A DNA stretch of 63,627 nt from a virus: the IMG/VR virus record IMGVR_UViG_3300021341_000078, positions 1 to 63,627 of that record; one strand, written 5' to 3'. The notes under the pieces were generated by a model. That model was not told the DNA's origin. It saw nothing but the letters and a program-made list of their open reading frames with translations, and ran no database searches. Positions 1 through 63,627 of this stretch are shown one piece after another; positions within the stretch are counted from its first letter, which is position 1; each line of letters opens with the position of its first letter. The position numbers were made by a program, and so were the translations under genes.

Positions 1-483
1 TTAATTAGAAACTGCAACTATAGTTGGGTGATCAGAATTATATTGAATGAAATGGTGCCCATTCCTTATTGTAGAACAGTGATAGGTGTCTCCACTTGCA
101 TCCCGAAAATAGAAGCCCCATCCTTTCGTATTCCAAAAGTCTAGTTTATAACTATAGGGAGCTATTCCTGTAGAAAGCTCTGCTCTGGAGATACCCAGGT
201 CTCGTACTGCGCTTGATGTAGGATTATGAACTGAAGGGTATACCCAGTGAACATCTACAGTATCATCTGATATTGGAGTATTTGATTTTACTACATCGAG
301 TAGCATATCTAGATTTTCCTCAGTGTATCCAGCACTTCTTGGAAAGCTAACTTGGAATGTCTGTCCATTATTCGATGAAAACTCTCTGACTATGAATCCT
401 TCACTTTCTTTAGAAGATGACCTGTTTGTAGTGGTGGTTGTAGTTGTGGTCGTGGTTGTAGTGGTGGTTGTGGTGGGTACCAT
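1..483 (-). CDS. Hypothetical protein with N-terminal poly-threonine tract
   Basis: 160-residue protein ending at the first base of the window. After Met-Val-Pro comes an uninterrupted run of 16 threonines encoded by a degenerate ACN repeat, then a hydrophilic Ser/Glu-rich linker and a compact region rich in Trp, Tyr and Gly. There is no signal peptide or membrane segment. I recognise no family. The threonine run is probably a flexible linker or a slippage-prone repeat, so its length may vary between strains. It lies in the host flank and uses the standard code. Confidence 0.6.
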   Translation of the reverse strand: MVPTTTTTTTTTTTTTTTTNRSSSKESEGFIVREFSSNNGQTFQVSFPRSAGYTEENLDMLLDVVKSNTPISDDTVDVHWVYPSVHNPTSSAVRDLGISRAELSTGIAPYSYKLDFWNTKGWGFYFRDASGDTYHCSTIRNGHHFIQYNSDHPTIVAVSN

Positions 484-1023
484 TGTATTAATTTTATAGT
501 TATTAAAATAGGTTAATAATCATAAGGGAAATTGCGTGTAACCATAATTAGTACGTGCATTTTTACATAATGTAAATATACTGCATGCGAACACAGGCAA
601 GAAAAAACAAAATATAGGGATCACCACAACTGTTTATTACATATTCATGTATAACATAATTCATAAGAATCTATTTTACAAGTATTTAAACATAGTATTG
701 CCACCATAATTATTCGAAGGGTTTAGTTGATGAAATTAATACTCAGTACATAAGTATATAAGGTTTTGGAATAAAGGTAGAAAGATGTTGAGGTTCAAAA
801 TGAGAGTGAAACATTGAAATAATAAGCAATAGTATAATTCAAAGATTATTGAATACTGGTACAGGTATTGATATTTTTATTGGACGGCAAATATGTCAGG
901 TATCCCTGTTAGGAGCCTTACAGGGCGTGAGGAATCCAAGAAAAGGCTTGTCTATCGGACTGATGAAGCGGGGCAAGAAGAGCCTAACCCTGACACCTTT
1001 TATCCAATTAAGAAAAGGACCAT
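484..1023. other. Intergenic, no convincing gene
   Basis: AT-rich stretch of about 540 bases. The reading frames here are short and have no recognisable composition. A plus-strand frame from 849 is open for 61 codons but has no visible start context or domain, and I do not annotate it. Confidence 0.4.
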
Positions 1024-1221
1024 TTACTTTTTGAATCTGCGATAGATGAAGTACCCAAAGAAAGGGGCGAGGATCAAAAGGCTATATCGTTGAATAAAAT
1101 TGAGATAATTTAATTGTACCGCGCCTATTTCGCCTGAGCTCTTTTTGATTAATAGAAAAGTCATGCTAGTTAAGCATATTAAGCAAAAGCCAACCATAAT
1201 AGAAGCTATGATGCGATTCAT
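1024..1221 (-). CDS. Possible small membrane protein
   Basis: 65 codons encoding two hydrophobic segments (about residues 5-25 and 45-60) separated by a short polar loop, with a basic C-terminus. The composition is that of a small membrane protein, but there is no recognisable family and no operon partner, so it could be chance. Confidence 0.3.
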   Translation of the reverse strand: MNRIIASIMVGFCLICLTSMTFLLIKKSSGEIGAVQLNYLNFIQRYSLLILAPFFGYFIYRRFKK

Positions 1222-1624
1222 ATATTGGAAATAAAAATCAAGTAATTAAAGACAGAAGATTAGGGGTATGAAGGTTGAATGCAAGTTTCATTTAAATCCA
1301 GTAAAGCGACAAGATTTTTTAACGCAAAAACTGACGGTATGGATAGAGATGAAGAAATACAAAAAATAGGAAATTGAATACAGTTTCAGCTCAACAAACT
1401 AAAGGAGCTTGATTGCCCTCTGAATATGTCTAATGGAGCTTTTGGAATATTCGACAACAGTATACCGACAGAAATGCACAAAGAGTATGTAAAGGAGATT
1501 GGTAGCTACGACAATCAAAAAGTATTTCATTTTGACACTAGCATTATACCTAAATAAACCACTCATATCACGGAGAAGCTGACAGCTCAAAAACTACCAG
1601 CCTTCTATTCGGTTCTCGGAATCA
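1222..1624. other. Intergenic, no convincing gene
   Basis: About 400 bases upstream of the small peptide genes. A minus-strand frame at 1399-1590 is open, but its translation lacks the features of a real protein. Nothing else is supported. Confidence 0.35.
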
Positions 1625-1744
1625 CTAGAGTTCAATGATATCCGTGTCCCCAATTATACCGCCTTTTACAGCCTTCTGTTCTTGAATGGTTAGTTCAGGG
1701 GATTGTTCTTTAATGTCCTTGATAGCAATTTCATCCTTTTTCAT
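1625..1744 (-). CDS. Double-glycine leader peptide, RiPP-type precursor 1
   Basis: A 39-residue ORF too short for most gene finders. The first 29 residues form a leader: basic start, acidic amphipathic middle, a conserved 'PELTIQEQKAVKGG' block and a GG processing site. The short remainder, IIGDTDIIEL, would be the core. Bacteroidota encode many such precursors of modified or exported natural products (class I lanthipeptide-like or bacteriocin-like, cleaved by C39 peptidase transporters). No modification enzyme lies in the window. The core has no Cys, which argues against a lanthionine product. Confidence 0.72.
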   Translation of the reverse strand: MKKDEIAIKDIKEQSPELTIQEQKAVKGGIIGDTDIIEL

Positions 1745-1921
1745 AACAAATGATTTTAGTTAATGATACATCAATATTGGAAAAAAGAGCGAAGAGAAGA
1801 GAGTGACTTTCCCAGGCGAGACGTGGCAAGGACGAAGCCCCAGTATGGCTTTTCGTAGCATTAAATAATTATATCAAAACGACCGATACTGGAGAGGAAA
1901 CCTCTCCAGTATCTAACAGAT

Positions 1922-2041
1922 CTAGAAGCCATCAATATCATCAGAGACAATAAAGCCTCCTTTGACTTTTCCTTGTTCCTCGATGGTGAGTTCAGGAGTA
2001 AGCTCCTTTAAATCACTGATTTTAAATTCCTTCTTTTTCAT
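1922..2041 (-). CDS. Double-glycine leader peptide, RiPP-type precursor 2
   Basis: Exactly the same length (39 residues) as the peptide 177 bases downstream and clearly paralogous: MKKKEF start, 'PELTIEEQGKVKGG' at residues 16-29, GG cleavage site, then a 10-residue acidic core FIVSDDIDGF. Leader conservation with core divergence is the usual sign of a RiPP precursor family. The two genes read in the same direction and probably share a transcript. Confidence 0.72.
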   Translation of the reverse strand: MKKKEFKISDLKELTPELTIEEQGKVKGGFIVSDDIDGF

Positions 2042-2313
2042 AATGAAGAATTGATTAATGAACAATAGATCTATCAATTAGGAGAGCAGTAGAAGGGAGG
2101 AGAGGTAACTATTATTAATCAATAAAACCATCATAATTTTTGCAAGCTGTTTATGACAATTTCCTACCTAAACTTACTTTAGGTTTTTATGGGAATGGTT
2201 AGTTTTGGAAAATGGCAGAATTGTAGCACTCCAAACTTTCTTTTAATACAGTTGGCCACCCGCACCTCTCATTAGGATATATTAAGTTGTTGTATACCAT
2301 TAAGAAAGACATA

Positions 2314-3642
2314 ATGAAAAAGATACTGTTACTATCCTTTATTCTCGTACTTTCATCATGTAGTATATTTAAGAGAACTGGTCATATGAAACAAAAGAGA
2401 GAAGTTATAATTGTTGGAGCAGGAATTTCTGGATTAAGTGCTGCAAGTTATCTTCGAAAGAAAGGCTACAATCCTATTATACTCGAAGCTCAATCAAAGG
2501 TCGGCGGACGTTTAAAAACAGATAGAAGCCTTGGAGTAGCTTTTGATGAAGGAGCCAGTTGGATACACGGTCCAATAAAAAATCCTATAACGAAGCTCGC
2601 TCAAAAATCAGGGATGCAAACCTTTTTAACTAAAGATGAAAGTATTAAGGTTTATGATATAGATGGCTCTGAATATTTACCTGAATTCTTACAACAACAG
2701 GAAGAGTTATACGATAACATTCTTGAAGAAATGGAGGGCACTAAGAACAAGAATTTTGCGGATCTTTTTTACAAAGAACATCCTCAATTTAAGGATAAAC
2801 GTCTATGGAAATATATGTTATCTGCCTTCCTAGAGTTTGATACAGGCGGAGATATTTACAAACTTTCATCAATAGATTTTTATGATGATGAGGTATTTCG
2901 CGGTGAAGATATTATAATCACTAATGGGTACGATAATGTTGCCAATTACCTAGCAAAAAAGCTTGATGTTCGTTTAAATACTAAAGTCAGAAGTATTGAT
3001 TATTCCAACGAAACGATTTCGATCATTACAGATAACGGAGGTTATTCCGCAGATATGGTGTTAGTAACAGTCCCATTAGGTGTATTAAAGAAAGGAATAA
3101 TAAATTTCACACCAGGATTACCGGAATACACACAAAATGTGATCAATAAGTTAGAAATGGGTGCGGTTAATAAATTTCTTTTAGTGTGGGATAAGCCTTT
3201 TTGGAACAAAGATTTACAATACGTAGGATATACGCCAGAGGAAAAAGGAAAGTTCAACTATTTTTTGAACGTAAATAAATTTGCAAGTACCAACGCTCTA
3301 ATGACTTTTGCATTTGGTGAGTACTCTAGAACGACAGAGCAAATGACAGATCAAGAGATTATTGATGAAATTATGACTCATCTAAAAAATATTTATGGGA
3401 ACGATATTCCAGATCCCATAAATATGTTGAGAACCAAGTGGAACCAAAATCCATATAGCTATGGAGCATACTCGTTTGCTACAAATGGTTTGAGAAGTGA
3501 TGCATTTGAAGTTTTTGAAGAACCAATCAATAATAAAGTATTCTTTGCAGGAGAGCACACTATAGTGGAATATAGAGGAACAGTACATGGAGCGTATCTT
3601 AGCGGAATTCGAGAAGCAAAAAAGATGTCAAAAATAAAGTAA
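2314..3642 (+). CDS. Flavin-containing amine oxidase-family lipoprotein
   Basis: FAD-dependent oxidoreductase of the monoamine oxidase/polyamine oxidase family, 442 residues from the ATG at 2314. The N-terminus MKKILLLSFILVLSSCS is a lipoprotein signal with a lipobox cysteine, which is why this start is preferred over an upstream in-frame TTG. The Rossmann motif IIVGAGISGLSAA follows at about residue 30, then the GGRL substrate/flavin motif. The C-terminal FFAGEHT...GTVHGAYLSG block closes the FAD site. It would oxidise an amine with reduction of O2 outside the inner membrane; the substrate is not predictable. Host-flank gene in the standard code. Confidence 0.88.
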   Translation: MKKILLLSFILVLSSCSIFKRTGHMKQKREVIIVGAGISGLSAASYLRKKGYNPIILEAQSKVGGRLKTDRSLGVAFDEGASWIHGPIKNPITKLAQKSGMQTFLTKDESIKVYDIDGSEYLPEFLQQQEELYDNILEEMEGTKNKNFADLFYKEHPQFKDKRLWKYMLSAFLEFDTGGDIYKLSSIDFYDDEVFRGEDIIITNGYDNVANYLAKKLDVRLNTKVRSIDYSNETISIITDNGGYSADMVLVTVPLGVLKKGIINFTPGLPEYTQNVINKLEMGAVNKFLLVWDKPFWNKDLQYVGYTPEEKGKFNYFLNVNKFASTNALMTFAFGEYSRTTEQMTDQEIIDEIMTHLKNIYGNDIPDPINMLRTKWNQNPYSYGAYSFATNGLRSDAFEVFEEPINNKVFFAGEHTIVEYRGTVHGAYLSGIREAKKMSKIK

Positions 3643-3799
3643 CAGCAATATAACTTAAGCTGAAATAGCCATCATTTGATCTAACAGTCACTTCCGAAAA
3701 GTCAAAAGTTAATCTGACAAAGCCGGTTGATTTTTTCTTATCGAAAATAGACCCAATGCACACAAGGATGTTTTTGGCAAAATCTTTGTTGAATCGGTC

Positions 3800-4051
3800 T
3801 TGCATCAACCGATTAAGCATGGAAAAAAAATTACCACACTTTTGGATTACATTTCTGAAACAGCGATCAACAACGACTTATGTATTTCCGAACTTTCCGA
3901 GAAGGCCGGATTTCATTCAGGGCAAGCGGCTAGATGGATCGATGGCAAAGCAAATCCTACTCTTTTTAATTTCCTTAAACTATGCCAAGCTGCTGGCAAA
4001 GTAATCGAACTAAAAGGTAAGGGAATGCAATTCAAGTACATGGTGAAATAG
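3800..4051 (+). pseudogene. HTH (XRE-like) regulator, probably N-terminally truncated
   Basis: The frame encodes a helix-turn-helix region (ISELSEKAGFHSGQAARWID) and ends KYMVK. The reading continues upstream to about 3732 without an ATG, so either TTG at 3800 starts a short protein or the 5' end has been lost. The segment resembles XRE-type regulators such as antitoxins. It lies next to integrase debris and a tRNA, typical of an eroded mobile element. Confidence 0.5.
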
Positions 4052-4061
4052 ATAGAGTCGG

Positions 4062-4340
4062 TTAGATTTCTGGAAAATTGTTTTTCAAATGACCAATATC
4101 GTGAACCCCTAGTTGTCTTAAATATTGATCAACCTGATCTAGGCTATGGTGTCTAAGTTGTATTTGCAATTGCTTTACATTCCCCCGTTATTAATGTAGT
4201 TTGCAGCACCAGTATGCTTCCAAGAATATAGTTTGTACTCATGGGTAAACCCTAGCTCTATAAGAATTAGACGGTGGCGCCTTCGCATCGTATTCATATC
4301 CATAGGTTTGGTGATATCCCATCAGCTGGGGAATACATAT
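4062..4340 (-). pseudogene. Decayed tyrosine recombinase C-terminus
   Basis: Minus-strand reading gives a Bacteroidota phage-integrase C-terminus in two frames. The first part contains YKLYSWKHTGAANYINNGG, the active-site 'S-x-K-H-T-G' region. After a frameshift near 4180 it continues as QIQLRHHSLDQVDQYLRQLG, the second catalytic His region and the Tyr of the nucleophile motif. A stop interrupts the upstream part near 4330. It sits just beyond the 3' end of tRNA-Ala, the classic place for an integrase, and records an older insertion at this tRNA. Confidence 0.78.
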
Positions 4341-4537
4341 TCTATCGGATCGTGTCAGGTGATAAATTGCAAACAAGGCAAAACTTAGTCAAATCATCAG
4401 GAGTATAAATCTCGGAAAAGAAATTTATCACGTGCCATAGTTTGAAATATGACACGTTTGTGCAGAACCCTCGTAGACAGTTGTGGATATTTCTGATTTG
4501 TAATTGTCTATTTTTAAGGGTGTTAAGATGTGTTTAG

Positions 4538-4611
4538 TGGAGCTAGTCGGAGTCGAACCGACGACCTCTTGACTGCCAGTCAAACGCTCTAGCCAGCTGA
4601 GCTATAGCCCC
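4538..4611 (-). tRNA. tRNA-Ala(GGC)
   Basis: A 74-base cloverleaf. The 7-bp acceptor stem carries the G3:U70 wobble that is the alanine identity element. There is a D-arm GCTC...GAGC, an anticodon loop CTGGCAG with anticodon GGC, and a T-arm with GTTCGAC. CCA is not encoded. The 3' end points left, toward the integrase remnant, so the phage genes on the right lie on its 5' side and were not inserted through its 3' end. Confidence 0.95.
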
Positions 4612-4761
4612 ATTACTGTGTTTATCGCTTCTTGTCTCTTGTCTTATATCAAATGTGACAAGTTCTTATGACAATAAATGACAATTTCGACCGCGAACAT
4701 AAAACAAAAATAGCACTCAAACAATTCCCGTGCTAATATTTTAATCTTTTTCTGAGACACT
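4612..4761. other. Probable left boundary zone of the element
   Basis: 150 bases between tRNA-Ala and the first phage-like gene. It contains TGTGACAAGTTCTTATGACA-type short repeats (tgacaa/tgacaat) but no gene. The left attachment site is likely here or nearby; it cannot be fixed without the right end. Confidence 0.35.
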
Positions 4762-6786
4762 TTACATCTTCTCTAAATGTTCCTTCTTTGCTCTAATGAG
4801 ACTATCTAGTCTTTTTAACTTTTCTTTACTCTTGGATATGTCAGACATTAAAAAACTTTGTTGCTTTCCTAAAATCCTTACTTTCCTCTCTATATCTTCT
4901 GTGTATTGAGCATACTGTGCTCTGACTTTTTTATCATAGTTATGCACGTCCATCTCCGAACGCATTTTCTTCTTCTGTATCTCCAGTTCTATCTTCTCTA
5001 GCTTCGCTTGCTTACGTTGTATATCTGTCTCTAAGTCTTGTTTCCTGTTGCCCCAATGCTCCATCAAGTGCTCTACTCCCATCTTGTCCATAGCAAGATC
5101 CTGCATAGCAAAACGTATATCATTCTCTTTATCTTTTAGGAGGTATAAAGAGTCCTTGAGCTTATGTACTAATTCCTTCTCTCCATTCTGCAATCTAAGA
5201 ATATAGTTTTGTGCTCTAGAGTCTAATAGATCAACCTTGGATTTGTGTGAGGCGTACAGCTCGTTTGCTTTGCTAAGTAAGACACCAGCTTTCTCGTGTG
5301 AGAGATCTGACCTGTCTTTCATGTGTTGCATCTGCAACCTAAACTTATCTACCTCGTGTGCGTACTTGTTTATTGTGTCGGTGACTTGCAGAATACTCCT
5401 ATCATTGCGTAGTCTTTCATCAGACATAGCGTGTTCTACCTGCCTCAAGCTAAGGCCCACTTTTAACATCTCATTGCTATGATCTTGTTCTAGCTGTCGC
5501 AATGCTAAACGCTCATCACCTAGTGACTGCTCTAGCCTCAAAAACCGTTCTCCCATAGTAGCTAGTAGATCCATCTGTTGCCTATCCAGTCTAAGAACTT
5601 CTTGTCCTACTCTTAACAACGTATCGTTTATCTGCATCTTGATAGAGTTGTCTAAGGTGTTTAGTTGCATCTTTATTTCATACACATCATGTGTGATACG
5701 ATTCTCTATATCTGTCACCCAGTTTAAGATACTCTCACGCAAAGAGTAGAACTTGATCTCAGTGTTGTGCTCTACCTCTCTGATACTCTCATACACTCTA
5801 GCCATCTCTCGCTCTATAATCCTTTCAAGTTGGAGTTTGTCCATCTCTCCTTTATGCCTCAAGTCTTTTAGACCAGACTCAAAGTCATGTTTGATTTGCC
5901 CAAGATCTATCCTAACCTCAGAGAAACCCTTCTCTGTCTTGTATTGGTTCTCTATTACTTTCTCTTTTAACTGTTGGTACTTCTCTGAGTACTGCTGTCT
6001 GAACTCAAAGAAAGCCTCTCTCATTTCTGTTTTGAATTGTAGGTACTCTGCTTTGTTCTCGTATCTCTCTTTTATGATCTCATTGATCTTTGCGTTTAGT
6101 TGATTGGTGCGTTCGTTGAAAAAGTTCTCGTACTCACGCATCTTTTGTTGTTCGTAGGACTCCATATGCTCAATAATTTTAGCTTCATTATATACTACCT
6201 CTGGCTCTGACACACCAAACACATCTTCTAGTACTGACTCCCTTGCTTTATACGCGTGGTTTTTGATCTGCTCTTCTGCTTGCTCTTCTATCTTTGCTTT
6301 GTACTCGTTTATAACCTTTGTAGCATAATCACTATATTCTTGCTCTCTCTCTTTCTCTCTACCGTTTAGAAATAGCTCTTTAGCAAGTAACTCAGCTTTC
6401 TTATTGTTTAGCGTTGTAAGAAAATCTTTTACCATCTCGTCCGCTTTCTCTCTCGCTGTACTCTCCAACTTCTCTTCAAACTCTTTATAAACATTTCCTC
6501 TTTGTTCAAACCAATAGGTGTCCGCCTCGGCTTTCTTTGTGTCTATCTCTCTATCAATCTCTCTCCAGTAGTAGTTAGCGACAGCAACAACCAAACCTAC
6601 ACCTAGCAGGAAGGTGACTACGTACGTCCAGTTATATGCAAGGAAGGAGAGTAAAAGGTAAGCAGGGTATAACAACACAAGTACGCCTACAACGTAATAC
6701 CAAGTTTTTTTTGTTTCTTTATTTGTTGTGGGTTGTTCCTTTTTGTTGTCTCCGAATATTTGGTCGTATTCAGAATTAGAAAACAT
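4762..6786 (-). CDS. Two-TM protein with very long coiled coil
   Basis: 674 residues. An acidic/polar N-terminus is followed by two transmembrane segments (about residues 28-50 and 52-72), then almost 600 residues of charged heptad-rich coiled coil with few prolines. No enzyme motif is visible. The start is 5 bases from the divergent ATPase start. Membrane anchor plus cytoplasmic rod next to a HerA/VirD4-like ATPase suggests a scaffold for a DNA-transfer or partition machine; this is inference. About 19 glycines and no in-frame UGA, with a TAA stop. Codon use (AGA, CTA) matches the phage, so I place it inside the element. Confidence 0.75.
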   Translation of the reverse strand: MFSNSEYDQIFGDNKKEQPTTNKETKKTWYYVVGVLVLLYPAYLLLSFLAYNWTYVVTFLLGVGLVVAVANYYWREIDREIDTKKAEADTYWFEQRGNVYKEFEEKLESTAREKADEMVKDFLTTLNNKKAELLAKELFLNGREKEREQEYSDYATKVINEYKAKIEEQAEEQIKNHAYKARESVLEDVFGVSEPEVVYNEAKIIEHMESYEQQKMREYENFFNERTNQLNAKINEIIKERYENKAEYLQFKTEMREAFFEFRQQYSEKYQQLKEKVIENQYKTEKGFSEVRIDLGQIKHDFESGLKDLRHKGEMDKLQLERIIEREMARVYESIREVEHNTEIKFYSLRESILNWVTDIENRITHDVYEIKMQLNTLDNSIKMQINDTLLRVGQEVLRLDRQQMDLLATMGERFLRLEQSLGDERLALRQLEQDHSNEMLKVGLSLRQVEHAMSDERLRNDRSILQVTDTINKYAHEVDKFRLQMQHMKDRSDLSHEKAGVLLSKANELYASHKSKVDLLDSRAQNYILRLQNGEKELVHKLKDSLYLLKDKENDIRFAMQDLAMDKMGVEHLMEHWGNRKQDLETDIQRKQAKLEKIELEIQKKKMRSEMDVHNYDKKVRAQYAQYTEDIERKVRILGKQQSFLMSDISKSKEKLKRLDSLIRAKKEHLEKM

Positions 6787-6791
6787 AAACT

Positions 6792-8549
6792 ATGGATTAT
6801 AATTTCCCTTTCAAACCACAGGCTATAATATCTAAGGAAGAGATACAAGCGCTGTTTAAAGATGAAGAAGAGGATAGTGTTGTGTTAGGGTTTACTTATG
6901 ATATCGACTTCGATGTTCTCTGTAAGTTTTATAATCTTTGGTGCAACCGTGTGAAACGTCTAATAGACCTTGATATATTACAACACAAAAAACGCACCAA
7001 TCGTTCGGCTGTGTTGTTGAATTATAGAGGTTTTACTTTCGATGAGTTCCAAGATCTATATAATCCTCATGTTACGTTCCCCACAATATACCCTTTCTTT
7101 ATACAATCTGGTATAGATTCAGAGAAACAAAGGCAAAGAATACTTTATAAATACCCAGCAGACAATGACCAAGAAAACTACTTGACGGCTATCAAAGACA
7201 GTAAGTCTTATCAAGTCATGAATTTTTTTTTGCGTAAACAGCCAAACTTCCCTATCAAAGTACCCATAGAAGCTAAAACAATGCACGAACTAGTATTAGC
7301 TGGTACTGGTTCTGGTAAGTCTGTTCTACTCGCATCAGAAGTATACAACGACTCCTACAAACTACCTACATGGTCACAAGTAATTATAGATCCACACGGT
7401 TCTTTTGCTAGACTAGTTTTTGAGTCTAAGTTACACAAGCATGATGAACGTGTGATGTTTTTCGATATAAGGATGCTACTAGAAGGATGGCGCTGGGGAA
7501 TCAACGCATTAGACATAAGGAAAGGGAACATTCTAGAGAAGAACAACGTGATTGACCAGTTAGCTTCTGCCTTTGCTGACGTTCTAAGTAAGGAGGGTGG
7601 TGAGATGAGACAGAACGTCAATACGGTGATGAAGAAGTGTCTAGAGTTCCTTATAGAGAGCAGAAGTGATGGCAAAGACTACACGCTGCAAACACTGCTA
7701 GATCTTGTGTGTTATGAAGAATACATTCTAAAAGAAGCACAAGCCTACGATAAATTCTTTGAAAAGGATTTCACTCAAACGGAATCAGGAACAGTTAAAG
7801 CGGTAAGAAGGAGATTGCGCGCAATCATAGACGATAAGGTTTTAAACATGATACTAGGTGGACAGAGTACCTTTGACTTGGAAAAAGCTATAAACAGCAA
7901 TAAGATACTCATATTCGATCTAAGTGCGGTAGGAGAGGAATCACAACAAATTATTGGTAAGTTCCTTGTTGCAATGGTGAAAGGTTACGTTAGGAGAAGA
8001 AGAAAAGGAATAGATGATCTACACACACTGCTCAAGATAGATGAGTTCCAAAACTTCATTACTGGTAGTCTTTCTTACATGCTGGAACAGCTTAGAGGGT
8101 ACGGCTTACACTGTTCTTTAGCCTGTCAAAGTATAGCACAACTAGGAGCATACCTACAAACAGTAATTGATAACACTGCTATAAAGATAGTGAAGGCTAA
8201 GTACGTTAAGAACATAATGTCAATCACGAACGTGCCAGAGAAGTATATCTGGAGAGGTAAAAGAGGGGACGACTCTACACAAGCAGACGGTCTTCTAAAA
8301 CTTGCAAAGCGTGAGTTCCTATTAGATGTTAGACAACGGCTACATGTTCAGTCATTCCACTCACCAGGGTTCCTTGTTACTAGTAAGAAGTATAGACTAA
8401 GTGAGGAGGAAATAGAAACGTCTATGAATAAACAGTTAGTGAACTTCTACCATAGAATAGATCGAGACGAGATGGGGGAAACAGAGTTCAAAGACCCAGA
8501 TCCAGACCCAGATGTAGACTTAGAAATGTTCGATGTTCCAGAGGACTAA
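6792..8549 (+). CDS. HerA/VirD4 (TraG/TraD)-like DNA-translocating ATPase
   Basis: 585 residues. After a 160-residue N-terminal domain the P-loop is ELVLAGTGSGKSVLL (about residue 175). The Walker B-like LLKIDEFQNF follows near residue 415 and a conserved CQSIAQL near residue 450, as in type IV coupling proteins and conjugative ATPases. The C-terminus is strongly acidic with repeated Asp-Pro. No hydrophobic anchor is present; the neighbouring membrane coiled-coil protein may supply one. It would move double-stranded DNA at the expense of ATP, in plasmid-like transfer, partition or segregation. It has roughly 28 glycines, none encoded by UGA, so it is readable in both codes. Downstream gene follows in the same direction. 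Confidence 0.82.
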   Translation: MDYNFPFKPQAIISKEEIQALFKDEEEDSVVLGFTYDIDFDVLCKFYNLWCNRVKRLIDLDILQHKKRTNRSAVLLNYRGFTFDEFQDLYNPHVTFPTIYPFFIQSGIDSEKQRQRILYKYPADNDQENYLTAIKDSKSYQVMNFFLRKQPNFPIKVPIEAKTMHELVLAGTGSGKSVLLASEVYNDSYKLPTWSQVIIDPHGSFARLVFESKLHKHDERVMFFDIRMLLEGWRWGINALDIRKGNILEKNNVIDQLASAFADVLSKEGGEMRQNVNTVMKKCLEFLIESRSDGKDYTLQTLLDLVCYEEYILKEAQAYDKFFEKDFTQTESGTVKAVRRRLRAIIDDKVLNMILGGQSTFDLEKAINSNKILIFDLSAVGEESQQIIGKFLVAMVKGYVRRRRKGIDDLHTLLKIDEFQNFITGSLSYMLEQLRGYGLHCSLACQSIAQLGAYLQTVIDNTAIKIVKAKYVKNIMSITNVPEKYIWRGKRGDDSTQADGLLKLAKREFLLDVRQRLHVQSFHSPGFLVTSKKYRLSEEEIETSMNKQLVNFYHRIDRDEMGETEFKDPDPDPDVDLEMFDVPED

Positions 8550-8654
8550 AAAAACAGCTGGTGTGTGACAGCTGCTTTCCCTTTACTTGTGGTGTGTAAT
8601 GATAGTAATAACGTAATTAGAGAAATTATCTTACACCTACTTATTACACAACAA

Positions 8655-9455
8655 ATGTCTAAAAGCAACAAAAAATATCTCAATGTGCTAAAGAACCTAG
8701 CCATCTATAAGTTCTTAACTCTAGAACAGATGGTGCGTTTGGGTGTGGATAACCATAAGACAAACATATCAACTGAGACAGCAACAATGATTAGGGATGG
8801 CCACGCCAATAAGATCTCAAAAAGCGACACCTCTCCAGCAGTTTACTATCTAACAAGAAAGGGTGCTACACGAGCAGAACACATCTTTGATATTACTCCT
8901 AGATACCCTAAAAGGAAAATGGATAAGATGGTAGACGACATGCCTCACAGACTATCAATTGTTGATCTACACATAGAGATATCTAGGTTCAACGTAATAC
9001 AACACTGGAGAGAGTTCGACTACGTAGGTGTGCAACGACAAAAGAACCTAGAGAAAGCAAGCAAGATAAATCTAGGACGAACATCACTAGTACCAGACCT
9101 AATCTTCAAACTCAACACAGACCAAGGACAAAGACTATACCTCGCAGAGGTGGAAAGAACAGAGGGTAAAACGGCAGACAAGTACTATGAAGACAAAGTA
9201 CACAAGTACATCACTTTGCTCAGTAACCAAGCGGTAATAAAAAGGAAGTTCAATGTGTCTCTAATGTATACAGTACTGTTCGTTATAGACGATAGAAAAT
9301 TCATAGAAAAACTAAAGAAAAAAATACTCAAGGATAAGAACGCTGAGAAGCATAACAAAAAGAAGCTCGTAGAGAGCTTCCTATTTAAGCATTTTGATGA
9401 TGATGTTTTCACTTGGACTAACCTAGAAGGAAAGCCTAGGTTGTTGTTCTATTAG
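8655..9455 (+). CDS. Replication-relaxation-like (MobC/winged-helix) protein
   Basis: 266 residues from the ATG at 8655, preceded by the ACAACAA-type leader common in this element. The frame is open further upstream to 8565, but those codons look non-protein. It begins with a winged-helix-like segment (FLTLEQMVRLGV...YYLTRKGATRAEHIF), then HRLSIVDLHIE and VPDLIFKLN...YLAEVERTEG, the pattern of the replication-relaxation family that accompanies plasmid mobilisation ATPases. Its 3' end overlaps the convergent lysis gene by 20 bases. No in-frame UGA; TAG stop. Together with the preceding ATPase it suggests plasmid-like behaviour of the phage. Confidence 0.68.
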   Translation: MSKSNKKYLNVLKNLAIYKFLTLEQMVRLGVDNHKTNISTETATMIRDGHANKISKSDTSPAVYYLTRKGATRAEHIFDITPRYPKRKMDKMVDDMPHRLSIVDLHIEISRFNVIQHWREFDYVGVQRQKNLEKASKINLGRTSLVPDLIFKLNTDQGQRLYLAEVERTEGKTADKYYEDKVHKYITLLSNQAVIKRKFNVSLMYTVLFVIDDRKFIEKLKKKILKDKNAEKHNKKKLVESFLFKHFDDDVFTWTNLEGKPRLLFY

Positions 9456-10500
9456 CCATCATATACTGGATAACTGGAGCGTAGTCTTTCAACTCCTGCT
9501 CGCTAGGCTCTCTAGTAGAGAGAATGGCTTTAGAGATCTGGAACTTCATTCTAGCAGAATACACATACTTAGCGTCTTTCTTATCTATCATAGCATACCT
9601 AGTAAACAAAGCTCGTAGATCCTCATACCTTACATAGAAGAATCCATTGTCGTACGCCTTTGGTCAGTAAGAGTTCATACACTTTATTAGCTGTGTATCG
9701 TCATCGTAACCAACAATAACAAACATGTGCCCACTTCACTTACTAACTTGAGCCACATATTCTGGATGGTTGCGTGTTGCGCTCCGAGAGATCTTATTTG
9801 TCCCTGTAATCACGGTTCTTCATTGAGCCAAAGCAGATTTAAGAGACGTTAAGTCGTTTACCCTGGTATATCATGCACAGATGCCTTTTGTTACGAGAAA
9901 CTTAACTTGATCCTGTAACCAACTACCATCTGTAATAGGGTTTACTCACTTTAGGTAATACTCTTGTTTGTATGCCTCTACGAAATCGTTCCAGTGTTTA
10001 TGTCAGTATAAGAAAGTAGAGCTTCATTCTATAGCGTTCATTATATTACCTGCGTGTGCTCCAGAGAAAGAACCGCAAGCATTACTAGTACTAGGAGTTC
10101 TTTTAACTCATTGGTTTTGTGGAGTCGTCTTAGGTCACAAGTCTACCTTCTTAGGTAGCTTCTGTTCTGATCAAAATAATAGTTCATGTGGTCGATCTCT
10201 ATCGTCTGGCTGGTCGTATGCAGCGTCTTGTTCCTCTCAGGCTAGCTCCTCTCCACTATCTTTTTTTTTTGATTTGGTCATCTCGTGGAATCCTACCGCT
10301 CAAGAACCTACTGCTATACCGTTAGCTATTCTTTGTTCAAGGTCTCACTCTCAAGTGAAGAACCCATAAACCAGACCGAGCAACAATGAAAGGAAGGGTA
10401 AAACTGACTTGTATCTGTCAGGTATCAAAGGCTTTATAATGTCGATAAATCATTTCACAATAGCTGCACCAGCTACTCCTACTGTTAGTTGTGTCTCCAT
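9436..10500 (-). CDS. Holin - papain-like cysteine protease fusion (lysis protein)
   Basis: 354 residues with more than 15 UGA-Gly codons. Residues 1-75 resemble a phage holin: VAGAAIVKGFIDIIKPLIP, then a hydrophobic hairpin and a short basic segment. After an acidic linker, residues about 135-320 form a C1/papain-like peptidase. The Cys is in TSNACGSFSGAHAG, the His in GSGHMFVIVGYDDD and the Asn in CMNSYGPKAYDNGFFYV, the equivalent of the family's NSWG motif, whose Gly is a UGA here. It is the last gene of the late operon. It probably permeabilises the membrane and attacks the cell wall or its proteins at lysis. A protease rather than an amidase or lysozyme warhead, fused to a holin, is unusual. 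Confidence 0.8.
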
Positions 10501-10521
10501 AGATATAGGTAGATTGTAAAA

Positions 10522-10770
10522 CTATCTTAACACTAGCGCAAGTACTGCTGTAACCACTCACGCTATCACTATTCAGATTAACCATTTAATAGCGTATTCA
10601 TAGTCTTTACTTGCGTACTTTTTATCTGCTGACTCTATGAAAGAATCGAGCTTATTTTCTAGGGTCACAAAATTATGTTTTACGTCCTTCTCTATTTTAT
10701 CTAACTGTCACTCGATGTATTCCATCTTTGTTTCCAGCTTAACGATTGATAAACTACTCTTCTCTGTCAT
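10522..10770 (-). CDS. XhlA/holin-like small protein
   Basis: 82 residues: N-terminal amphipathic coiled coil (about 1-60) followed by one strongly hydrophobic C-terminal helix (WLIGIVIAGVVTAVLALVL). This matches the layout of hemolysin XhlA-type phage lysis accessories. It precedes the holin-protease fusion in the lysis cassette. Three glycines, all UGA. Confidence 0.68.
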
Positions 10771-10791
10771 CTGTATAAAGATTTGTCTTAA

Positions 10792-10902
10792 TTATAAAAA
10801 GAATAAACTGAGAATTTTTTCTCATAGCACTTTCTGAGAAAGCACGTCTAGTAGCATCATAAATATTCGCACCGCAATAATTAGTTTTGAGAACCAATTC
10901 AT
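10792..10902 (-). CDS. Short membrane-associated peptide of lysis cassette
   Basis: 36 residues, hydrophobic, with one UGA-Gly near the C-terminus. Lies between the DUF1353-like gene and the XhlA-like gene with 8- and 21-base gaps. Function unknown; could modulate the holin. Confidence 0.5.
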
Positions 10903-10909
10903 GTGTAGA

Positions 10910-11326
10910 TTATGATAAACACTTTTGTTTGAACAGCTTTTTTATTTTAGTAGGGAACTTATACCAGTACCACCAACCTCACAACGTAACACCTAGCCGC
11001 ATCGCATAAGCTTTTACCTTGTTTGTTCAGGAAGCTATCAGAGCCTCTCTGAATATCAGATTACTCATAGGAAGTCACAGATCCCTATAGTCTGTGAACA
11101 TCCAATCATGTAAACAAGCAGCGTTGATTGTGCGTGGCTCTACTCTCTGTATGAACATTCCGAACACCATAGGAACAGAACCTCAGTCGAACTCGTATCA
11201 CTCTGGCACTTCTACGCGCTCACCTTTCATGCTATCAGAAAGATACCAGATCAGAGGCTTGGTAGTAACTCGCTTGTTCTTCTTAGGAAGAGGAGTGATA
11301 GAGGTATAAGAAGTAAATTTTGACAT
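10910..11326 (-). CDS. DUF1353-like phage protein
   Basis: 138 residues. The sequence VPEGYEFDGGSVP (Gly residues partly UGA), then INAACLHDWMF and a C-terminal AMRLGVTLGGWWYW follow the DUF1353 pattern (P-x-G-x-x-x-D-G-x-S-V-P ... A-x-x-x-H-D). Members are common in phage tail/lysis regions; function is unknown. Four UGA-Gly codons lie at conserved positions. Confidence 0.72.
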
Positions 11327-11335
11327 TTTTTATTG

Positions 11336-11608
11336 TTAATCGATGTAAATCTCTCATCAGACAGCAACGATAGCATCTTGTACTGGCTGAGTGAGCTTCG
11401 CTTGCACCAAAAGATTATCCATTTCTATATTCTCAATATAAGTGAAACCATCTTCACTAGTGTACTTATCGAAGTTGTCAGTCAAACGAATAAGCTCGTC
11501 TACCAGCTGGTAGAAAGCGCCTCATTCTAGTACCGTAGTGTACGGTAGCTTTACTGTCGCCATCTGTGGTGGGGACTCTGGAGCCTCAGTAATTACTACT
11601 TCTCTCAT
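11336..11608 (-). CDS. Hypothetical late protein
   Basis: 90 residues, acidic, with three UGA-Gly codons and a GGEIYID end. No transmembrane segment or recognisable domain. Sits between a fibre-region protein and the lysis cassette, so it may be a small tail accessory or chaperone. Confidence 0.65.
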
Positions 11609-11612
11609 TATG

Positions 11613-12506
11613 CTAGTTTATAGTGTAAAGTATGGTTCGCGTGAAACCAAGTAGGTAAAGATTACTAGAACCGTTACTTGTTGTTCTTCTAATAAGTGGT
11701 GCTATTTTCTGTCATTTGTTCACCGTAATGTCTGCAATATCATCCCAAACGCCGCTATCTACCGTGTCCAAATGAGCCTTATTGTAAATTCATGCGCCTG
11801 TGATGGTATATTGTGCCTCTGGTCATACCAAAGCGTTAGAGACACTAGTTCAACTAGTACTAGTCTGTCTTACAAATTGAACCTTAAAACTCACATCTAT
11901 ATTTTTATCATAGTTCCAAGACAAGAACACCTTCTTGATAGTCAAATCGTAAGGCGCTGTTCGTCCAGCAAACTTATAGTTAGGATTGGGCTGTGTACTT
12001 GTTCAGTAGTTTGTAGATAGATCGTAGAAGATGCCTCTACTACTGTTAGGTCATTGCCATCTACCATTCCTGAGAGTAGCACGTCAACCTGCTGTGAAAG
12101 TATACTCAGTTTCATCTACTGAGTCTATGTCTTGGTTGTCGTCATCTACATCGTATAAGTGTGCTTTCTTGTAACTCATCGTAGGACGTGAATCATCTGC
12201 GTCTTTTTCTGCTTGAGTACCCACTGTAACAGTATCTAATCATAGGTCGGTTAGTCTAGCGTTCACAGCAGTCTCTACGTCCGTACTTGTAGCCTCCTCA
12301 AATCACCACTCGCTAGCTTCCTTCTTTATAAGCTCTTTTATAACTGGCACGTCTCAAGACTCTATCTTGATGTAGCTATGTCAGTCGTTGTCTTGATACC
12401 AGATCTCAGACAACACTAATCATGTGTACCTCCTCATGAGAGCGTCTATGTCTGGGTTGATCTCCTGAGATCCAGTTACTCGCAGCTTCTTATATTTCAA
12501 ATACAT
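11613..12506 (-). CDS. Phage tail/fibre-region structural protein
   Basis: 297 residues, mainly beta-rich in the C-terminal half (TGTSVSNALVGPEAQYTITG), with about 14 UGA-Gly. Starts 20 bases after the LamG-containing protein and is in the same operon. Probably part of the receptor-binding apparatus; no family recognised. Confidence 0.65.
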
Positions 12507-12526
12507 CTTCTATACTCAAAATAAAA

Positions 12527-14266
12527 CTAGTTATATGGCTTACCGTTACCTTGTGCGTAGATTGCTCTCACCTCACATTGAGTAAGCGCCTTTCAGTTGT
12601 ATAGAATGGTGTCATCTATATTCCCATCAAGAGGCGCTCAAGGGTTTGCAGAACCAGATCATCTATATCCCAGTCAAAGGTTTGCTGTAGGGTTATCTAT
12701 TCAAAGCCCAGTTGTAGGGTCATCTATAAAATCACCTCAGTCTATAGAGATTCTCACACGACTATTTCCAGAATCATGAACCGCAGCTACCATATGGAAC
12801 TGTCAAAGTGTAACAGATCATGCAGCAGTGTCTACAAACTCTACTCATCCTGCTGTGGTTCTTATCAAGAATCTTGTCTTGTTTCATGCAGAACTATCAA
12901 ACAGTACCGCCCAAGCAGCGTCTGCAAAAGATGTTGAGTTCTCTTGCGCAAAAATATACTGCTGGATATGACCAGTAGCAGTACTGTCTATCTTAAACCA
13001 AGTAACAACACTGAACGTGTTCACGTCGGTAGTGAATCAGCTATAAGAAACACGATCAGTTGAGCCATTATAGCTATAAGAAGCTGAACCTAGCTTGAAG
13101 TTTACAGTATCGTGTGTCGCTCAACTTATCGTAGCGTCGTTTCCGTTCCCTGTAGCGTCTGGATAGCTACCGTTTGTGTCAGCTTTCCAATATATCGTAG
13201 GTGTTGATACTGTATTTGCTCACAGAGTGAAAGATTGCGTAGCAACACCTATATCATAACTATAACAAGTACCCTCAGCACTAGTCATGTAAGAAGCTAC
13301 GTATAGAGTCTGAGGCGCAGTAACTAAATCAGTAAGTGTTGTTCGCATGATGTACTGACTAAGGTTTACTTCTGTTTGTGAGTAAGCACCCACTGCTCCA
13401 GCTCCTAGACTTACTACCGCCGCTCACGCTGTGGCTGTTGTAGGGTTAGTACTTGTAGCTACTACAAAACCATGATCTGTAATACCAGAACTGTTATCGG
13501 CTACGATAGTACCTGTTAGGTCTGCACAAGCTAGGTTTATGTTACTAGGAGCGTCTAGGGTGAAGTCGAATAGAGGTAGTAGTGTGAATGATAGATTATC
13601 TGAGTATCAGTAACCATTTACATTACGACCAAAAGACCTCACATGTAGAGTTTGCGAAGTACATTGTGAGAACTGACTAAGGTCAATAGTCGTTTGTGTG
13701 AAGTTAGCATTACCTGTGTTACCTTCTATCTCAAGTTTTACATTGGTATCTCAAACACTAGGACTTTCTACCTGACCTATTACCCAACCTCTTTCTATTA
13801 CAGCACTACCGTTATTATTGGTTATATCTCCATCGAATACTGCGTTGTGTCAGGTGATACTAGATACAGCAACATCACCAGCGTTTAATTCTGGTGTAGA
13901 AGGGTGTAGTATCTCTACTTCGTCTGAGTAAGCATATGTAGCACCTCCGTCGTTAGTTGCATAAGCCCTATACCTCCAAGTTTCACCATCATCGATCTGT
14001 CAGCTAGTAATTGTCTGTATGTACGGAGAATCTCCAACCGCACCTGTATAAACAACTTGTGTTACATCAGCATCTCATATTGAGAGGTTAGAACCTGAAG
14101 TATCTTGATACCTAATAATACCCTGCTCAGTAATTGCAGCACCTCAATTATCGATTATGATAGCAGTAAACTTACCTCATCTACCATATGACTCATTTAC
14201 TGTTAGAGTTCACATAGTAGGAGGATTAATAATTCCTCAAGGCTGTACAAATGATAAACTTGGCAT
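12527..14266 (-). CDS. LamG/concanavalin-like domain adhesin (tail protein)
   Basis: 579 residues. The first two thirds are tandem beta-sandwich-like segments in which 'GNGGAAITEQG', 'ITDHGFVVATS' and 'ERGWVIGQVE' recur, an Ig/fibronectin-like repeat seen in secreted Bacteroidota proteins. The last 190 residues form a LamG-like domain: KADTNGSYPDATGNGNDAT, FSVVTWFKIDS, LDGNIDDTILYNGKALTQ. It carries more than 25 UGA-Gly codons, many at LamG turn positions. It probably binds surface glycans as a side fibre. Its start overlaps the stop of the preceding gene (TAATG). Confidence 0.78.
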
Positions 14267-14994
14267 TAGTACGTGTAAGTGAATAAAGAAATTGAAGCTC
14301 AGATACTATTCTCTGGACTACTATTGATTCTGATTGCAAAGTTGAAAGGCAAAGATTGTGTTACGTTGATAGTTTGATTTACTAGCGAACTAGTCCCTTG
14401 TGGTAGAGTGAAGGTGTACAGACTCGTAAACGTTCCTGAGTTAGTTCCTAATTCTATAACCACATCTCCCTGTCATAGAACCCTGCTATCTCATTTAAGA
14501 TAGATAGTACCTGTTTCGATAACTAATTGAGTCTTTCCTGACTCCTGTGCCACAGTAATAAACCTTTCTGATTCAGCTAGCGCTGAGTTACCAAAGTCAG
14601 GCATGACAGCTCAACTATTTAAAGCTCATCACTCAATAGTTATCTGGCTTTCTTCTCTCTTTGGTCAGTTCCCATCTACATACGTAGCATAAACTGTTGT
14701 CCCTACCTTTCTTAATAGAAGTATAGTCACCGAGTTAGGTGTAGGATTAACAGCGCCTTCTGTAACGTAAGATCAAGGAGGTGTGAATGTTCTTGCTCCA
14801 GTAGCGTCCTGTACTAGGATAATCTCTAGGTGATAGCTTTCTAGCCAGTTAGTGATACTTGTGAGTGTACTATCCGCGCTTAGACTTAGAAAGAATTGAC
14901 GATTATCCTTAGCGTTGATACTAAAAGATCAAGCAGTAAGCGTGCTGTATGCTCCATATATAGGGTGCGAGGGTGTTCTTGAGATTATAGTCAT
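14266..14994 (-). CDS. Tail fibre-region structural protein
   Basis: 242 residues, beta-rich, low in charged residues, with about nine UGA-Gly. Resembles other baseplate/fibre accessory proteins in composition but no family was recognised. Its stop overlaps the start of the LamG protein. Confidence 0.65.
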
Positions 14995-15060
14995 TGCCTA
15001 CTAGCGAAATAAAACCATTATTACTAGGAGAGACATCGCCTCCCCTAGGATATAATAATT

Positions 15061-16479
15061 CTACAATACTTTGTAGATAAGAACTCTCAGTTGATCTGTT
15101 GTTGAACTTGTTACTTGGATAGTATTCACACCATTTCTCACCACATCAGTTATAACCTCTGCTCCTGTAGCAACATCTACTACATTCACAATTACATCTA
15201 GTGTGTTAAGGTTGTGTGTGATAGTTTGAGCGACTGAAGCTGTAGGTGTCCAAGTCTCAGCATACCCATATCCAGCAAGCAAGTTATCAATACTTACTTT
15301 TCTGTTTGCTGTTGCAGAAGCATCGTATACAGCAACGAAGTCGTTAGTACCATCTAGTGTCGTTTCTGCTGTCAGTTCATCGATGTTAAGCGTCAATGTA
15401 ACTGTGTCAGTAGCAGCTACAGCAGTAGTAATACCTTCACCACCTGTTACTGTAAGTGTGTCTCCTAGAGTGATAGTCTCAGTACCTGTATCACCTGCAA
15501 GTGTGAACGTACCAGCAGACCATTGTGGAGCAGTTGCACCAGCATTAACTGTTAGCACTTGTCCAGCTGTACCTATAGCAAGTGTCTGCATATCTGTTCC
15601 GTCTGAGTATACAATATCTCAAGCGTTCAGGGCACCTGAATCCCAATCTATTGTAAACGTATCTCCAGCCAAAGTAACAGTTAGAAGGTCACCACCATTT
15701 ATAGTAAGAGTCTCTCCGTCTAGAATACTTCCTGTGCCTGTGTTACCAGCAGTATTTATAGAAAAAGAAGAGTTGTAAAGAGCATCTGGGTTTACTTTTC
15801 TGATAGCTCCAGCAGAAGCGTCATAGAAAGGGATGAAGTCGTTTGTTCCATCAACAGTTAGCTCGCTTGTAAGGCTATTGATGTCTAGAGTTACAGTAAC
15901 CGTATCAGTTGCGCCTGCTGCTGTTGTGATACCAACACCACCAGCAACAGTAAGTGTATCACCGCTGGTGATCGTCTCAGAACCTGTATCTCCAGCGAAG
16001 TTATAAGTAGCTAGTCCTGCTTGGCTAAACTGTGTAAACGTCAATGCTGTAGTTCCTACAGTGATAGTTCCTGAAGTAGTCAATACAAAACCACCTCCAC
16101 CGTTTGTTGTACCTTCCTCTACGAATGTGAACAATCCAGATGTTACATCTGCATCTACATCCGCGTCGATAGCTCTTGTAGGAGCACCTGTAGCGTTTAC
16201 GGTATAGATACCATTCTCACTTCCTGTTGCTTGATCCTTAATCAAGATTCTATCACCTGTAGCAAGCGTTACGCCGTCTACTGTGTCTCCGTTCTCGAAG
16301 TCAGAAGCTAGTGTTCCTGCTGCTGTCGTAGTAACTCTTACTGAATCCTTAATGTCTAAAGCTTGCTTTACCGCGTCTACATAAGCTTTTGTAGCTGCGT
16401 CTTGTGCGTTAACTGGATCTAACAAGTTAATTATCTTGTTAGAGTTCATGTCCAATTCTTGTAATACTGGTCTTGCCAT
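15061..16479 (-). CDS. Tail fibre with repeated beta modules
   Basis: 472 residues read through a single UGA at codon 287 (ALNA-G-DIVYSDGTD). The N-terminus MARPVLQELDMNSNKI...AATKAYVD is the common start of phage tail fibres. Two imperfect repeats of about 75 residues contain GDTGxETIT-GDTLTV and DGTNDFxxxYDAS. The C-terminus (ETWTPTASVAQTITHNLNT) resembles a segment of the small protein encoded upstream. One UGA in more than 45 glycines is far below the rate in early genes. Confidence 0.8.
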
Positions 16480-16518
16480 GTGTATAAGTGGAATATAAAA
16501 TATGTGTTTGCGTGGGGT

Positions 16519-16917
16519 TTACCCTATGACTATTACTAATACAGTAACGGTCAAGCTAGATATGAGTATTATAGAGTTGGTGTTTGCTGTGTTTCTATCC
16601 TCATCTACAAACACCTCCTCTCATGTAGCAGTATCGTAAACATTAACTACTACATCATTGGTTGTTAGGTTATGTGTTATTGTTTGTGGCGTATTTGCTG
16701 TTAGTGTTACTGTCTCAGTATACTTATTCAGAGGATTCGTAGTTCAAACAGTCCTTCTAAAGTTGCTAGGATACTCAGTAAGCAAATGCTCTGCTTCCTC
16801 TCTTGTTAGATCATAAGTATCACCTATCGATGAGTAGGTAACTTCTATGTCTCAATTACTAAGTCTGTACTTTACCGTTCCTGTTCATAGGGGAGATATG
16901 TATTCTACTAAGACCAT
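16519..16917 (-). CDS. Small fibre-associated protein
   Basis: 132 residues, four UGA-Gly. The stretch TETVTLTANTPQTITHNLTT repeats a motif at the end of the neighbouring fibre, and the last 20 residues are hydrophobic. Possibly a fibre trimerisation or attachment module. Confidence 0.62.
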
Positions 16918-16998
16918 TTGTCCACTTGAGATATAAAATGTTGTTTATTTCACTTTTGCTTCAGTAGATATACGGGTTTTCGCGCCAGTAACCGTGGA

Positions 16999-19900
16999 CT
17001 ACACAATAGGCACTTCTGCTAAGAAGCTGTAACCTAATGCCGCACCTCAGTTCATTGCAAACCAAGTACTACCGACTGGTTCCATAGTGTTCTCACCATC
17101 TGCGATATACATCATAAGATTATTTGCATCTTGTGCATGCACAGTTCATGGGTTGCGCTCTACTCCGCTCAAGTGTGCTTGTGCTGATCCAAGAACAGTT
17201 GGTAAAGCTCCCCCATCTCCTACAGTCCATACCGTAGAAGTATCAATGCTAAACCCTGTTGGAAGTGGGAACAAGTAATTACCACTACCTATCGAACCTG
17301 CCGTACTTTGATTGTAAGTATATCTTATAAACAATGACTTCCCTACGACCTTGTAGTAAGCAGTGTCGGTCACAACAGTTCCTTTTATAGGTGATGTAGT
17401 AGCTCCTCCAATAGTCAGTGGTCAGTATGACGTTCGTTCTATGTATGGTACGTCTGTAGTATTTATGACTGTTTTTTGTGGTTTGATACCATAAACTTTC
17501 ACATCTACTGCCGTAACTTCTGTACCTGTCATGAACATTTCAAGCGTATTACCTGCAATATCCATGTTTGTAGCAATAGTCAGAGTAGTTGTGAAATTAT
17601 CAATCCAAGGTACACGAGAACCGTCAGCTCGATTTTCAGTACTAGTTTTCGCAGTACTACGCACAACCAAAGATCATGATGTAGTAATTAGCTCAAACTC
17701 AACAGACTCGTAATTATTTACAAGATTACCCCACGTATCAGAAATAGTAAGTGTTTGACCGTTCGTAAGACCTGTTCCAGATCATAATAAGACTTTATTG
17801 TCATCAACTGAAAGAGCCTCTGGCATCACTACTGTTGATGTAGGTTGTTGTGCCACATCTAATATAATTATATAGTCCTCAGACGTTCTATTCTGGTCTG
17901 CACGTATGAAGAACTCCAGTTCGTCTCACACAACAAGATTGAGAACCTCAAAACCATTCAGCTCTCCATCGATTTCATTTGTGTCCGTTTCTTGACCTAT
18001 AACCACGAATGTTCCTCAGTTCAATGAATATCATATTTCCGAAGGAAAAGCATCCTGGTTATTTGCTCAACTTTCGTTCACCTGAGAGTGATTTGCTTGC
18101 ATATGAATACTATACAATCCACTCTTTTTTACTGTCAGAGTACTGCCTGTACGTATAGTATTAGAGTCATACTCTCTTGCTACTTGATCTACTCAATCTA
18201 CTAGATCAGAGAGGTCTATTCATAGTGGAGTAGTTCAAGAGAATGTCATATCTGCTGATACTCATCTAGTAAAGAATCTATCCAAACTTTGTGGTGTAAC
18301 CATTCCAGCAAGCGACTTTTCTTCATAGGTGTCAACAATAGTATATAGCTGATATGCTCTATTATCTGGACGCGTTTCAACACTTCATCATACAATACTA
18401 TGGCTATGGTTTCCTGATGAGCTTGTTGTGCCGTTTGTGCTGCCGTGATGTGCTTGTACTCCAGTAAAGTCGTTTGCTGCTTGTCTTGTTCAACTGTGTG
18501 TATTAAATGTATGCGTATGTGCTCAAGCAGTACTTGTGCTCATACCGTTAGGAGCTGTTGCATCCGCTTGGAATACTCATTCAGTAGATGCATTTCATCA
18601 AAGGTTACGAAGGAACATACCTTCAACATCTGAACCGAATACGATATCATTACCAACAATAAATTCAGGATACATAGCCGCCCATACAGGATAATCTATA
18701 GCTCCGTTTGTTACTGTTCAAGGCGTAACAGCTAGGTATCATTCTACGGTAGATCAGGATTTAGCATAGAAAAACTCTCAAACACGAGAGCTTACTTGAC
18801 CTACTCAAGATCAAACCTGATTAATAACCCAACCTCATGCAACTTCATCCGCTCTGAACTGTGCTCATACACTATAGTTAGAGAACAAGAAAGAACCGTC
18901 TAAGACCCCATTTAAAGTTTCACCTGACTGTACCGCTAGTGTAGCCGTGTTTGCAACGTCAATGTTTGTGAATAGTCTAACTCCTCACAGATTGGTAGAA
19001 GCATCTAGAGTCTCTAAGAATATTCATGCACTAGCATCTACCTTTGTAGCCTCTAGACTTGCTCCACTCTCTAAAGTATCTAGCGAAAGAACAAGACTAG
19101 ATGATCATACTCTCACAAACTCCAATACTCTGTAGACAACAGCACCAGTGCTAGGAGTCAGTGCTACTGTTCATAGTGCTATGTTATCCGTTTTCAAATA
19201 CTCTCCGCCAAATACAATATTCCTAGCTGCTGTATCTGTATTAGAAATTACAACTCTTACTTTTTCACCATGCTCTAAGTTTGAAGTAGATGAGTTATTG
19301 AAGTTTATGTCTCCTGTAGATGTGTTATCGAAGATGAGAACAAAGTCTACGTTCTGATCGAAGTCAGGAGTTATATCTACTCATGTAGAAACCGTAGCAG
19401 AAAAAGAAGGTGTGTCAATATTACTAATTTGTGACCAGTTTGCTGCATCCGTAGAAAAGGCGGTACTAGAAGTGTGTGCGTTTATACATTTATATATTCT
19501 GTTACTCTCAGTAATTACATCTCACAATACATAATCTATACTTCCACCCCGATTAGGCAATGCGTTAGCCACATTTGGTGTAGTTCTTTTGATCGTAAGG
19601 TTATTCTTTGAGAGAGTAGCGGTGTCTGTACCGTCTGTAATAGATACAAAGTCTTTATTGATCTGGCTAGTCTCTGTTCCGTTCGTGAAGCTAGCCTCAC
19701 TTGAGTCTATAGTTGTAGTATTTGTACCGTTACTTATAGAAGCAGTAGTCTTACCATAGTTTGCTGTATTTGTACCGTCACTAAATCAAGAAGTTGTTAC
19801 GCTGTCTGTCTTTGTGTCTGTACCATCAGTCATGCTAATTTGACCAGCGTTTGTATAGCTTACATTGTTGCTAGCCATATCGTGTGTCCTTGCTCCTGTC

Positions 19901-20475
19901 AGTGTTAGATCTGTATCAGCAAAGTTCTGTACAGAAAGGTCAAGACTCTCAAACTCTGCGATCTTGTTCCAAGCTGCTCCATCGTATACATACAATGCAG
20001 CACCTGCGTCAACTGTAGCGTCTGCACTAGCGTCAGTAACATACGCCTGATCCCCAGGGCTTAGACCTGTAAGAGCGTTTCTTGCTGCTATATCAGCGAC
20101 CACTTCTGTGCTAGCTGTTCCTAGTGTTCAGAGAGCTGTATCAATACCAGCCAAATGACCTTCTACTGTGGCTCCAGTTGGAGTGTAATTTGTAGCAACT
20201 GCCGCAGCCGTCACTTCTCAACCGTCATAATCTCCTGATTGTGCAGTAACTGCTCCAGTTCTACCAAAAACACTATCTACTCCTCCTACAGCAGCTTCTA
20301 CGGGTCACGTATAATATCTAAAGTGTTCCGAGTAAGTAGAGATAAGACCTTCGGATTCTTGATCTGTAAGATCATATATCTCTCATAGTGAGTTAAAAGT
20401 TAGATCTTGCGCCTGTGTACGGTTCAAGATAAATGTAGTTCAGGGTACTGCATTGAAATACTCGATTAATACCAT
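16999..20475 (-). CDS. Long tail fibre/receptor-binding protein with collar domain
   Basis: 1158 residues in one open frame once UGA is sense (about 45 UGA). The N-terminal 100 residues contain SVFGRTGAVTAQSGDYDG, a head motif common to phage fibres. A middle region repeats short 'DGTDTxT/NGTNTxT' strands. Around residue 650 is a tail-collar-like region with GAHTHTFNTHSG and GNHSHSIVGGSVETRPDN, whose paired His residues bind iron in related fibres; both glycines of the GG are UGA. The C-terminal third is beta-rich. It is the main candidate host-recognition protein. Frame continuity was checked along the whole length. Confidence 0.85.
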
Positions 20476-20486
20476 TTAGATTAGTT

Positions 20487-20524
20487 AGTTCTAAAACCTA
20501 GCGTGGGTTTTTTGAACTAGCGTG
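20487..20524. repeat. Two CTAGCGTG sites with hairpin
   Basis: CTAGCGTGGG occurs twice, 19 bases apart, in the gap between the long fibre gene and the 52-residue gene. The first copy sits in the loop of an imperfect stem (AGTTCTAAAACC pairing with GGTTTTTTGAACT). Confidence 0.55.
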
Positions 20525-20533
20525 GGTATTTGT

Positions 20534-20692
20534 TTATTCTACTTCTACAAACTCTCAGTCTTTATATTCTAGTGTCCCACTTTTCCATCACTCATATTGT
20601 TCTTCAGTCAACTCTATTTGCGTTCACTCATCTGAACTCAGATCGTGCGAACAAACACTTACTAGAACTCATCACTCAATTAGTCAATACAT
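20534..20692 (-). CDS. Small tail protein (fibre-assembly-like)
   Basis: 52 residues with six UGA-Gly. The end QIELTEEQYEGWKSGTLEYK resembles the short proteins that follow fibre genes in many tailed phages. Starts 11 bases after the upstream gene; a TAGCGTG-loop hairpin lies between its stop and the long fibre start. Confidence 0.6.
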
Positions 20693-20702
20693 TTGCTTAT
20701 AG

Positions 20703-21791
20703 TTACGAAATTAAAACCAGTCTATAGAAGACCGCGTTAACTGCTCCTCCAGTCCGAGTTATAGTAATATCAGTATCAGAAACAGCCGTCACTTCTCACT
20801 CAAAATGTCAGGTTATTGTCCCATCAGTAGAGATCAGCTTTGCGCCAAATCAGAAACTCGTAGATACAGAGTAGTCGTGCAGCCTTAATCAATCCTGTGT
20901 GGTAGATATTGAGTTTATATAATATCATGTTCATCACTTATCTGCGAGATCATGGTAGTATGAGTGTATCAGTTTAGGCGGTTTTCAAAGATTATGAGCT
21001 ATCACTTCAGTTCCAGAGCTACCTCTTGCTCAGCTAATTTCCTCAACGTCAGATCAGTAAAGATCCTTTCCATCCTTTACTCACAGCGCCTTTGTGTTAT
21101 CCACTGCTGCTGTAGCTTCAACTGTAGTAGCAATAGTAGCTGGTGAAACGCCGCTAATCTGTGTACCTGCTGGGAAGTTAGGAGCGTTAGTGACGTTCAA
21201 ATCGGTGATATTCGCGGTAGCAATAGTCGCCGCGTTCGTAACACTAAGATCATTAGTTGTTGTGGTTCCTGAAACGGTTAGATCTCCTGTTATAGAGATA
21301 TTGCCTGTATATGTACTCAAGTCTATCTGGCTTCCACTAACCTTAGCTATATTTCTCACGTCTGTTACTGTTCCTACACCGTCTACCTCATACAGAGCTA
21401 TATAGTTTGTATTAGTAGGGTAGGCTGCTTCACTCTTCACAGAGGAGACACTTAGTCCTGTAGCGTCAGTAATTAGAGCTGAATTATTCACCAGACTCTC
21501 ATCTACCTCGATGAAAATCTTTCTGTTGTTAGCTACACTAACAGTCTCGTCCGTAGAAAGCTGAACTAAACACAAAAAGTCCCTACTAGTAAAAGGAGCG
21601 ACGTTTGATGTTCTTGTGCATTTTACAACAGCTGTACCAGCTGAGAGTGTAGTTCAAGTAAGCACTAGATCAGTGCCTGTAAAAGATAACACTGCTGATT
21701 GGTTACCTATCAAATATCTACCTAGAGCAGTGTAATCGTAGTCATGGTGTTGTGTAGACGCTGCGTCTATAAGTCTTGTAACTACTGCCAT
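20703..21791 (-). CDS. Phage tail/baseplate fibre protein
   Basis: 362 residues. Central strands ITGDLTVSGTTTTNDLSVTN are typical of trimeric fibre shafts; the C-terminal 120 residues (VIAHNLGKPPKLIHSYYHD) are glycine-rich with clustered UGA. No UGA lies between codons about 42 and 236, then about 13 follow. Function by position: baseplate or fibre, between the baseplate hub and receptor-binding proteins. Confidence 0.72.
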
Positions 21792-21848
21792 ACTTTTGTT
21801 AGTGATGAATTAAATACTATATAGTCCTAGCTCACGAAAAATCAAGAG

Positions 21849-22898
21849 CTATAATTGCAAATATTCTAAGTCTTTCTGTATGTCGTTAATAATGGTGATT
21901 TCGTCCCTTTCCCTCACGTTCACATCGCTCACAAATATATCTACCTTCTTTCCAGCTTTATCATAGACGACATTCCTCTTCACCACCGTAACACTAGTGT
22001 CTATGTCCATTATATCTATCGTGTTACTCACTGAGAGCCTGATTATATCTCACTTACTGGCTTCTATGGAGTTCGTTTCCACCTCTACCTGATAGACTCT
22101 CTGTCTTGTGTTCAAAGTATTGAGTGCTTGCTGTGTCTTTGTTACTAGATCTCCGTTTCTAAACCTCTTTATCTCTACTCCGTACACCACTCAATCACTA
22201 AGATCTGAATGTGTTGTCTTGTTTCCGTCTCTATCTATTCCTATCACTATGTTCGCTCTCTTTGCCTCAGAGACTACTTTAATGTTTCTGATATTGTTGT
22301 TGCTTGGGAACCTTCAGTTAAACAGTATTTCCTCGAAACTCGATCCAAATGTCCTATCTGTACCCAGTGAACCAAGGAATCTGACCTGTCAATCGATAAT
22401 GTCCCACACTCAACCAGTCTCTTCAGCTATTTCATTCAAAATATCGTAGTAGTTGTCTCAAGTAGTGAGATCTAGATCTATACTATTAGTAAGGTTAGTG
22501 GTAACAGACCAATTCTCTCAATAACTCGTGTTATAGTCAGAAACAAGGTCATTTATGATGTTTTCTACCGTTGAAGACGTAAAACTCTTGTCTGAGAGCA
22601 CTCTTCTACGTAGAAACAGGGCTTTTTGAGACCTTCAGACCACTTTTATTAGCCCCAATTTGTCGAAAGAGGGCTGAATTTGGTATACATATCAGCTAAA
22701 TACTAGCGTATCTAGACCGTTTTGCACGTCAAATATCTCCAGTTTTGTGTCCTCAAGTATCCCTTCTTCATAGCTAATATCGAACTCACACACATCAAAT
22801 TCATTCAAGTCCTCTCTAATCGTAACTAATGACTGCACATACACCTGTGCAACCACGTTGGAATTGAAGATTCAGTCGTAGAATTTGGCTATAATCAT
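21849..22898 (-). CDS. Baseplate hub / tail-associated structural protein
   Basis: 349 residues, about 15 UGA-Gly. The N-terminal part (FNSNVVAQVYVQSLVTIRED, YEEGILEDTKLEIFD, SGYVYQIQP) follows the pattern of siphovirus 'Gp37-like' hub proteins that sit after the distal tail protein. The C-terminus is a beta-rich region ending LEYLQL. Position after Dit supports a hub/tail-lysin scaffold role; no peptidase motif is visible. Confidence 0.72.
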
Positions 22899-23759
22899 CT
22901 AGTATATGTATGTTTCTCTAAAAGAAATGCTTACTGGTATAGTTGTGCTACCGTTCCCATCTAGTACTACTATCTCATTTAGTCATGGGTTCAGGAATAC
23001 AGGCTCTCAGCTCTCTCTGTTCGCTGATATATCGTTACCGTTGTCAGTAACTACTAGCTGAGAGAGTGGATCGTTGTTTGGGTTTGTGGTGTCGTGTACA
23101 AGTAGGGTAGTAGATCCGTTCAGCCTGTATTGACGGTTGTTTGTGAAGTTGATAATCTGGCAGTTCGAGCAGCTACCAGTCACCGTAATAGTACAAGGAG
23201 CAAGCCAGTTACCGTTGTTCGTAACAGATAGCGCATTTGTGTAGACTCCTAGCGTGTTTGGTAGTGTGTTGCTTAGTAGATTACCTGTAAATGTTCCTGT
23301 TGTACCAGTAACCGTAGTAGTTGTTGTAGAAAACACCTCTGGTCACTCTGCGTACAGTGAGAAGCTGAATCTTATGTAAGGATCACACACATCATTGGTA
23401 GGTGCTGGCATCCTAAACACCTTAGCTTTTACTGTTCTATCGTTACCAGCGTCATCCTGCCAAGTGAGATCATAGAAAGCGTTATCTGTAGGGTTAGGTT
23501 CTGGAGCTATGAGTGAAAAAAGGTTATTCCAAGGGGTGTGTCTTTCGGCTTTCGTGTATCAAAAGATTATACCTTCAAACTCGAATATCCTACCACCTGC
23601 AAGCGTGTTACTACTATACGTTCAGTGGAAGTTAGCTCTGTTGAAGATATCTGTCCTAAGCGGTACGTTCCTATCAGCGCTCTGTAGTACTATCTTGTTG
23701 GTAGCGCCTAGTGTGTCAGCAAAGCTTGTTCACTTGTAAGATCGGTTCTGTCCTATCAT
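22899..23759 (-). CDS. Distal tail protein-like (Dit)
   Basis: 286 residues. Follows the tape measure with TAATG overlap, the usual place for the distal tail protein. Beta-rich; a central Thr-rich linker (STTTTTVTGTTGTFTG) separates the N-terminal tail-interacting domain from a C-terminal galectin-like region with CTITVTGSCSNC. The Cys-x2-Cys is unusual. Five UGA-Gly codons. Confidence 0.72.
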
Positions 23760-26713
23760 TATCTAATGAAGTTACGTTCTAAATTACTTGCAACCTCTGG
23801 ACTGGTAACATTAAATGTTTGGTTTGTTGTGTTGTTGTTTGTAGTGCTTCCTGCTCACGTACTAGATATAGATCTAGCTATCCTCTGAGCCTCCAGAGCT
23901 TTCTCAATTAACTCATCGTACAACTCTTTTCTTCTAGAAACCTCTATCCCAAGCCTTGCAGTAACCTCTTCTTCAAAGCTGATCTGCTTGTTCTTTACGT
24001 TTTCTAGTATCTCTAGTTCTAGTTGCTTCTGCTCTTGTAGTCTCTCTGTCTCTGTAGCGAGCAATTCTATTTTCTGCTCTATAGCTTGTACTTCTTTGTC
24101 TCTTTCTTCTAGTATTCTCTCAGCAGCAGAAAGCCCTGCTTGTCTAACAGCTTCAGCTCTTTCTTCAGCAGTAGTATTAGCCTCAATAAGCTCTTTTTCC
24201 CTCTGTAGAGCTAGTATTCTTTCACTAGCAGCATTTCTTTCTTCTGACGTGCTATCATCATCGTTCAAAATAGATCTTGCTTCAGCTATATCTTCATCTA
24301 CGTCCACTCATCTACTAGCTAGGTCAGTTTGTGCATCAGCGTTTATTTGCTCTATTTCGCTTCTCAAGTCTCCTATTTCCTGTACAGATTCTTTGATCTT
24401 GTCGGTTAGTTCGTCAACTCTATCTTGTTGATCTTCTACTGCATCTCAGATAGCATCATACACTTCCTTAGCCTCCTTTTCTGCGTCTTTTAGAGCATCT
24501 GATCTTCTCTTTTCTGATTGTTTTTGTAGCTCCTGTATCTCTTTTTCTGACTCCTTGATGATCTTTTGTCTTTCTTTTTCCGCCTCATCAGTGTCGCTTA
24601 CTGCTCTACTTCTTCTTCCTCCTGAACTACTACCTCCTCAAGCAACGCTTGTCTCAAAGAACCTATCGAAATCTTCTACGTCTTGTCTTGTTTCCTTGAT
24701 CTGAGCAGAAACAGCTTGTAGTCTAGCCGCTTGTGCGACTCTATCAGCATCAAATGCAACAGGTCAAGAACCACTAGCAAAGATATCTGTAGCAACTCAC
24801 ACCAGTCTAAGAGAATCTGCTAGAGCTATGATACTATCTATTGTTCCTAGAGCCTCTTGTTTTATTGCGTTCAGTTGCTCCTGTGAGTTAGCGGTATTTA
24901 GAGAAGCAAACACACCATTCAATGTTCTCGTAATGCTAGAAGTGGAGTCTAGCGTTAATCAAGCCTCATCTGCTCTTGTTTGTAGCTCAGACAGTTCTTG
25001 TACGTAGCTATCTATGTCGATAGTACCGTTAATAAGCTGTTGTCACAGGTTATCTAAAGCTGGCACTAGCCCCTCTACTACCTGTGTTTGTACGCTGGAC
25101 ACAAATTCTCACACTCTCTGTATCTCGTTTCCGTACTCATCAGCGCTAATCTCTCAGTTCTTAAACTGAGTAGTCAGATCATCTATCTTGTCGTTCAGTA
25201 ATCCAAGAGCCTCTTCAGAGGTCTTTGCTTCTTCGGTTATTTCCTCAAACGTAAGTCCTAGACCACGAGCCTCGTTTACTATTTCTGAAAGTGGCTTTCC
25301 TATATCCTCCAAACCGTCAGCGAGAAACTTACTGAACCTTGTTGCGGCTTCTGTAGCTCTTACCAAAGCTGGCACAAAGTTCTCACCTATTTCTGCTCTG
25401 TTTTGTCTTATCTCTTCTCTAAGCTGTCAAAGTCTCGCCTCTGTAGTCTGGAATCTCTTCTCTGCTTCTTCTTGTAACGAGTTTTGTGTCTCTAGTTCCC
25501 GATTCGCTGTTCTAAGCGCATCAGAAAGTATATCACTACCAGCAGCAAGCGATAGGAAAGCGTTTCTGGTTCTTACGTTAGATCAGAAGAGGTCGTCAAT
25601 AATGTTCACAGCATCTTCTCCAGACTCAGCTAGTCCTTCGATCAAAGATGTAAACGCTTCACCTGCATCGTCTCTAAATCTTTGTGCGAACTCTTCAGAA
25701 GTTTGTCACGCTAGATCTGCAAACTTCTGCAACTCGTCACCTCCAGTAGATACCGCAGCCTGTATAGCAATAAACGACTTACTAACAGCTGTACCTCAAG
25801 CTTCTGCTTGTATACCAAGAGAAGAAAGTGATGTAGCAATAGCCTGTAGGTCCTGTTGTGCGAATCACGCAGCAGCACCAGCAGAAGAAAGCCTTTGTGT
25901 GAAGGTCAATATCTCTCTCTCAGTAGTAGCAAAGTTGTTACCTAGCTTTACGGTAACAGTCGCTAGCTCCTCAACTCTATCAAGCGGAATATTAAGTACG
26001 TTCGCGAGTCTAGCAAAATCTGTAGCAGCCTGTTCAGTAGTAATATTGGTGGTTGCTGCAATCTTTACTACCGTGTCAGTAAATGTTCCTATATCGTCTA
26101 CAGCCACACCCAACTGACCAGCTAGTTCAGCTACTCTTGCTATCTCCTCAAAAGGTAGTCCAAGGCTAGTAGATAGCCTTCATAACTCTTTTCTTAGCAA
26201 CCCAAACTGTATTTCTGTAGCGTCTACCGTTTTTCTTACTCCTGTGAATGCGCTTTCAAAAGCGATCACGTCTCTAACCCCTTGAGAAACCTGCCTACCA
26301 AGCGCCACAATACCAGCTCACACAGCCCCTATAGCCGTTCAAAATCCAAGAACCCTACTAGAAAGGCTACTAATGCTTCCTGAAACCTGATTAAACTTAG
26401 ATTGTAACCTAGATAGCGCTGGGTCTCCAGTGTTGGTAAAGTTTGTGAGCCTTCTTCTAGCCTCTGTAAGATCTTTTTTTGCTCTCTCCAGATCTATCCT
26501 TAACTCTCTAGGAGCTTTCGTTATATCATCAAATTTCTTTACCTCGTTCCTGAGGTTCTGTACTCTCAAGAAAGCGTTATCTATATTGATCTCTAGCTGT
26601 TTTCTTAGCTGTGGGTCTAGTGTTTTTAGTGTATCACGAGCCTTAGTGACACCGTCTCATACTCCATCGGTGTTCACTACAATCTTGGCTTCAAGTGGCT
26701 CTAGTAATACCAT
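23759..26713 (-). CDS. Tail tape measure protein
   Basis: 984 residues, the longest helical protein of the late operon. The N-terminal 130 residues are coiled coil. A TMP domain follows (FESAFTGVRKTVDATEIQFG, LAGQLGVAVDDIGTFTDTVV), then hydrophobic Ala/Gly helices, and the last 350 residues are Glu/Lys/Arg-rich coiled coil. It sets tail length and occupies the tube lumen; a protein of this size implies a siphovirus tail of roughly 150 nm. About 18 UGA-Gly codons are scattered through it. Confidence 0.9.
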
Positions 26714-27351
26714 TATCTCTTTATGCTAGATAAAATCTCATCACCTTGTACTTCAGCGTGGATTATTCACTCTTCTTTCTGTTTCCTAACTACCGCTAGG
26801 AGATCTAAGTCATCCTTATCTAGTAGCGTCCCTCCGTTCTTCGCTCTCCACATATTGTCGTTCAAGTGTTGTGTGTCCTTGCTAGACTCATAGTTGTTGA
26901 ATATCAGTCTATCAATACACCGATTCAACTGCTCGTAGGTATACTCTTCTATTAGATGCTTTGGTCACGGTATATTAAACTCTTTGCACACAGTGGATAA
27001 ATGTGCTCCTTCCATCACTCTACGCCTCTTAGATCATTTTTGGGCTGGATCAGATGCGGGGTTAGAGTACATCGAAGAGTATGTTTTGAACCTAGAAGAC
27101 ATTAAATCATTGTAGACTTGTCTGTCTCTATAGACTGCTTCCAATAGTTTTTGTTTTTTCTTTCGTATCGAAGATTTATATCTAAGCTCACCGTGTTGTT
27201 CTATGAACTCTCTCATATGTTGTACCCTACGTCATGTATCCATCGCATAGAAGCTGTCTGTTTCCTCTATGGAAGCGTCCTGAAAACGTAGATATAAATC
27301 GCCGTAGCTGGTTTGGTATAAGAACTGGTATATTTTGCGTGGTGGGAGCAT
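26713..27351 (-). CDS. Tail assembly protein
   Basis: 212 residues, helical and highly charged, four UGA-Gly codons. Lies between the tail tube protein and the tape measure, where tail assembly chaperones are encoded. No programmed frameshift is needed to read it and no slippery site was recognised. TAATG overlap with the tape measure. Confidence 0.68.
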
Positions 27352-27373
27352 CTCTACATTACCGAATAAAGAA

Positions 27374-27393
27374 GGTCTAGCGTGGGGGAGACC
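27374..27393. repeat. CTAGCGTG hairpin
   Basis: GGTCT and AGACC enclose AGCGTGGGGG in the 45-base gap between the tail assembly and tail tube genes; another copy of the dispersed motif. Confidence 0.5.
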
Positions 27394-27396
27394 ATC

Positions 27397-28275
27397 TTAT
27401 TGTTGCCAAGTTTTCTTCCAAACGATGTATAGACCTCCATCCCTGCAAGTGAACTCAGCTGGACTACCAGCGAAATCAGTTCTACTTCTGTTGACGTAAG
27501 TTCTAGCAAGTTCTCCTGTCAATGCTGCTTTTGAGAAATAAGCGATAGTCTGAGAATAGTTTGTCAGACCGTTACTTGAATCTACACTACCAGCCTGAGC
27601 ACAAGAAACAAACTTGTACAACCCCAAAGGAATACTTTGTTTTTCTACTCTATATCCTGTTAGTTGCTTGTCTCTAGGTGTGTAATCGTAAACGATAACT
27701 AGATCCTGAGCGATGGTAGTAACACTACCTGCAATAGCTGGAACAGTAACTACTGTTCTACCTAGTGCGTCTTGTGTTACTGTGTAATCAGCAGGAGCTA
27801 TAACACCATCCACAGAACCTGTTACAGAAGTAACAGTGATAGCAGAACCGTCTCCGTTTTGGTTACATAGAGCGATAGCAGTAGCTAGTGCCCAGTTTCC
27901 AGAAGCCACAGTTTGCGGAAATCAAGGGACAGCAGCACCAGTAACGCTAACAGTGCTAGTTCCTAGCATATTTGCTAGTACGTCTAGGTTATTTACGTCT
28001 AACCAAGTGAAGCTGATAGATGGGATGATCTTTGCTGAAAGATCAATAGTACCTACATCGCAGTTATCTACGATGATCTCTTCTTCTGAATCTAGAGTGT
28101 GTCCTTCTGAGAAATCTTGGATCTGTCCTACTGTAGAGTAAGCATATGTCTCAAGATCACATCTAAGACTTTCTAGGTTCGCAGCGGTTGGTGTAGCGAA
28201 TGTTCTGCTACTATCGAAGTTTGTTGAGTAGTACAGATCACCAGCCGTAGCCAACTTATCAAGTGTAAGTGTCAT
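27397..28275 (-). CDS. Major tail (tube) protein
   Basis: 292 residues. Beta-rich, with IPSISFTWLDVNNLDVLANML and AQDLVIVYDYTPRDKQ as in Bacteroidota siphovirus tube proteins. It sits between connector genes and the tape-measure region. The only in-frame UGA is codon 118 (VP-G-FPQ); the other glycines, about 20, are GGN. In a standard-code cell translation would stop there. Confidence 0.75.
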
Positions 28276-28298
28276 TTGTATGTGAGTACGAAATAAAA

Positions 28299-28520
28299 TT
28301 AGCAATTACAGTCTCTACCTGAGTGGCATACAATATGATCTTTGAGAACCTTGCAATCCTCACAAGAGAGTTCGTATTGTTGTCCTTGGGTGTAGAAAAC
28401 ACCTTGGTGACTTACGTTTCTCTTGAAGATCACTTTACTAGTAGAAGCTGTTTTACCAGCTTTCTTCTCTACTTTCTTCTCCTCGTTCTCTGGCATCATC
28501 TTGTTGGCTACCTCGGTCAT
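28299..28520 (-). CDS. Small Cys-rich protein
   Basis: 73 residues. ATG at 28520 is preceded by a strong Shine-Dalgarno (AAGGAGG, 9 bases upstream), which decides this start over one eight codons upstream. Lys/Glu-rich N-terminus, then a C-terminal cluster CEDCKVLKDHIVCHSGRDCNC with five cysteines and two histidines, probably a zinc site. No UGA codon, so it reads in both codes. Role unknown; it lies just upstream of the tail tube gene. Confidence 0.65.
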   Translation of the reverse strand: MTEVANKMMPENEEKKVEKKAGKTASTSKVIFKRNVSHQGVFYTQGQQYELSCEDCKVLKDHIVCHSGRDCNC

Positions 28521-28533
28521 TTTCTTTTCCTCC

Positions 28534-28971
28534 TTAACCATCACTATACCAGTAATGAAATAAATAATCTTTTGTGAGCATCAACCTGTTTCCTTGGACG
28601 TACTCAGGTCAGAACATCTGTCACTCTTCGATACCTGCTATGTGAAAGTCTCACATATACCGAAGCGTAGGGCAAGCGTCTGTAGTTATCTGGTTAGTAA
28701 TAACCTCAACGATATCCACTAGCTCTGCTGGTATCTTGTTCCTGTGAGCTACGATGCTAAACTCTAACCTAGCTGTCTTATCTACTCCAGTGTTGTTGTT
28801 CACATCAGAAACTATTCTCGTGTTTATGTAAGTGTTGAACTCAGTATCGTCTTGATTGTCGTCTCTATTTTTCTGTCAGAACCAAATAAGACCAGGAACT
28901 ACAGCTGATATAGCTGTATTACTGTTCAAGTAATCTACGATCTTATCGACCTGTATAGTCCTAACTGCCAT
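28534..28971 (-). CDS. Tail terminator/minor tail protein-like
   Basis: 145 residues. Beta/alpha composition (TARLEFSIVAHRNKIPAELVDIVEVI) resembles gp17/tail-terminator and Gp11-like siphovirus proteins, which stand here between tail completion and tail tube. Four UGA-Gly. Its start overlaps the previous gene. Confidence 0.65.
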
Positions 28972-29356
28972 TAGATAGATTCCTTTCTAAAATAGGTTTG
29001 ATGAAATCAAGAGTCCTCTGATATGTTCTGTTCCCCACTCAAGAGAAGATCCTAGTAGACGCATCCCTTGGTGGTCACTTATGATAGTTGAATGATTGTC
29101 ATAGAACGCCAAACTCCAGTGCGTAGGCATACTGATACCCATTCTCACCTCTAACGTCGTTCTCAAGCGATCCGACGACGGTGTTACCTATGGTTTGGGC
29201 GCGGTTTATCTTGTGATCTGACTCGTATGCTCCTGTGTCGGTAGGGGAGATGCGTTTTGCATACTCCAAAGCTTCATCTAACGATTTGTTGATAGCCTCT
29301 TCAGTCACTCAAGAATAGTATGCTGTAATAACTAAAGGATCTAACTTCAATGCCAT
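28961..29356 (-). CDS. HK97 gp10-like tail completion protein
   Basis: 131 residues with four UGA-Gly (YYS-G-VTEEA, GVL-G-QSF). The pattern ISPTDTGAYESDHKI ... NGYQYAYALEFGVL ... RDASTRIF is that of the HK97-gp10/putative neck protein family (P.dTG.l...Y.A..E.GT..r...pf...). TAATG overlap with the upstream gene. Confidence 0.75.
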
Positions 29357-29709
29357 TATCTGTTGCTTACCTGTAAAGAAACACCGCTCACATCACTACA
29401 TCCAGAAAGAGAATGTACATCCACAAAGTCTACTATGTACTCACCAACAGAGTTACTGTTTACATCGAACAACTGCACTATCTCTCACTTCAATATGTTG
29501 TTATAGGTTATTGGGAGATAGACCACATATCTATCCTTGTCTGTCTCTCTAGCTAGTGACTGATCCCAGTTCATGGAATTGTTACTAGATTCAAAGTAGC
29601 AAGGGATAGAAGTGTACTTTACGTTCTTTGTCAGTTTAGATGATCCTCTAGACATAGTAGAGACCTCCGTCCAAACACTACAAGTCATGTCGTAGAAATC
29701 TGTAAACAT
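29356..29709 (-). CDS. Head-tail joining/closure protein
   Basis: 117 residues, beta-rich with Cys residues, one UGA-Gly (LK-G-EIVQLFD). Position and size fit a head-tail joining protein: it follows the gp6-like connector by 0 bases and precedes the gp10-like gene. Confidence 0.68.
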
Positions 29710-30300
29710 CTAGCAATATCATCATAAAACTGGTACAGCGTAGCTGTTGAGTATGCTTTTGATAGACATACCGTATTTCTCTAACTGTGTTGTCTCGCTT
29801 CCATCAACATGTGTAACCGTCTTAGGTCACAGCTTGATTGTCTTAACGTTCTTAGTTCAACTAGAGTTACCGTTATTCAATCCTTCTCCTATCAGTAGCT
29901 TAACCATCTGGAACTCCACTAACTTGAGATCTTCAGGTATGGTAGAGTATCCAGCGGTATAAACTAAGTCAAAGTATCTATCTGAGTAGTAGAACGTCTC
30001 GCTTTTGAACCAAACACAACTGTTCTTAGGTGGTAGTATGCGGTAGTCAGTACCAAGTGTTCAGCTATAGGCGGTTCATGCTATACTATCCACGCTTGTA
30101 ACGTTAGGATAGTCTAGATAGATCTTTCCACCGCATATGTCGCACCTAGTAACCTGTTTAGTGTGCTGCTTTGATGTATAGTCTTTTCACCAAGCAGTAA
30201 GGATAGCAGTCGTGTCAGCAAGTAGCTGAGTAAGCTCAGCGTCTCTAGACGTGTCTGTTATCCCCATTCTCGTTTTGAGTTCTGCTAGTGTGATATACAT
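29710..30300 (-). CDS. gp6-like head-tail connector
   Basis: 196 residues, eight UGA-Gly. The N-terminus (YITLAELKTRMGITDTSRDAEL) matches the helical start of gp6/Gp15-type connectors that bind the portal. A CxxC (CDICGGKIYLDYP) sits near residue 55. Confidence 0.75.
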
Positions 30301-30314
30301 TGCAATCAGTTATA

Positions 30315-30617
30315 CTAAAGCTTTGATTTGATCCATTCAATGTCGTTCTTCTTGAAGTTAGATACTGGCTTCCCATGTTTCTCCTCGTATTGTTTTCTTA
30401 GAGATTCTAGCTCGCTGTCGTCCTCCACCTTCGGCTCTTCCTTCTTAGGAGCAGCCTCTTGTTTTGTTCTAGCGACTTCTACTCTTTGAAAGTACTTAGG
30501 ACTTGTATGGTGATAGTTATGGTTGGTTTGTACTGTCTCTCATGGAGCGAGTATAACCTTTTCACCGTACACGTCCTGTACCTCAACAGAGATCTCTGAA
30601 ACGTTCTGAATTAGCAT
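30315..30617 (-). CDS. Small head-region protein with LEM/SAP-like C-terminus
   Basis: 100 residues. N-terminal strand segment VILAPGETVQTNHNY (Gly = UGA), Glu/Lys linker, and a short C-terminal helix-turn-helix LRKQYEEKHGKPVSNFKKNDI resembling small DNA/protein-binding motifs of head fibres or decoration proteins. One gene downstream of the capsid protein. Confidence 0.6.
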
Positions 30618-30642
30618 TAATCTAGCGTGTTACTAATAAATA

Positions 30643-31821
30643 TTATGCAAGAGGACAAGCCATAGAGATAGTCTTATCTAGACCTGCTTTCTCGTTTGCG
30701 ATATCGAAACCGAAGAACATAGTAACATCCCATAGGATAGCGTCACTGTATTCGTGAGTAACGATGTTCATGCTTTTACCGAAAGCGTATTGTACAGCGT
30801 TTCTGTGCATCAAGATACCTTGGATGTTTGTTGTAGAAGTTTGTGTGAACTTACCACGTGCATCCAAAGCACCAGCAGATATTACTGTACCGTCTGCTTC
30901 ACAGAAAGCTGGCATCTCTTGTGTAGAGTATGCTTCTACTCCCTCTGGAGCTAGTACGAATCCACCTCTAGTATTAGTAGCGTTACCACCGAATACGTTT
31001 TGAGTAGAGTAGTTAGAATCGAATCTTACCTTGTTAGCAAATGTGTTTGACAACAAGAATAGAAGATCGTTAGGGTTGTTCACGTAGTTTACAACTCCAG
31101 TAAACATATCCTGTACTACACCTCTTGAGTATGCAGCAGCACCGTTAGTAACACCATTAGCGATAGCGATCTTTCTGATACCGTTGTTACCAACAGTAGA
31201 AGCGTTTTCATGGTATGTTGTAGGTACAACTTGACCAGCATAGTTGATGTTAGTAGCCGTAGCATCTGTATCACCGTTGATGATGTAGCTTTCAATTGTC
31301 TTGTTAGCAGCAGCAACAATCTTTTGCTCGATTAGAGCAAGCATGTTTGTTTCTGTTACTCTAGACAATTCTTCTACTGAGATAGCGATCTGAGTAGTGA
31401 ACTTCTTCATATTGATAAGCAACTGATCTGTTCTCACAGCGTTGTTGTTGCTGATATCGATGAAGTTCTGCACACCTGTTCTCTCGTATCCAGAATCGAA
31501 GTAATCTGCTTCACCAAGAACGTTAACTCTTGCAGAATCAGCAGTATCGATCTGACCGTGATTACCTCTCAATTTAGAAAGAAGCTCAGACTGTCTGCTG
31601 ATCATAGAGTATAGTTCACTCTTGTATTCAACAGGAACTCTGATCTCAGCACCGAAGTCAGTATTAACTCAAGACATGATTTCGTTTTGTGCTTTCTGTC
31701 TAAGGTTTTTCTCCTCAGTGAAAGACTTCTCAGCAGCTTCTAGAACCTTTCCAGCGTCTTTTCCTGCTACTTTTGCAGCCTTTGTTAGGGCTGTCTTAAA
31801 ACTTTGATCTACTAGTGACAT
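30643..31821 (-). CDS. Major capsid protein, HK97 fold
   Basis: 392 residues. N-terminal delta-like helical segment of about 60 residues (LTKAAKVAGKDAGKVLEAAEKSF), then the N-arm and the HK97-type body: AISVEELSRV, ALIEQKIVAAANKTIESYII, and the C-terminal AILWDVTMFFGFDIANEKAG. Follows the protease-scaffold gene by 25 bases. The only UGA is codon 51 (MS-G-VNTDFG); about 24 other glycines are GGN. The single UGA falls early, so standard-code translation yields only a 50-residue fragment. Confidence 0.88.
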
Positions 31822-31846
31822 TTGTAGTAAATAAATAGATATAAAA

Positions 31847-33094
31847 CTATTCAGCAGCGTGTGCTGTTCTTTTGAGCGCATCACCTACTCTGTAGCCTGT
31901 AGATTCCTCTTCAACGTACAGCATACCAATCTCTTTGTAGTTGTTTACAGCCTCAGCTACTACTTCTTTGAGTTCAGCGTTTTCAGCGTCCTTCTTTTCG
32001 TTAGCTTCGACTAGTTGATTGATAGTGTCCGTAGCTTTCTGAGTCACCTCTTCTAGAGTTTCCTCTAGCTTAGCTACTTTAGAAGATAGCTCTTTGTAGT
32101 TAATCCCTTCCTCTACTGATTTTTCCTCTTCAACAGTTTCCTCTACTTCTTCAGTAGGTTCTTCTGTTTCAGATTCCTCTCAGTCTCCAGCGTCTCAGCT
32201 TTCTTGTGAGTCTTGAGAAACTTCTTCAGCTTCTTCTGGTGTGCTTTTCTCTTGTTCGTCATCAGCTTCAGCAACAATGTCTTCTTCTACATCGTCTGGC
32301 GCTACTTCTTCAGTAACCTCTTCAGATGTTTCTTCTTCTTCTTCTTCTTCTTCTTCTTCTTCTTCTTCTGTTTCCTCAACTGTTTCTTCTACGGCTACTT
32401 CTGCTGGGTCTTCTCCAGCGTCTTTCTCTTCTACTAGTTCTGGCATTTCCTTAGCTACCTCTTCAGCTACTTTCTCCAGCTCTTCAGCTTCTAGGGTGTT
32501 TACGTCAACTCATTTCTCTTTCATGTACTCCATTAGTTTCTTAACCTGCATGGTATTAGTGTGTAATTGTAAAAGGTTGTCTATAGATTTACGAACCGTG
32601 AATGGGTTGTTCGGTATATCTACCATCGATATCTCGTGAAGCTCTACAGACGTGATATGTACTCAGTCTTCTCTCTCTTCTATCCCACCTTGCTTAGGGA
32701 CGAATCCGATAGAGAATCCTACAATGAGTCCGTGTCTAAGACCGTGTATTGTTTTCTTGTGGTCTTCGATCTCTGGGTTTAGGATAACTTTAGAATGGAT
32801 ATACAGCCCTTCTCATTCTTTGACCTCTATTCTCTCAGTACGTCAGATGTTGTTCTCTTCACCTCTCTTGTGTCCTAGCTTGATTACAGGGTTCTCCATA
32901 TATCTTCTTAGGTCTACTCACTCTGGGTGTATGATATCACCGTCGAAATCTTTATCGACAGTGCTAGCAAAACCTTCAATACTGAACTCTATACTCCCAT
33001 CCTCTAGAACCTTTTCAGGTAGCTTAGAAGGGATTCTTTTAGAGTGGATAATCAAAGGGCATAACTCTTTTCTTCTGCGTTGCTTTCTGTTCAT
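31847..33094 (-). CDS. Prohead protease fused to acidic scaffold
   Basis: 415 residues. Residues 20-175 form a caudovirus prohead protease (peptidase S78/U35). IIHPEGVDLRRYMENPVIKLGHKRG carries the His, and EGLYIHSK, LIVGFSIGFVPKQGG and SVELHEISMVDIPNNP follow. The rest is a scaffold: Glu-rich with a run of 13 glutamates encoded by GAA/GAG repeats, then coiled coil TLEEVTQKATDTINQL. An in-frame ATG at 32551, codon 182, could make free scaffold. Seven or eight UGA-Gly codons, including HPE-G-V at the active-site region. Confidence 0.86.
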
Positions 33095-33129
33095 GTGTAG
33101 TAGTAGTTATAAATACACCATAGCTACAT

Positions 33130-33167
33130 ACAGACCCCCTGCCCACGCTAGTAATCAAGAGGTCTGT
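33130..33167. repeat. Inverted CTAGCGTG site in hairpin
   Basis: ACAGACC at 33130 pairs with GGTCTGT at 33161, seven bases perfectly, and the loop contains CACGCTAG (the reverse complement of the shared motif) at 33144. Located between the portal stop and the protease start. Confidence 0.5.
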
Positions 33168-33173
33168 GTGTAA

Positions 33174-34499
33174 CTATGATTCAGGCTGTGGCTGTTGTGG
33201 TAATCTGTTAGGTATGTACTGATCTAGTATTTCATCGTTTACCTCTTCTAGTTCAAACTCTGTTCTATACTCGTTTCTGTTCTTGATGCCTCTGTCTACC
33301 TCCTGCATAGCGATCTCTCTTTCCTTAATCACGTCTCTAAACTCTGCGTTCTTACACTTGAACTCTCAATCGAACTTAGGGTCAAAGTATTTCTTGTATG
33401 CTATGGTCATAGTGTCGCTTAGTAGTTTACCGTATGTGTCGATAGTGCTGTTACCTTGTCTCACAGTCATGCTTTCGATTTCAGAAAAAGCTCCAGTTTC
33501 TTTCTGGAGTCCTACGAGTCTGGTGTCTAGCATGAATATCACCGCAAAGTCTTTGTCGTTTTCTTTTCTGATGTTGATGTAGTCCATATCTATGTTAGAT
33601 AGGTCTAGCGTTGTCACGTTCTGTACTATGTCAGAGATAAGCGGCTTGTATGAGTTGCTAGAACCACCAAACTTGTTGTTCCACATCTCAGCAAAAGCTT
33701 TTACATCCTCTGGGTTCTGGATCTTCTCTTGGTCTAGTGCTACCATAACATTAGGTACAGCGTTGTTCTTGAAGAAGTATAGCTGTCTCTTGTTCGCTTC
33801 TTGGTTAGTTAGTGCCTCGATTACTATTCTCTGTAGCTTAGAGTAACCGTACATAGGACGGAAAGGGTCTCTAAGCATAACCATGTTTACAAACTGTTTA
33901 GGCAAGAACTTCTCTATCTCGTTTTTGATAACGTAGTGATAGTGTTTGATCTCTCCGAACTTGTCGAAAAACTTCTTAACACCTCTAGTATCAAGAACCT
34001 TTACGTACCCATCTTTAGGGGCTTTGTTTAGTAGGTTAATCTGGTTAGGTATAAGACTAATCTCACCGCTACAGAAGTACTGCACAAAGAAGTCTCTAAT
34101 GAAATTATCGAAAGAAAGGTTGTCTGTCACTCATGTGCGAAAAAACAAGCTAGCTTGTTGCATAGCTGAGTTTGCTCCACTATCCTCTCTTACCTCTTTG
34201 GTCTCTGGATCTATAACACAGAACCCATCACGACCGACCATGTCTGTTATTTTATCTATGTACGCACCAGCCATCTTGTTAGTCTTGGCTATTCTGTACA
34301 TAGTGTTGCTGTCTATAGCCACCTTTCAGCAACCTTCTAGGTTAGATACTTCACGTCGTCAAAACTGCGATAGCCCAGAAACAAACTTCTCTTTTGTTGT
34401 CCTCTGTGGTACTACCTTGGGTGTTATTTCTTGAGAGATTTGACTTACAAGGGCGTCAATATTCTGCTCGTTGAAGTTTTGTATGAACTGGTTCGACAT
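33174..34499 (-). CDS. Portal protein
   Basis: 441 residues with four UGA-Gly (QFGRR, EGCGK, RTGVTD, FDGEF). Middle region FLPKQFVNMVMLRDPFRPMYGYS KLQRIVIEAL, and GGSSNSYKPLISDIVQNVTTLDL-NIDMDY, show the phage_portal pattern, including the wing/stem segment. The C-terminus is acidic and Pro/Gln-rich. First gene of the late operon. No Shine-Dalgarno is visible before the ATG. Confidence 0.85.
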
Positions 34500-34512
34500 G
34501 AAGGAGGCATGT

Positions 34513-34540
34513 ACTAAATATCTAGCGTGGGATATTTAGT
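34513..34540. promoter_or_regulatory. Perfect 10-bp hairpin with TAGCGTGG loop
   Basis: ACTAAATATC and GATATTTAGT flank the eight-base loop TAGCGTGG just upstream of the portal gene. The loop octamer recurs in other short intergenic gaps of the element (see 20498, 27377, 30622, 33144, 38958, 55039), so it may be a protein-binding or processing site and not a simple terminator. Confidence 0.55.
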
Positions 34541-34747
34541 AGTTTATCATAATGCTTATAGTCTAGGCTCGTGAAAAATCAAGAGTAAAATATCAAGAAG
34601 ATAAGGTGTCAAAACTTTTGTACTCAAATTAACACAGCATAATGAGATTATGAAGGCAGTCCTTTTTTATTCGTAAATTTGTAATGCTATTTCTCGCCAG
34701 ATTATATGATATCAAAAATTAACGAACCTATCTGTATATAAATAGAT

Positions 34748-35515
34748 ATGAATAAATTTAAGTTTTTTGTTGTAGTCTCGATTTTACTTATTGGTGTTTT
34801 ATATTATAGAATGTCTTTAGGTTCTTCTTATGCATATGAAGAGGAAACTGTGTTTACTGACTTAGAAGAAGCCTCTGAACCAGAAATAAAGTTTGACCCT
34901 CCCCAAATTTTTGCTGAACCTTATGATAAGAAAGATAACTTGAAGGATAAATTACTTAAAAAATGCAATATTTCTAGCCTAAAGAAAAAACTGCGAAAAT
35001 CCTGTGATTATAACGAAACTAGAAACCTTGCTGCAATAATTGCTTCCAAGTCTGAAGGAGAATTCAACATTGGTCAGGTATGTGATATTTGGGATTATTG
35101 TAAAGAGAAATGGGCGTATGTAGATGATCCTGCTACCTCTTTCATTTCCTCCGCATCCAATACAATCAGAATAGGGTTTAAAGGAGATTGTGATGATTTT
35201 GCGGTTGTAAATTCAGCTTTAATACTAGGTATTGGGGGAAGAGTACGGATTAATGTGGCTTATAATGATGATGGAGGTCATGCTTTTACTGAAGTAAATG
35301 TTGGGGATAGTAACATTGATGCCATACAGGCTTACATAAACTATCGATATAAAAAAAGATTAAAACAAAAAGTGAAAATTAACTACAGAGTTTCGTCCGA
35401 TGGAAACAAATGGTTGAATCTTGATTGGTTCTCTGAATATCCTGGTGGAAAGTATTTTAATTTTAATCATGGAACTTCTTATTATATATTGCAAGATTTC
35501 TGTGAAAGTTTTTAA
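34748..35515 (+). CDS. Transglutaminase-like domain protein, exported
   Basis: 255 residues. N-terminal hydrophobic segment (FFVVVSILLIGVLYYRM) acts as anchor or signal. Around residue 140 is FKGDCDDFAVVNSALIL with the catalytic-type Cys, then GGHAFTEVNV with the His: a transglutaminase-like core. Likely cysteine protease/amidase-like or cross-linking activity outside the membrane. AT-richer, with different codon choice (TTA, AAA, TTT) from the surrounding phage genes, opposite strand, no UGA, TAA stop. First gene of an inserted block; its end overlaps a downstream frame. Confidence 0.68.
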   Translation: MNKFKFFVVVSILLIGVLYYRMSLGSSYAYEEETVFTDLEEASEPEIKFDPPQIFAEPYDKKDNLKDKLLKKCNISSLKKKLRKSCDYNETRNLAAIIASKSEGEFNIGQVCDIWDYCKEKWAYVDDPATSFISSASNTIRIGFKGDCDDFAVVNSALILGIGGRVRINVAYNDDGGHAFTEVNVGDSNIDAIQAYINYRYKKRLKQKVKINYRVSSDGNKWLNLDWFSEYPGGKYFNFNHGTSYYILQDFCESF

Positions 35516-35534
35516 CTTTGAGAAAATTGAAGTT

Positions 35535-36209
35535 ATGGTATTCTACACTAGTGATGGAAAAGAAACATTTGGACCATTTTCTTTAGAAGAGTTAAAAGAA
35601 CAAGAACTTGTTAGTACTTCTCTGGTTTATAGTGAAGGAACGCAGTGGGTGAAAGCAATAGACTTACCTGAACTAGCAGATTTCTTTAAGGCCAAGGTCC
35701 CACCACCACCTCACATTCCACCTCCGCCACCTGTTCACCTAGTCAATCAAAATGTTTACCAAAGTAAGATATCTAACGATAAGCCTTTCTCTTTTGATTT
35801 TTCACAAGTGAAGGATAAGGCCTGGATAGTCGCTCTTGTAGTGTTTTTGATAATTGGCGGATTTGGGGTAAACTATTATCAAAATGTCAAAGAGACTGCA
35901 CGTTTAGAGGCGGAGGAAGTAGCAAGTAAAGAATTAAAGAAACAAGAAGAGGCAGCTAAAGCTGAAGAACAACGTATTAAGGAAGTCGAAGGAAAAATCG
36001 CAGAATCTAAGGAAAGGCTTGCGACACTTCAAGGTGATCTAGCCTATGCGCGCCGCAATCAAAGAGAGGTTGAAGAATTCGATATAACCAGAACGCCAAA
36101 GCAAGGTAGGGAGCAGAAGGCCGAAGCGAGAAGGGAAGTTAATAGAATTCAAAAACAGATCGACCAGGAGAAAAAAAGAATAGAAGATCTTGAGGCAATG
36201 CTATACTAA
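35535..36209 (+). CDS. GYF_2-domain membrane protein with coiled coil
   Basis: 224 residues from the ATG at 35535. Residues 1-60 (FYTSDGKETFGPFSLEELKE...VYSEGTQWVKAIDLPEL) are a GYF_2 domain, common in Bacteroidota membrane proteins. A proline-rich linker, one transmembrane helix (AWIVALVVFLIIGGFGVNYY) and a long charged coiled coil follow. GYF_2 normally binds proline-rich peptides. Standard code; stop TAA. Second gene of the inserted block. Confidence 0.78.
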   Translation: MVFYTSDGKETFGPFSLEELKEQELVSTSLVYSEGTQWVKAIDLPELADFFKAKVPPPPHIPPPPPVHLVNQNVYQSKISNDKPFSFDFSQVKDKAWIVALVVFLIIGGFGVNYYQNVKETARLEAEEVASKELKKQEEAAKAEEQRIKEVEGKIAESKERLATLQGDLAYARRNQREVEEFDITRTPKQGREQKAEARREVNRIQKQIDQEKKRIEDLEAMLY

Positions 36210-36294
36210 TTGGTCTATTACCGATTGACAGAGATTTGTACGGCCAGATTGACCGAAACAACTATCTTCAAATTTCAGTAAAATTAAATTGAGT

Positions 36295-36323
36295 AGAGCG
36301 TATCTAGAGTTTAGATACGCTCT
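36295..36323. terminator. Strong 12-bp hairpin between cargo genes
   Basis: AGAGCGTATCTA and TAGATACGCTCT form a perfect 12-bp stem with a five-base loop. There is no long T-run, so it may be a bidirectional transcription stop or a structured leader of the next gene. Confidence 0.5.
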
Positions 36324-36356
36324 ATTTAAATAGAGTACGTTCCGTCAGATACTATC

Positions 36357-37610
36357 ATGGGAATAAAGTCATTGATTTACCTTGTAACCGCTCTAGTAAT
36401 TAGTGTCGTAATCTTAGACATTAAAAGCGATATACACAAAAAAAGAACATATGATGAAGACTACAGTAAAGTCCTAAACATCAAGTATGGACTATTAAGC
36501 TTAGATGAGTGGAAAGACAAGGCTTATATCGTACTAAGACAAAACATTAATGAATTCAACTTCAATAATTCAGACAAGCAGACACTAAAGAGCCAGATTG
36601 AAGAACTACTATATACTCTTTTAGATGAAGTTAAGGAGGTAGTTGAGGAAAGTAGTACTTTGAATGGTGCGATTCCTAGCGAGGTGGCGAATTTTCTACG
36701 ATCGTTGGTGATCGATTTTGGAGTCATTGAGAATAATATACCTGATTTTGCCGATTCCATAATGGCAGAACTCAATGATCCTCGTAATCAAAATCAGGTA
36801 AAGAGCATAATCAATACCAAGTTGAGATCTATTCTGGAACTTGATGTGCCAAGGACTGACTTAGAGTTTAGATCATTCTATTTTGAGTTATATAACTGCA
36901 CAAGTTACTTGGAGTGTGGTGAAGAAATCAAAAACAAGTTAAAGCCTATAGAGGAAAGCATTGAATGTAAGAAGAAAATTCTATATGGATGCGCGGCTTT
37001 ATTGATTTTTATTGCCTTGTTCCCACAGAGAAAAGTAGATTTAGGAGATATTGTTCCTTTAACAATGGCAAGTATAGGTCTACTGTATGCAGGGATATAT
37101 TATCCAATGATTTCTGTTGATGCCAGGGTTAGTGAATTTGACTTTAAGTTGCTAGGAATGAATGTAGAATTTGGAGAACAAGTTATATTCTATCAATCGA
37201 AGAGTATTCTTGAAGTCGTAGGTTTGCTAATAAGTGAATCCAATATAGATAGTGTGTTTGTCGGGTTTTTAATCTTATTTTTTAGTGTCCTATTTCCGAT
37301 ATCCAAAATGTTGCTTTCCCTTGTATTTTACTTTAACCGTAAGAGCAGAGTTATATTCTATATAGTTACTAAGCTTAGTAAATGGTCTATGGCTGATGTA
37401 TTTGTGGTTGCCATCTTTATGTCGTTTATAGGCTTACGTAGTTTAGTGAAAAGCCAGGTTCTGAGTATTGAGAGCGGAAACCCATTCATTGACATTGTAG
37501 CAACCGACAACACCTCTTTAGAAATAGGTTTTGTCTGCTTCACCTTCTATTGTTTAATCAGTATTTTGATGTCTGCGAAAATTGGGAAATTACCAAAACA
37601 CTTCAGTTAG
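36357..37610 (+). CDS. PqiA-like membrane protein
   Basis: 417 residues. An N-terminal membrane segment and a soluble region of about 190 residues are followed by four hydrophobic helices. The last half has PqiA (paraquat-inducible protein A) features: YYPMISVDARVSEFDFKLLG, FLILFFSVLFPISKMLLSL and LSKWSMADVFVVAIFMSFIG. PqiA proteins belong to envelope lipid-transport systems. The soluble N-terminal domain is an extra part without known relatives to me. No UGA, TAG stop. Third gene of the inserted block. Confidence 0.78.
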   Translation: MGIKSLIYLVTALVISVVILDIKSDIHKKRTYDEDYSKVLNIKYGLLSLDEWKDKAYIVLRQNINEFNFNNSDKQTLKSQIEELLYTLLDEVKEVVEESSTLNGAIPSEVANFLRSLVIDFGVIENNIPDFADSIMAELNDPRNQNQVKSIINTKLRSILELDVPRTDLEFRSFYFELYNCTSYLECGEEIKNKLKPIEESIECKKKILYGCAALLIFIALFPQRKVDLGDIVPLTMASIGLLYAGIYYPMISVDARVSEFDFKLLGMNVEFGEQVIFYQSKSILEVVGLLISESNIDSVFVGFLILFFSVLFPISKMLLSLVFYFNRKSRVIFYIVTKLSKWSMADVFVVAIFMSFIGLRSLVKSQVLSIESGNPFIDIVATDNTSLEIGFVCFTFYCLISILMSAKIGKLPKHFS

Positions 37611-37632
37611 ACTAGAAGGTTATCTGCATTAC

Positions 37633-38970
37633 TTAGTTTAATATAATTCATCCAAAGGAGTATACTTTAGGAGTCAACTTCCAGTAGCAACGGAACATAA
37701 TACAATCTGCAAAGTCTGGAGACCTACCGATCTTTTCTATGATGTCTTCCTTCTTTATCATTCTGATCTTAGTGTCCTTATCCATGTCTATCTGACACAT
37801 AACATCTAGCTCTTCTATTATTTCTTCTTTGAATCTGTCGTCGTTTATTCTGATGCTTCTTATGTGATCTCTAAGCTCGAAGTAACACTGTGTTTTTAGG
37901 TTCTGGTAGCTAGGCTTGAACTTGTCTATTTTCTCTTCTCTTGACTGTACTGGGGTAGAGTTGTTCTGGAATCATTTACATCTTAGGTTGTCCCTAACTC
38001 CTGCTCAGATACCGTCTGCATCTACAATTATATTCTTACGGTTCACTTTATGCTTCTGTGAGAACTGTACAATCTTATCCTGTAGCACATCTAGTGTGCA
38101 TGTATCATAAACAACCATATCGATCACTTCTCGTCAGTCTCGCACCATTATCACGGCTCTATCTCTACCCATTCTAGCAACGTCTGCTGTTATATATTTC
38201 TCTCAGTTATTCTTTGGGTTTGTGAACATATCACACAGGTCATCATAGTCGTACAACTTTCAAGGCGTGTCATCGTAATCAAAGTTACCATAGAGCAGTC
38301 TTTGCTTCTGCACCTCTGGTAGCTCCTTTAGGTTCTCTATGTAGTGTTCTGAGATGTATTTATTGTCTGTAGCTAGTGAGGTGACAAACTTTGTATTATC
38401 CGCTTGTTTCTTGTCTCTAAATGGCTTGTAGAACTTTTGGTATACCCGACCCTTGTCTGGGTTAAATGTAGCCAGCACTTTACCTATTATGTCATACTGA
38501 TCTAGTTTGTACCTGCATCTAGAGAGTAAAATATTGAACGCTAGCTCTTTGATCTCGTTACCCTCGTCTACGAATCATCAACACACCTCTATGGATCAGA
38601 ATCTAGAGTACATTGGGTCTGAGGGCATCCAACTAGCGTCTAGCAAGAATATCATAGAACCATTTCGATAGTGTATCTGTGAGTCTTGTTGTTTGTATGT
38701 TACATGTTCTTTGGTAAGACCTGATTTAGGTATTACGTCACCCATAAGTGTCATTAGTGTAGATTGTTTTAGTCTCTTGAGTTCGTTACGTGCGATGAAC
38801 CGTCTGGATCAGGGCTTAGCGATGCACATAGTGTTTATCCATGTACATCATAGGTAGGACTTACCTCATCACGCTGCACCTCAATATCAAATAGAAGTAG
38901 TAACCATGTCGGTTAGATACTCCCAACAGTCTCCCTGCTTCTTAGTTAGTGATATCTCTAGCGTGCTCAT
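37633..38970 (-). CDS. terL: Terminase large subunit
   Basis: 446 residues, 15 in-frame UGA codons. The packaging-motor ATPase has Walker A YGGAAGGGKSYLG (five of the glycines are UGA), Walker B-like VCGGFVDEGNE, and the C-terminal nuclease acids in YITADVARMGRD and IIVDADGIGAGV. The stop is TAA at 37633; a UGA in the final FGGIILN is also sense. It starts immediately beside a TTGACA-16-TATAAC promoter. The portal lies 3 kb away, separated by the foreign cargo block. Confidence 0.93.
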
Positions 38971-38975
38971 ACTTG

Positions 38976-39003
38976 GTTATAGTCGTGATCTTGTCTTTGT
39001 CAA
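38976..39003 (-). promoter_or_regulatory. Sigma70-like promoter of terminase
   Basis: TTGACA and TATAAC, 16-base spacer, reading left. The -10 ends six bases before the terminase ATG, so the transcript would begin at or next to the start codon (leaderless). CTAGCGTG at 38958-38965 lies inside the first codons. Confidence 0.65.
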
Positions 39004-39101
39004 ACAAAAACTTTGTCTTGTTTTCGTCCAGATTAATAGAGTTGATTTGCTTTTAAGGTTATAATTTGGCACACTCAACGTACCAACACAAACCAAAAAC
39101 T

Positions 39102-40136
39102 ATGTTCGTACTAAATCTATTGGCTGGTATCACAGCCGTTTTGGGTGGCTACTACAGGTTTTTGAAGTTCTCTCGAATAAATGATGAGGTTGAAGAATAC
39201 AAGAAAAAGAACGGTAGAATATGGGAAAAAATAGATAACTCGAAATTCAGAGAACTACCAGCCATTGTTATTAGGTGGTATCTACGACTAAGTACGCCTT
39301 TCAAGAATATTTACGCGGAGCTTGAAAAAAGAGGCGTAAGTGGGAAAGTTCCTAAGTTCTTTTACTATGGCTTTATGATAATAGGCACAGCGTGTTTTAG
39401 TCTTTCCTTATTCGCTTTTCAAAACCACCTACTTTACTTTGTTTTCTTGCTTTTGTTCTTGGGTATCCCTGTAGTTTTTCAAAATGATCAGACCTTTAAT
39501 TTATCTGAAGGTCAGGGAATTTACGCTTTTGGTAAGTACATGACTATACTTTTCCTTAGCCTTTTGATAACATCTTCTTCGCTCATCCTTGGGGATGAAG
39601 TAACTTGGAATGATTTTAGTATTGTATCAGACTTAGAAGTAAGGACACTAGTTTTTTCGATACTTTTTAGCAATGTAATATTTGATCTTCTGACCGTATT
39701 CATAACGTACTTCATTCTTAAGAGAGCACTAAACAACCGACGATTCCTTTTCCTCTTTATATCCCTTGACATCATAATGTCAGCGTGTTTCTCTATTTAC
39801 TCCATCTATTTTGGCTTGCTAGGCACAGAGCAGAGTATAGACCTTCTGGAAGCAACACGTATGCTTATAGGTCTTTCTCCAGATGGTAGTATGTGGCAGT
39901 TTGGGTCTTACTTTTGGGCGATGCACACTACCTTCATACCGACACTAATATACTTGAGTGTGTTAATCCTGATGATTATAGCAAAGTACATAACGATACC
40001 TGTAGCTAATTTTTTCTACAGAGCAAGTGTTACTGAAGACCCATACATGATGTACGCCTTTTTCTACGTTACATTGTCTGGTATCTTCCTTTTGATAAGT
40101 TTTGTAATGGGATATTACTTAAAAAGCCCCTCGTAA
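39102..40136 (+). CDS. Polytopic membrane protein
   Basis: 344 residues from ATG at 39102, chosen over an in-frame TTG at 39066 because the leader ACCAACACAAACCAAAAACTATG resembles other starts in the element. Seven or eight hydrophobic segments, an N-terminal basic loop, no conserved motif recognised. About 20 glycines and no UGA, on the strand opposite its neighbours, TAA stop: readable in both codes. Could be superinfection exclusion or another prophage-expressed envelope function; this is inference. Confidence 0.65.
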   Translation: MFVLNLLAGITAVLGGYYRFLKFSRINDEVEEYKKKNGRIWEKIDNSKFRELPAIVIRWYLRLSTPFKNIYAELEKRGVSGKVPKFFYYGFMIIGTACFSLSLFAFQNHLLYFVFLLLFLGIPVVFQNDQTFNLSEGQGIYAFGKYMTILFLSLLITSSSLILGDEVTWNDFSIVSDLEVRTLVFSILFSNVIFDLLTVFITYFILKRALNNRRFLFLFISLDIIMSACFSIYSIYFGLLGTEQSIDLLEATRMLIGLSPDGSMWQFGSYFWAMHTTFIPTLIYLSVLILMIIAKYITIPVANFFYRASVTEDPYMMYAFFYVTLSGIFLLISFVMGYYLKSPS

Positions 40137-40145
40137 GAAGGGCTT
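40124..40145 (+). terminator. Hairpin terminator
   Basis: AAGCCC...GGGCTT stem spanning the end of the membrane-protein gene, followed by a weakly T-rich stretch. Confidence 0.5.
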
Positions 40146-40169
40146 GTATATTCTTAGACTACTTAGCTT

Positions 40170-40466
40170 TTAGTACTTCAAGTATCTGTATATAGCTACT
40201 AATATTCAAACGACTAAACCATACGGTCACATTGCTACTACAAGCAGATTAAACAGCTTTTGTCATATCGTTTCACTCTCGGTTCAGTATGATGGATCGT
40301 ATTCTGACATCTGAATTATCAGAAATCAGAGAAACCCTATAGCTATCCACATAGTTACTGCCACAAACAGTGGAACTTCTTCTGTTCAACTAGCAGAGAC
40401 ATTAGAAGAATTTGCTGCATTAGTAGCTGCGATAGCAGCGAACATCGATGCTGTTGTTGCACTCAT
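40170..40466 (-). CDS. Small two-TM protein
   Basis: 98 residues, two hydrophobic helices (FVAVTMWIAIGFLGFLIIQM and LVVAMGPYGLVVGILVAIYR) around a polar loop, with six UGA-Gly. Last gene of the 40-43 kb minus operon. Function unknown. Confidence 0.65.
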
Positions 40467-40489
40467 TTGTAATTATTTAGGGTATAAAA

Positions 40490-40618
40490 CTAACTATTAT
40501 TAAGAAGGAGTATTAAGAGTAAGGAAACCACAACAAGCCAACTCATTGCCCCCATCTCGTCGTTAAGTATGAATCATATAATGAAACAGACAATAATATT
40601 TACCAACATCAAAAACAT
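40490..40618 (-). CDS. Tiny membrane peptide
   Basis: 42 residues with two hydrophobic stretches and one UGA-Gly (CFII-G-FIL). Sits in line in the minus operon. Confidence 0.5.
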
Positions 40619-40633
40619 GAGTAAAATATAAAA

Positions 40634-40996
40634 CTACTTAGCACCAGTCTTTGGTAACACCTTTGTCTTGAACTGTTTTACTAGGTGTGCTTCTGTGTAT
40701 TCTGCTCAGTCCTTAGTGTGTGTTGTTATCCCAAAGTTTTTACACACGTCTATGATGTCTTCTTTGCGTAATATATCGGCGCAAACCCTAGGTGGCATCG
40801 TTAGCAAAACGTCTTTGGTGCGTATGTAGCTATCCAGAGCGTCTATATTTATCTTGTTGATGTGTACTGCTCCTAGAGCCATTATGTGTAACTCTTCTAT
40901 TTGTTCTTGTTGCTTGCTTATAATATTACCTTGTGCGTTTTGTGTGATAGCAAGAACTATACAGGCTATAGATAATAGGACTACTGCGATTTGCAT
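40634..40996 (-). CDS. Membrane-anchored small protein
   Basis: 120 residues: N-terminal transmembrane helix, short coiled coil, then a globular part ending KTGAK. One UGA-Gly at codon 97; without it the protein would end 23 residues early. The start overlaps the upstream gene's stop. Confidence 0.62.
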
Positions 40997-41310
40997 GGGA
41001 TATCTTTATGAAGTAAAGTGAAGTTCAATAACTCGCGGTATCAGCTCTCTTCAACCTTAAATGTTATCTCTTTATCTCTACAAAACACTTCCATTTCATG
41101 ACGCCTAAATAGAGAGTGATGCTTATTCAATCTCTCCTCGTCAGAGTACTTTCAAGAAAGATTTATCGATATATACAGATTCTCATAAAGAGGTATAACT
41201 ACATAATCCTTTCCAGAGAGGTTACACAAGTCTATCATAGGCATTAGATAAATTGCGTCGTTGTGCTTCTTTTGTACGTCATCACAACAGTCTTTTCTTT
41301 TTCAAAACAT
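40981..41310 (-). CDS. Hypothetical cytoplasmic protein
   Basis: 109 residues, charged, three UGA-Gly, an N-terminal GKRKDCCDD. No domain recognised. Overlaps neighbours on both sides, as expected in a compact operon. Confidence 0.58.
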
Positions 41311-41495
41311 TATAGTATTGCGTATAGAAAGGTAAAAAACATTCATAGAACTAGTATTAGAAGTCCTACGTAGATCGGTGTGTTGCTAGGTGTGGTACGT
41401 AAGAAGTACTTTATCATCTCTGTAGATGGTGGCTTGGCTTTTGGGTCAGGATTGTGCTTAATTGGTGGCACTGGTAGCCTTCGCTTCTGGGACAT
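41310..41495 (-). CDS. Small single-TM protein
   Basis: 61 residues: basic, proline-rich N-terminus and a C-terminal transmembrane helix (IYVGLLILVLGMFFTFLYAI), whose LG is UGA. TAATG junction with the next gene. Confidence 0.6.
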
Positions 41496-41514
41496 GTGTG
41501 TGTTACTTGTAAAA

Positions 41515-41757
41515 CTAGTCCTCTATCTTCTCTAAAATACTTGCGTGTATTAGGCGGTGTCACAATGGACCATCTGCTACATCACGTAGAGATACGGTAA
41601 ACACTCATTCTAGTCTAGTAGCGCTATAATCATCAAAGGTAGATGCTTCGTACGCAACATTAGACAGATACTCTTCAAGAGAGATCCTGATTACTGTTCA
41701 TACTATTCACTCATAAAAACCTTCTGTTACTCTCACTTTGTCTCAGTACTTAAACAT
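41515..41757 (-). CDS. KOW/SH3-like small protein
   Basis: 80 residues. The start FKYGDKVRVTEGFYEGIVGTVIRI has the KOW/SH3-barrel pattern found in ribosome- and RNA polymerase-binding proteins; four of its glycines are UGA. Could bind RNA polymerase or ribosomes; function not established. Confidence 0.62.
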
Positions 41758-41781
41758 CTTGCGTAGGGTTACTTGTAAAAA

Positions 41782-42177
41782 CTATCTCTCTATCTTTATG
41801 TTGATGCTGTCAAAAAGTGGGCTTTCATCTTTCCCTGTTATCTCTTGGTGTTGTTTATTCTTCCACGTGTCTTTGTAGTTGTTGCACAAGTTGAAGATTA
41901 CTCCTGCAACATTTTTTCATTGGAAGAGCTGTCATTCCGCATAAGCTTGGCAAATAAAGTCTATCTTTTTTAATGTGTCCGAAAACTTTTCTGGGAGGTC
42001 GTAGAAATATCAGTGACCTAGTAGCATTTCAGCTAAAAAGCCTCTTTTGTAGATAGGTAATCAATTCTCAGATTGCTTCACACAATAAGCAATAAACTTA
42101 TCCCAAAGCTCTTTAGGATTCTTAATCTTGCGTGGTCTTCAGCCTTTGTTCTTCTTAGCTGGTGCTTTCTTTGGCAT
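41782..42177 (-). CDS. Terminase small subunit-like
   Basis: 131 residues, six UGA-Gly. The start KNKGGRPRKIKNPKELWDKFIAYC and the helical middle match small DNA-packaging proteins that contain an N-terminal helix-turn-helix and oligomerise. The TerL gene is 2.8 kb downstream in the same direction. Confidence 0.72.
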
Positions 42178-42364
42178 CTTCAAACAGGTCAATAATAAAC
42201 TTCTCTACTCTCTCTTGCAGCTCTATAAGTAAGTATGAAAAGGTTTTCTTAATATTTTCTACATCTTCTTCGCTTAGAATATCTATCTCTTTTTGAGACA
42301 TGTTGTTCAACTCGAAGTACTCCTCTAGCGCTCTAGATTTTACGATATCGTTGCGTTTAATCAT
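42155..42364 (-). CDS. Small acidic helical protein
   Basis: 69 residues without glycine, so its code cannot be told. Overlaps the terminase small-subunit start by 23 bases and its own start overlaps the upstream gene's stop. Unknown role. Confidence 0.55.
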   Translation of the reverse strand: MIKRNDIVKSRALEEYFELNNMSQKEIDILSEEDVENIKKTFSYLLIELQERVEKFIIDLFEDAKESTS

Positions 42365-42707
42365 CTTTTTTTATAGTAACTAAACTGCTTTCTACTAGGG
42401 AGTATAACTGGTTAGGGGTGAGTCATTCTAGACTCTTTTCTTGTAGATCTACTACTGGTAGTTCTACCTCGTGTTCTTGTAGTTCTTGGAACTCTTTTTT
42501 TAGTGCTTCTTCTTTACCTTTCTTGATTTTCCCTTTAGTGTAGTACTTCTTTACTAGCAGGCTTTTTGCTTCTTCATATGCTTTGAAGTTTTCTTGATAA
42601 GCGTTTCTAAGTTTGATTAGTCACATAGCTTCTTTCACGCCTAGCTTGCAGTCCATGAGCGCTAATAGTGAGTCGTATACAGCTTGAGTAAAGTAGAGGT
42701 TTTTCAT
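42357..42707 (-). CDS. Hypothetical helical protein
   Basis: 116 residues, Lys/Glu-rich, two UGA-Gly (EAMGLIK, LEGLTP). TAATG junction with the preceding membrane gene. No family recognised. Confidence 0.6.
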
Positions 42708-42892
42708 TATCCTGTTATAATTAGTGCTAAATCTGCATAGGTAAGGTTGAAGATAACCAGTAGCAAAAAGTAGAGGCAGAAACCAAGAGCTGCATACCTC
42801 AAGTACTTAAGTTCAAAAGTTACTATTGCCATGAACACCATAAAAAGAGAAGCTGGCATTACAATGTAAAGACTCAATTCGTATAACCACAT
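42707..42892 (-). CDS. Small two-TM protein
   Basis: 61 residues, nearly all hydrophobic in two helices. Two glycines, both GGN. Second gene of the operon. Confidence 0.55.
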   Translation of the reverse strand: MWLYELSLYIVMPASLFMVFMAIVTFELKYLRYAALGFCLYFLLLVIFNLTYADLALIITG

Positions 42893-42893
42893 C

Positions 42894-43061
42894 TTATAAG
42901 TTAGTTATTAAAACACGTACTAGGTCTTGCAAGTTTATGTAACAAATGTCGCCGTTGGTGAACTGTATTTGTACAATTTTCTTTGCATGTAACCTGTTGT
43001 AAAACGTCTGTCTACTTACGCTATAGAACTGCGTATACTCTTTTACACTTTGGAACAACAT
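42894..43061 (-). CDS. Small HTH DNA-binding protein
   Basis: 55 residues: VKEYTQFYSVSRQTFYNRLHA is a helix-turn-helix, with a short beta wing after it (IVQIQFTNGDICYINL), as in MerR/excisionase-type regulators. First gene of the minus operon behind a 24-base leader; may autoregulate or act as excisionase. No UGA. Confidence 0.65.
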   Translation of the reverse strand: MLFQSVKEYTQFYSVSRQTFYNRLHAKKIVQIQFTNGDICYINLQDLVRVLITNL

Positions 43062-43090
43062 ACAACATCTATGACAAGTAAACTATCGAC

Positions 43091-43118
43091 ACTATAGTTA
43101 CAGTTTTGGAAATTGCAA
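43091..43118 (-). promoter_or_regulatory. Sigma70-like promoter of 40-43 kb operon
   Basis: TTGCAA and TATAGT with a 16-base spacer, reading left toward the HTH gene. Same spacing as the terminase and 44.6-kb promoters. Confidence 0.6.
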
Positions 43119-43150
43119 GTGATTCTAACAGGGTCGATTTCGACCTAATT

Positions 43151-43183
43151 AAAAAAACTCTCCCTACTTAAACTTCAGGAGAG
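43151..43183 (-). terminator. Rho-independent terminator
   Basis: On the minus strand, CTCTCC...GGAGAG stem followed by seven T. It closes the 156-residue gene to its right. Confidence 0.7.
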
Positions 43184-43213
43184 CGAATGTTACACCTAAA
43201 ACCCTAATTCTTT

Positions 43214-43684
43214 CTAGTTAGTTTTCTTCTTCTTTGTTTGCTTTACTACTTTGCTAGCTTGTAGGCTTTTCTCTTTGGGGTTCTTGTTGTACTTCTTGCG
43301 TTTCATAGGCGGTGCTTTTTTGTTATGAGATGTGATGTCACCTATGTTATTATTCTGTTCAGCAGAATTTCAAGAGATCTTTTTTCCCCATTCATCAGCA
43401 CCTCACTGTCTAAGCATATCTGTATCATTAGGTATTATGTGGACGTTGTTATTATTCTGTTCAGCTTCTATTGCAAGTAGTTCTGCATAGTATTCCTTGA
43501 GTTCATTCTGTTCGTATCAGAGTCGTTTGATGATGGTTTCGAACTTATGTGCTCGGTGTCCTATTCAGGAGTCTCGTGATAGAGTAAGCTGTACTGATTC
43601 TATGATTTCGTATTGGTCGCGGATTGTGCTAACGTCTTTTCGGACTTGTATGGTCGTTGGCTGTGGCATTTCGGCGGCGCGCAT
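43214..43684 (-). CDS. Hypothetical basic protein
   Basis: 156 residues. Helical N-terminal half; a direct repeat of 'AEQNNN' flanks the middle (about residues 74-79 and 108-113) and the C-terminus is Lys-rich (KKYNKNPKEKSLQASKVVKQ). Four UGA-Gly. Isolated between divergent operons, so possibly a regulator; no family recognised. Confidence 0.6.
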
Positions 43685-43796
43685 ATAAAATGTGGGATTT
43701 TACATTTAATGTTGATAGCACAATAGTGGTGTAAACAGTTGATTTTAAGATAGATAAACTATAGTGCTTAGTATAGATTTATTATAGACTGATTAT

Positions 43797-44219
43797 ATGG
43801 AATATTTATACGCTTTGCTGGCGTTTCCACTAGCTTCTTGAGTACTTTATTACTTCTTAGTGTATAGGAAAAAACCTTGGAAGTGCAAGGGTAAATGAGA
43901 TCCCAGAAGCATGACTCCTGAGCAATTCGAGGCGTATACCGCCCACTGGCTTTCTAAGCATTGACGACGTAATGTAAAGGTGACTGCTCACGTAAAGGAC
44001 GGCGGCAAGGATGTGGTAGCATGGAAGAGGAGAAAGAAATATTACATCGAGTGCAAGAGATATACTAACTCTACGGTAGGTGTCGCCATAGTACGTTCTA
44101 TCTACTGAGTAGCACAAGCGGATTGAGTAAAAGCTGGTCTAGCGTATGTATGAAAACTATCAAAGGATGCTCGTAAATTTGCTGACAAAAACAAAGTGTT
44201 ATTGCTGGATTTCAACTAG
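43797..44219 (+). CDS. Membrane-anchored Mrr-like endonuclease
   Basis: 140 residues. One N-terminal transmembrane helix, then a PD-(D/E)xK fold of the Mrr_cat type: MTPEQFEAYTAHWL, VKDGGKDVVAW, YYIECKRY with the E-x-K pair, and VRSIYGVAQADGVKAGLAYV. Five UGA-Gly, two in the conserved GVAQADG. Mrr-type nucleases cut modified DNA; a membrane-tethered form could attack incoming DNA. Sole gene of its transcript: promoter-like TTGATT upstream and a terminator directly after. Confidence 0.78.
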
Positions 44220-44252
44220 GTTGTTAATGTCAGATTTTCGTTGTATATTAAG

Positions 44253-44280
44253 ATCGCTGACCAAGCGATTTTTATTTTTT
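44253..44280 (+). terminator. Rho-independent terminator
   Basis: ATCGCT-five-base loop-AGCGAT stem followed by a T-rich run, 34 bases after the Mrr-like gene. Confidence 0.75.
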
Positions 44281-44293
44281 CAACAAAATATTA

Positions 44294-44533
44294 ATGATCT
44301 GAATCAGCGCTGAGGTGTTGACCAACATTGTTTTACTAGTTTGAATGTGTATCTGTTTTTCCCTTTATGTTTTACTTTGAAAGGTTGTAAAGAAAAAACG
44401 CTATAAAAGATCTTTTTTAAGAAGATTGAGATTCGTGTTGACCAATCCAAGCTTCATAAAAAAATCTCTAGAGTGATCTTTCATTGACGAACTTTCATGT
44501 ATAGACAAAAAGAAAGAACCATCGCAAAACTAA
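44294..44533 (+). CDS. Small membrane protein (visible only with UGA sense)
   Basis: 79 residues: an N-terminal hydrophobic helix (VLTNIVLLVGMCICFSLYVLL) then a basic cytoplasmic tail. Its glycines, four or five, are all UGA, so no trace remains in the standard code. A hairpin terminator follows it. Confidence 0.58.
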
Positions 44534-44542
44534 GTAGTACAA

Positions 44543-44567
44543 AGGGGCTTAACGCCTCTTTTTTTAT
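44543..44567 (+). terminator. Rho-independent terminator
   Basis: AGGGGC-TTAAC-GCCTCT followed by seven T. Confidence 0.75.
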
Positions 44568-44608
44568 TTGTATGTCAACCTCAATATAAACTTTGTGTTT
44601 ATTTTCTC

Positions 44609-44636
44609 TTGCATTTATAAACTTCACGTGTATAAT
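44609..44636 (+). promoter_or_regulatory. Sigma70-like early promoter
   Basis: TTGCAT, 16-base spacer, perfect TATAAT, reading right toward the HTH gene and early operon. Confidence 0.68.
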
Positions 44637-44673
44637 GTAATCGTCAATCAAGTTTTACTTTCTTACCTACCAC

Positions 44674-44862
44674 ATGTCATTCCCTTCTTACAAACAGAGA
44701 ACACAGTACGTAGTTATTGCACAAGAGTTGTGAATCTCCGTACAAACAGTTAAGTATTATTTTACTGACAGACTCAAGTGAACAGCTATTAGAAAAAAGA
44801 TTGCAAAGTACTTGAGGAAAGTGCAAATGGAAGAACTCGGTGGCTACCTAACAGATGAATAG
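44674..44862 (+). CDS. Small HTH protein of early operon
   Basis: 62 residues: VIAQELGISVQTVKYYFTDRLKG is a helix-turn-helix (both glycines UGA), then a basic helix. First gene after the early promoter; likely a regulator of the switch. Confidence 0.62.
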
Positions 44863-44887
44863 TTTTATTTCCTAACCAAAAATACAA

Positions 44888-44950
44888 ATGCAAGAAGTAA
44901 CAGAGATTGTAGTGATACTGCAAGACAGCGGTATACTAGACATTAGATAA
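44888..44950 (+). CDS. Possible 20-residue peptide
   Basis: Starts after an ATACAAATG leader like that of other genes and ends in TAA; no recognisable features and too short to be sure. Confidence 0.25.
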   Translation: MQEVTEIVVILQDSGILDIR

Positions 44951-44977
44951 ACTTGTTTTAAATGTTATGCTAAAAAC

Positions 44978-45874
44978 ATGAACGTACTCTCATTGTTTGA
45001 TTGAATATCTTGTTGACAGATTGCGCTTGAACGCGCAGGAATAAAAGTAGATAAGTATTTCGCAAGCGAGATAGACAAGTATGCTATAGCCGTTACGCAA
45101 GCTAACTATCCCCACACCATACAAATAGGCTCAGTAGAAAACTGGAGGGAACGAAATTTGCCAAATATCGACTTAGTAATAGGAGGCTCTCCTTGCCAGT
45201 GATTCAGTATAGCGTGACAGTGACTAAACTTTGACGACCCTAGAAGCAAATTGTTCTTTACAATGGTAGACATTATAAATCAGTACCAGCCAAAGTACTT
45301 TTTGCTAGAAAATGTTAAGATGAAAAAAGAACGAGAAGATATTATAACTGAACATATGGAAGTAGAACCTATAGAGATAAATAGCGCCCTCGTGTCCGCT
45401 CAAAGTAGAAAAAGACTGTATTGGACTAATATAGAAGGAGTGACACAGCCAGACGATAAGGGGATATTATTAAGGGATGTGCTAGAACCAAACAACAAAG
45501 AACATCACCGCATAAGACCCATGAGGTTAATCACAAACTCAAAGAACAGAAAAAAAACTTTATGTAATCAAATAGGCATAGCTACTGACATAAGCCAAAA
45601 CTACGAGATTATGACAAGAGTATATAGCGTACTAGGCAAATGTCCAACAATAACAAAAATAGAGGGAGGGAATAGGGAGCCGAAGGTCGCTGTCAATAAC
45701 AACTCTTGGAGAAGGGTGACTCCTTTGGAGTGTGAAAGACTACAAAATGTACCTGATAATTATACCTTTGTCCCCTTTTGAAAAAGAATGATGAGTAACT
45801 CGCAAAGATACAAGATGCTTGGGAACGGGCGGACAGTGAACGTAATAAGTCACATATTCTGAAACATTAAATAA
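44978..45874 (+). CDS. C5-cytosine DNA methyltransferase
   Basis: 298 residues, seven UGA-Gly. Motif I LSLFDGISCGQIALERAGI, motif IV VIGGSPCQGFSIAGQGLNFDD with the Pro-Cys nucleophile, motif VI FLLENVKM, QSRKRLYWTN, and the C-terminal RRVTPLECERLQNVPDNYTF and MLGNGRTV. It transfers methyl from SAM to cytosine C5, probably to protect phage DNA. No cognate restriction enzyme adjoins it; the Mrr-like nuclease lies 760 bases upstream. In the standard code the first UGA falls at codon 9. Confidence 0.93.
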
Positions 45875-45958
45875 AAACCTCTCCAGTAAGCGTGCAACAG
45901 AGGCTTGAGAGGTGTTACTGACTACAGTGTATTTAACCTTTACTTTTTTACAAGTGTG

Positions 45959-46591
45959 ATGCCCAAAAAAGCAAAGATAGAGCCTATAAAAATAAACATG
46001 ATGCAAGTTATTGAAGAAGTTGAACCCAAGATATACAAAGGGAAAAAGTTCAGAAGAGTTAAGTGCTTATGTGATTGCTGAAACATAAAAATAGTTAGAC
46101 GGTATGAACTCAAGCGCTGATGTATACAAAGTTGTTGATGCATTCTAAAGAGATGAATGAATACAACACATGGGCTATCCAAGAACCCTATTTATATAAA
46201 ATGGAATGGGATGATGGCTAGATGTTACAAAGAATCAAGCAGCTCTTATAATAGGTATTGAGCATTGTGAGTAAGAGTTTGCAAAGAGTGGCACAATGTC
46301 GAAAACTTTATAAAAGATATGTACCCATCGTATCTAGAACACCTTAAAGTTCACGGTAAACCGAACACAACACTAGAACGCAAGGACAACTCTAAACGAT
46401 ATTCAAAAGAAAATTGTAGACGAGCAACGATAATAGAGCAAGCAAGAAATAGAAAGTCTAACATCATGTATAAGTGAAAGTGTTTGACTGAACGATGTGA
46501 AGAACTATGACTTAATTACAAAAGGACGCACCAAAGAATAAAGAGAGACTGAAAGAATATAGAGGATGTTTTATTTGTTTTCAGTAACTAA
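45959..46591 (+). CDS. Zn-finger homing endonuclease-like protein
   Basis: 210 residues, eight or nine UGA-Gly. CLCDCGNIKIVRR ... SCGCILKRG forms a zinc-binding start, then THGLSKNPIYIKWNGMMARCY, YNRYGALGVRVCKEW and ENCRRATIIEQARNRKS, a layout repeated in phage proteins related to HNH homing endonucleases. Ends at TAATG with the YopX gene. May be a free-standing homing or DNA-binding protein. Confidence 0.72.
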
Positions 46592-46944
46592 TGAGAGAGA
46601 TTAAATTTCGTTTACGAGACTGAAAACAGATGCATTATGATGACCCAGATCGGCATCCCTGGGATTTGTGTAACCCTTATGAAGGACTAGCTGATCATCT
46701 AGTTCTAATGCAATACGCCTGACTCAAAGACTGTAACGATAAAGAGATTTACGAGGGGGATATATTGCAGCGCAAGTGAACCGATGAAAGGTTTTCTGTA
46801 ACATTTAGGGATTGAGCCTACTATACAGAATGGCACGCACGAGCAGTTACAACAGAACCGCAACTATGAGAATACTTAGAAGAGTTTGATTGCTTTGTTA
46901 TTTGAAACGTATCAGAAAACTATGATTTAGTTTATGACTACTAA
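46591..46944 (+). CDS. YopX-family protein
   Basis: 117 residues. LMQYAGLKDCNDKEIYEGDIL and CFVIGNVSENYDL are the YopX signature, with UGA at the glycines of QYAGLKD and VIGN. The family is common in phages; function unknown. Confidence 0.85.
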
Positions 46945-46946
46945 CC

Positions 46947-47216
46947 ATGAGACCCATAGTAGAAAAGATTGTGTACTGTCCATGAACATGAAACGAATAT
47001 GTAGCTTATGTAAGGGGAAATGGGAAGAACTTCAAGTGCCATAAAGATATTGAATATGGACGGTGCATGTGAAATAAAAACGTAAAAAAGAAAATACCGC
47101 TTGAGACCTTATTCAAAATTGATGCTATGACTTCTGTGTGTCCTTGACCTAAAAGTATGCGACATGAACAACTGATTGGAGTGTATTCAATTTTTGATCC
47201 AGATGAGAAGCGGTAA
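46947..47216 (+). CDS. Small Cys-containing protein
   Basis: 89 residues: CPGTGNEYVAYVRGN...CHKDIEYGRCMGNK...CPGPKS, four or five cysteines suggesting a zinc site, and four UGA-Gly. Unknown function. Confidence 0.6.
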
Positions 47217-47265
47217 AACTGTGTGACGAGAAGAGCTATATTTTATGCTTTATACTAAATTTACT

Positions 47266-47502
47266 ATGACTACTATTTTTGTATGTGTTGTGTACTCAGT
47301 GTTCTGAGGAGCACTAACAATTGACCCTACCTATTCTACAAGATGGTTTTATGATCACGAGATGTGAACTATCCCAGTAGAGGAATGTGTGGAGATAACA
47401 ATTTCGGAATACATTGGCGCACAACTTTGACCTATTTGGGAACAGATAGATGAGGAGCTTATCAAGCAAGGTACAGATCCAGACTCTATAACACTTGAGT
47501 AG
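47266..47502 (+). CDS. Small early protein
   Basis: 78 residues with a hydrophobic N-terminus (FVCVVYSVFGGAL), acidic C-terminus and three UGA-Gly. No family recognised. Confidence 0.55.
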
Positions 47503-47527
47503 ATTGTTTTAGTTTTTAAAGAAAATA

Positions 47528-47719
47528 ATGATTGTCAACTACAGAGCAAACTACTACGAGCTAAAACCAGTGAAAGTAGAGTCTGAGTTTGAGGCTCATA
47601 TAGTCCTAGAGGAAGAAAACCAAAGCTACCTGTTGTGGTCGTTCATTAAAATACTTTTATTTATAGTATTACTACTTATTGTGCTTGTTGCTTTCCTAGT
47701 GAAAGAGTTAGTGTTTTAG
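47528..47719 (+). CDS. Small single-TM protein
   Basis: 63 residues without glycine; C-terminal transmembrane helix (FIKILLFIVLLLIVLVAFLV). Last gene before the standard-code pair. Confidence 0.58.
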   Translation: MIVNYRANYYELKPVKVESEFEAHIVLEEENQSYLLWSFIKILLFIVLLLIVLVAFLVKELVF

Positions 47720-47768
47720 TGATATGGGGGAGTAGTGATCTTGGAACTAAAACTTTTTGTTGGAGATA

Positions 47769-47799
47769 TTGACTTTATAAAATATATGTTTTATATTTG
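47769..47799 (+). promoter_or_regulatory. Bacteroidota-type promoter
   Basis: TTG, 20-base spacer, TATATTTG, matching the Bacteroidota -33 TTG / -7 TAnnTTTG consensus. The same layout occurs before the paralogue (48279-48309). It also fits a loose TTGACT-17-TATATT sigma70 site. Confidence 0.62.
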
Positions 47800-47902
47800 A
47801 ACGACCTAATAAATCATTCTCCTATATCCCTGCTCGAACTCGCTTACCAAATTGACCCAATTCGCGCCTAACGTAGGTGCAGGTATTTAAAACATTGTAG
47901 GG

Positions 47903-48259
47903 ATGTCAGTGAAAAAAGTACTTAAGAGAAAAGTAGGAAGCGTGAACGTTTACGAACTCACAGAAAAAGAACTAATAAGCCTAGAAAAGGGCTTGCCAAA
48001 GATTCTCACGATTCTGAGTCCAGTCCTTGGGTGCTTCGCCCTTGCTACCTCCTTCATACGAGATATTCTCAACAATAAACTCTCCCAACAAGATTTTATC
48101 TTATTACTTGTTACGTCTAGTTTCTTTATTGCCCTTGGGTTCTTTGTCCTGTTTTATAATCTAGTTATAAAGAGAGAAAAGCAGACATTATTATCCCAAA
48201 TACGCAAGAAAAGATCCAGATCTAACAATTCAATTGCATCTCAGAAAAGACCTAAATAA
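47903..48259 (+). CDS. Small two-TM protein, paralogue 1
   Basis: 118 residues: VYELTEKELISLEKGLPKIL, then ILSPVLGCFALATSF, two membrane helices and a basic tail. Closely similar in layout to the next gene. Six glycines, none UGA; TAA stop. Own promoter and no gene overlap, unlike the packed recoded operon around it, so it can be expressed independently. Function unknown; a prophage-state membrane factor is plausible. Confidence 0.65.
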   Translation: MSVKKVLKRKVGSVNVYELTEKELISLEKGLPKILTILSPVLGCFALATSFIRDILNNKLSQQDFILLLVTSSFFIALGFFVLFYNLVIKREKQTLLSQIRKKRSRSNNSIASQKRPK

Positions 48260-48278
48260 AACTAATTGTTGCAGACGG

Positions 48279-48309
48279 TTGACAATACACAATAAAAGTT
48301 TTATATTTG
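48279..48309 (+). promoter_or_regulatory. Bacteroidota-type promoter
   Basis: TTG, 20-base spacer, TATATTTG; spacing and -7 box identical to the promoter at 47769. Confidence 0.62.
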
Positions 48310-48357
48310 TTGTGTTGTCCTCTTGATTCCATGAACTGATGCAAAACTATAACGCTA

Positions 48358-48702
48358 ATGCACATTAGTCGTAACTTAGTTCGTCGAATTAGATCTGTTG
48401 ACATTTATGAAGTAACCGAAAAAGAGCTTAGTCAGCTTGAAAGAGGAACACCTCAAATAATCAATACCATAAGTCCAGTATTAGGATGTCTTGCCTTTGG
48501 GACTTCCTTTCTTCGAGATCTACTCTATCAAGAACTTTCCAGACCAACATTTATTGTTTTTACTCTTCTTGCTAGTACATCATTCGCAATAGGGTTCTTT
48601 CTAATTCTACAAAGCGTAGCTACTAGGAGGGAAAAAAGAGAACTATTCGCAAAAATTAGGGAACAGAACAAAGTCAACAATACTATTGCAACTGATAAAT
48701 AA
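48358..48702 (+). CDS. Small two-TM protein, paralogue 2
   Basis: 114 residues; IYEVTEKELSQLERGTPQII and ISPVLGCLAFGTSFLRDLL mirror paralogue 1. Tandem duplication with divergence. No UGA among its four glycines. Confidence 0.65.
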   Translation: MHISRNLVRRIRSVDIYEVTEKELSQLERGTPQIINTISPVLGCLAFGTSFLRDLLYQELSRPTFIVFTLLASTSFAIGFFLILQSVATRREKRELFAKIREQNKVNNTIATDK

Positions 48703-48724
48703 TCAGTTATAGTAGTCGCGTTAA

Positions 48725-48852
48725 ACAACTTGCCAGTTGTAACAGTGGGTATACAGTGGGAGTCCATTATTTGGGTTCAAGGGTTGCTCGCAAGAGTAAG
48801 GAGCTGTTACAGAAAACCTCATAGGCTTGGCAAGTTGTCCTATGGGGTTTTT
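48725..48852 (+). ncRNA. Structured RNA ending in terminator
   Basis: The terminator is AAAACCTCATAGG pairing with CCTATGGGGTTTTT. Its loop is complementary over 11 bases (TGGCAAGTTGT, 48828-48838) to ACAACTTGCCA at 48725-48735, and GTAACAG (48739) pairs with CTGTTAC (48804). The terminator loop can therefore form a pseudoknot or an alternative antiterminator. No tRNA fold was found in it. Could be a small RNA or attenuator upstream of the replication genes. Confidence 0.55.
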
Positions 48853-48869
48853 ATTTTATCTAATAAAAC

Positions 48870-49574
48870 ATGGCGAACTGAAAAAGATCTTTTGTCTTAT
48901 ACAAAGATCTATTACATACATTCCAAATGCTTACAGATGAGGAAGCAGGAAAGCTAATAAAGCATTTGCTTTCATATGTTAATGATGAAGCTCCTGTGTT
49001 AGAAGATAGGATGTTAGAAATAGTATTTGAGCCTATAAAACAATCTCTAAAGAGGGATTTAGATAAACGACAAGAGATCAAAAAAAAGAGGTCAGAGGCT
49101 TGAAAGCAAGGTTGAAGACCTAAGAAAAAGCAAAAAAAGCAAATGCTTTCTGGGAAAGCAAAAAAAGCTGTAAGTGTTAATGTAAGTGTAAGTGATAGTG
49201 TAAGTGTAATAAATAATAAAAAAGATTTAGAGAAAACCTTGGAAGATTTCTATCAGCATAGGAAGAAGATCAAATCACCTATGACAGATCTTGCTAAGAA
49301 GAAACTTTTGAACAGATTAAATGAGTTGGGTTCTACTGAACAGGAAAAGATTTTGATTCTAGAAGAATCTATACTAAACTGACGGAAAGGTGTATTTGAA
49401 CTGAAAGAAGAAAACAAGCCTAGAGATGAAGACTGGCGGCTAAGAGAATACCACGCCCTGAGAGAGGACTGGGGCAAAGCGTTTAGAGAAAAGTACTGAC
49501 CTGAGAAACACGTAGAGATCAAAGCTATCTACAAAAAGAAATGCCTAGACAGTGTTTTATATCCTGACAAATAA
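48870..49574 (+). CDS. DUF6291-like replication protein
   Basis: 234 residues, five UGA-Gly. The start RSFVLYKDLLHTFQMLTDEEAGKLIKHLLSYV has the DUF6291 pattern, and KRSEAGKQGGRPKKK is a basic linker in which two of the glycines are UGA. C-terminal helical domain. It precedes the DnaB-like helicase by three bases, the usual place of phage replication initiator/loader proteins. Confidence 0.8.
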
Positions 49575-49576
49575 AA

Positions 49577-50407
49577 ATGGAGAACGTACGAGACTTCAAT
49601 CAGGATCTAGAGATGGACTTTGGGAGGCTAGCAAGGTATACACGATGACTAGATGTTCTAGATAAAAAGTTTGGGAAACCAGACAACGGAGATCTGATAG
49701 TGCTAGTTGGTTATCCTTGAATGTGAAAGACAGAGTTTTCCTTCTTCATGTCTAAGCAGAACCTGAAAAAAGGTAACAGAGTTGCCTACCTATCGTTAGA
49801 GCTGACCAAGAAACAACTGATACACAGGATAGCAAGAAAGAACGCGTGAGTTTCGTACCAAGACTTCCAGAACGGAAACTATTCTGAAAGACAAATAGAA
49901 ATAATCAAACAAGAGATACAGTGGTTCAAAGACCAAAAGAAACTATGGATGATTTGAGCTAACAACGAACCAAGCATAGATGAGGTTGAAGAACTGATTA
50001 GGGAGTGTAACGATAAGTGATTCCAGATGATTGTCATTGACAACCTAGGGAAGATCGAATGATGTGCTACGGATCTAGACAGACAAGCGAAAGCAACATC
50101 GAAGCTACAGACCATAAAGAATGAGTTAAACCTAGACATAACACTCCTGCACCATCTTAGAAAACCTAGTAAGTCTGATGTATTAAAACCGTGATGAGGA
50201 TCTGCGTTTAGTGGGAGTCAAAAGATCAAAGACAACTGCTCAGTGATGGTAGAGATACGAAGAGATCTAGACCCCTACGAGACCAGACCAGAAAAGAAAG
50301 CAGAGGTGTTATTCCTGCAATACAAACAGACATGGGATGGTATAACCTGAGCACAAGAGATGTACTTCAACAGATGAGAATATAACGAGCATTATATCCC
50401 TAACTAA
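49577..50407 (+). CDS. DnaB-like replicative helicase (RecA fold)
   Basis: 276 residues, 11 UGA-Gly. Walker A VLVGYPGMGKTEF (the two Gly before Lys are UGA), RVAYLSLELTKKQLIHRI, Walker B QMIVIDNLGKI, LDITLLHHLRKP, and PGGGSAFSGSQKIKDN. Lacks the N-terminal DnaB primase-binding domain, so it is a C-terminal-domain-only helicase/ATPase. Unwinds or remodels the fork during phage replication. Confidence 0.88.
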
Positions 50408-50411
50408 CCAC

Positions 50412-50678
50412 ATGGTAACACGACAACAGCTAGACGACATGGAAACAGTAGCTAAAGGTATGACACTGATACATCATAGGGAGTGAGACCCCAAGAGTGT
50501 TATCAAGAACGTGCTTAGAGTTATTTCGGAGCTACACTATGCGGACATTGTAACACTGGGTAATGAAGAACTAGAGGACGTACTACTAGACTTCCAGAAC
50601 AAACTACTGGACATAGAAAACAAGTATTTAGCTCCTAAGCAATGACTATGCAATACAAGTGATACGAGATCTTTGTAG
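50412..50678 (+). CDS. Small acidic helical protein
   Basis: 88 residues following the helicase by four bases; two UGA-Gly; Leu/Asp-rich helices (ADIVTLGNEELEDVLLDFQ). No family recognised. Overlaps the next gene by 31 bases in another frame. Confidence 0.6.
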
Positions 50679-50839
50679 AGTGAGGAGTATACAAAGCTGA
50701 GAACTACGCTACATGACATGTTATAATAAACCACATCAACTCAGGTAAAACATCGAACATGTACGGAACAAAGAAGAAGATTACAACTTTTGACCAGATG
50801 AAAAGAGCTATAGATTTTTACTTACGTAATAGCCACTAA
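50648..50839 (+). CDS. Small hypothetical protein
   Basis: 63 residues, three UGA-Gly (YKGYEIFVEGG...ATG). Ends eight bases before the TnpB start. Confidence 0.55.
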
Positions 50840-50847
50840 CTATATAC

Positions 50848-51891
50848 ATGTATACTTATAAGTTTAGAATCTACCCCAATAAAGAACAGCAAGCATTACT
50901 TGCAAATAGCTTCTGATGTTGTAGGTTTGTTTACAATAAGTGAATAGCGACTCGGCAAGAGATGTACAAAAAGTGAGAAAAGGCAAACTACTATACGCTT
51001 GCGTGACTACTAAAAGAACGGAAGCAAGAGCTGCCACGATTAAAAGTCGCATACTCGCAGTCATTGCAACAGTCCTTAAAGAATCTTGACCGTGCTTACA
51101 AAAACTTTTTTGCTAAGCGTAGCAAGTATCCACGCTTCAAGAAGAAGTTTGCAAAACAATCTTGTCACTTCCCACAACACACAAGCATAGAGGGGATGAA
51201 AATCAAGTTCCCTAAACTATGACTTGTGAGGTGTAAGCTCCATAGGAGTGTAGAGGGATGTATCAAGAATATGACTATCACACGTAATCCATCTTGAAAG
51301 TACTACGTCAGTATTTGCACTGACCATGCTCCACAAAAACCACGTGGCACTGGTAGTGTGGGCATTGATGTTGGTATTAAAGAACTTGGCTACTGTAGTG
51401 ATGGTTATGTGATAAAGAATCCAAAGTTTCTCAAGAAAGCTATGAAAAGACTAAAGAAACAGCAGAGATTCATGAGTAGAAAAAAGAAGGGAAGCAGAAA
51501 CAGGAATAAACAAAGAGTAAGAGTAGCAAGACTTTATGAGAAAGTAACCAGCCAGCGTAGGGATTACCTACACAAAGTGTCTACTAGACTACAGAAGAAC
51601 TATGAGACAGTAGTAGTTGAGGATCTAAATATCAATAATATGGTAAAGAACCATTGCCTTGCACAAGCCATTATAGATGTAAGTCGATGAATGTTCTTCA
51701 CTATGCTAGACTACAAAACGAATTTAATCAAGGTAAAGCCACACAACACATCCAAGACCTGTAGTAGGTGTGGTCATGTAAAAGAAAAGCTAAGTCTTGA
51801 AGTGAGAGCGTACACTTGCGGTGCGTGCTGACTGATAATCGATAGAGACTACAATGCTAGTCTCAACATATTAGCAAGGGCTACTACTTAG
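50848..51891 (+). CDS. tnpB: TnpB (IS200/IS605-type RNA-guided nuclease), recoded
   Basis: 347 residues, eight UGA-Gly, full length. RuvC-like triad: Asp in GIDVGIKELGY, Glu in TVVVEDLNINN, Asp in LIIDRDYNASLN. Zinc finger TCSRCGHV...YTCGACG. N-terminal bridge: SFGCCRFVYNKGIATRQ. No TnpA adjoins, so this is a TnpB-only element, mobilisable in trans or acting as a guide-RNA nuclease. Its UGA codons mean it works only where UGA is Gly. Confidence 0.93.
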
Positions 51892-52030
51892 ATTTTAGAA
51901 CTACTCGGTAGTAACTGGTAGCGTAGGTACTACGCGAACCGAGCTTAAGCTCAACGCCTGTGGAGAGTGTAGGTTACGAACTCTATGAAGCAGGAAGCCG
52001 TCGGACTTTAGTCCTTGGTAGTTCACATCT
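51892..52030 (+). ncRNA. Omega RNA / transposon right end
   Basis: The tail GAAGCAGGAAGCCGTCGGAC followed by TTTAGTCCTTGGTAGTTCAC is the standard 3' end of TnpB-associated guide RNA and the hairpin of IS605-type right ends. The preceding bases form further stems. The guide would be templated by sequence to the right of the GTTCAC end, about 52027 onward. Confidence 0.75.
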
Positions 52031-52045
52031 TAAACAGAGTTACTA

Positions 52046-52435
52046 ATGACGTTACAAGAAATATTAGACTTGTGGGTAGAGAAGGGGGCTGTGTATGAGT
52101 GAGTTTCTTTTGATCAAGCGCATTTGTTCTGAAAGCACATACTTCTATATGAAGACGTTGGACCTTTTAACGAAGAATACATCTCACTCTCTCTAAACGA
52201 TATACTCTACTGAGATTCCAACTTTTGGAAAGCGTTGTTTCCCCTTGACTGGCAGTATGAAACGCCAGAATATGATAGTAGGTACGTAGACCCTGTGTTT
52301 AGGGATTGAGGAGTGATTTATGTTCTAGATAACGTAAGTGACGCACCGAGAGTGCGAAGATGGAACTTTCTAAAAATGCAAAGCACTCTCCACAAAGATA
52401 AAGTCGCTTACCTATCTGATTTACTTTCTAAATAA
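52046..52435 (+). CDS. Hypothetical early protein
   Basis: 129 residues, Trp/Asp-rich, about five UGA-Gly. It starts 15 bases after the TnpB element, whose insertion may have separated it from upstream genes. No domain recognised. Confidence 0.62.
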
Positions 52436-52440
52436 TAACG

Positions 52441-52665
52441 ATGCCTAAAGGAAAAATAGATGGAACAAGGTTTTCTAATTATGCAATAACAGAGAAAGAG
52501 GTAAGCTTGCTATACAAGGAGTGGGTGAAAAGACTTTCTAAAGAACTAGATAAGCGCAATGAGTTCTGATTAACATTCACAGAAACACCTCCTACGGTAA
52601 AAAAGATTATAGACGGTGTTAAAAAAATTGAAGATGATTTACTTTCTAACAATACAGATGACTAA
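52441..52665 (+). CDS. Hypothetical small protein
   Basis: 74 residues, charged, one UGA-Gly (NEFGLTF). Five-base gap to the previous gene; overlap with the next. Confidence 0.58.
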
Positions 52666-52930
52666 GAAACGAATACACCCTAATTGACGAACAGCACACT
52701 ATAGCACAGGAATTAGCTATACAGATTGAGTCTATATAATAAGAGACAGAGAAGGAAGATACTGGTGATGCTTTTATGAGGAACAGATAATAATAGACTT
52801 CTGATTTGAGCAAGAAGATGATAAGTATGATAAATGTGCTTACGAACTTATAGCAAACCAAGTGGTTAGAATGTTTGACAAACCCTCAATAGAACAAATC
52901 CTCAGAAAATACTTCCCAGAAAATTCTTAG
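52658..52930 (+). CDS. Hypothetical small protein
   Basis: 90 residues, four UGA-Gly (PNGRT, TDGVY, YWGCFY, DFGFE). Aromatic-rich. ATG overlaps the previous stop region. No family recognised. Confidence 0.6.
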
Positions 52931-52993
52931 CTTATTCTTTGCAAAATCTAACAACATACACACGATACAGGTGTTTATCACCTACCAAACACA

Positions 52994-53491
52994 ATGGAAG
53001 AGTTAATATCCCACGTAGATGAGAAAGATGAGCTTATAGATTACAGACCTAGATCAGAGTTTTACAAGAGTGAGATGATACACAGGACGGTATGAGTCTT
53101 GCTGTTCAACTCACTGTGACAGATGCTTATCCAGAAAAGATCTGAGAACAAAAAAGAGTCTCCTTGATTACGGTCCTGCTCAGTATCGTGAGGCGTTGGA
53201 ATAGAAGATTATGAGACCGCTGCAAAGAGAGAGACGAAAGAAGAGCTGGGTATAGACGTAGAAGTAAGAAAGTTGTTCAAGTACAAAAGAAACAGGAAAT
53301 ACTCTAACCCTTACTTCAAAGAAGTTTACGAAGCTACACACGACTGACCACTAACAATCCAAGAAGAAGAGATAGCTGAAATACTACGAGCAGACGTTGA
53401 ACGGATAGAGAAAGATATACAAGAGAACCCACACAAGTATACAGAGTGATTCAAAAAGCTTTTACAGATTTACTTACAAGATGGACGTTAA
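52994..53491 (+). CDS. Nudix hydrolase
   Basis: 165 residues. HRTVGVLLFNSLGQMLIQKRS and the Nudix box region GGVGIEDYETAAKRETKEEL, whose E-x7-REx2EEL part is intact; one residue shorter before the first Glu than the consensus. UGA supplies the first box Gly. Related to IDI/Nudix proteins; could hydrolyse nucleotides or ADP-ribose. Ends by overlapping the next ORF. Confidence 0.82.
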
Positions 53492-53870
53492 AAAGATTAA
53501 TGAAGAAATAAAGAAGTTATGATCAACAGATAATATTTCTGACTGACACCACACATTCAAGGAGCTATACGAACATAGACACGCACTGCTTATATCCTTA
53601 ATCAACAACACTAATCGAGACTGGATAAAAAGCTACATACACTACGACTATGAGATGTGGAAATGATGGTTTATAGTTCAGGGAATGTGTCCTACACAGA
53701 ATGACCAGTTCAACCAAATATCCTACCATTTACCAAACATGTATCGAGACAAAGTACGCTGTAAGGAAATAGCGAAAGCAGAGCGACGAGATTGACACAC
53801 AGCAGAGGATGTTGTATTCAGACTTATGCAACACAACACTAAGCCCCTTGGAGTTTTAGGCAACTTTTAG
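53481..53870 (+). CDS. Phage WDGxTSxDV-type protein
   Basis: 129 residues. ISDGHHTFKELYEHRHALLISL and the end RRDGHTAEDVVFRL match a phage family with 'SDG..TF.eLY.hR' and 'WDGhTs.DV.'. Both glycines are UGA. Function unknown. Confidence 0.78.
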
Positions 53871-53883
53871 ATCTCTACCTACA

Positions 53884-54246
53884 ATGATCAGAATAGTTCT
53901 ACAGTGAAGACCACTATCCACTCAACACATCTACTGACAACGCGGTAGGATTAGATATATGAAGAAAGAAGCAAAACTCCTGAAAGCATCATATATCGAA
54001 CAAGCGAGGTCACAATACGCATGAAAGTGTCTCGAAACACCGCTTTCCGTAGAGATCAAAATCTATTTCTGAGACAGAAGGAAGCGTGACTGGGATAATT
54101 ATCACAAGCTGACGATGGATGCCTTAGAATGAATTTTATACAAGGACGATAGCCAAATTCAGATTGCACTCGTTACGAAAGCGTACGACAAGGAAAACCC
54201 ATGCACTGTTTTAGACTTTATAGAGCTATGTGACATAGGAAAATAA
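53884..54246 (+). CDS. RusA-like Holliday junction resolvase
   Basis: 120 residues, six UGA-Gly. The core GDRRKRDWDNYHKLTMDALEG-ILYKDDSQI holds the metal-binding Asp residues. Resolves branched DNA during recombination or packaging. Confidence 0.9.
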
Positions 54247-54518
54247 AGCTGAATACACAGAAGATAAAATACTGATGTAACTTCTGTGAGGAGTGTGGGT
54301 GTAAGAAGCATCGACTACCGTTCCAGATCCACCACGTAGTCTACAGATCTGAGGCTTGACGACACAAGAACATAAACCACCCAGATAACCTATTGATAGT
54401 ATGTGCGCCTTGCCACCAGAAGATACACTCTAACAAGAAGGCGTATCAAGCAAAACGAGTAAAAAAGAGAGACTTATGGAGAGTGTTCCCAGATGTGTTA
54501 CATGACAAGTACAAGTAG
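54228..54518 (+). CDS. HNH endonuclease
   Basis: 96 residues starting ATG-UGA at 54228, overlapping RusA by 19 bases. CNFCEECG...IHHVVYRSE.GRHKNINHPDNLLIVCAPCHQKIH is an HNH zinc-nuclease. Packaging-associated or restriction-like role. Confidence 0.82.
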
Positions 54519-54543
54519 AAAGTTTTATTACCTAAACTTTTTT

Positions 54544-54972
54544 ATGAAAGAGAGGCGAGTTCCAGTCACTTGATATGAGTGAAGTTATGAAGTGAGCAAT
54601 TTATGAAGAGTTAGATCCCTAGATAGATATTCTACTTCACACCAACGCGATTCTCTAGGAAATTTCTACACTAGACGCGTTAAACAAACTTGAAGGATGC
54701 TAAAGCAACAAGTCAACAACTGAGGTTATGCAAGAGTAAGACTTATGAAAAATGGGAAGTGAAAATATACTATGGTGCATAGAATAGTATACTTCTCATT
54801 CAATAAAGTCCCTTTAGCTAAAAACAACAACATTGGTATATGTTGTATTTGCCACAAAGACGACAACAGACTTAACAATAGCATTAATAACCTTTTCTAC
54901 GGTACGTACAGAGATAATGTTAGAGACATGATGAAAAAATGAAGAGAAAACTTCTTTTGAAGAAACAATTAG
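54544..54972 (+). CDS. NUMOD4/HNH homing endonuclease
   Basis: 142 residues, about nine UGA-Gly. PVTGYEGSYEVSNLGRVRSLD is NUMOD4 (three Gly are UGA), and CCICHKDDNRLNNSINNLFYGT is the HNH core. Typical free-standing homing endonuclease. Confidence 0.85.
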
Positions 54973-55038
54973 GTGACGAGAGAGGTCGCTAAACAAGCGG
55001 GCATTGAACCAAAAGTTAGACCCTAAAAGCAAAAAAGA

Positions 55039-55046
55039 CTAGCGTG
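55039..55046 (+). repeat. CTAGCGTG site
   Basis: Another copy of the dispersed octamer (CTAGCGTGG), in the 93-base gap after the NUMOD4 gene. Confidence 0.45.
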
Positions 55047-55065
55047 GAATATATCTGTGTGTATA

Positions 55066-55272
55066 ATGATAACATATGAGTTGGTCTATAACAGATGGTG
55101 TGGGAAACAGGGCTGATTGACCCCTGAAAAAGTAAACATCCTAGATCAGTGTTTACGTCTACAATATAATCGTCACTATGGCAACAATAAGCAGACCCAC
55201 ATCATCTCCTATAGATCAGCTCAACCCTTTATCCTTTACGTGTGTTGTTATGCCTCTACCCAAACAAGCTAA
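55066..55272 (+). CDS. Hypothetical small protein
   Basis: 68 residues, one UGA-Gly, KQGGLTPEKVNILDQCLRLQ. Overlaps the next frame by 23 bases. Frame choice is only moderately supported. Confidence 0.5.
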
Positions 55273-55471
55273 AAAGGCTCTCAGTGAGTTGAGAGCGAAG
55301 ATTGCAGGAGCAAGTTATTGTAATGCTGGATGGATTCAGAGAGAGAGATGGAGAATGAGAAGAACAACCCCAAGAACCAAAGATGTACATGTAGAGCTAC
55401 AAGAGGTGAATACAAGCCTCTACCAGAACCTATCTACAAACGACTACCTTTATTCCCTTATAGAGCACTAA
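55250..55471 (+). CDS. Hypothetical small basic protein
   Basis: 73 residues from ATG at 55250 (PLPKQAKKALSELRAKIAGA). The frame is also open upstream from 55178 but overlaps its neighbour there. No UGA. An alternative frame in this stretch is also open if UGA is sense. Confidence 0.45.
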   Translation: MPLPKQAKKALSELRAKIAGASYCNAGWIQRERWRMRRTTPRTKDVHVELQEVNTSLYQNLSTNDYLYSLIEH

Positions 55472-55472
55472 G

Positions 55473-55631
55473 ATGACTGACAGAAATCAGCTAATCGGTG
55501 AAGCGTATGAGAAGATAACAAAGGACTTGTGAACTATGATAGACTTCCTAGGTGATGGGATCTACCAGATAGTACTAGATATACTTGAATGAAAGAAAAC
55601 TATCGAGCTATTAGACCTGCTTGGAAAGTAA
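55473..55631 (+). CDS. Small hydrophobic protein
   Basis: 52 residues, two UGA-Gly (DLGTMIDFLGDGIYQIV, LEGKK), Leu/Ile-rich. One base after the previous stop. Confidence 0.6.
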
Positions 55632-55712
55632 TTACGTGAGCTAGACACCTCCTTAAACTGTCCTTAGCCTAGGCACGCTTTACACTGCCCTTTTATACTT
55701 ACCATTACTACA

Positions 55713-56240
55713 ATGACAGATTCATTTTTGCCTGAAAACTATTCAGAGCCGTCAAACAGTGACTTCTTGAAGCTAGAGGCTGGTACTACAAAGATTAGAT
55801 TCTTGCAATCTCCAGTTATCTCTTGGGAGCTTTGGGAAGATAAAGAAGACGGAACAGAGTGACGCAAAGTTGTTAGAGGAAAGAAAGAGGAAGGACAACC
55901 TATTCCACCTAGCTCTAAGCTAGTATGGACTTGTATCGTTTGGAACCATAACGACCAACGTATGCAGGTATGGAGCGTAGGACAAAAGACTATCAGAGAT
56001 CAGATCGTAAGCATTAGTAGAGACGCAGACTTTGGAGACCCACGTAACTTTGACATTAAGATCAAGAAGGAAGGGGAGAAGATGAAAACTACTTACACTA
56101 TCAACCCGCTACCTCCTACAGAACTAGGAGAGGAAGCAAAGAACACAATCATGCAAACACAGGTAAATATAGACGCATACTTTGAGGGAGAGAATCCTTT
56201 CTGAACAGGGAGTGACGACGACTCTGACGTTCCTTTTTAA
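55713..56240 (+). CDS. Phage single-stranded DNA-binding protein
   Basis: 175 residues, two UGA-Gly. OB-fold-like core (FLKLEAGTTKIRFLQSPVIS, KLVWTCIVWNHNDQRMQVW) and an SSB-type acidic tip DDDSDVPF that recruits replication partners. Followed by a strong terminator. Confidence 0.8.
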
Positions 56241-56245
56241 TCACT

Positions 56246-56271
56246 AGGGGCTTCGTGCCCCTTTTATTTTT
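56246..56271 (+). terminator. Rho-independent terminator
   Basis: GGGGC-TTCGT-GCCCC then T-rich, right after the SSB gene. Confidence 0.85.
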
Positions 56272-56282
56272 GAAATATACTT

Positions 56283-56702
56283 ATGTATAAGTTGATAATC
56301 GACTCTCTAAAAAAGATGGAAAAGGATGTAATCAAAGACACAACAATCAGCATCTTAGACGAGTACTTGTACCAATACAACCTTTTGATAAACGAAAAGA
56401 TAGATCTTATTAAAGAATACTCCTTAAATAAATGAGACTATGAGGACAAAGTGAGAAAAAAAGTGAGCCAACTGCTAAGTGATAGGATCGTAAAGCACAA
56501 GACAAAAGCGGAAACCATAGCAGAAGAGGAGCATAAAGAACTATGAGAAAAAATAAGAAGAGACAGTATAGTCATAGAAGAGATAGACACATTTTCTAGG
56601 AAGACATTAAATAACTACCATCATGGGAAGTCTAAATTAAAGAGTGACTTCGATATGGATAAGCAGGTAAACAATATAGCTAGATTTCAAGAATGACACT
56701 AA
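56283..56702 (+). CDS. Helical early protein
   Basis: 139 residues, strongly charged helices, three UGA-Gly. No family recognised. Overlaps the next start (ATGACACTAA). Confidence 0.62.
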
Positions 56703-57163
56703 TTGCTTTACATCTTACGTATTATACAATGTGAATTATTATTGCACTATGAATCGTTGCGTTGATCTTTTTATCGTTTAAGCTCTCGTGTAGCAGTTGC
56801 AATACACAAGCGATCAACCCACAACAACCAAAGATTACTCCAGCAAAGACCACTGTTTTCACTAAGTGATGAAGTAACCTAAAAGCACCTAAGAAAAGAA
56901 AGACCCCTAAGACTGACAAGCTGAATGAGAACAGAGCACAAATCGAATTACAGATACTAGCAGGTTGGACCAATGAAGATATCGCAAAGTACTACTGAGT
57001 AGGTAGTTCGACTGTTCAGAGATGGAAAGTTGCTAGAGGGATAAAGAGACTATCTAAAAGACAAATAGAGAAGGGGAAAGAGATGCTAGGGGAGAGATAT
57101 GATGTAAAGAAGTTCCGTAAACAAGCTAAAGAAGCAGGATTAATGCAGACTTGACAAATGTAA
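56693..57163 (+). CDS. Membrane-anchored HTH protein
   Basis: 156 residues. An N-terminal transmembrane helix (MGIIIALGIVALIFLSFKL) and CSSC, a basic linker with GG, then NEDIAKYYGVGSSTVQRWK as helix-turn-helix. Membrane-tethered DNA binding could anchor replicating DNA or act as a regulator. Six UGA-Gly. Confidence 0.7.
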
Positions 57164-57208
57164 TTCCAGAGTTATAATATAGATACTTTACTTCTAACAC
57201 ATACAAAA

Positions 57209-57601
57209 ATGCCTACACGATTCAAGTACCTGACTGTCTTTTGTCTATGATTAGCTCTGTGAGTTTGGAGCATGAGTCTTGTATCAGCAGACTACAGCCT
57301 TATCCCTACTCCTGAACAAGCTGACTTTGTTTACTGACTAGAGATGGAGTACAGAAACACTATCCAACAAACTATTGCTCAAGCTAGATACTACCAAGAG
57401 TATCAAGACAACTGCGAGCTAGAGGAGGCGTTCTTTACGTTCGATAGAAAGAAGATTACTTGTGAGGAGATAGAAGATCACTTCCGTTCTAAGTACTTCG
57501 AGATCGCAAACCTTGCTTATAAGCTAGATGGGTATTGTGATGAGTACTTTGGGAGATCTGGTAAAGCATGTAGCATGTATGTAGACATGTATAGAAGCTA
57601 G
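57209..57601 (+). CDS. Secreted small protein
   Basis: 130 residues. N-terminal signal peptide (FCLGLALGVWSMSLVSA) with two UGA glycines, then a Cys-containing, acidic helical domain. Likely exported; superinfection exclusion or envelope role is a guess. Confidence 0.68.
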
Positions 57602-57620
57602 TTTTATTCTTACAAACAAA

Positions 57621-58397
57621 ATGAGAAAGTATACACCGCATATAATTACAGTACTAATACTAGTACTTATCGTATGAACAATACTGAATCGACCAACACA
57701 AGAAAATAAATCACAGCTAGAGAAGCTAGTAGAAGAAAGAGCTATCCTAACAGAACAAATACAACAGATAGAAGCAACAGAACAAGAGATACAGAAAGCT
57801 ATTGAACAGGAGTGTAAGAAGATGGATATAGAATGTGCAGTAGATAGCATACCAGAGAAAGTAGAGCAAGTTGTTGAAGCTAACGGAAAGGTAGAGGTAG
57901 AGGAGCAAGAACAGTCACCCACCAAGGAAGAGAAAGAGCTGATGGAGCAGATATGCAAACTAGGAACAAAGAATGGTAAAACAACTATCCTATGTGATAA
58001 CTGGGAGCTGTACTACCAACTAACTGAAATAAGTGCCAACAAGTGAGTTCCATTCAAACTTATGTTAGGTATTACTATGGCAGAAAGCCACATAGGTACA
58101 AACCGAGCACCAAAAGAAGAGTGCTCAAAGTCTAAGAACTGGGCATGACTAAAAGGAGCAAAGAAAGACGATGGATCTGTTATATGGTATACAGTAGCAG
58201 GCAAAGGTATAGAGGGGTGTTACTTGTTTAAGTTCGACTTAGTTACAGACTTCCGAAGCCATTTTGCAAACACACTACTAACCTATCAGAACGCTTGTTG
58301 ACGAGATCCAGCATGTATCTCGGTAAGATATGTGGGAGGACAAGGAACAAAGAAGAGATGGGTACAAGCAGTTAATTTATTCTATACTAATGAGTAA
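57621..58397 (+). CDS. Membrane-anchored lytic transglycosylase-like protein
   Basis: 258 residues. N-terminal transmembrane helix, 75 residues of coiled coil, acidic linker, then NKGVPFKLMLGITMAESHIGTN with a Glu in the position of the SLT/lysozyme-like catalytic residue, and NWAGLKGAK. UGA supplies five glycines. It may remodel the wall for DNA entry or for lysis. Confidence 0.72.
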
Positions 58398-58786
58398 TGT
58401 GACAGCTAGTTTTTTGATCTAAAGAGGCAATAGAAAAGCTAATCGAGAGCTTAAAGAAAACAAGTCTCTCCTTAAGTAGACACTACTGTACTTGTGACCA
58501 CTGTGATTTAAATGGTCTTATAGAACAAGCCTCTTGCTCCTCGTGCGACACTATACTTTACGGTTCTCGGTGAAGTCCAGAACATAGAGAGGCAGAAATC
58601 GTACTAAAAGAGATAATGGAAGAGTCAGATAAGGTGCGTGAAAAGTGATGAGCATTGCTTTGTAAAAAATGTGATTCACAGATAACTCGTTTAGATTGGT
58701 CAGAAAAGGAAAGTCTTCTAAGATCCTACATAGGCGATATAGAGGAAAACAAAATTACTCTTTTTTTAGATACTAACAACAAGTAA
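58397..58786 (+). CDS. Zn-ribbon protein
   Basis: 129 residues with paired Cys motifs (YCTCDHCD, SCSSCD, LCKKCD) and five UGA-Gly; starts ATG-UGA. TAATG junctions on both sides. Confidence 0.65.
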
Positions 58787-59007
58787 TGAAGAAGTTTCTA
58801 CTAATACGATTGCCAATCCTTTTGTGATCGTTTCTTGGAGTAATGCTTGCTTTAAAGTTTGAGCCAGTTAGACGGTCTACCTGAGAGAAGATTTGATGGA
58901 GTGTGTATGAAAGAGAAAGTGGAAAATTTGTGTGACATGCTATATATAAGTGACCTCATAAGGGTTTTCACTGACCAAAGGAAGATTTAGATAGTAATAA
59001 TAAGTAA
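58786..59007 (+). CDS. Small single-TM protein
   Basis: 73 residues: N-terminal helix (FLLIRLPILLGSFLGVMLAL), basic C-terminus, six UGA-Gly. Unknown function. Confidence 0.6.
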
Positions 59008-59360
59008 TGATAGACCCACAGAAAACGATAGACCGAAACCTTGCTTTTGGAAATAAACAACAGTTTGATACAGGGAAGTATGATTGATACCTAGATTACA
59101 GCATGATGAGAGAGGAGATACGTGAGTTCTTGCTAGCCTCAGATAGTGACGATAAGGTAGAAATGGTAGATGCCTGTATAGATGTGATATTTGTAGCTCT
59201 ATGAACGCTACATAAGCTATGATTAGATGCAGAGTCGATCACTAGAGCGTATGATGAGGTGTGTAGGTCAAACGATAGCAAGATCGGAGCTAAGAAGAGA
59301 GATGGGAAAGTAACTAAGGGAGAAAACTACTCACCACCTAACCTAAATTTTGTTCTTTAA
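59007..59360 (+). CDS. MazG-like NTP pyrophosphohydrolase
   Basis: 117 residues: MREEIREFLLAS, KVEMVDACIDVIFVALGTLH, LDAESITRAYDEVCRSNDSK and KGENYSPPNL follow the all-alpha NTP-PPase pattern. Three UGA-Gly. Phage MazG proteins hydrolyse nucleotides and can lower (p)ppGpp-type signals. Confidence 0.8.
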
Positions 59361-59369
59361 ATATACAAG

Positions 59370-59597
59370 ATGTCTAGATTCAAACTTAACACACCTAGAG
59401 AAGTACACGAGAACCCAAACAGCAAGTTCCAAGCTGGTCTAAATAAGCTCAGAGAGCTTTGAGCAGAAGAATTATTACAAACCTTCACTGAGATGCGTGA
59501 GAACCAGAGAGACGCTTGAACACGAACTGAGACAGCTGATACTGCTGCTGGTCTGATCTACGATAAAATAGAGGAGGAAAAGAGCAAGAGAAAGTAG
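59370..59597 (+). CDS. Small helical protein
   Basis: 75 residues, charged, two UGA-Gly (RELGAEEL, DAGTRTE). Unknown. Confidence 0.6.
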
Positions 59598-59652
59598 TGG
59601 CTGTTTCCATTTTGGAACATACCACAGCAACCCTTTTACCTTAGTATTACAG

Positions 59653-59856
59653 ATGGAATTACTTACTTGATACGTATTAGCAAATTGCTTCATTTTTTCT
59701 CCACTTATTGGCTACGATAGCCCTTACTCTGAGTGGCGTTATTGTCCTGAGTTTGATGCTCCTTGCGTAGAGGAAACATTCTATAGGTTTAGAGACTGAG
59801 TATATGACTGTAGAACAGACGGTGAACGACTAGCGCATTGTGCCGATTCAGAATAA
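59653..59856 (+). CDS. Small Cys/Tyr-rich protein
   Basis: 67 residues with four cysteines in the C-terminal part (YCPEFDAPC, DCRTDG, HCAD) and two UGA-Gly. No family recognised. Confidence 0.55.
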
Positions 59857-59873
59857 CCTTATTTATTTAGTAT

Positions 59874-60107
59874 ATGGGGATGAAGAAAGTATACAGATGA
59901 TGTGAAATAGAGATAACAAGAGAATATGACGAAATCTACCACTCTATCTTTTCGAAAGACTGACGAGAGCTTGCTAGTTGATTCGGTCGGTGAGATACCA
60001 TACGGTCTGTTCGATGACCATGTCAACTTAGAGTTGATTCATTCTTAGATGAATGCTGATGAGACTTTGAAAAATATGAGGAGATGCGATACGGAAAACC
60101 ATTTTAG
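59874..60107 (+). CDS. Small hypothetical protein
   Basis: 77 residues, seven or eight UGA-Gly, including FGRGDTIRSVRG and ECGGDFEKY. No family recognised. Confidence 0.58.
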
Positions 60108-60154
60108 TTTGCAGAACAATCATTGTCTAAAGTAGATTTATCCTACCCTCACAC

Positions 60155-60307
60155 ATGGAAAAGCTCCCAACCCCACAACCTAAAAAGAGACTATTCAAGA
60201 AGCAAGAGTATCAACAGAGGCTTGCCGAAGTATTGAAGTGAAGCTGTCGGCAATGCGGTAGACTATCTAACAACCTAACAGGAGGACTATGTCCTGACTG
60301 CTTATAA
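60155..60307 (+). CDS. Zn-ribbon mini-protein
   Basis: 50 residues ending with CRQCGRLSNNLTGGLCPDC, a four-Cys zinc ribbon; one UGA-Gly just before the first Cys. Similar ribbons occur in many phages. Confidence 0.65.
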
Positions 60308-60322
60308 TACTAACCACAAACA

Positions 60323-60553
60323 ATGTCCTATAAAAGAAAGACAGTAAACGTAACACACTTCTTTTGGTTCAACTGAAAGATACATAGAGTAGAGGACGCT
60401 TATAACTTATGACATAAAAGACAAAAGCCTATAATCACATGGCTAGAAGAGTATAACAAGGCAACACAAGAGTACTCAGGCATAGGAGATAAAAGAAAGC
60501 GCGAAAAGATTAGAAAACTAGAAAGTAAAATACGGTGATACCTGGGAAACTAG
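60323..60553 (+). CDS. Small basic protein
   Basis: 76 residues, aromatic N-terminus (VTHFFWFNGKIHRVED), Lys/Arg-rich end and three UGA-Gly. Confidence 0.58.
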
Positions 60554-60572
60554 TTTTACTTTACATATAGAA

Positions 60573-60683
60573 ATGAAACCAGACTTTACACGAGACGAAG
60601 CAATTACAGGAATGAGGAATCGGTTTATAGTATGAGTAGCAGTAGGTATACTTATATCTACGCTGGCTAGTTTTATTGTTTAA
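60573..60683 (+). CDS. Tiny membrane protein
   Basis: 36 residues; C-terminal hydrophobic helix (FIVGVAVGILISTLASFIV) with one UGA-Gly. Confidence 0.52.
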
Positions 60684-60692
60684 TGTATAGAC

Positions 60693-60893
60693 ATGAGTAC
60701 CGTATGAGAAGAAATACTTGTAGAACTAGAAAGATGTAAAATGTTACTTTCTATGTATCAAGAAATATGAGTAGAAGGAGTTTTTTGAGCAACACTTATA
60801 TCAGAGTGAATTAATAAAGCAGAAAAGGCGATTAGTGAATGAAATATAGTAGAAATAATCAAGTCGTATGAGGAACTAAAGTCCTTTGAGTAG
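60693..60893 (+). CDS. Small acidic helical protein
   Basis: 66 residues, last recoded gene of the early operon. Five glycines are UGA (TVGEE, EIGVEG, VFGAT, SEGIN, SEGNI). A bidirectional terminator follows. Confidence 0.6.
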
Positions 60894-60903
60894 ATAAAAA
60901 GAA

Positions 60904-60935
60904 AGCCCCCTAGGAAACTAGGAGGCTCTTTTTTA
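60904..60935. terminator. Bidirectional terminator
   Basis: AGCCCCCTAG pairs with CTAGGAGGCT, with one unpaired base on each side, followed by six T (plus) and A-rich sequence before it (T on minus). It separates the recoded early operon from the standard-code lysogeny module. Confidence 0.75.
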
Positions 60936-61158
60936 GTTCAGATTCGAGACGTTCTTGGAACAGCTCTGTCAGGTTCTCTGAGGCTTGCGCTTCACTGTAG
61001 GGAATCCTGACAATCAAGCAATCATCCTCATAGATAACCTTATCTACTTCATCTATACATTCTAGTATAACGAATAGATCTTGTTCAAACTGAGCTTCTA
61101 AGAACTCTACGTCAATCAGATCAAAGAGATCTTCTTGTACTGCTCTCGTAATTGTCAT
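60910..61158 (-). CDS. Small acidic protein
   Basis: 82 residues, many Asp/Glu, no glycine, so neither code can be told from it. Lies downstream of the membrane gene to its right, in the same direction. Unknown function. Confidence 0.55.
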   Translation of the reverse strand: MTITRAVQEDLFDLIDVEFLEAQFEQDLFVILECIDEVDKVIYEDDCLIVRIPYSEAQASENLTELFQERLESELKKSLLVS

Positions 61159-61214
61159 TTGTGTTGTGATTTAGTTAGCATGTGCGCCACACTCTCCTCA
61201 CCTTACAAATATAC

Positions 61215-61748
61215 CTACTGATCACCGAGATTCAAAATAGGTCTCGCTAGCTTGTAACGTATAAGCTCACCTTGTGGTTTGTCTGGACGAGAGAGGTTTT
61301 CTTCACTGAGTGGATACTTGCCTATCTCAATGACCTCTAACTCCTTGGCTTTCTGTACTGTCCCTTTGTAGATAGTAACATACTCAAGGTTCATCCTTTT
61401 TAGATACTTAGGCTTGTATCTCTTGGATTCCCCTTGGATTGTAATACCGATTTTCGCTGTTTCACCTTTGTAGAGGTAGAATGTGCCGTTTGGACAATGT
61501 AAACACTGATAGTAACCGTTTCGTCTAGCAACTAAGCGGTATGTCTCAGCGCTTTCTCTCATCCTTCTCACCTTGTCGTTGAGTTGGGCTTTTCTCTTCT
61601 CCTTTAGTTCGTACGTTCCGTCTGGATTGCGTTTTACGTAGTCATCAAATGACTCGTAAGCGAAGTAAAGTAATGCGAATAGCAGGAATAAGATTGGTAG
61701 GGTTCTACTCTTGCCTACTGGTGTAGGGCTTTCTGTTTTCTTAACCAT
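61215..61748 (-). CDS. Membrane protein with degenerate GIY-YIG-like region
   Basis: 177 residues: N-terminal transmembrane helix (LPILFLLFALLYFAYESF), charged linker, then YYQCLHCPNGTFYLYKGETAKIGIT and YVTIYKGTVQKAKELEVIEI resembling a GIY-YIG-like fold found near Bacteroidota mobile-element genes. No UGA in about 14 glycines. Part of the module with RadC and integrase. Confidence 0.6.
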   Translation of the reverse strand: MVKKTESPTPVGKSRTLPILFLLFALLYFAYESFDDYVKRNPDGTYELKEKRKAQLNDKVRRMRESAETYRLVARRNGYYQCLHCPNGTFYLYKGETAKIGITIQGESKRYKPKYLKRMNLEYVTIYKGTVQKAKELEVIEIGKYPLSEENLSRPDKPQGELIRYKLARPILNLGDQ

Positions 61749-61771
61749 ACTGCCTTGAATTTTGGCGGTTT

Positions 61772-61811
61772 ACGAATATGATTTATTCGTAAGTACTGCC
61801 CTCAAGGTAGT
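61772..61811. promoter_or_regulatory. Inverted repeats between divergent genes
   Basis: ACGAATA-tgatt-TATTCGT (61772-61790) and TACTGCC...GGTAGT (61794-61811) lie in the 125-base gap between the membrane gene and RadC. Operator-like spacing; candidate site of a regulator of the lysogeny module. Confidence 0.5.
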
Positions 61812-61873
61812 GCGTGACTATTGGAGAGGGGCGTTTCTGCTCCTCTCTTTCACAATAAACATATAACAAAAAA

Positions 61874-62335
61874 ATGGAAAAGAAAAGAGTACCTAAACGT
61901 GTTGCAGAAATCCAAGTAACCTACTCAGCTAAAATTAAAAAAGAAGAACGGCATCAAGTCAAATGTAGCCTAGACATCTACCAGATAGTCATGTCTGAGA
62001 TCTATGGTGATGATATTGAGTACGTAGAGACGTTCTACGTTATAATGCTTAATAGATCTAGTGAGATATTGGGTTATAAACAAGTTAGTAAAGGAGGATC
62101 ATCGGGCACGGTTGTCGATGCAAAGGTGGTATTCGCGCCAGCGTTAAAGTGTCACGCGAGTAGTATACTCTTAGTACACAATCACCCTTCATCTAGCCTA
62201 TACCCTTCACAACCTGACAAGAACCTAACAAAGAAACTAGTAGACGCTGGGAAGCTACTTGACGTACTTGTCTTAGACCATTTGATCGTAACTATGGAAG
62301 GCTATTACTCCTTCGCAGATGAGGGTCTTATTTAG
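61874..62335 (+). CDS. RadC-family JAB-domain protein
   Basis: 153 residues. Metal site VHNHPSSSLYPSQPD (H-x-H...D), plus LDVLVLDHLIVTMEGYYSFA. RadC/JAB proteins of this type accompany integrases of Bacteroidota mobile elements; catalytic role not settled. No UGA; TAG stop. Confidence 0.85.
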   Translation: MEKKRVPKRVAEIQVTYSAKIKKEERHQVKCSLDIYQIVMSEIYGDDIEYVETFYVIMLNRSSEILGYKQVSKGGSSGTVVDAKVVFAPALKCHASSILLVHNHPSSSLYPSQPDKNLTKKLVDAGKLLDVLVLDHLIVTMEGYYSFADEGLI

Positions 62336-62345
62336 CAATTATCTA

Positions 62346-62369
62346 CTGACGGACTACCGTCAGTTTTTT
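62346..62369 (+). terminator. Rho-independent terminator
   Basis: CTGACGG-ACTA-CCGTCAG followed by six T, between the convergent RadC and integrase genes. Confidence 0.85.
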
Positions 62370-62370
62370 A

Positions 62371-63627
62371 TTATAGCATATCTATCGCGTTCTGTAGTTT
62401 CTCTCTATCTCTCACTATACCCAAATACTTATTGGTAGTCTTTATTGAAGCATGATCCATAAGAGTTTTAACCGTCATTATGTCTACACCTTTTGATAGC
62501 GCTAGGGTAGGGGCTGTGTAACGTCCACTGTAGAAGCTAAAGTATCTACCATCGCTGAAACCTATCTTTTTGGAGACCCTCTTATAGCACTTATAGGAAT
62601 TGTCTCTCTCTCTTTTTGCCCTTCTCTCTGTCTCTACTGGATCTTTATCGAAACCATTTAGTATAGGTAGTATGTACTTACCTTTTGAGTCTATCTTTTT
62701 CAGTATCTCTAGTGCAGCCTCCTTCACAGGTTTCCCCAGCTTGTTCTCGAACCCAGTCTTTGATCTACTATACTTCCAAATGTCGTTTGTGATATCATCC
62801 CAACGCAACCGAGCTAGGTCTATAAGGTTCACCCCAAAAAAGAAATATGAGAGAACCCAGTAGGACATGTACTTCCATTCAGTGTCTGAGAAGGTGTTGT
62901 TGTAGTAATAGAAAACAACGCTTTCTTTTTCTTCCTCAGTCAGATCTCTAATTCTTTTCTTATTGGTTTTTTTCTTCCCTTTTCTTTTGCGCTCGTTTAT
63001 ATCATACCCGTTAGGGTTGTAGACTGTCTTAAAAGGGTTGTGCTTGGCTTCTATTATTCCCTCCTTGAGTGAGAAGGATATCAGTGTTTTTGTCCACTTT
63101 AGATAGTTGAAGCCGTTCATATCTCTCTCGTCGAAAGACTTTGTAAGTTTATTTATAGAGGACAGATTGAAGTCGCGTATTCGTTTATTGTCCAAGTCTG
63201 CTTTCTCAAATACAGGTATGAGTGCTAGATAGTTTTTTGCAGAAGATACATCACCAGACTCCACCTTGCGGTTGTATATGTCCATAGCAAACTCTCCTAA
63301 GCGCTTATCTTCTACCTGCTCAGTAGATCTATGCTTAGCTAACAGGCTAGAGAACTCTTTATAATCAAAGCTATCTATGAAATTATTCTGGTAGACGTGG
63401 TAGCAATCATCAAGGTACTGTCTGATATAACCATTCTTTTTCTGTCGACCTCTTTCGTGTACATTATAGCATCTTCTTTCAGAGTCCCAATTCTCTTTTA
63501 AGCAGGAATAGCCCTTGATCCTTTTCTTAGTGTTGTTACCTCCATACCTGATCTGTATGCAGACAGGGTGTGCACCATTTCTTAAAGTAACATGTTTGTC
63601 AAGGTAAGTGACAAAAGTAACCTTCAT
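62371..63627 (-). CDS. Tyrosine recombinase (integrase), Bacteroidota type
   Basis: 418 residues, complete, its ATG being the last three bases of the window. An Arm-binding N-terminus (TFVTYLDKHVTLRNGAHPVCI) and a SAM-like core-binding domain are followed by the catalytic domain: LIDLARLRWDDI, KYSRSKTGFENK, FYSGRYTAPTLALSKG and MDHASIKTTNKYLG with the nucleophile Tyr. The first catalytic Arg region is FFGVNLIDL, as in many Bacteroidota integrases. It drives integration and excision. About 20 glycines, none UGA. The attachment site should lie just outside the window. Confidence 0.9.
   Translation of the reverse strand: MKVTFVTYLDKHVTLRNGAHPVCIQIRYGGNNTKKRIKGYSCLKENWDSERRCYNVHERGRQKKNGYIRQYLDDCYHVYQNNFIDSFDYKEFSSLLAKHRSTEQVEDKRLGEFAMDIYNRKVESGDVSSAKNYLALIPVFEKADLDNKRIRDFNLSSINKLTKSFDERDMNGFNYLKWTKTLISFSLKEGIIEAKHNPFKTVYNPNGYDINERKRKGKKKTNKKRIRDLTEEEKESVVFYYYNNTFSDTEWKYMSYWVLSYFFFGVNLIDLARLRWDDITNDIWKYSRSKTGFENKLGKPVKEAALEILKKIDSKGKYILPILNGFDKDPVETERRAKRERDNSYKCYKRVSKKIGFSDGRYFSFYSGRYTAPTLALSKGVDIMTVKTLMDHASIKTTNKYLGIVRDREKLQNAIDML

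Follow-up and report, generated by a model that had tools for sequence, protein, structure and literature searches.

Three genes beside a tRNA-Ala gene

The window (the whole stretch of viral DNA that we analyzed, 63,627 nucleotides) holds a tailed-phage genome, and between the lysis end of this phage and a tRNA-Ala(GGC) gene found by a tRNA scan (4537-4611, minus strand) lies a group of three genes. They are present as open reading frames at 4762-9455, where the original prediction had claimed a conjugation-like trio: gene 1 at 4762-6786 on the minus strand (674 aa), gene 2 at 6792-8549 on the plus strand (585 aa), and gene 3 in a frame spanning 8565-9455, also on the plus strand (296 aa). 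Genes 1 and 2 are divergent, and the gap between their start codons is exactly the 5 bases that had been claimed (6787-6791). The gene 3 frame opens at a GTG at 8565, but the ATG at 8655 is the likelier start, giving a protein of 266 aa (8655-9455), since the 30 residues gained by using the GTG are supported by no homologue. Gene 3 overlaps tail-to-tail, by 20 bases (9436-9455), with a recoded holin/peptidase gene on the minus strand (9436-10500).

Gene 1 had been described as a membrane coiled-coil protein, and topology prediction agrees, giving a membrane-anchored protein with two transmembrane (TM) helices at residues 32-67 followed by about 600 aa that are heptad-rich and poor in proline and glycine. 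No Pfam family matches it above cut-off and no relatives were found in plasmids, so the role we propose for it below is based on its topology and position.

Gene 2 encodes a VirD4/TraG-like type IV coupling ATPase. Its matches to the Pfam families DUF87 (8.5e-11), T4SS-DNA_transf (1.6e-9, 37.6 bits) and TraG-D_C (4e-6, 27.2 bits) are all over the curated cut-offs, and it has Walker A and B motifs (GTGSGKS at residue 171 and KIDEFQNF at residue 415); it also matches the CD1115 VirD4-like model, below that model's cut-off. Of the earlier label "HerA/VirD4-like ATPase," the second half holds, as type IV coupling protein (T4CP) models pass cut-off, while HerA is the weaker name, the PADLOC HerA models scoring at most 20.5 bits. 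Given those scores, and a partner gene that belongs to Replic_Relax, we rejected a HerA-NurA pair for DNA-end processing. No TM segment is predicted in gene 2, and the N-terminal TM domain of the VirD4 type proper is thus missing. Coupling proteins with no TM segment, which function together with small separate membrane partners, are a recognized subfamily (PMC7434980), and gene 2 is at most a member of it. As such proteins are known to act together with separate membrane proteins, it is a natural guess, although only a guess, that gene 1 might serve as the membrane partner or anchor of gene 2.

Gene 3 was called a replication-relaxation protein in the original prediction, and it passes the Replic_Relax model (PF13814) with 32.5 bits against a curated cut-off of 25.3 (E 1.2e-7). 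In a pairwise comparison it aligns over the catalytic region with the TraX-type protein of pTEF1 (E 0.003), a MOBC-typed plasmid on which this gene is annotated with the Replic_Relax family name. D148, E165 and E167 of gene 3 fall on D152, E170 and E172 of that protein, so that the D...E-x-E arrangement is kept. Those D/E/E residues are reportedly (Francia et al. 2013) the catalytic residues of pAD1 TraX. PF13814 is listed as the Rel_PF13814/MobC (MOBC) relaxase superfamily, paired with VirD4 in streptococcal integrative and mobilizable elements (IMEs) (PMC5357655), and members of the MOBC class resemble PD-(D/E)XK enzymes and have a winged helix-turn-helix at the N terminus (PMC12857230). There is a weak match to the MarR family at residues 37-108 of the 296-aa frame (E 0.038). 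AlphaFold models made without an alignment had pLDDT values of 33-35 (35 for gene 3) and are unusable as evidence of fold. We regard gene 3 as a candidate MOBC-type relaxase, a predicted nicking enzyme.

It had been proposed to search for an origin of transfer (oriT) and relaxase-like sites. This turned up candidate repeats at 4656-4684 and 8555-8658, while a certain oriT was not found in the window. Between genes 2 and 3 (8551-8660, plus strand) are a short terminator-like hairpin (8555-8574) and a 16-nt inverted repeat (8585-8600/8643-8658), candidate elements for which terminator, operator and oriT are indistinguishable. Between the tRNA gene and gene 1 are three TGACAA repeats (4656-4684, plus strand), the sole such cluster that a repeat scan found in the window, and two more copies occur at the start region of the phage integrase gene. 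The cluster may represent arm sites for the integrase at a left attachment site, or else repeats bound by the relaxase; its placement fits a left attachment site in this interval, and the tRNA-Ala gene, on the host side of the trio, is a possible integration locus. Predicted folding at the two candidate sites is not unusual (z -1.6 for 4656-4684 and -1.8 for 8555-8658). A frameshifted remnant on the minus strand, at about 4050-4500 and adjoining the tRNA-Ala gene on its 3' side, resembles a Bacteroidota tyrosine integrase over the C-terminal half, which suggests that an earlier element occupied this site.

Genetic code and ownership of the trio

The phage genome is TGA-rich, and UGA must be a sense codon in nearly every gene between 9436 and 59360. 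When the recoded proteins were aligned with relatives from other phages, glycine stood opposite UGA at 57 of 95 aligned positions and tryptophan at none; by these alignments the phage is a UGA=Gly phage (code 25 type), and UGA=Trp (code 4) is ruled out for the genes surrounding the trio. UGA accounts for 34% of the glycine codons in the late phage genes. Free of UGA are the trio, the integrase, RadC, four genes around the terminase and an oxidase gene in the left flank, the lone UGA among these genes falling in a possible upstream extension (35400-35420). The trio does lack in-frame UGA entirely, as had been claimed, and is readable in the standard code; at the late-gene rate, the chance of zero UGA over its 57 glycine codons is about 5e-11. 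This is the pattern of stop-codon-recoded temperate phages, with recoded lytic genes and the integrase, RadC and trio in the standard code. Neither ARAGORN, Rfam nor our own scan found a phage-borne suppressor tRNA or other UGA-reading tRNA in the window. We rejected a tRNA-like sequence at 10860-10924, one loose match to a mitochondrial model, as unconvincing. Prophages reported in UGA=Gly lineages have UGA throughout (PMC10746230), and this, together with the UGA-free flank, points to a resident cell in which UGA is a stop codon. The trio, having no UGA, would be translatable in such a lysogen.

The terminase is nearest to those of phages of Flavobacterium, Cellulophaga, Bacteroides and Polaribacter, and RadC and the integrase are nearest to Bacteroidota plasmid proteins; these three genes point to a temperate phage of Bacteroidota type. 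The integrase, a tyrosine integrase with an Arm-DNA-bind_5 domain and no UGA (62371-63627, minus strand), lies at the prophage end opposite the trio. Both ends of the window coincide exactly with gene ends and the record is a virus record, so that the window looks like a trimmed provirus whose far attachment site is outside our view. Since the right end is cut at the integrase start codon, no phage end is pinned down.

The UGA-free genes around the terminase are of membrane or secreted type and lie on the strand opposite to it (34748-37610 and 39066-40136, plus strand). They include transglutaminase-like, GYF_2-plus-TM, PqiA-like and 7-TM proteins. Their codon usage fits the phage worse than that of the trio does, and they are likely lysogenic cargo. 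Among the recoded genes is one of TnpB/IS605 OrfB type (50848-51996, plus strand), followed by a weak match to RAGATH-18 RNA (51957-51996) that is below the gathering score.

Whether the trio belongs to the phage or to its flank was considered from composition. In synonymous codon usage, genes 1-3 lie at distances of 0.09-0.11 from the late genes and 0.17-0.19 from the left-flank oxidase. The tetranucleotide signature of the trio scores 0.46 with the first late segment and 0.10 with the left flank, and a model of the late phage genes gives per-codon scores of 0.058 (gene 1), 0.091 (gene 2) and 0.120 (gene 3), compared with 0.011 for the oxidase. These measures favor, and do not prove, ownership by the phage, in agreement with the original view of the trio as phage genes. 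That view was to be given up if homologues were always in host chromosomes; homologues were in fact found on plasmids, the search of chromosomes having been an insensitive one. No relatives of the left-flank oxidase were confirmed by a pattern scan. A screen with PF02534, which does detect the window's own gene 2, found no coupling ATPase of the T4CP family in four complete phages with related terminases, and the trio is therefore acquired cargo and not part of the phage core.

Relatives and known systems

A VirD4-type gene directly followed by a Replic_Relax gene occurs on pSfHH103a2 (Sinorhizobium), pAtCFBP6624 (Agrobacterium), an Embleya plasmid and the plasmid-like Mwe-JY31 (Microcystis); this order is found on plasmids of several phyla, with homologue identities of 15-29%. 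With a VirD4-like ATPase, a protein of the MOBC superfamily, and the pair located on plasmids, the trio is indeed of transfer type. A search of 50,697 phage records gave significant or near-significant matches to genes 2 and 3 only in Mwe-JY31. (A PF13814 screen of phage records misses the window's own gene 3, and we draw no evidence of absence from it.) Pattern scans of viral and genome collections confirmed no relatives of genes 2 and 3. Mwe-JY31 (PP438423.1), although deposited as a Microcystis phage, has genes for Rep3 and ParA together with a VirD4-type ATPase gene and one that is Replic_Relax-like, and it resembles a plasmid. A second record, Enterococcus phage Efs 1-1-1 (OR846621.1), was deposited as an unverified phage contig; it has a homologue of TraX (59%), matches T4CP weakly and is probably a plasmid fragment.

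CloDF13 is the prototype of MOBC1, the group of mobilizable plasmids that encode a coupling protein themselves (PMC7434980). Like the trio, plasmids of this type combine a coupling protein with a MOBC relaxase (MobB and MobC), have no type IV secretion system (T4SS) and rely on a helper (PMC7434980, PMC11389934). The likeness is one of described gene content, and the trio differs from CloDF13 in residing in an integrating tailed phage, in its TM-less ATPase and in the additional divergent membrane coiled-coil gene. The Enterococcus plasmids pAD1/pTEF1 resemble the trio in that the TraX-type gene is annotated as Replic_Relax, with D/E/E kept, and in the order of membrane protein, T4CP and relaxase. 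On pTEF1, however, the genes are co-directional and surrounded by conjugation genes. Its membrane protein (MAEBL) has about 6 TM helices, in contrast to the two of gene 1, and we rejected homology between them for this reason. The segments of pSfHH103a2, pAtCFBP6624 and Mwe-JY31 share with the trio the adjacent TraG-D_C and Replic_Relax genes, but at 20-25% identity, with Rep/ParA nearby and no gene 1. In these same-synteny homologues, moreover, the E-x-E of gene 3 and TraX is replaced by E-x-Y, so relaxase activity is not certain across the branch to which gene 3 belongs.

Elements that integrate offer further comparisons. The temperate Tyrovirus/Thrax Bacillus phages have a T4SS-type protein (gp17) beside a replication-relaxation protein (gp18), judged to be plasmid-acquired; unlike the phage studied here they have ParM nearby, and UGA recoding is not reported in the portion of the source available to us (PMC9703825). 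Genes 2 and 3 have no tblastn match in Bacillus phages. IMEs of streptococcal class 8 are integrating elements with VirD4 and a PF13814 relaxase (PMC5357655), but they have a serine integrase and no virion genes. The combination of coupling protein and MOBC relaxase is thus already known from CloDF13, pAD1 and IME class 8, and the Bacillus phages are a partial precedent. New here are the setting in an integrating UGA=Gly phage of Bacteroidota type, the divergent putative anchor gene, the kept D/E/E residues, and a genome split by code, so that the transfer genes can be read in a state in which the lytic genes cannot.

Possible functions

The original suggestion that the phage could spread by cell contact does not stand for the phage on its own, as no T4SS mating-pair gene (VirB4, VirB6 or VirB8) was found among the window ORFs scanned, small ORFs and sequence beyond the window excepted; the phage would at most be mobilizable by a helper. 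We tentatively prefer to see the trio as a phage-carried, CloDF13-like mobilization cassette, cargo that is readable in the lysogen and requires a helper T4SS, an explanation that in our estimation falls just short of probable. In such a scheme, the phage DNA, once excised and circular, would be nicked at an oriT by the gene 3 relaxase, which would hold it through an N-terminal DNA-binding domain; the gene 2 ATPase would couple the nicked strand to the T4SS of a co-resident conjugative element, and gene 1 would act in trans as the membrane tether of the ATPase. In a lysogen where UGA is stop, the UGA-free cassette could be translated and the UGA=Gly lytic genes would stay silent.

A second suggestion, that the trio lets the phage segregate as a plasmid, can be framed as plasmid-type maintenance, with gene 2 pumping or pairing excised DNA, gene 3 as an adaptor and gene 1 as a tether, yielding a stable episome with no cell-to-cell transfer. 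The FtsK/T4SS-type ATPase and Replic_Relax genes of Bacillus phages were read by the authors of the phage papers as plasmid replication or segregation genes (PMC9658697; PMC9703825), and plasmid copies of the gene pair sit near Rep and ParA. Profile searches of the window ORFs, however, found no ParA, ParB, ParM or plasmid Rep in the phage, which has a tyrosine integrase instead, and the D/E/E set of a nicking relaxase is intact in gene 3; we consider maintenance unlikely. Rather improbable, in our judgment, is a lysogen-expressed defense or exclusion system in which the ATPase, a PD-(D/E)XK-type nuclease and the membrane coiled coil act against incoming phages or plasmids. The trio is UGA-free and so readable in the lysogen, and gene 2 matches the PADLOC profile mad8 (1.3e-13), but genes 1 and 3 have no PADLOC match, no known system is complete, and the homologous genes elsewhere have plasmid replication and transfer genes as neighbors. 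The position of the trio, with the prophage end on one side and the lysis genes on the other, also suits defense, such a place being typical of cargo.

The trio might instead be owned by a separate mobilizable or decayed element accreted beside the phage at the tRNA-Ala gene. Elements may pile up at such a site, as the integrase-like remnant left of the tRNA illustrates, and the left phage end is unproven. On the other hand, in codon usage and tetranucleotides the trio is like the phage and unlike the left flank, gene 3 overlaps the recoded lysis gene with no repeat marking a junction there, the trio has no integrase of its own, and the sole TGACAA cluster lies to its left, with the two further copies at the integrase start region. 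This makes a separate owner distinctly improbable.

If the mobilization cassette is real, this would be a temperate phage with two routes of spread, virions and mobilization, in which the code itself separates the programs, the dormant or mobilizable genes being readable in the lysogen and the lytic genes not. It would offer a clean system for asking whether conjugation moves prophages. A bolder extension, which we rate as highly improbable, starts from the lytic genes perhaps being unreadable in the resident cell, given that UGA would be stop there and no UGA-reading tRNA is detectable. The lytic genes might then be readable solely in a UGA=Gly partner cell (Gracilibacteria/Absconditabacteria-like), the UGA-free cassette serving for contact transfer out of the silent lysogen into an attached cell, with the lytic cycle taking place there. 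The genetic code would in that case divide the life cycle of the phage between two hosts joined by conjugation.

Reassignment of UGA to glycine is, in the literature that we found, described for the Gracilibacteria, the Absconditabacteria and their phages, while the window points to it in a phage of Bacteroidota type. Of all the features of the window, the occurrence of UGA=Gly with terminase relatives that infect Bacteroidota is probably the most unusual.

Follow-up and report, generated by a model that had tools for sequence, protein, structure and literature searches.

The window that we analyzed is the whole 63.6-kb stretch of DNA. The record, from IMG/VR, is linear and therefore comes without an attached host genome. 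Two small genes lie in tandem on its plus strand. Gene 1 (47903 to 48259) encodes a protein of 118 aa, and gene 2 (48358 to 48702) encodes one of 114 aa. Both genes end in TAA and contain no in-frame UGA. Their products are 43% identical (E value, 4e-36), which bears out the original prediction that the two are tandem paralogues. The proteins share a conserved N-terminal stretch around YExTEKELxxLExGxP, two hydrophobic segments at about residues 30 to 53 (weaker in copy 2) and 63 to 90, and a short loop with RDxL that is followed by a basic tail. They are predicted to be small hairpin proteins located in the inner membrane. An in-frame TGA is found seven codons 5' of the gene 2 ATG. Read-through of this TGA would give an ATG at 48331, and nothing in gene 1 corresponds to the resulting upstream extension. 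The two genes are 42% identical at shared fourfold-degenerate sites (19 sites), 40% identical at third codon positions, and 73% identical at second positions. The duplication is therefore old, and purifying selection seems to act on both proteins. Intergenic gaps of 183, 98, and 167 nt flank and separate the two genes, whereas the median gap in that operon is 11 nt, so the loose spacing described for this part of a packed operon was also found.

The pair is surrounded by a recoded phage core that extends from 9436 to 60107. The window represents a prophage in which UGA encodes glycine; its in-frame UGA codons fall at glycine positions and are dense in the structural and replication genes. The core encodes the tape measure protein (23759 to 26713), the capsid (30643 to 31824), the portal (33174 to 34499), the terminase (37633 to 38970), a replication protein (48870 to 49574), and a helicase (49541 to 50407). 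A putative lysis gene, C39 peptidase-like, is at 9436 to 10500. Five proteins had a higher top family score when UGA was translated as glycine than when it was translated as tryptophan: the HNH protein (175.7 versus 132.5 bits), the helicase (107.3 versus 70.0), the terminase (102 versus 75.5), the methylase (247.8 versus 225.7), and the transposase (402.7 versus 373.7). The UGA=Trp code was therefore rejected. In genes with at least three UGA codons, UGA makes up 336 of 793 glycine codons (42%), and the UGA-free genes together have 196 glycine codons. Missing TGA stops were dropped as evidence, because the gene list was built with TAA and TAG stops and their absence is partly true by construction. 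The pair was correctly predicted to be UGA-free (P = 0.012), although it holds only eight glycine codons in total, so this property is weak by itself. The transposase gene (50848 to 51891), TnpB/OrfB-like by our own reading, has eight UGA codons and fits the UGA=Gly setting. Its best matches found were in cyanobacteria, at only 31 to 38% identity.

The recoded genes carry TTTTA or TTTA, often as TTTTAT or TTTTAG, near position -20 of the ATG. TTTA was present between -24 and -14 in 36 of the 50 recoded genes versus 0 of the 12 UGA-free genes (P of about 4.5e-6), with the start codons of some UGA-free genes being uncertain. A Shine-Dalgarno sequence was found in only 2 of the 50 recoded genes, and with a background of 8% this is no signal. 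TTTA looks like a non-Shine-Dalgarno translation start signal of this phage clade. The genes with neither UGA nor TTTA form a second class. It includes the pair, a RadC-like gene (61874 to 62335, plus strand), the genes of the left flank, and cargo genes at 34748 to 37610 and 39102 to 40136. The cargo is located between the portal and terminase genes and past the terminase gene, on the strand opposite the structural genes. Its products are transglutaminase-like, GYF_2-domain, and PqiA-like proteins and one protein without an assignment. The tyrosine integrase (62371 to 63627, minus strand), which has an Arm-DNA-bind_5 domain, is UGA-free over 22 glycine codons. Its start signal is unreadable because its upstream region is outside the window. 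The capsid gene and two other structural genes (27397 to 28272 and 15061 to 16479) have TTTA and only one UGA among many glycine codons, and the capsid genes of relatives contain no UGA. This UGA poverty suggests that UGA is avoided in highly expressed genes and that expression level also removes UGA. Therefore, freedom from UGA alone is no proof of lysogenic expression. A UGA-poor structural gene of 472 aa also repeats about 210 nt of its own sequence at 70% identity (15294 to 16001).

The terminase of the window is 38 to 40% identical to those of Flavobacterium phage 11b, Cellulophaga phi10:1, and Bacteroides phage Versailles, and the TTTA signal is absent in these three phages. By using a DNA pattern that allows UGA at the Walker motif, we found 17 UGA-rich relatives with terminases about 36 to 51% identical to that of the window. 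The Walker motif points to a UGA=Gly code in these 17. TTTA precedes 69 to 86% of the recoded genes in five of the eight longer relatives (G007, G009, G010, G012, and G014) and 21 to 28% in the other three. Only two UGA-free genes (at least 100 aa and at least five glycine codons) were found in the eight relatives. Both have TTTA, and one of them is the capsid gene. No gene free of both UGA and TTTA was found in the same five relatives, which are well sampled. The window thus stands out from its relatives by its set of UGA-free, TTTA-free genes. An integrase match was present in 1 of the 17 relatives (L114, G010:C1:11510-12016), as an open frame with nine TGA codons. Hence, this integrase has in-frame UGA, whereas that of the window has none. 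The tRNAs that could be called in the UGA=Gly relatives were Trp(CCA), Pro, and Leu.

Each gene of the pair is preceded by the same promoter-like boxes, with different spacers between them. Promoter 1 (47769 to 47799) and promoter 2 (48279 to 48309), both on the plus strand, match TTGAC-N14-GTTTTATATTTG, which is equivalent to TTG-N20-TATATTTG. The latter motif ends 104 nt before the gene 1 ORF and 49 nt before the gene 2 ORF. There are exactly two matches to it in 63.6 kb versus 0.10 expected, and two matches were reached in 0 of 100 shuffles. The identical motif and equal TTG spacing that had been reported ahead of both genes are therefore confirmed. The duplicated similarity extends past the boxes noted earlier, because the block at 47745 to 47799 is 77% identical over 56 nt to its partner at 48254 to 48309. 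Between the copies, the boxes are identical at 17 of 17 positions (5/5 in TTGAC and 12/12 in GTTTTATATTTG), despite the divergence at the fourfold sites. Both promoters therefore look conserved by selection. By the 4- to 5-nt rule of PMC6847099, the transcripts are predicted to start at about 47804 and about 48314. A shared operator was rejected, because the TAAAA...TTTTA dyads in both spacers differ in half-site spacing.

A third promoter of this kind shows that the motif extends beyond the pair. This TTG-N19-TATATTTG site, at 61235 to 61206 on the minus strand, is 48 nt 5' of the UGA-free ORF 60910-61158, the class of which is uncertain because it contains no glycine codon. The TTG is 20, 20, and 19 bp upstream at the three sites. 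The window has four copies of TATATTTG, three of them in short intergenic DNA upstream of UGA-free genes. In the intergenic upstream DNA of 13 UGA-free genes, we counted three TATATTTG (0.04 expected; P = 8e-6) and four TAHHTTTG (P = 4e-4). Both P values overstate independence, because two of the three TATATTTG copies belong to the duplicated pair. The corresponding DNA of 52 recoded-class genes contained no TATATTTG and one TAHHTTTG, which is the chance level.

Primary-sigma promoters of Bacteroidota have TAHHTTTG at -7 and TTTG or TTG near -33 (PMC6847099, PMC9723704, and PMC7366714), and the upstream TTG/TTTG element is only weak (PMC6847099). TATATTTG fits this -7 element at both sites of the pair and at 61206 on the minus strand, and all three sites have a TTG at the expected distance of about 19 to 21 bp. 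The pair's promoters resemble the Bacteroidota type in TATATTTG, the TTG 20 bp upstream, and the AT-rich spacer. They differ from it in the TTGAC(A/T) box, which is nearer to sigma-70 than to the -33 element. TTG-N20-TATATTTG is also present about 70 nt before the repressor gene of Bacteroides phage Versailles, which has an integrase. The same two sites agree with the sigma-70 consensus (TTGACA, 16 to 18 bp, and TATAAT). With a 17-bp spacer, promoter 1 (TTGACT-17-TATATT) matches at 10 of 12 positions and promoter 2 (TTGACA-17-TATATT) at 11 of 12. However, sigma-70 sites with at least 11 of 12 matches are at the chance number in the window (3 versus 2.7 expected). A 12/12 site at 57151 to 57178 (plus strand) is 31 nt before a recoded gene (57209), and an 11/12 site at 39003 to 38976 (minus strand) is 6 nt before the recoded terminase gene. 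These two sites could be promoters of the recoded class. The proposal of a Bacteroidota-like promoter thus holds in part. In its favor are the three TAHHTTTG sites and the phage relatives from Flavobacteriia and Bacteroides, but sigma-70 fits the same letters. The recurrence of the TTTG tail at a third, separate site leads us to favor the view that the promoters most resemble the Bacteroidota primary-sigma type; the fit to sigma-70 keeps this short of proof.

A terminator-like hairpin with a U-run (48813 to 48856, plus strand) separates gene 2 from the recoded replication gene that starts at 48870. Its folding energy is -16.5 kcal/mol (z = -3.95), and its loop (48828 to 48837) is perfectly complementary to 48726 to 48735 over 10 nt. 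The structured stretch from 48725 to 48856 fits no Rfam family and is possibly an attenuator or a pseudoknot. The hairpin may serve to separate the pair's transcript from the recoded operon, or it may attenuate the replication genes. Folding of the predicted 5' leader of gene 1 (47804 to 47902, plus strand) shows a paired start region (z = -3.0), a fold that gene 2 does not share. We detected no terminator between the upstream recoded operon and gene 1. Therefore, lytic read-through into the pair from the upstream recoded gene is possible.

We found no relative of the pair by tblastn of phages (genes 1 and 2) and plasmids (gene 2 alone), by scanning viral contigs by protein, alignment, and DNA pattern, by scanning genome contigs, or among the ORFs of Bacteroidota phages and 80 terminase-related loci. 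The pair was also not found in the records of the 17 UGA=Gly relatives, several of which are fragments, or in that of L088. Neither protein had a usable match in Pfam, PHROGs, PADLOC, or PDB or a match above the cut-off in NCBIfam, and these collections revealed no homology to known exclusion, immunity, or defense families. Since no homologue was found, homology gives no functional clue to the pair. The two paralogues show weak alignments to one and the same stretch of TIGR01218, a tandem five-TM protein (4.9e-5 and 0.003), and one scrambled and two reversed control sequences did not produce this hit. Tandem membrane genes are the point of likeness. However, the scores of 23 and 17 bits are below the curated cut-off of 35, and we do not claim membership, because the family has five TMs and the pair's proteins have two.

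We suggest that a cassette with its own promoter was set into the early/replication operon of a UGA=Gly prophage and was then doubled, promoter included. The host primary-sigma RNA polymerase would transcribe each copy from a promoter of the TTG-N20-TATATTTG type, and the hairpin would probably halt the transcript ahead of the recoded replication gene. Because the pair has no UGA and its TAA stops are read the same under both codes, it would read alike with UGA as stop or as glycine and could be made in a repressed lysogen. It is probably made by the dormant virus. In this scenario, the pair is a duplicated moron that is transcribed by the host from its own promoters, is readable under both codes, and serves lysogenic conversion. 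We give this reading a probability of roughly 0.55. Of the moron hallmarks, a promoter of its own can be recognized from sequence alone. The pair also appears foreign to the operon, as it lacks both the UGA and the TTTA that the operon has and was not found in the 17 related records (several of them fragments). The one strong hairpin with a U-run behind gene 2 would be its terminator, or it may be an attenuator instead. The conserved boxes, the hairpin, and the lack of UGA and TTTA support the original prediction that the pair is independently expressed.

Our leading guess for the products is that they exclude superinfecting phage DNA at the membrane. An exclusion or immunity role is plausible by analogy, given the small size of the proteins, their two TMs, and the moron-like context of their genes. 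Like HK97 gp15 and P22 SieA (PMC10883804 and its reference 8), they would be small inner-membrane proteins encoded in a prophage, apparently from promoters of their own and with a terminator-like hairpin behind the genes. However, no sequence relationship to them was found, the pair consists of two tandem copies with one promoter each, and it is UGA-free within a UGA=Gly operon. The proteins may instead act in something other than exclusion, such as envelope modification or another host conversion, with the copies specialized for different partners. We rate this at slightly below even odds. Small basic two-TM proteins suit many roles, two diverged copies with their own promoters could have split a task, and the transglutaminase-like and PqiA-like products of the UGA-free cargo look envelope-related. 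Nothing specific counts against such a role, except that the large distance between the pair and the putative lysis gene disfavors a holin.

Several points weigh against the moron reading: the pair has few glycine codons, capsid genes of relatives are UGA-free too, no terminator or homologue was found as described above, and the promoter sites fit sigma-70 equally. As a rival explanation, these could be ordinary sigma-70 promoters in a UGA=Gly host, from Absconditabacteria or Gracilibacteria, with the trailing TG a chance feature kept by duplication and the UGA-free genes recent standard-code imports. Absconditabacteria use UGA=Gly (PMC10746230) and are listed as Shine-Dalgarno scarce (PMC10783764), as the recoded genes are. 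The pair's scores of 11/12 and 10/12, as well as the 12/12 and 11/12 sites directly before recoded genes (57178 and 38976 on the minus strand), agree with this explanation. So does the tRNA search, in which no suppressor tRNA (UCA) was called in the window with standard ARAGORN settings and relaxed settings gave noise among the matches listed. However, we consider it unlikely, since high-scoring sigma-70 sites occur at the chance number, the TTTG tail recurs at a site that was not duplicated, and flank genes with 33, 20, 29, and 22 glycine codons contain no UGA, unlike those of a code-25 genome. It is more improbable still that the promoters are leftovers of the duplication and that the pair is expressed from upstream only, within the lytic early operon. 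The block was indeed duplicated together with the gene, and no terminator separates gene 1 from the operon upstream. But the boxes have stayed identical although the rest of the comparison is saturated, wide gaps surround the pair, and the TTTA start signal of the operon genes is missing from it.

Beyond the pair itself, we tentatively propose two programs for the window, a division that we consider possible but doubtful. The lytic core would use UGA=Gly and TTTA about 20 nt before the ATG, and the lysogenic set (the pair, integrase, RadC, and cargo) would have no UGA, no TTTA where testable, and promoters of the Bacteroidota type. If so, a standard-code host would harbor a prophage of the UGA=Gly clade, and the pair would belong to the host-mode program of this phage. 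For recoded phages, one may ask which genes have to remain legible in the code of the host. The pair offers a clear candidate case of genes that stay readable in either code so that the lysogen can use them. The pair's promoters are directly testable in laboratory strains, and the TTTA/UGA split would serve as a sequence test for host-mode genes of such phages.

In the code-25 phages of Absconditabacteria and Gracilibacteria, UGA has the same meaning and is likewise dense within the structural and replication genes, and prophages of these bacteria are reported as likely compatible with code 25 only (PMC10746230). In contrast to these prophages, the integrase, RadC, cargo, and flanks of the window are free of UGA. 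A UGA=Gly prophage with a UGA-free integrase and flanks would be a departure from that report, if the flanks prove to come from the host. The left flank (1 to 9455) has no recoded genes. It encodes a lipoprotein-like amine oxidase, a 674-aa protein, a HerA/TraG-like ATPase, a Replic_Relax protein, and tRNA-Ala(GGC) (4537 to 4611, minus strand). The 3' end of this tRNA, a possible att repeat, has no second copy within the window. The tRNA-Ala, the amine oxidase, the HerA-like protein, and TnpB did not fix the host phylum. The hints about the host are that the phage relatives infect Flavobacteriia and Bacteroides and that the integrase carries Arm-DNA-bind_5.

What the first reader, a model, noticed from the sequence alone, without database searches (positions are those of the whole stretch)
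50848..52030. TnpB and guide RNA recoded to UGA=Gly
All of TnpB, with intact RuvC triad and zinc finger, depends on eight UGA codons, and its guide-RNA end is intact. An insertion sequence adapted to code 25 implies long residence in UGA=Gly replicons, and the nuclease can act only when UGA is recoded.
Basis: partly seen in the sequence, partly recalled or inferred. Interest (0 to 1): 0.72.

Follow-up and report, generated by a model that had tools for sequence, protein, structure and literature searches.

The report
Recoded TnpB nuclease in an Absconditabacteria-type phage
A phage that uses the unusual genetic code of Absconditabacteria carries an RNA-guided DNA-cutting enzyme (TnpB) rewritten in that code, and a sister copy sits in an otherwise unrelated phage with the same code, so this enzyme lineage has probably long lived only in replicons of that code.

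Summary
Its omega-RNA scaffold ends at 52026.

One correction: the code is not plain table 25. CGA, and CGG in two other phage genes, is read as Trp as well, so this is the Absconditabacteria code (UGA=Gly, CGA/CGG=Trp; PMC8629427). Both CGA codons of TnpB fall on columns that are Trp in 80/96 and 89/96 standard-code relatives.

The nearest relative found (57% identity) is a second recoded TnpB, in an otherwise unrelated UGA=Gly phage. The two are sisters (SH-aLRT 95, also with recoded sites masked) and share a ~5-residue deletion seen in none of 96 other copies, none of which has an in-frame UGA. So the lineage has probably lived long in recoded replicons.

Limits: no TnpA and no left end were found, so "insertion sequence" is unproven. 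The terminal omega-RNA stem is imperfect. Chromosomal Absconditabacteria copies could not be sampled. Nuclease activity is inferred.

Passing oddity: the contig also carries UGA-free genes whose CGA reads as Arg.

The parts
50848..51891 (+). tnpB, 347 aa, read with UGA=Gly and CGA=Trp (CGG probably Trp); 8 UGA, 2 CGA, 2 CGG, no UGG
   Evidence: fold
51367..51369 (+). RuvC-I Asp174 (equivalent of ISDra2 D191)
   Evidence: alignment to 8bf8/8h1j; invariant
51619..51621 (+). RuvC-II Glu258 (equivalent of ISDra2 E278)
   Evidence: invariant
51847..51849 (+). RuvC-III Asp334 (equivalent of ISDra2 D361)
   Evidence: invariant
51760..51828 (+). zinc-ribbon Cys codons 305, 308, 324, 327
51894..52026 (+). 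omega-RNA (reRNA) scaffold, right-end side; 3' boundary at GTAGTTCAC|
   Evidence: aligned with L021 with 5 compensated pairs; covariance model hit 51954-52026; sub-threshold Rfam RAGATH-18 hit 51957-51996
52002..52018 (+). 3' part of the terminal omega-RNA hairpin (stem imperfect in this copy)
52027..52046 (+). inferred guide segment (16-20 nt after the scaffold); no other match in the window with up to 3 mismatches
   Evidence: similarity to L021 stops here; position inferred from ISDra2 (PMC8612924)

Best explanation
This is a phage-borne, RNA-guided TnpB nuclease gene with its 3' omega-RNA. It belongs to a small TnpB lineage fully adapted to the Absconditabacteria genetic code (UGA=Gly, CGA/CGG=Trp). 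Shown by sequence: the reading frame, both reassignments in this phage's genes, the catalytic residues, the scaffold, and a recoded sister in a second, otherwise unrelated phage. Inferred: in an Absconditabacteria host the gene is translated in full, TnpB trims its own mRNA into omega-RNA, and the complex cuts DNA matching the flank after the right end next to a TAM, i.e. the empty site, which keeps the element in place. In a standard-code cell translation would stop after 22 residues and CGA would give Arg at two conserved Trp sites, so the gene could spread only among replicons that share the code.
For: UGA at mostly Gly columns. CGA64 and CGA280 at Trp columns, 80/96 and 89/96. CGG/CGA at conserved Trp columns of the terminase (CGG57 5/6, CGG175 6/6, CGA277 6/6) and of the methylase (CGG285 2/2). 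UGA is 8/19 Gly codons in TnpB against 43% in the phage genes, p=1. Recoded sister in L021; its 46-kb contig is UGA-coded throughout and shares only TnpB and an HNH/NUMOD4 family. Sisters at SH-aLRT 95, also with recoded residues masked. Shared ~5-residue deletion absent from 96 others. No in-frame UGA in any of the 96. pN 0.31 against pS 0.79. Omega-RNA. Fold.
Against: Only two recoded copies were found, and SH-aLRT 95 from a quick search is moderate. Chromosomal Absconditabacteria/Gracilibacteria copies were not sampled. The terminal omega-RNA stem is imperfect and the fold z-score is only -1.8. No TnpA and no left end. CGG within TnpB itself is not decided (CGG36 lies at an Arg/Lys column, CGG58 at a Leu column). 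No expression data.
Confidence: 0.82

Rival explanations
1. Domesticated phage gene: TnpB and its omega-RNA have lost mobility and serve the phage, for example as a homing-type or competitor-cutting nuclease, much like the HNH/NUMOD4 genes these phages also share.
For: No TnpA. Starts 8 nt after the upstream ORF, with no left-end hairpin, whereas L021 has a strong hairpin upstream. Next ORF starts right at the guide. HNH family shared between the two phages.
Against: The active site is intact and the scaffold is conserved, as in ordinary mobile copies. TnpB-only elements can be moved by TnpA in trans (general knowledge). No target outside its own flank was seen.
Confidence: 0.3
2. Independent recent captures: each phage took a standard-code TnpB and ameliorated it, so there is no long-lived recoded lineage.
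For: GGA to TGA is one mutation, so recoding can be quick. UGA at shared Gly columns is not above chance (4 of 14, Fisher p 0.28).
Against: The two recoded copies are sisters at 57% while the best standard-code copies reach 44-49%. They share a deletion absent from 96 others, and both use CGA at both shared Trp sites with no UGG.
Confidence: 0.12
3. Decayed pseudogene: a standard-code TnpB that picked up stop codons.
For: Slightly worn terminal RNA stem.
Against: 0 TAA/TAG against 8 UGA in frame; UGA mostly on Gly columns; catalytic residues kept; pN well below pS; neighbouring genes read the same way.
Confidence: 0.02
4. Code-switching phage in a standard-code (Bacteroidota-like) host: integrase and moron genes are standard, lytic genes and TnpB recoded, so the nuclease would appear only after a code switch.
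For: UGA-free genes whose Pfam scores fall if CGA/CGG is read as Trp. RadC most like Bacteroidota copies, terminase most like Bacteroidota phages.
Against: No suppressor tRNA-Gly(UCA) or tRNA-Trp(UCG) in the window. Replication genes are recoded too. CGA/CGG=Trp together with UGA=Gly is known only from Absconditabacteria. Assembly chimerism of the ends is possible.
Confidence: 0.12

Closest known systems
ISDra2 TnpB (PDB 8h1j/8bf8; PMC8612924)
   Same: Same fold (TM 0.84), same catalytic residues and zinc ribbon, 3' omega-RNA ending at the element's right end with the guide beyond
   Different: About 33% identity; 347 against 408 aa; coding depends on UGA=Gly and CGA=Trp; no TnpA or left end found
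L021 TnpB, IMGVR_UViG_3300050015_000237
   Same: 57% identity, same code including CGA=Trp, same ~5-residue deletion, same omega-RNA layout
   Different: Different phage; perfect terminal RNA stem; strong hairpin upstream of tnpB; different guide
Code-25 phages of Absconditabacteria/Gracilibacteria (Liu et al. 2023, PMC10746230)
   Same: UGA-dense phage genes, integrase, terminase, portal
   Different: The main text of that paper mentions neither TnpB/transposases nor CGA/CGG
Absconditabacteria genetic code (Shulgina and Eddy 2021, PMC8629427)
   Same: UGA=Gly and CGA/CGG=Trp
   Different: Described there for cell genomes; here seen in phage genes

Membership tests
TnpB (OrfB_IS605 / Cas12f-like RNA-guided nuclease) | RuvC D-E-D triad, HTH and zinc-ribbon domains, TnpB fold | tested here: met
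TnpB (OrfB_IS605 / Cas12f-like RNA-guided nuclease) | Omega-RNA at the 3' side of the gene | tested here: met
   terminal stem imperfect
TnpB (OrfB_IS605 / Cas12f-like RNA-guided nuclease) | RNA-guided DNA cleavage | not testable with these tools
   needs biochemistry
IS200/IS605 element | TnpA (Y1 transposase) in the element | tested here: not met
   no PF01797 match in either contig; TnpB-only elements exist, so mobility in trans stays possible
IS200/IS605 element | Recognisable left end, TAM and empty site | tested here: inconclusive
   right end defined at 52026; no left end; no related phage for an empty site
Genetic code 25 (UGA=Gly only) | UGA read as Gly | tested here: met
Genetic code 25 (UGA=Gly only) | CGA/CGG remain Arg | tested here: not met
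   CGA64 and CGA280 in TnpB, CGG57, CGG175 and CGA277 in terminase, CGG285 in methylase lie at Trp columns
Absconditabacteria code | UGA=Gly plus CGA and CGG=Trp | tested here: met
   Pfam gains for terminase, DUF6291 and TNB
Absconditabacteria code | tRNA-Gly(UCA) and tRNA-Trp(UCG/CCG) supplied by the host | not testable with these tools
   host unknown; none in the window
Code-switching phage (standard-code host) | Phage-encoded suppressor tRNA or release factor | tested here: not met
   only tRNA-Ala found; no release factor among the proteins scanned, but not every ORF was scanned

The most novel reading that the evidence does not exclude
The genetic code acts as a barrier that has isolated a TnpB lineage: its coding rests on a stop-to-sense and a sense-to-sense reassignment, so it can be made only in Absconditabacteria-code cells. 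In this phage it sits beside standard-code lysogeny and moron genes, so one virus would carry two gene sets readable in two kinds of host, with the nuclease confined to one of them.
Probability: 0.15. Interest if true: 0.8.

Novelty: new variant of a known kind. Interest (0 to 1): 0.5.

Why it matters
It gives a concrete case of an RNA-guided transposon nuclease lineage that appears confined by the genetic code, and shows that phages use the sense-codon change CGA/CGG=Trp as well as UGA=Gly. That makes the idea that recoding blocks exchange of mobile elements directly testable, and warns that annotating such phages with table 25 puts Arg at conserved Trp positions, including one at the start of the TnpB zinc-ribbon/RuvC-III domain.

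Tried and rejected
UGA=Trp: rejected by score losses and columns. CGT=Trp as a control lowers OrfB_IS605 by 4.4 bits. Looking for relatives of the phage by portal, capsid and the DUF87 gene in IMG/VR gave nothing, and near-identity search against phage records gave nothing. The N-terminal UGA pattern gave 22 contigs; an HMM screen kept only L021. Looking for chromosomal Absconditabacteria copies: the single genome scan gave only cyanobacterial copies. That scan back-translates Gly as GGN and so is blind to UGA; relatives cannot be drawn for a virus record. Integration repeats: no long direct repeat joins the two ends. Shared UGA sites as evidence of a recoded ancestor: not significant, so not used. 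Other guide matches in the window: none. Rfam at gathering threshold gives only a tRNA.

Full report
What is there. The ORF at 50848-51891(+) is a TnpB of 347 aa that needs eight UGA codons to be sense; by table 11 the longest piece is 110 aa. The frame has no TAA or TAG against 24 in each other frame. Three TnpB domains score well above their cut-offs. D174, E258 and D334 align with ISDra2 D191, E278 and D361 (D191 as catalytic residue, PMC8612924), and the four zinc-ribbon cysteines are kept. A model folded with 38 relatives has pLDDT 92.6 and matches ISDra2 TnpB at TM 0.84.

The code. In 96 standard-code relatives five of the eight UGA columns are most often Gly (23, 125, 150, 281, 328); Gly is second at 43, third at 32 and not among the top three at 53; Trp is not among the top three anywhere. 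Reading UGA as Trp costs 14.5 and 6.3 bits on two domains. The protein has no UGG; its two CGA codons fall on columns that are Trp in 80/96 and 89/96 relatives. The same holds elsewhere in the phage: terminase CGG57, CGG175 and CGA277 are Trp in 5/6, 6/6 and 6/6 relatives, methylase CGG285 in 2/2. Terminase, DUF6291 and the TNB domain gain 4-6 bits when CGA/CGG is Trp; methylase, portal and C39 peptidase change by -0.4 to -1.4. This is the Absconditabacteria code of Shulgina and Eddy (PMC8629427), so the phage's host is most likely an Absconditabacterium (inference). CGG inside TnpB itself is undecided.

Phage. The contig is an IMG/VR virus record with recoded portal, terminase, prohead protease, tail, lysis, DnaB and methylase genes. 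UGA makes up 43% of Gly codons in the phage genes and 42% in TnpB. Code-25 phages of these bacteria are known (PMC10746230).

Relatives. Patterns that require UGA in the CxxC-G...DRDxNA motif, or CGA at the Trp before RuvC-III, each found a single IMG/VR contig, L021; a third pattern was screened by HMM and kept only the same contig. Its TnpB is 57% identical and also has UGA at Gly and CGA at Trp. That 46-kb contig is UGA-coded throughout and shares with the window only TnpB and an HNH/NUMOD4 family. The nearest standard-code copies reach 44-49% and none of 96 has in-frame UGA. The two recoded copies are sisters at SH-aLRT 95, also with all recoded residues masked. The stretch between residues 287 and 305 is 19-20 residues in these two and 24-25 in the other 96, a shared deletion that does not depend on how codons are read. 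Protein change is constrained (pN 0.31, pS 0.79).

Guide RNA. Similarity to L021 runs from the tnpB stop to GTAGTTCAC at 52026 and then ends; five of 29 predicted pairs have both sides changed and kept. A model from 15 standard-code relatives, without either recoded copy, hits the window at 41.6 bits and L021 at 53.8. The window's terminal stem has an internal mismatch and deletion, and its fold z-score is only -1.8 against -4.7 for L021. The guide would be 52027-52046, at the start codon of the next ORF.

Mobility. No TnpA was found in either contig. tnpB starts 8 nt after an upstream ORF and no left end was recognised, whereas L021 has a strong hairpin there. So this may be an immobile or trans-mobilised copy; 'insertion sequence' is not demonstrated.

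How it likely works. As for other TnpBs, the protein would trim its own mRNA to omega-RNA (PMC10278001) and cut DNA that matches the flank beside a TAM (PMC8612924). The only special step is translation: a standard-code cell would stop after 22 residues. All of this paragraph is inference.

Limits. Cellular Absconditabacteria copies could not be sampled, only two recoded copies are known, the tree support is moderate, and the host is inferred from the code alone. No paper in the held library combines TnpB with Gracilibacteria; the single hit for TnpB with 'alternative genetic code' has that phrase only in its reference list. Unheld papers may exist.

Noticed in passing
2287-9455, 34748-37610, 39066-40136, 61215-63627: UGA-free genes on the same contig (amine oxidase, DUF87/VirD4-like, Replic_Relax, transglutaminase, PqiA, RadC, Arm-DNA-bind_5 integrase): 184 Gly codons in ten ORFs without one UGA. 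Amine oxidase, transglutaminase, relaxase and integrase domains score worse if CGA/CGG is Trp, DUF87 and PqiA unchanged. Two of the blocks lie inside the recoded head module on the opposite strand, so end chimerism alone does not explain them.
   Followed up: partly
61874-63627: RadC is most like Bacteroidota plasmid copies and the integrase has a Bacteroidota-type arm domain; the terminase is most like Bacteroidota phages. The link between this recoded phage and Bacteroidota is unexplained.
   Followed up: partly
9436-9455: A standard-code relaxase ORF and a recoded holin/peptidase ORF converge and overlap by 20 nt at the border between the two code regimes.
   Followed up: no
15061-16479, 27397-28305, 30643-31884: Long phage structural genes with only one UGA each despite many Gly codons, possibly highly expressed genes that avoid UGA.
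   Followed up: no
54493-54972; G001 5455-5853, 31630-32157, 33655-34227: HNH/NUMOD4 endonuclease family is the only other gene shared by the two recoded phages.
   Followed up: partly
50848-51891; L021:977-2011: Neither recoded TnpB uses UGG for Trp, although UGG is common in the phage genes (93 UGG, 59 CGA, 25 CGG).
   Followed up: no
4537-4611: A tRNA-Ala(GGC) gene in the left standard-code part; no tRNA for UGA or CGA/CGG in the window.
   Followed up: no
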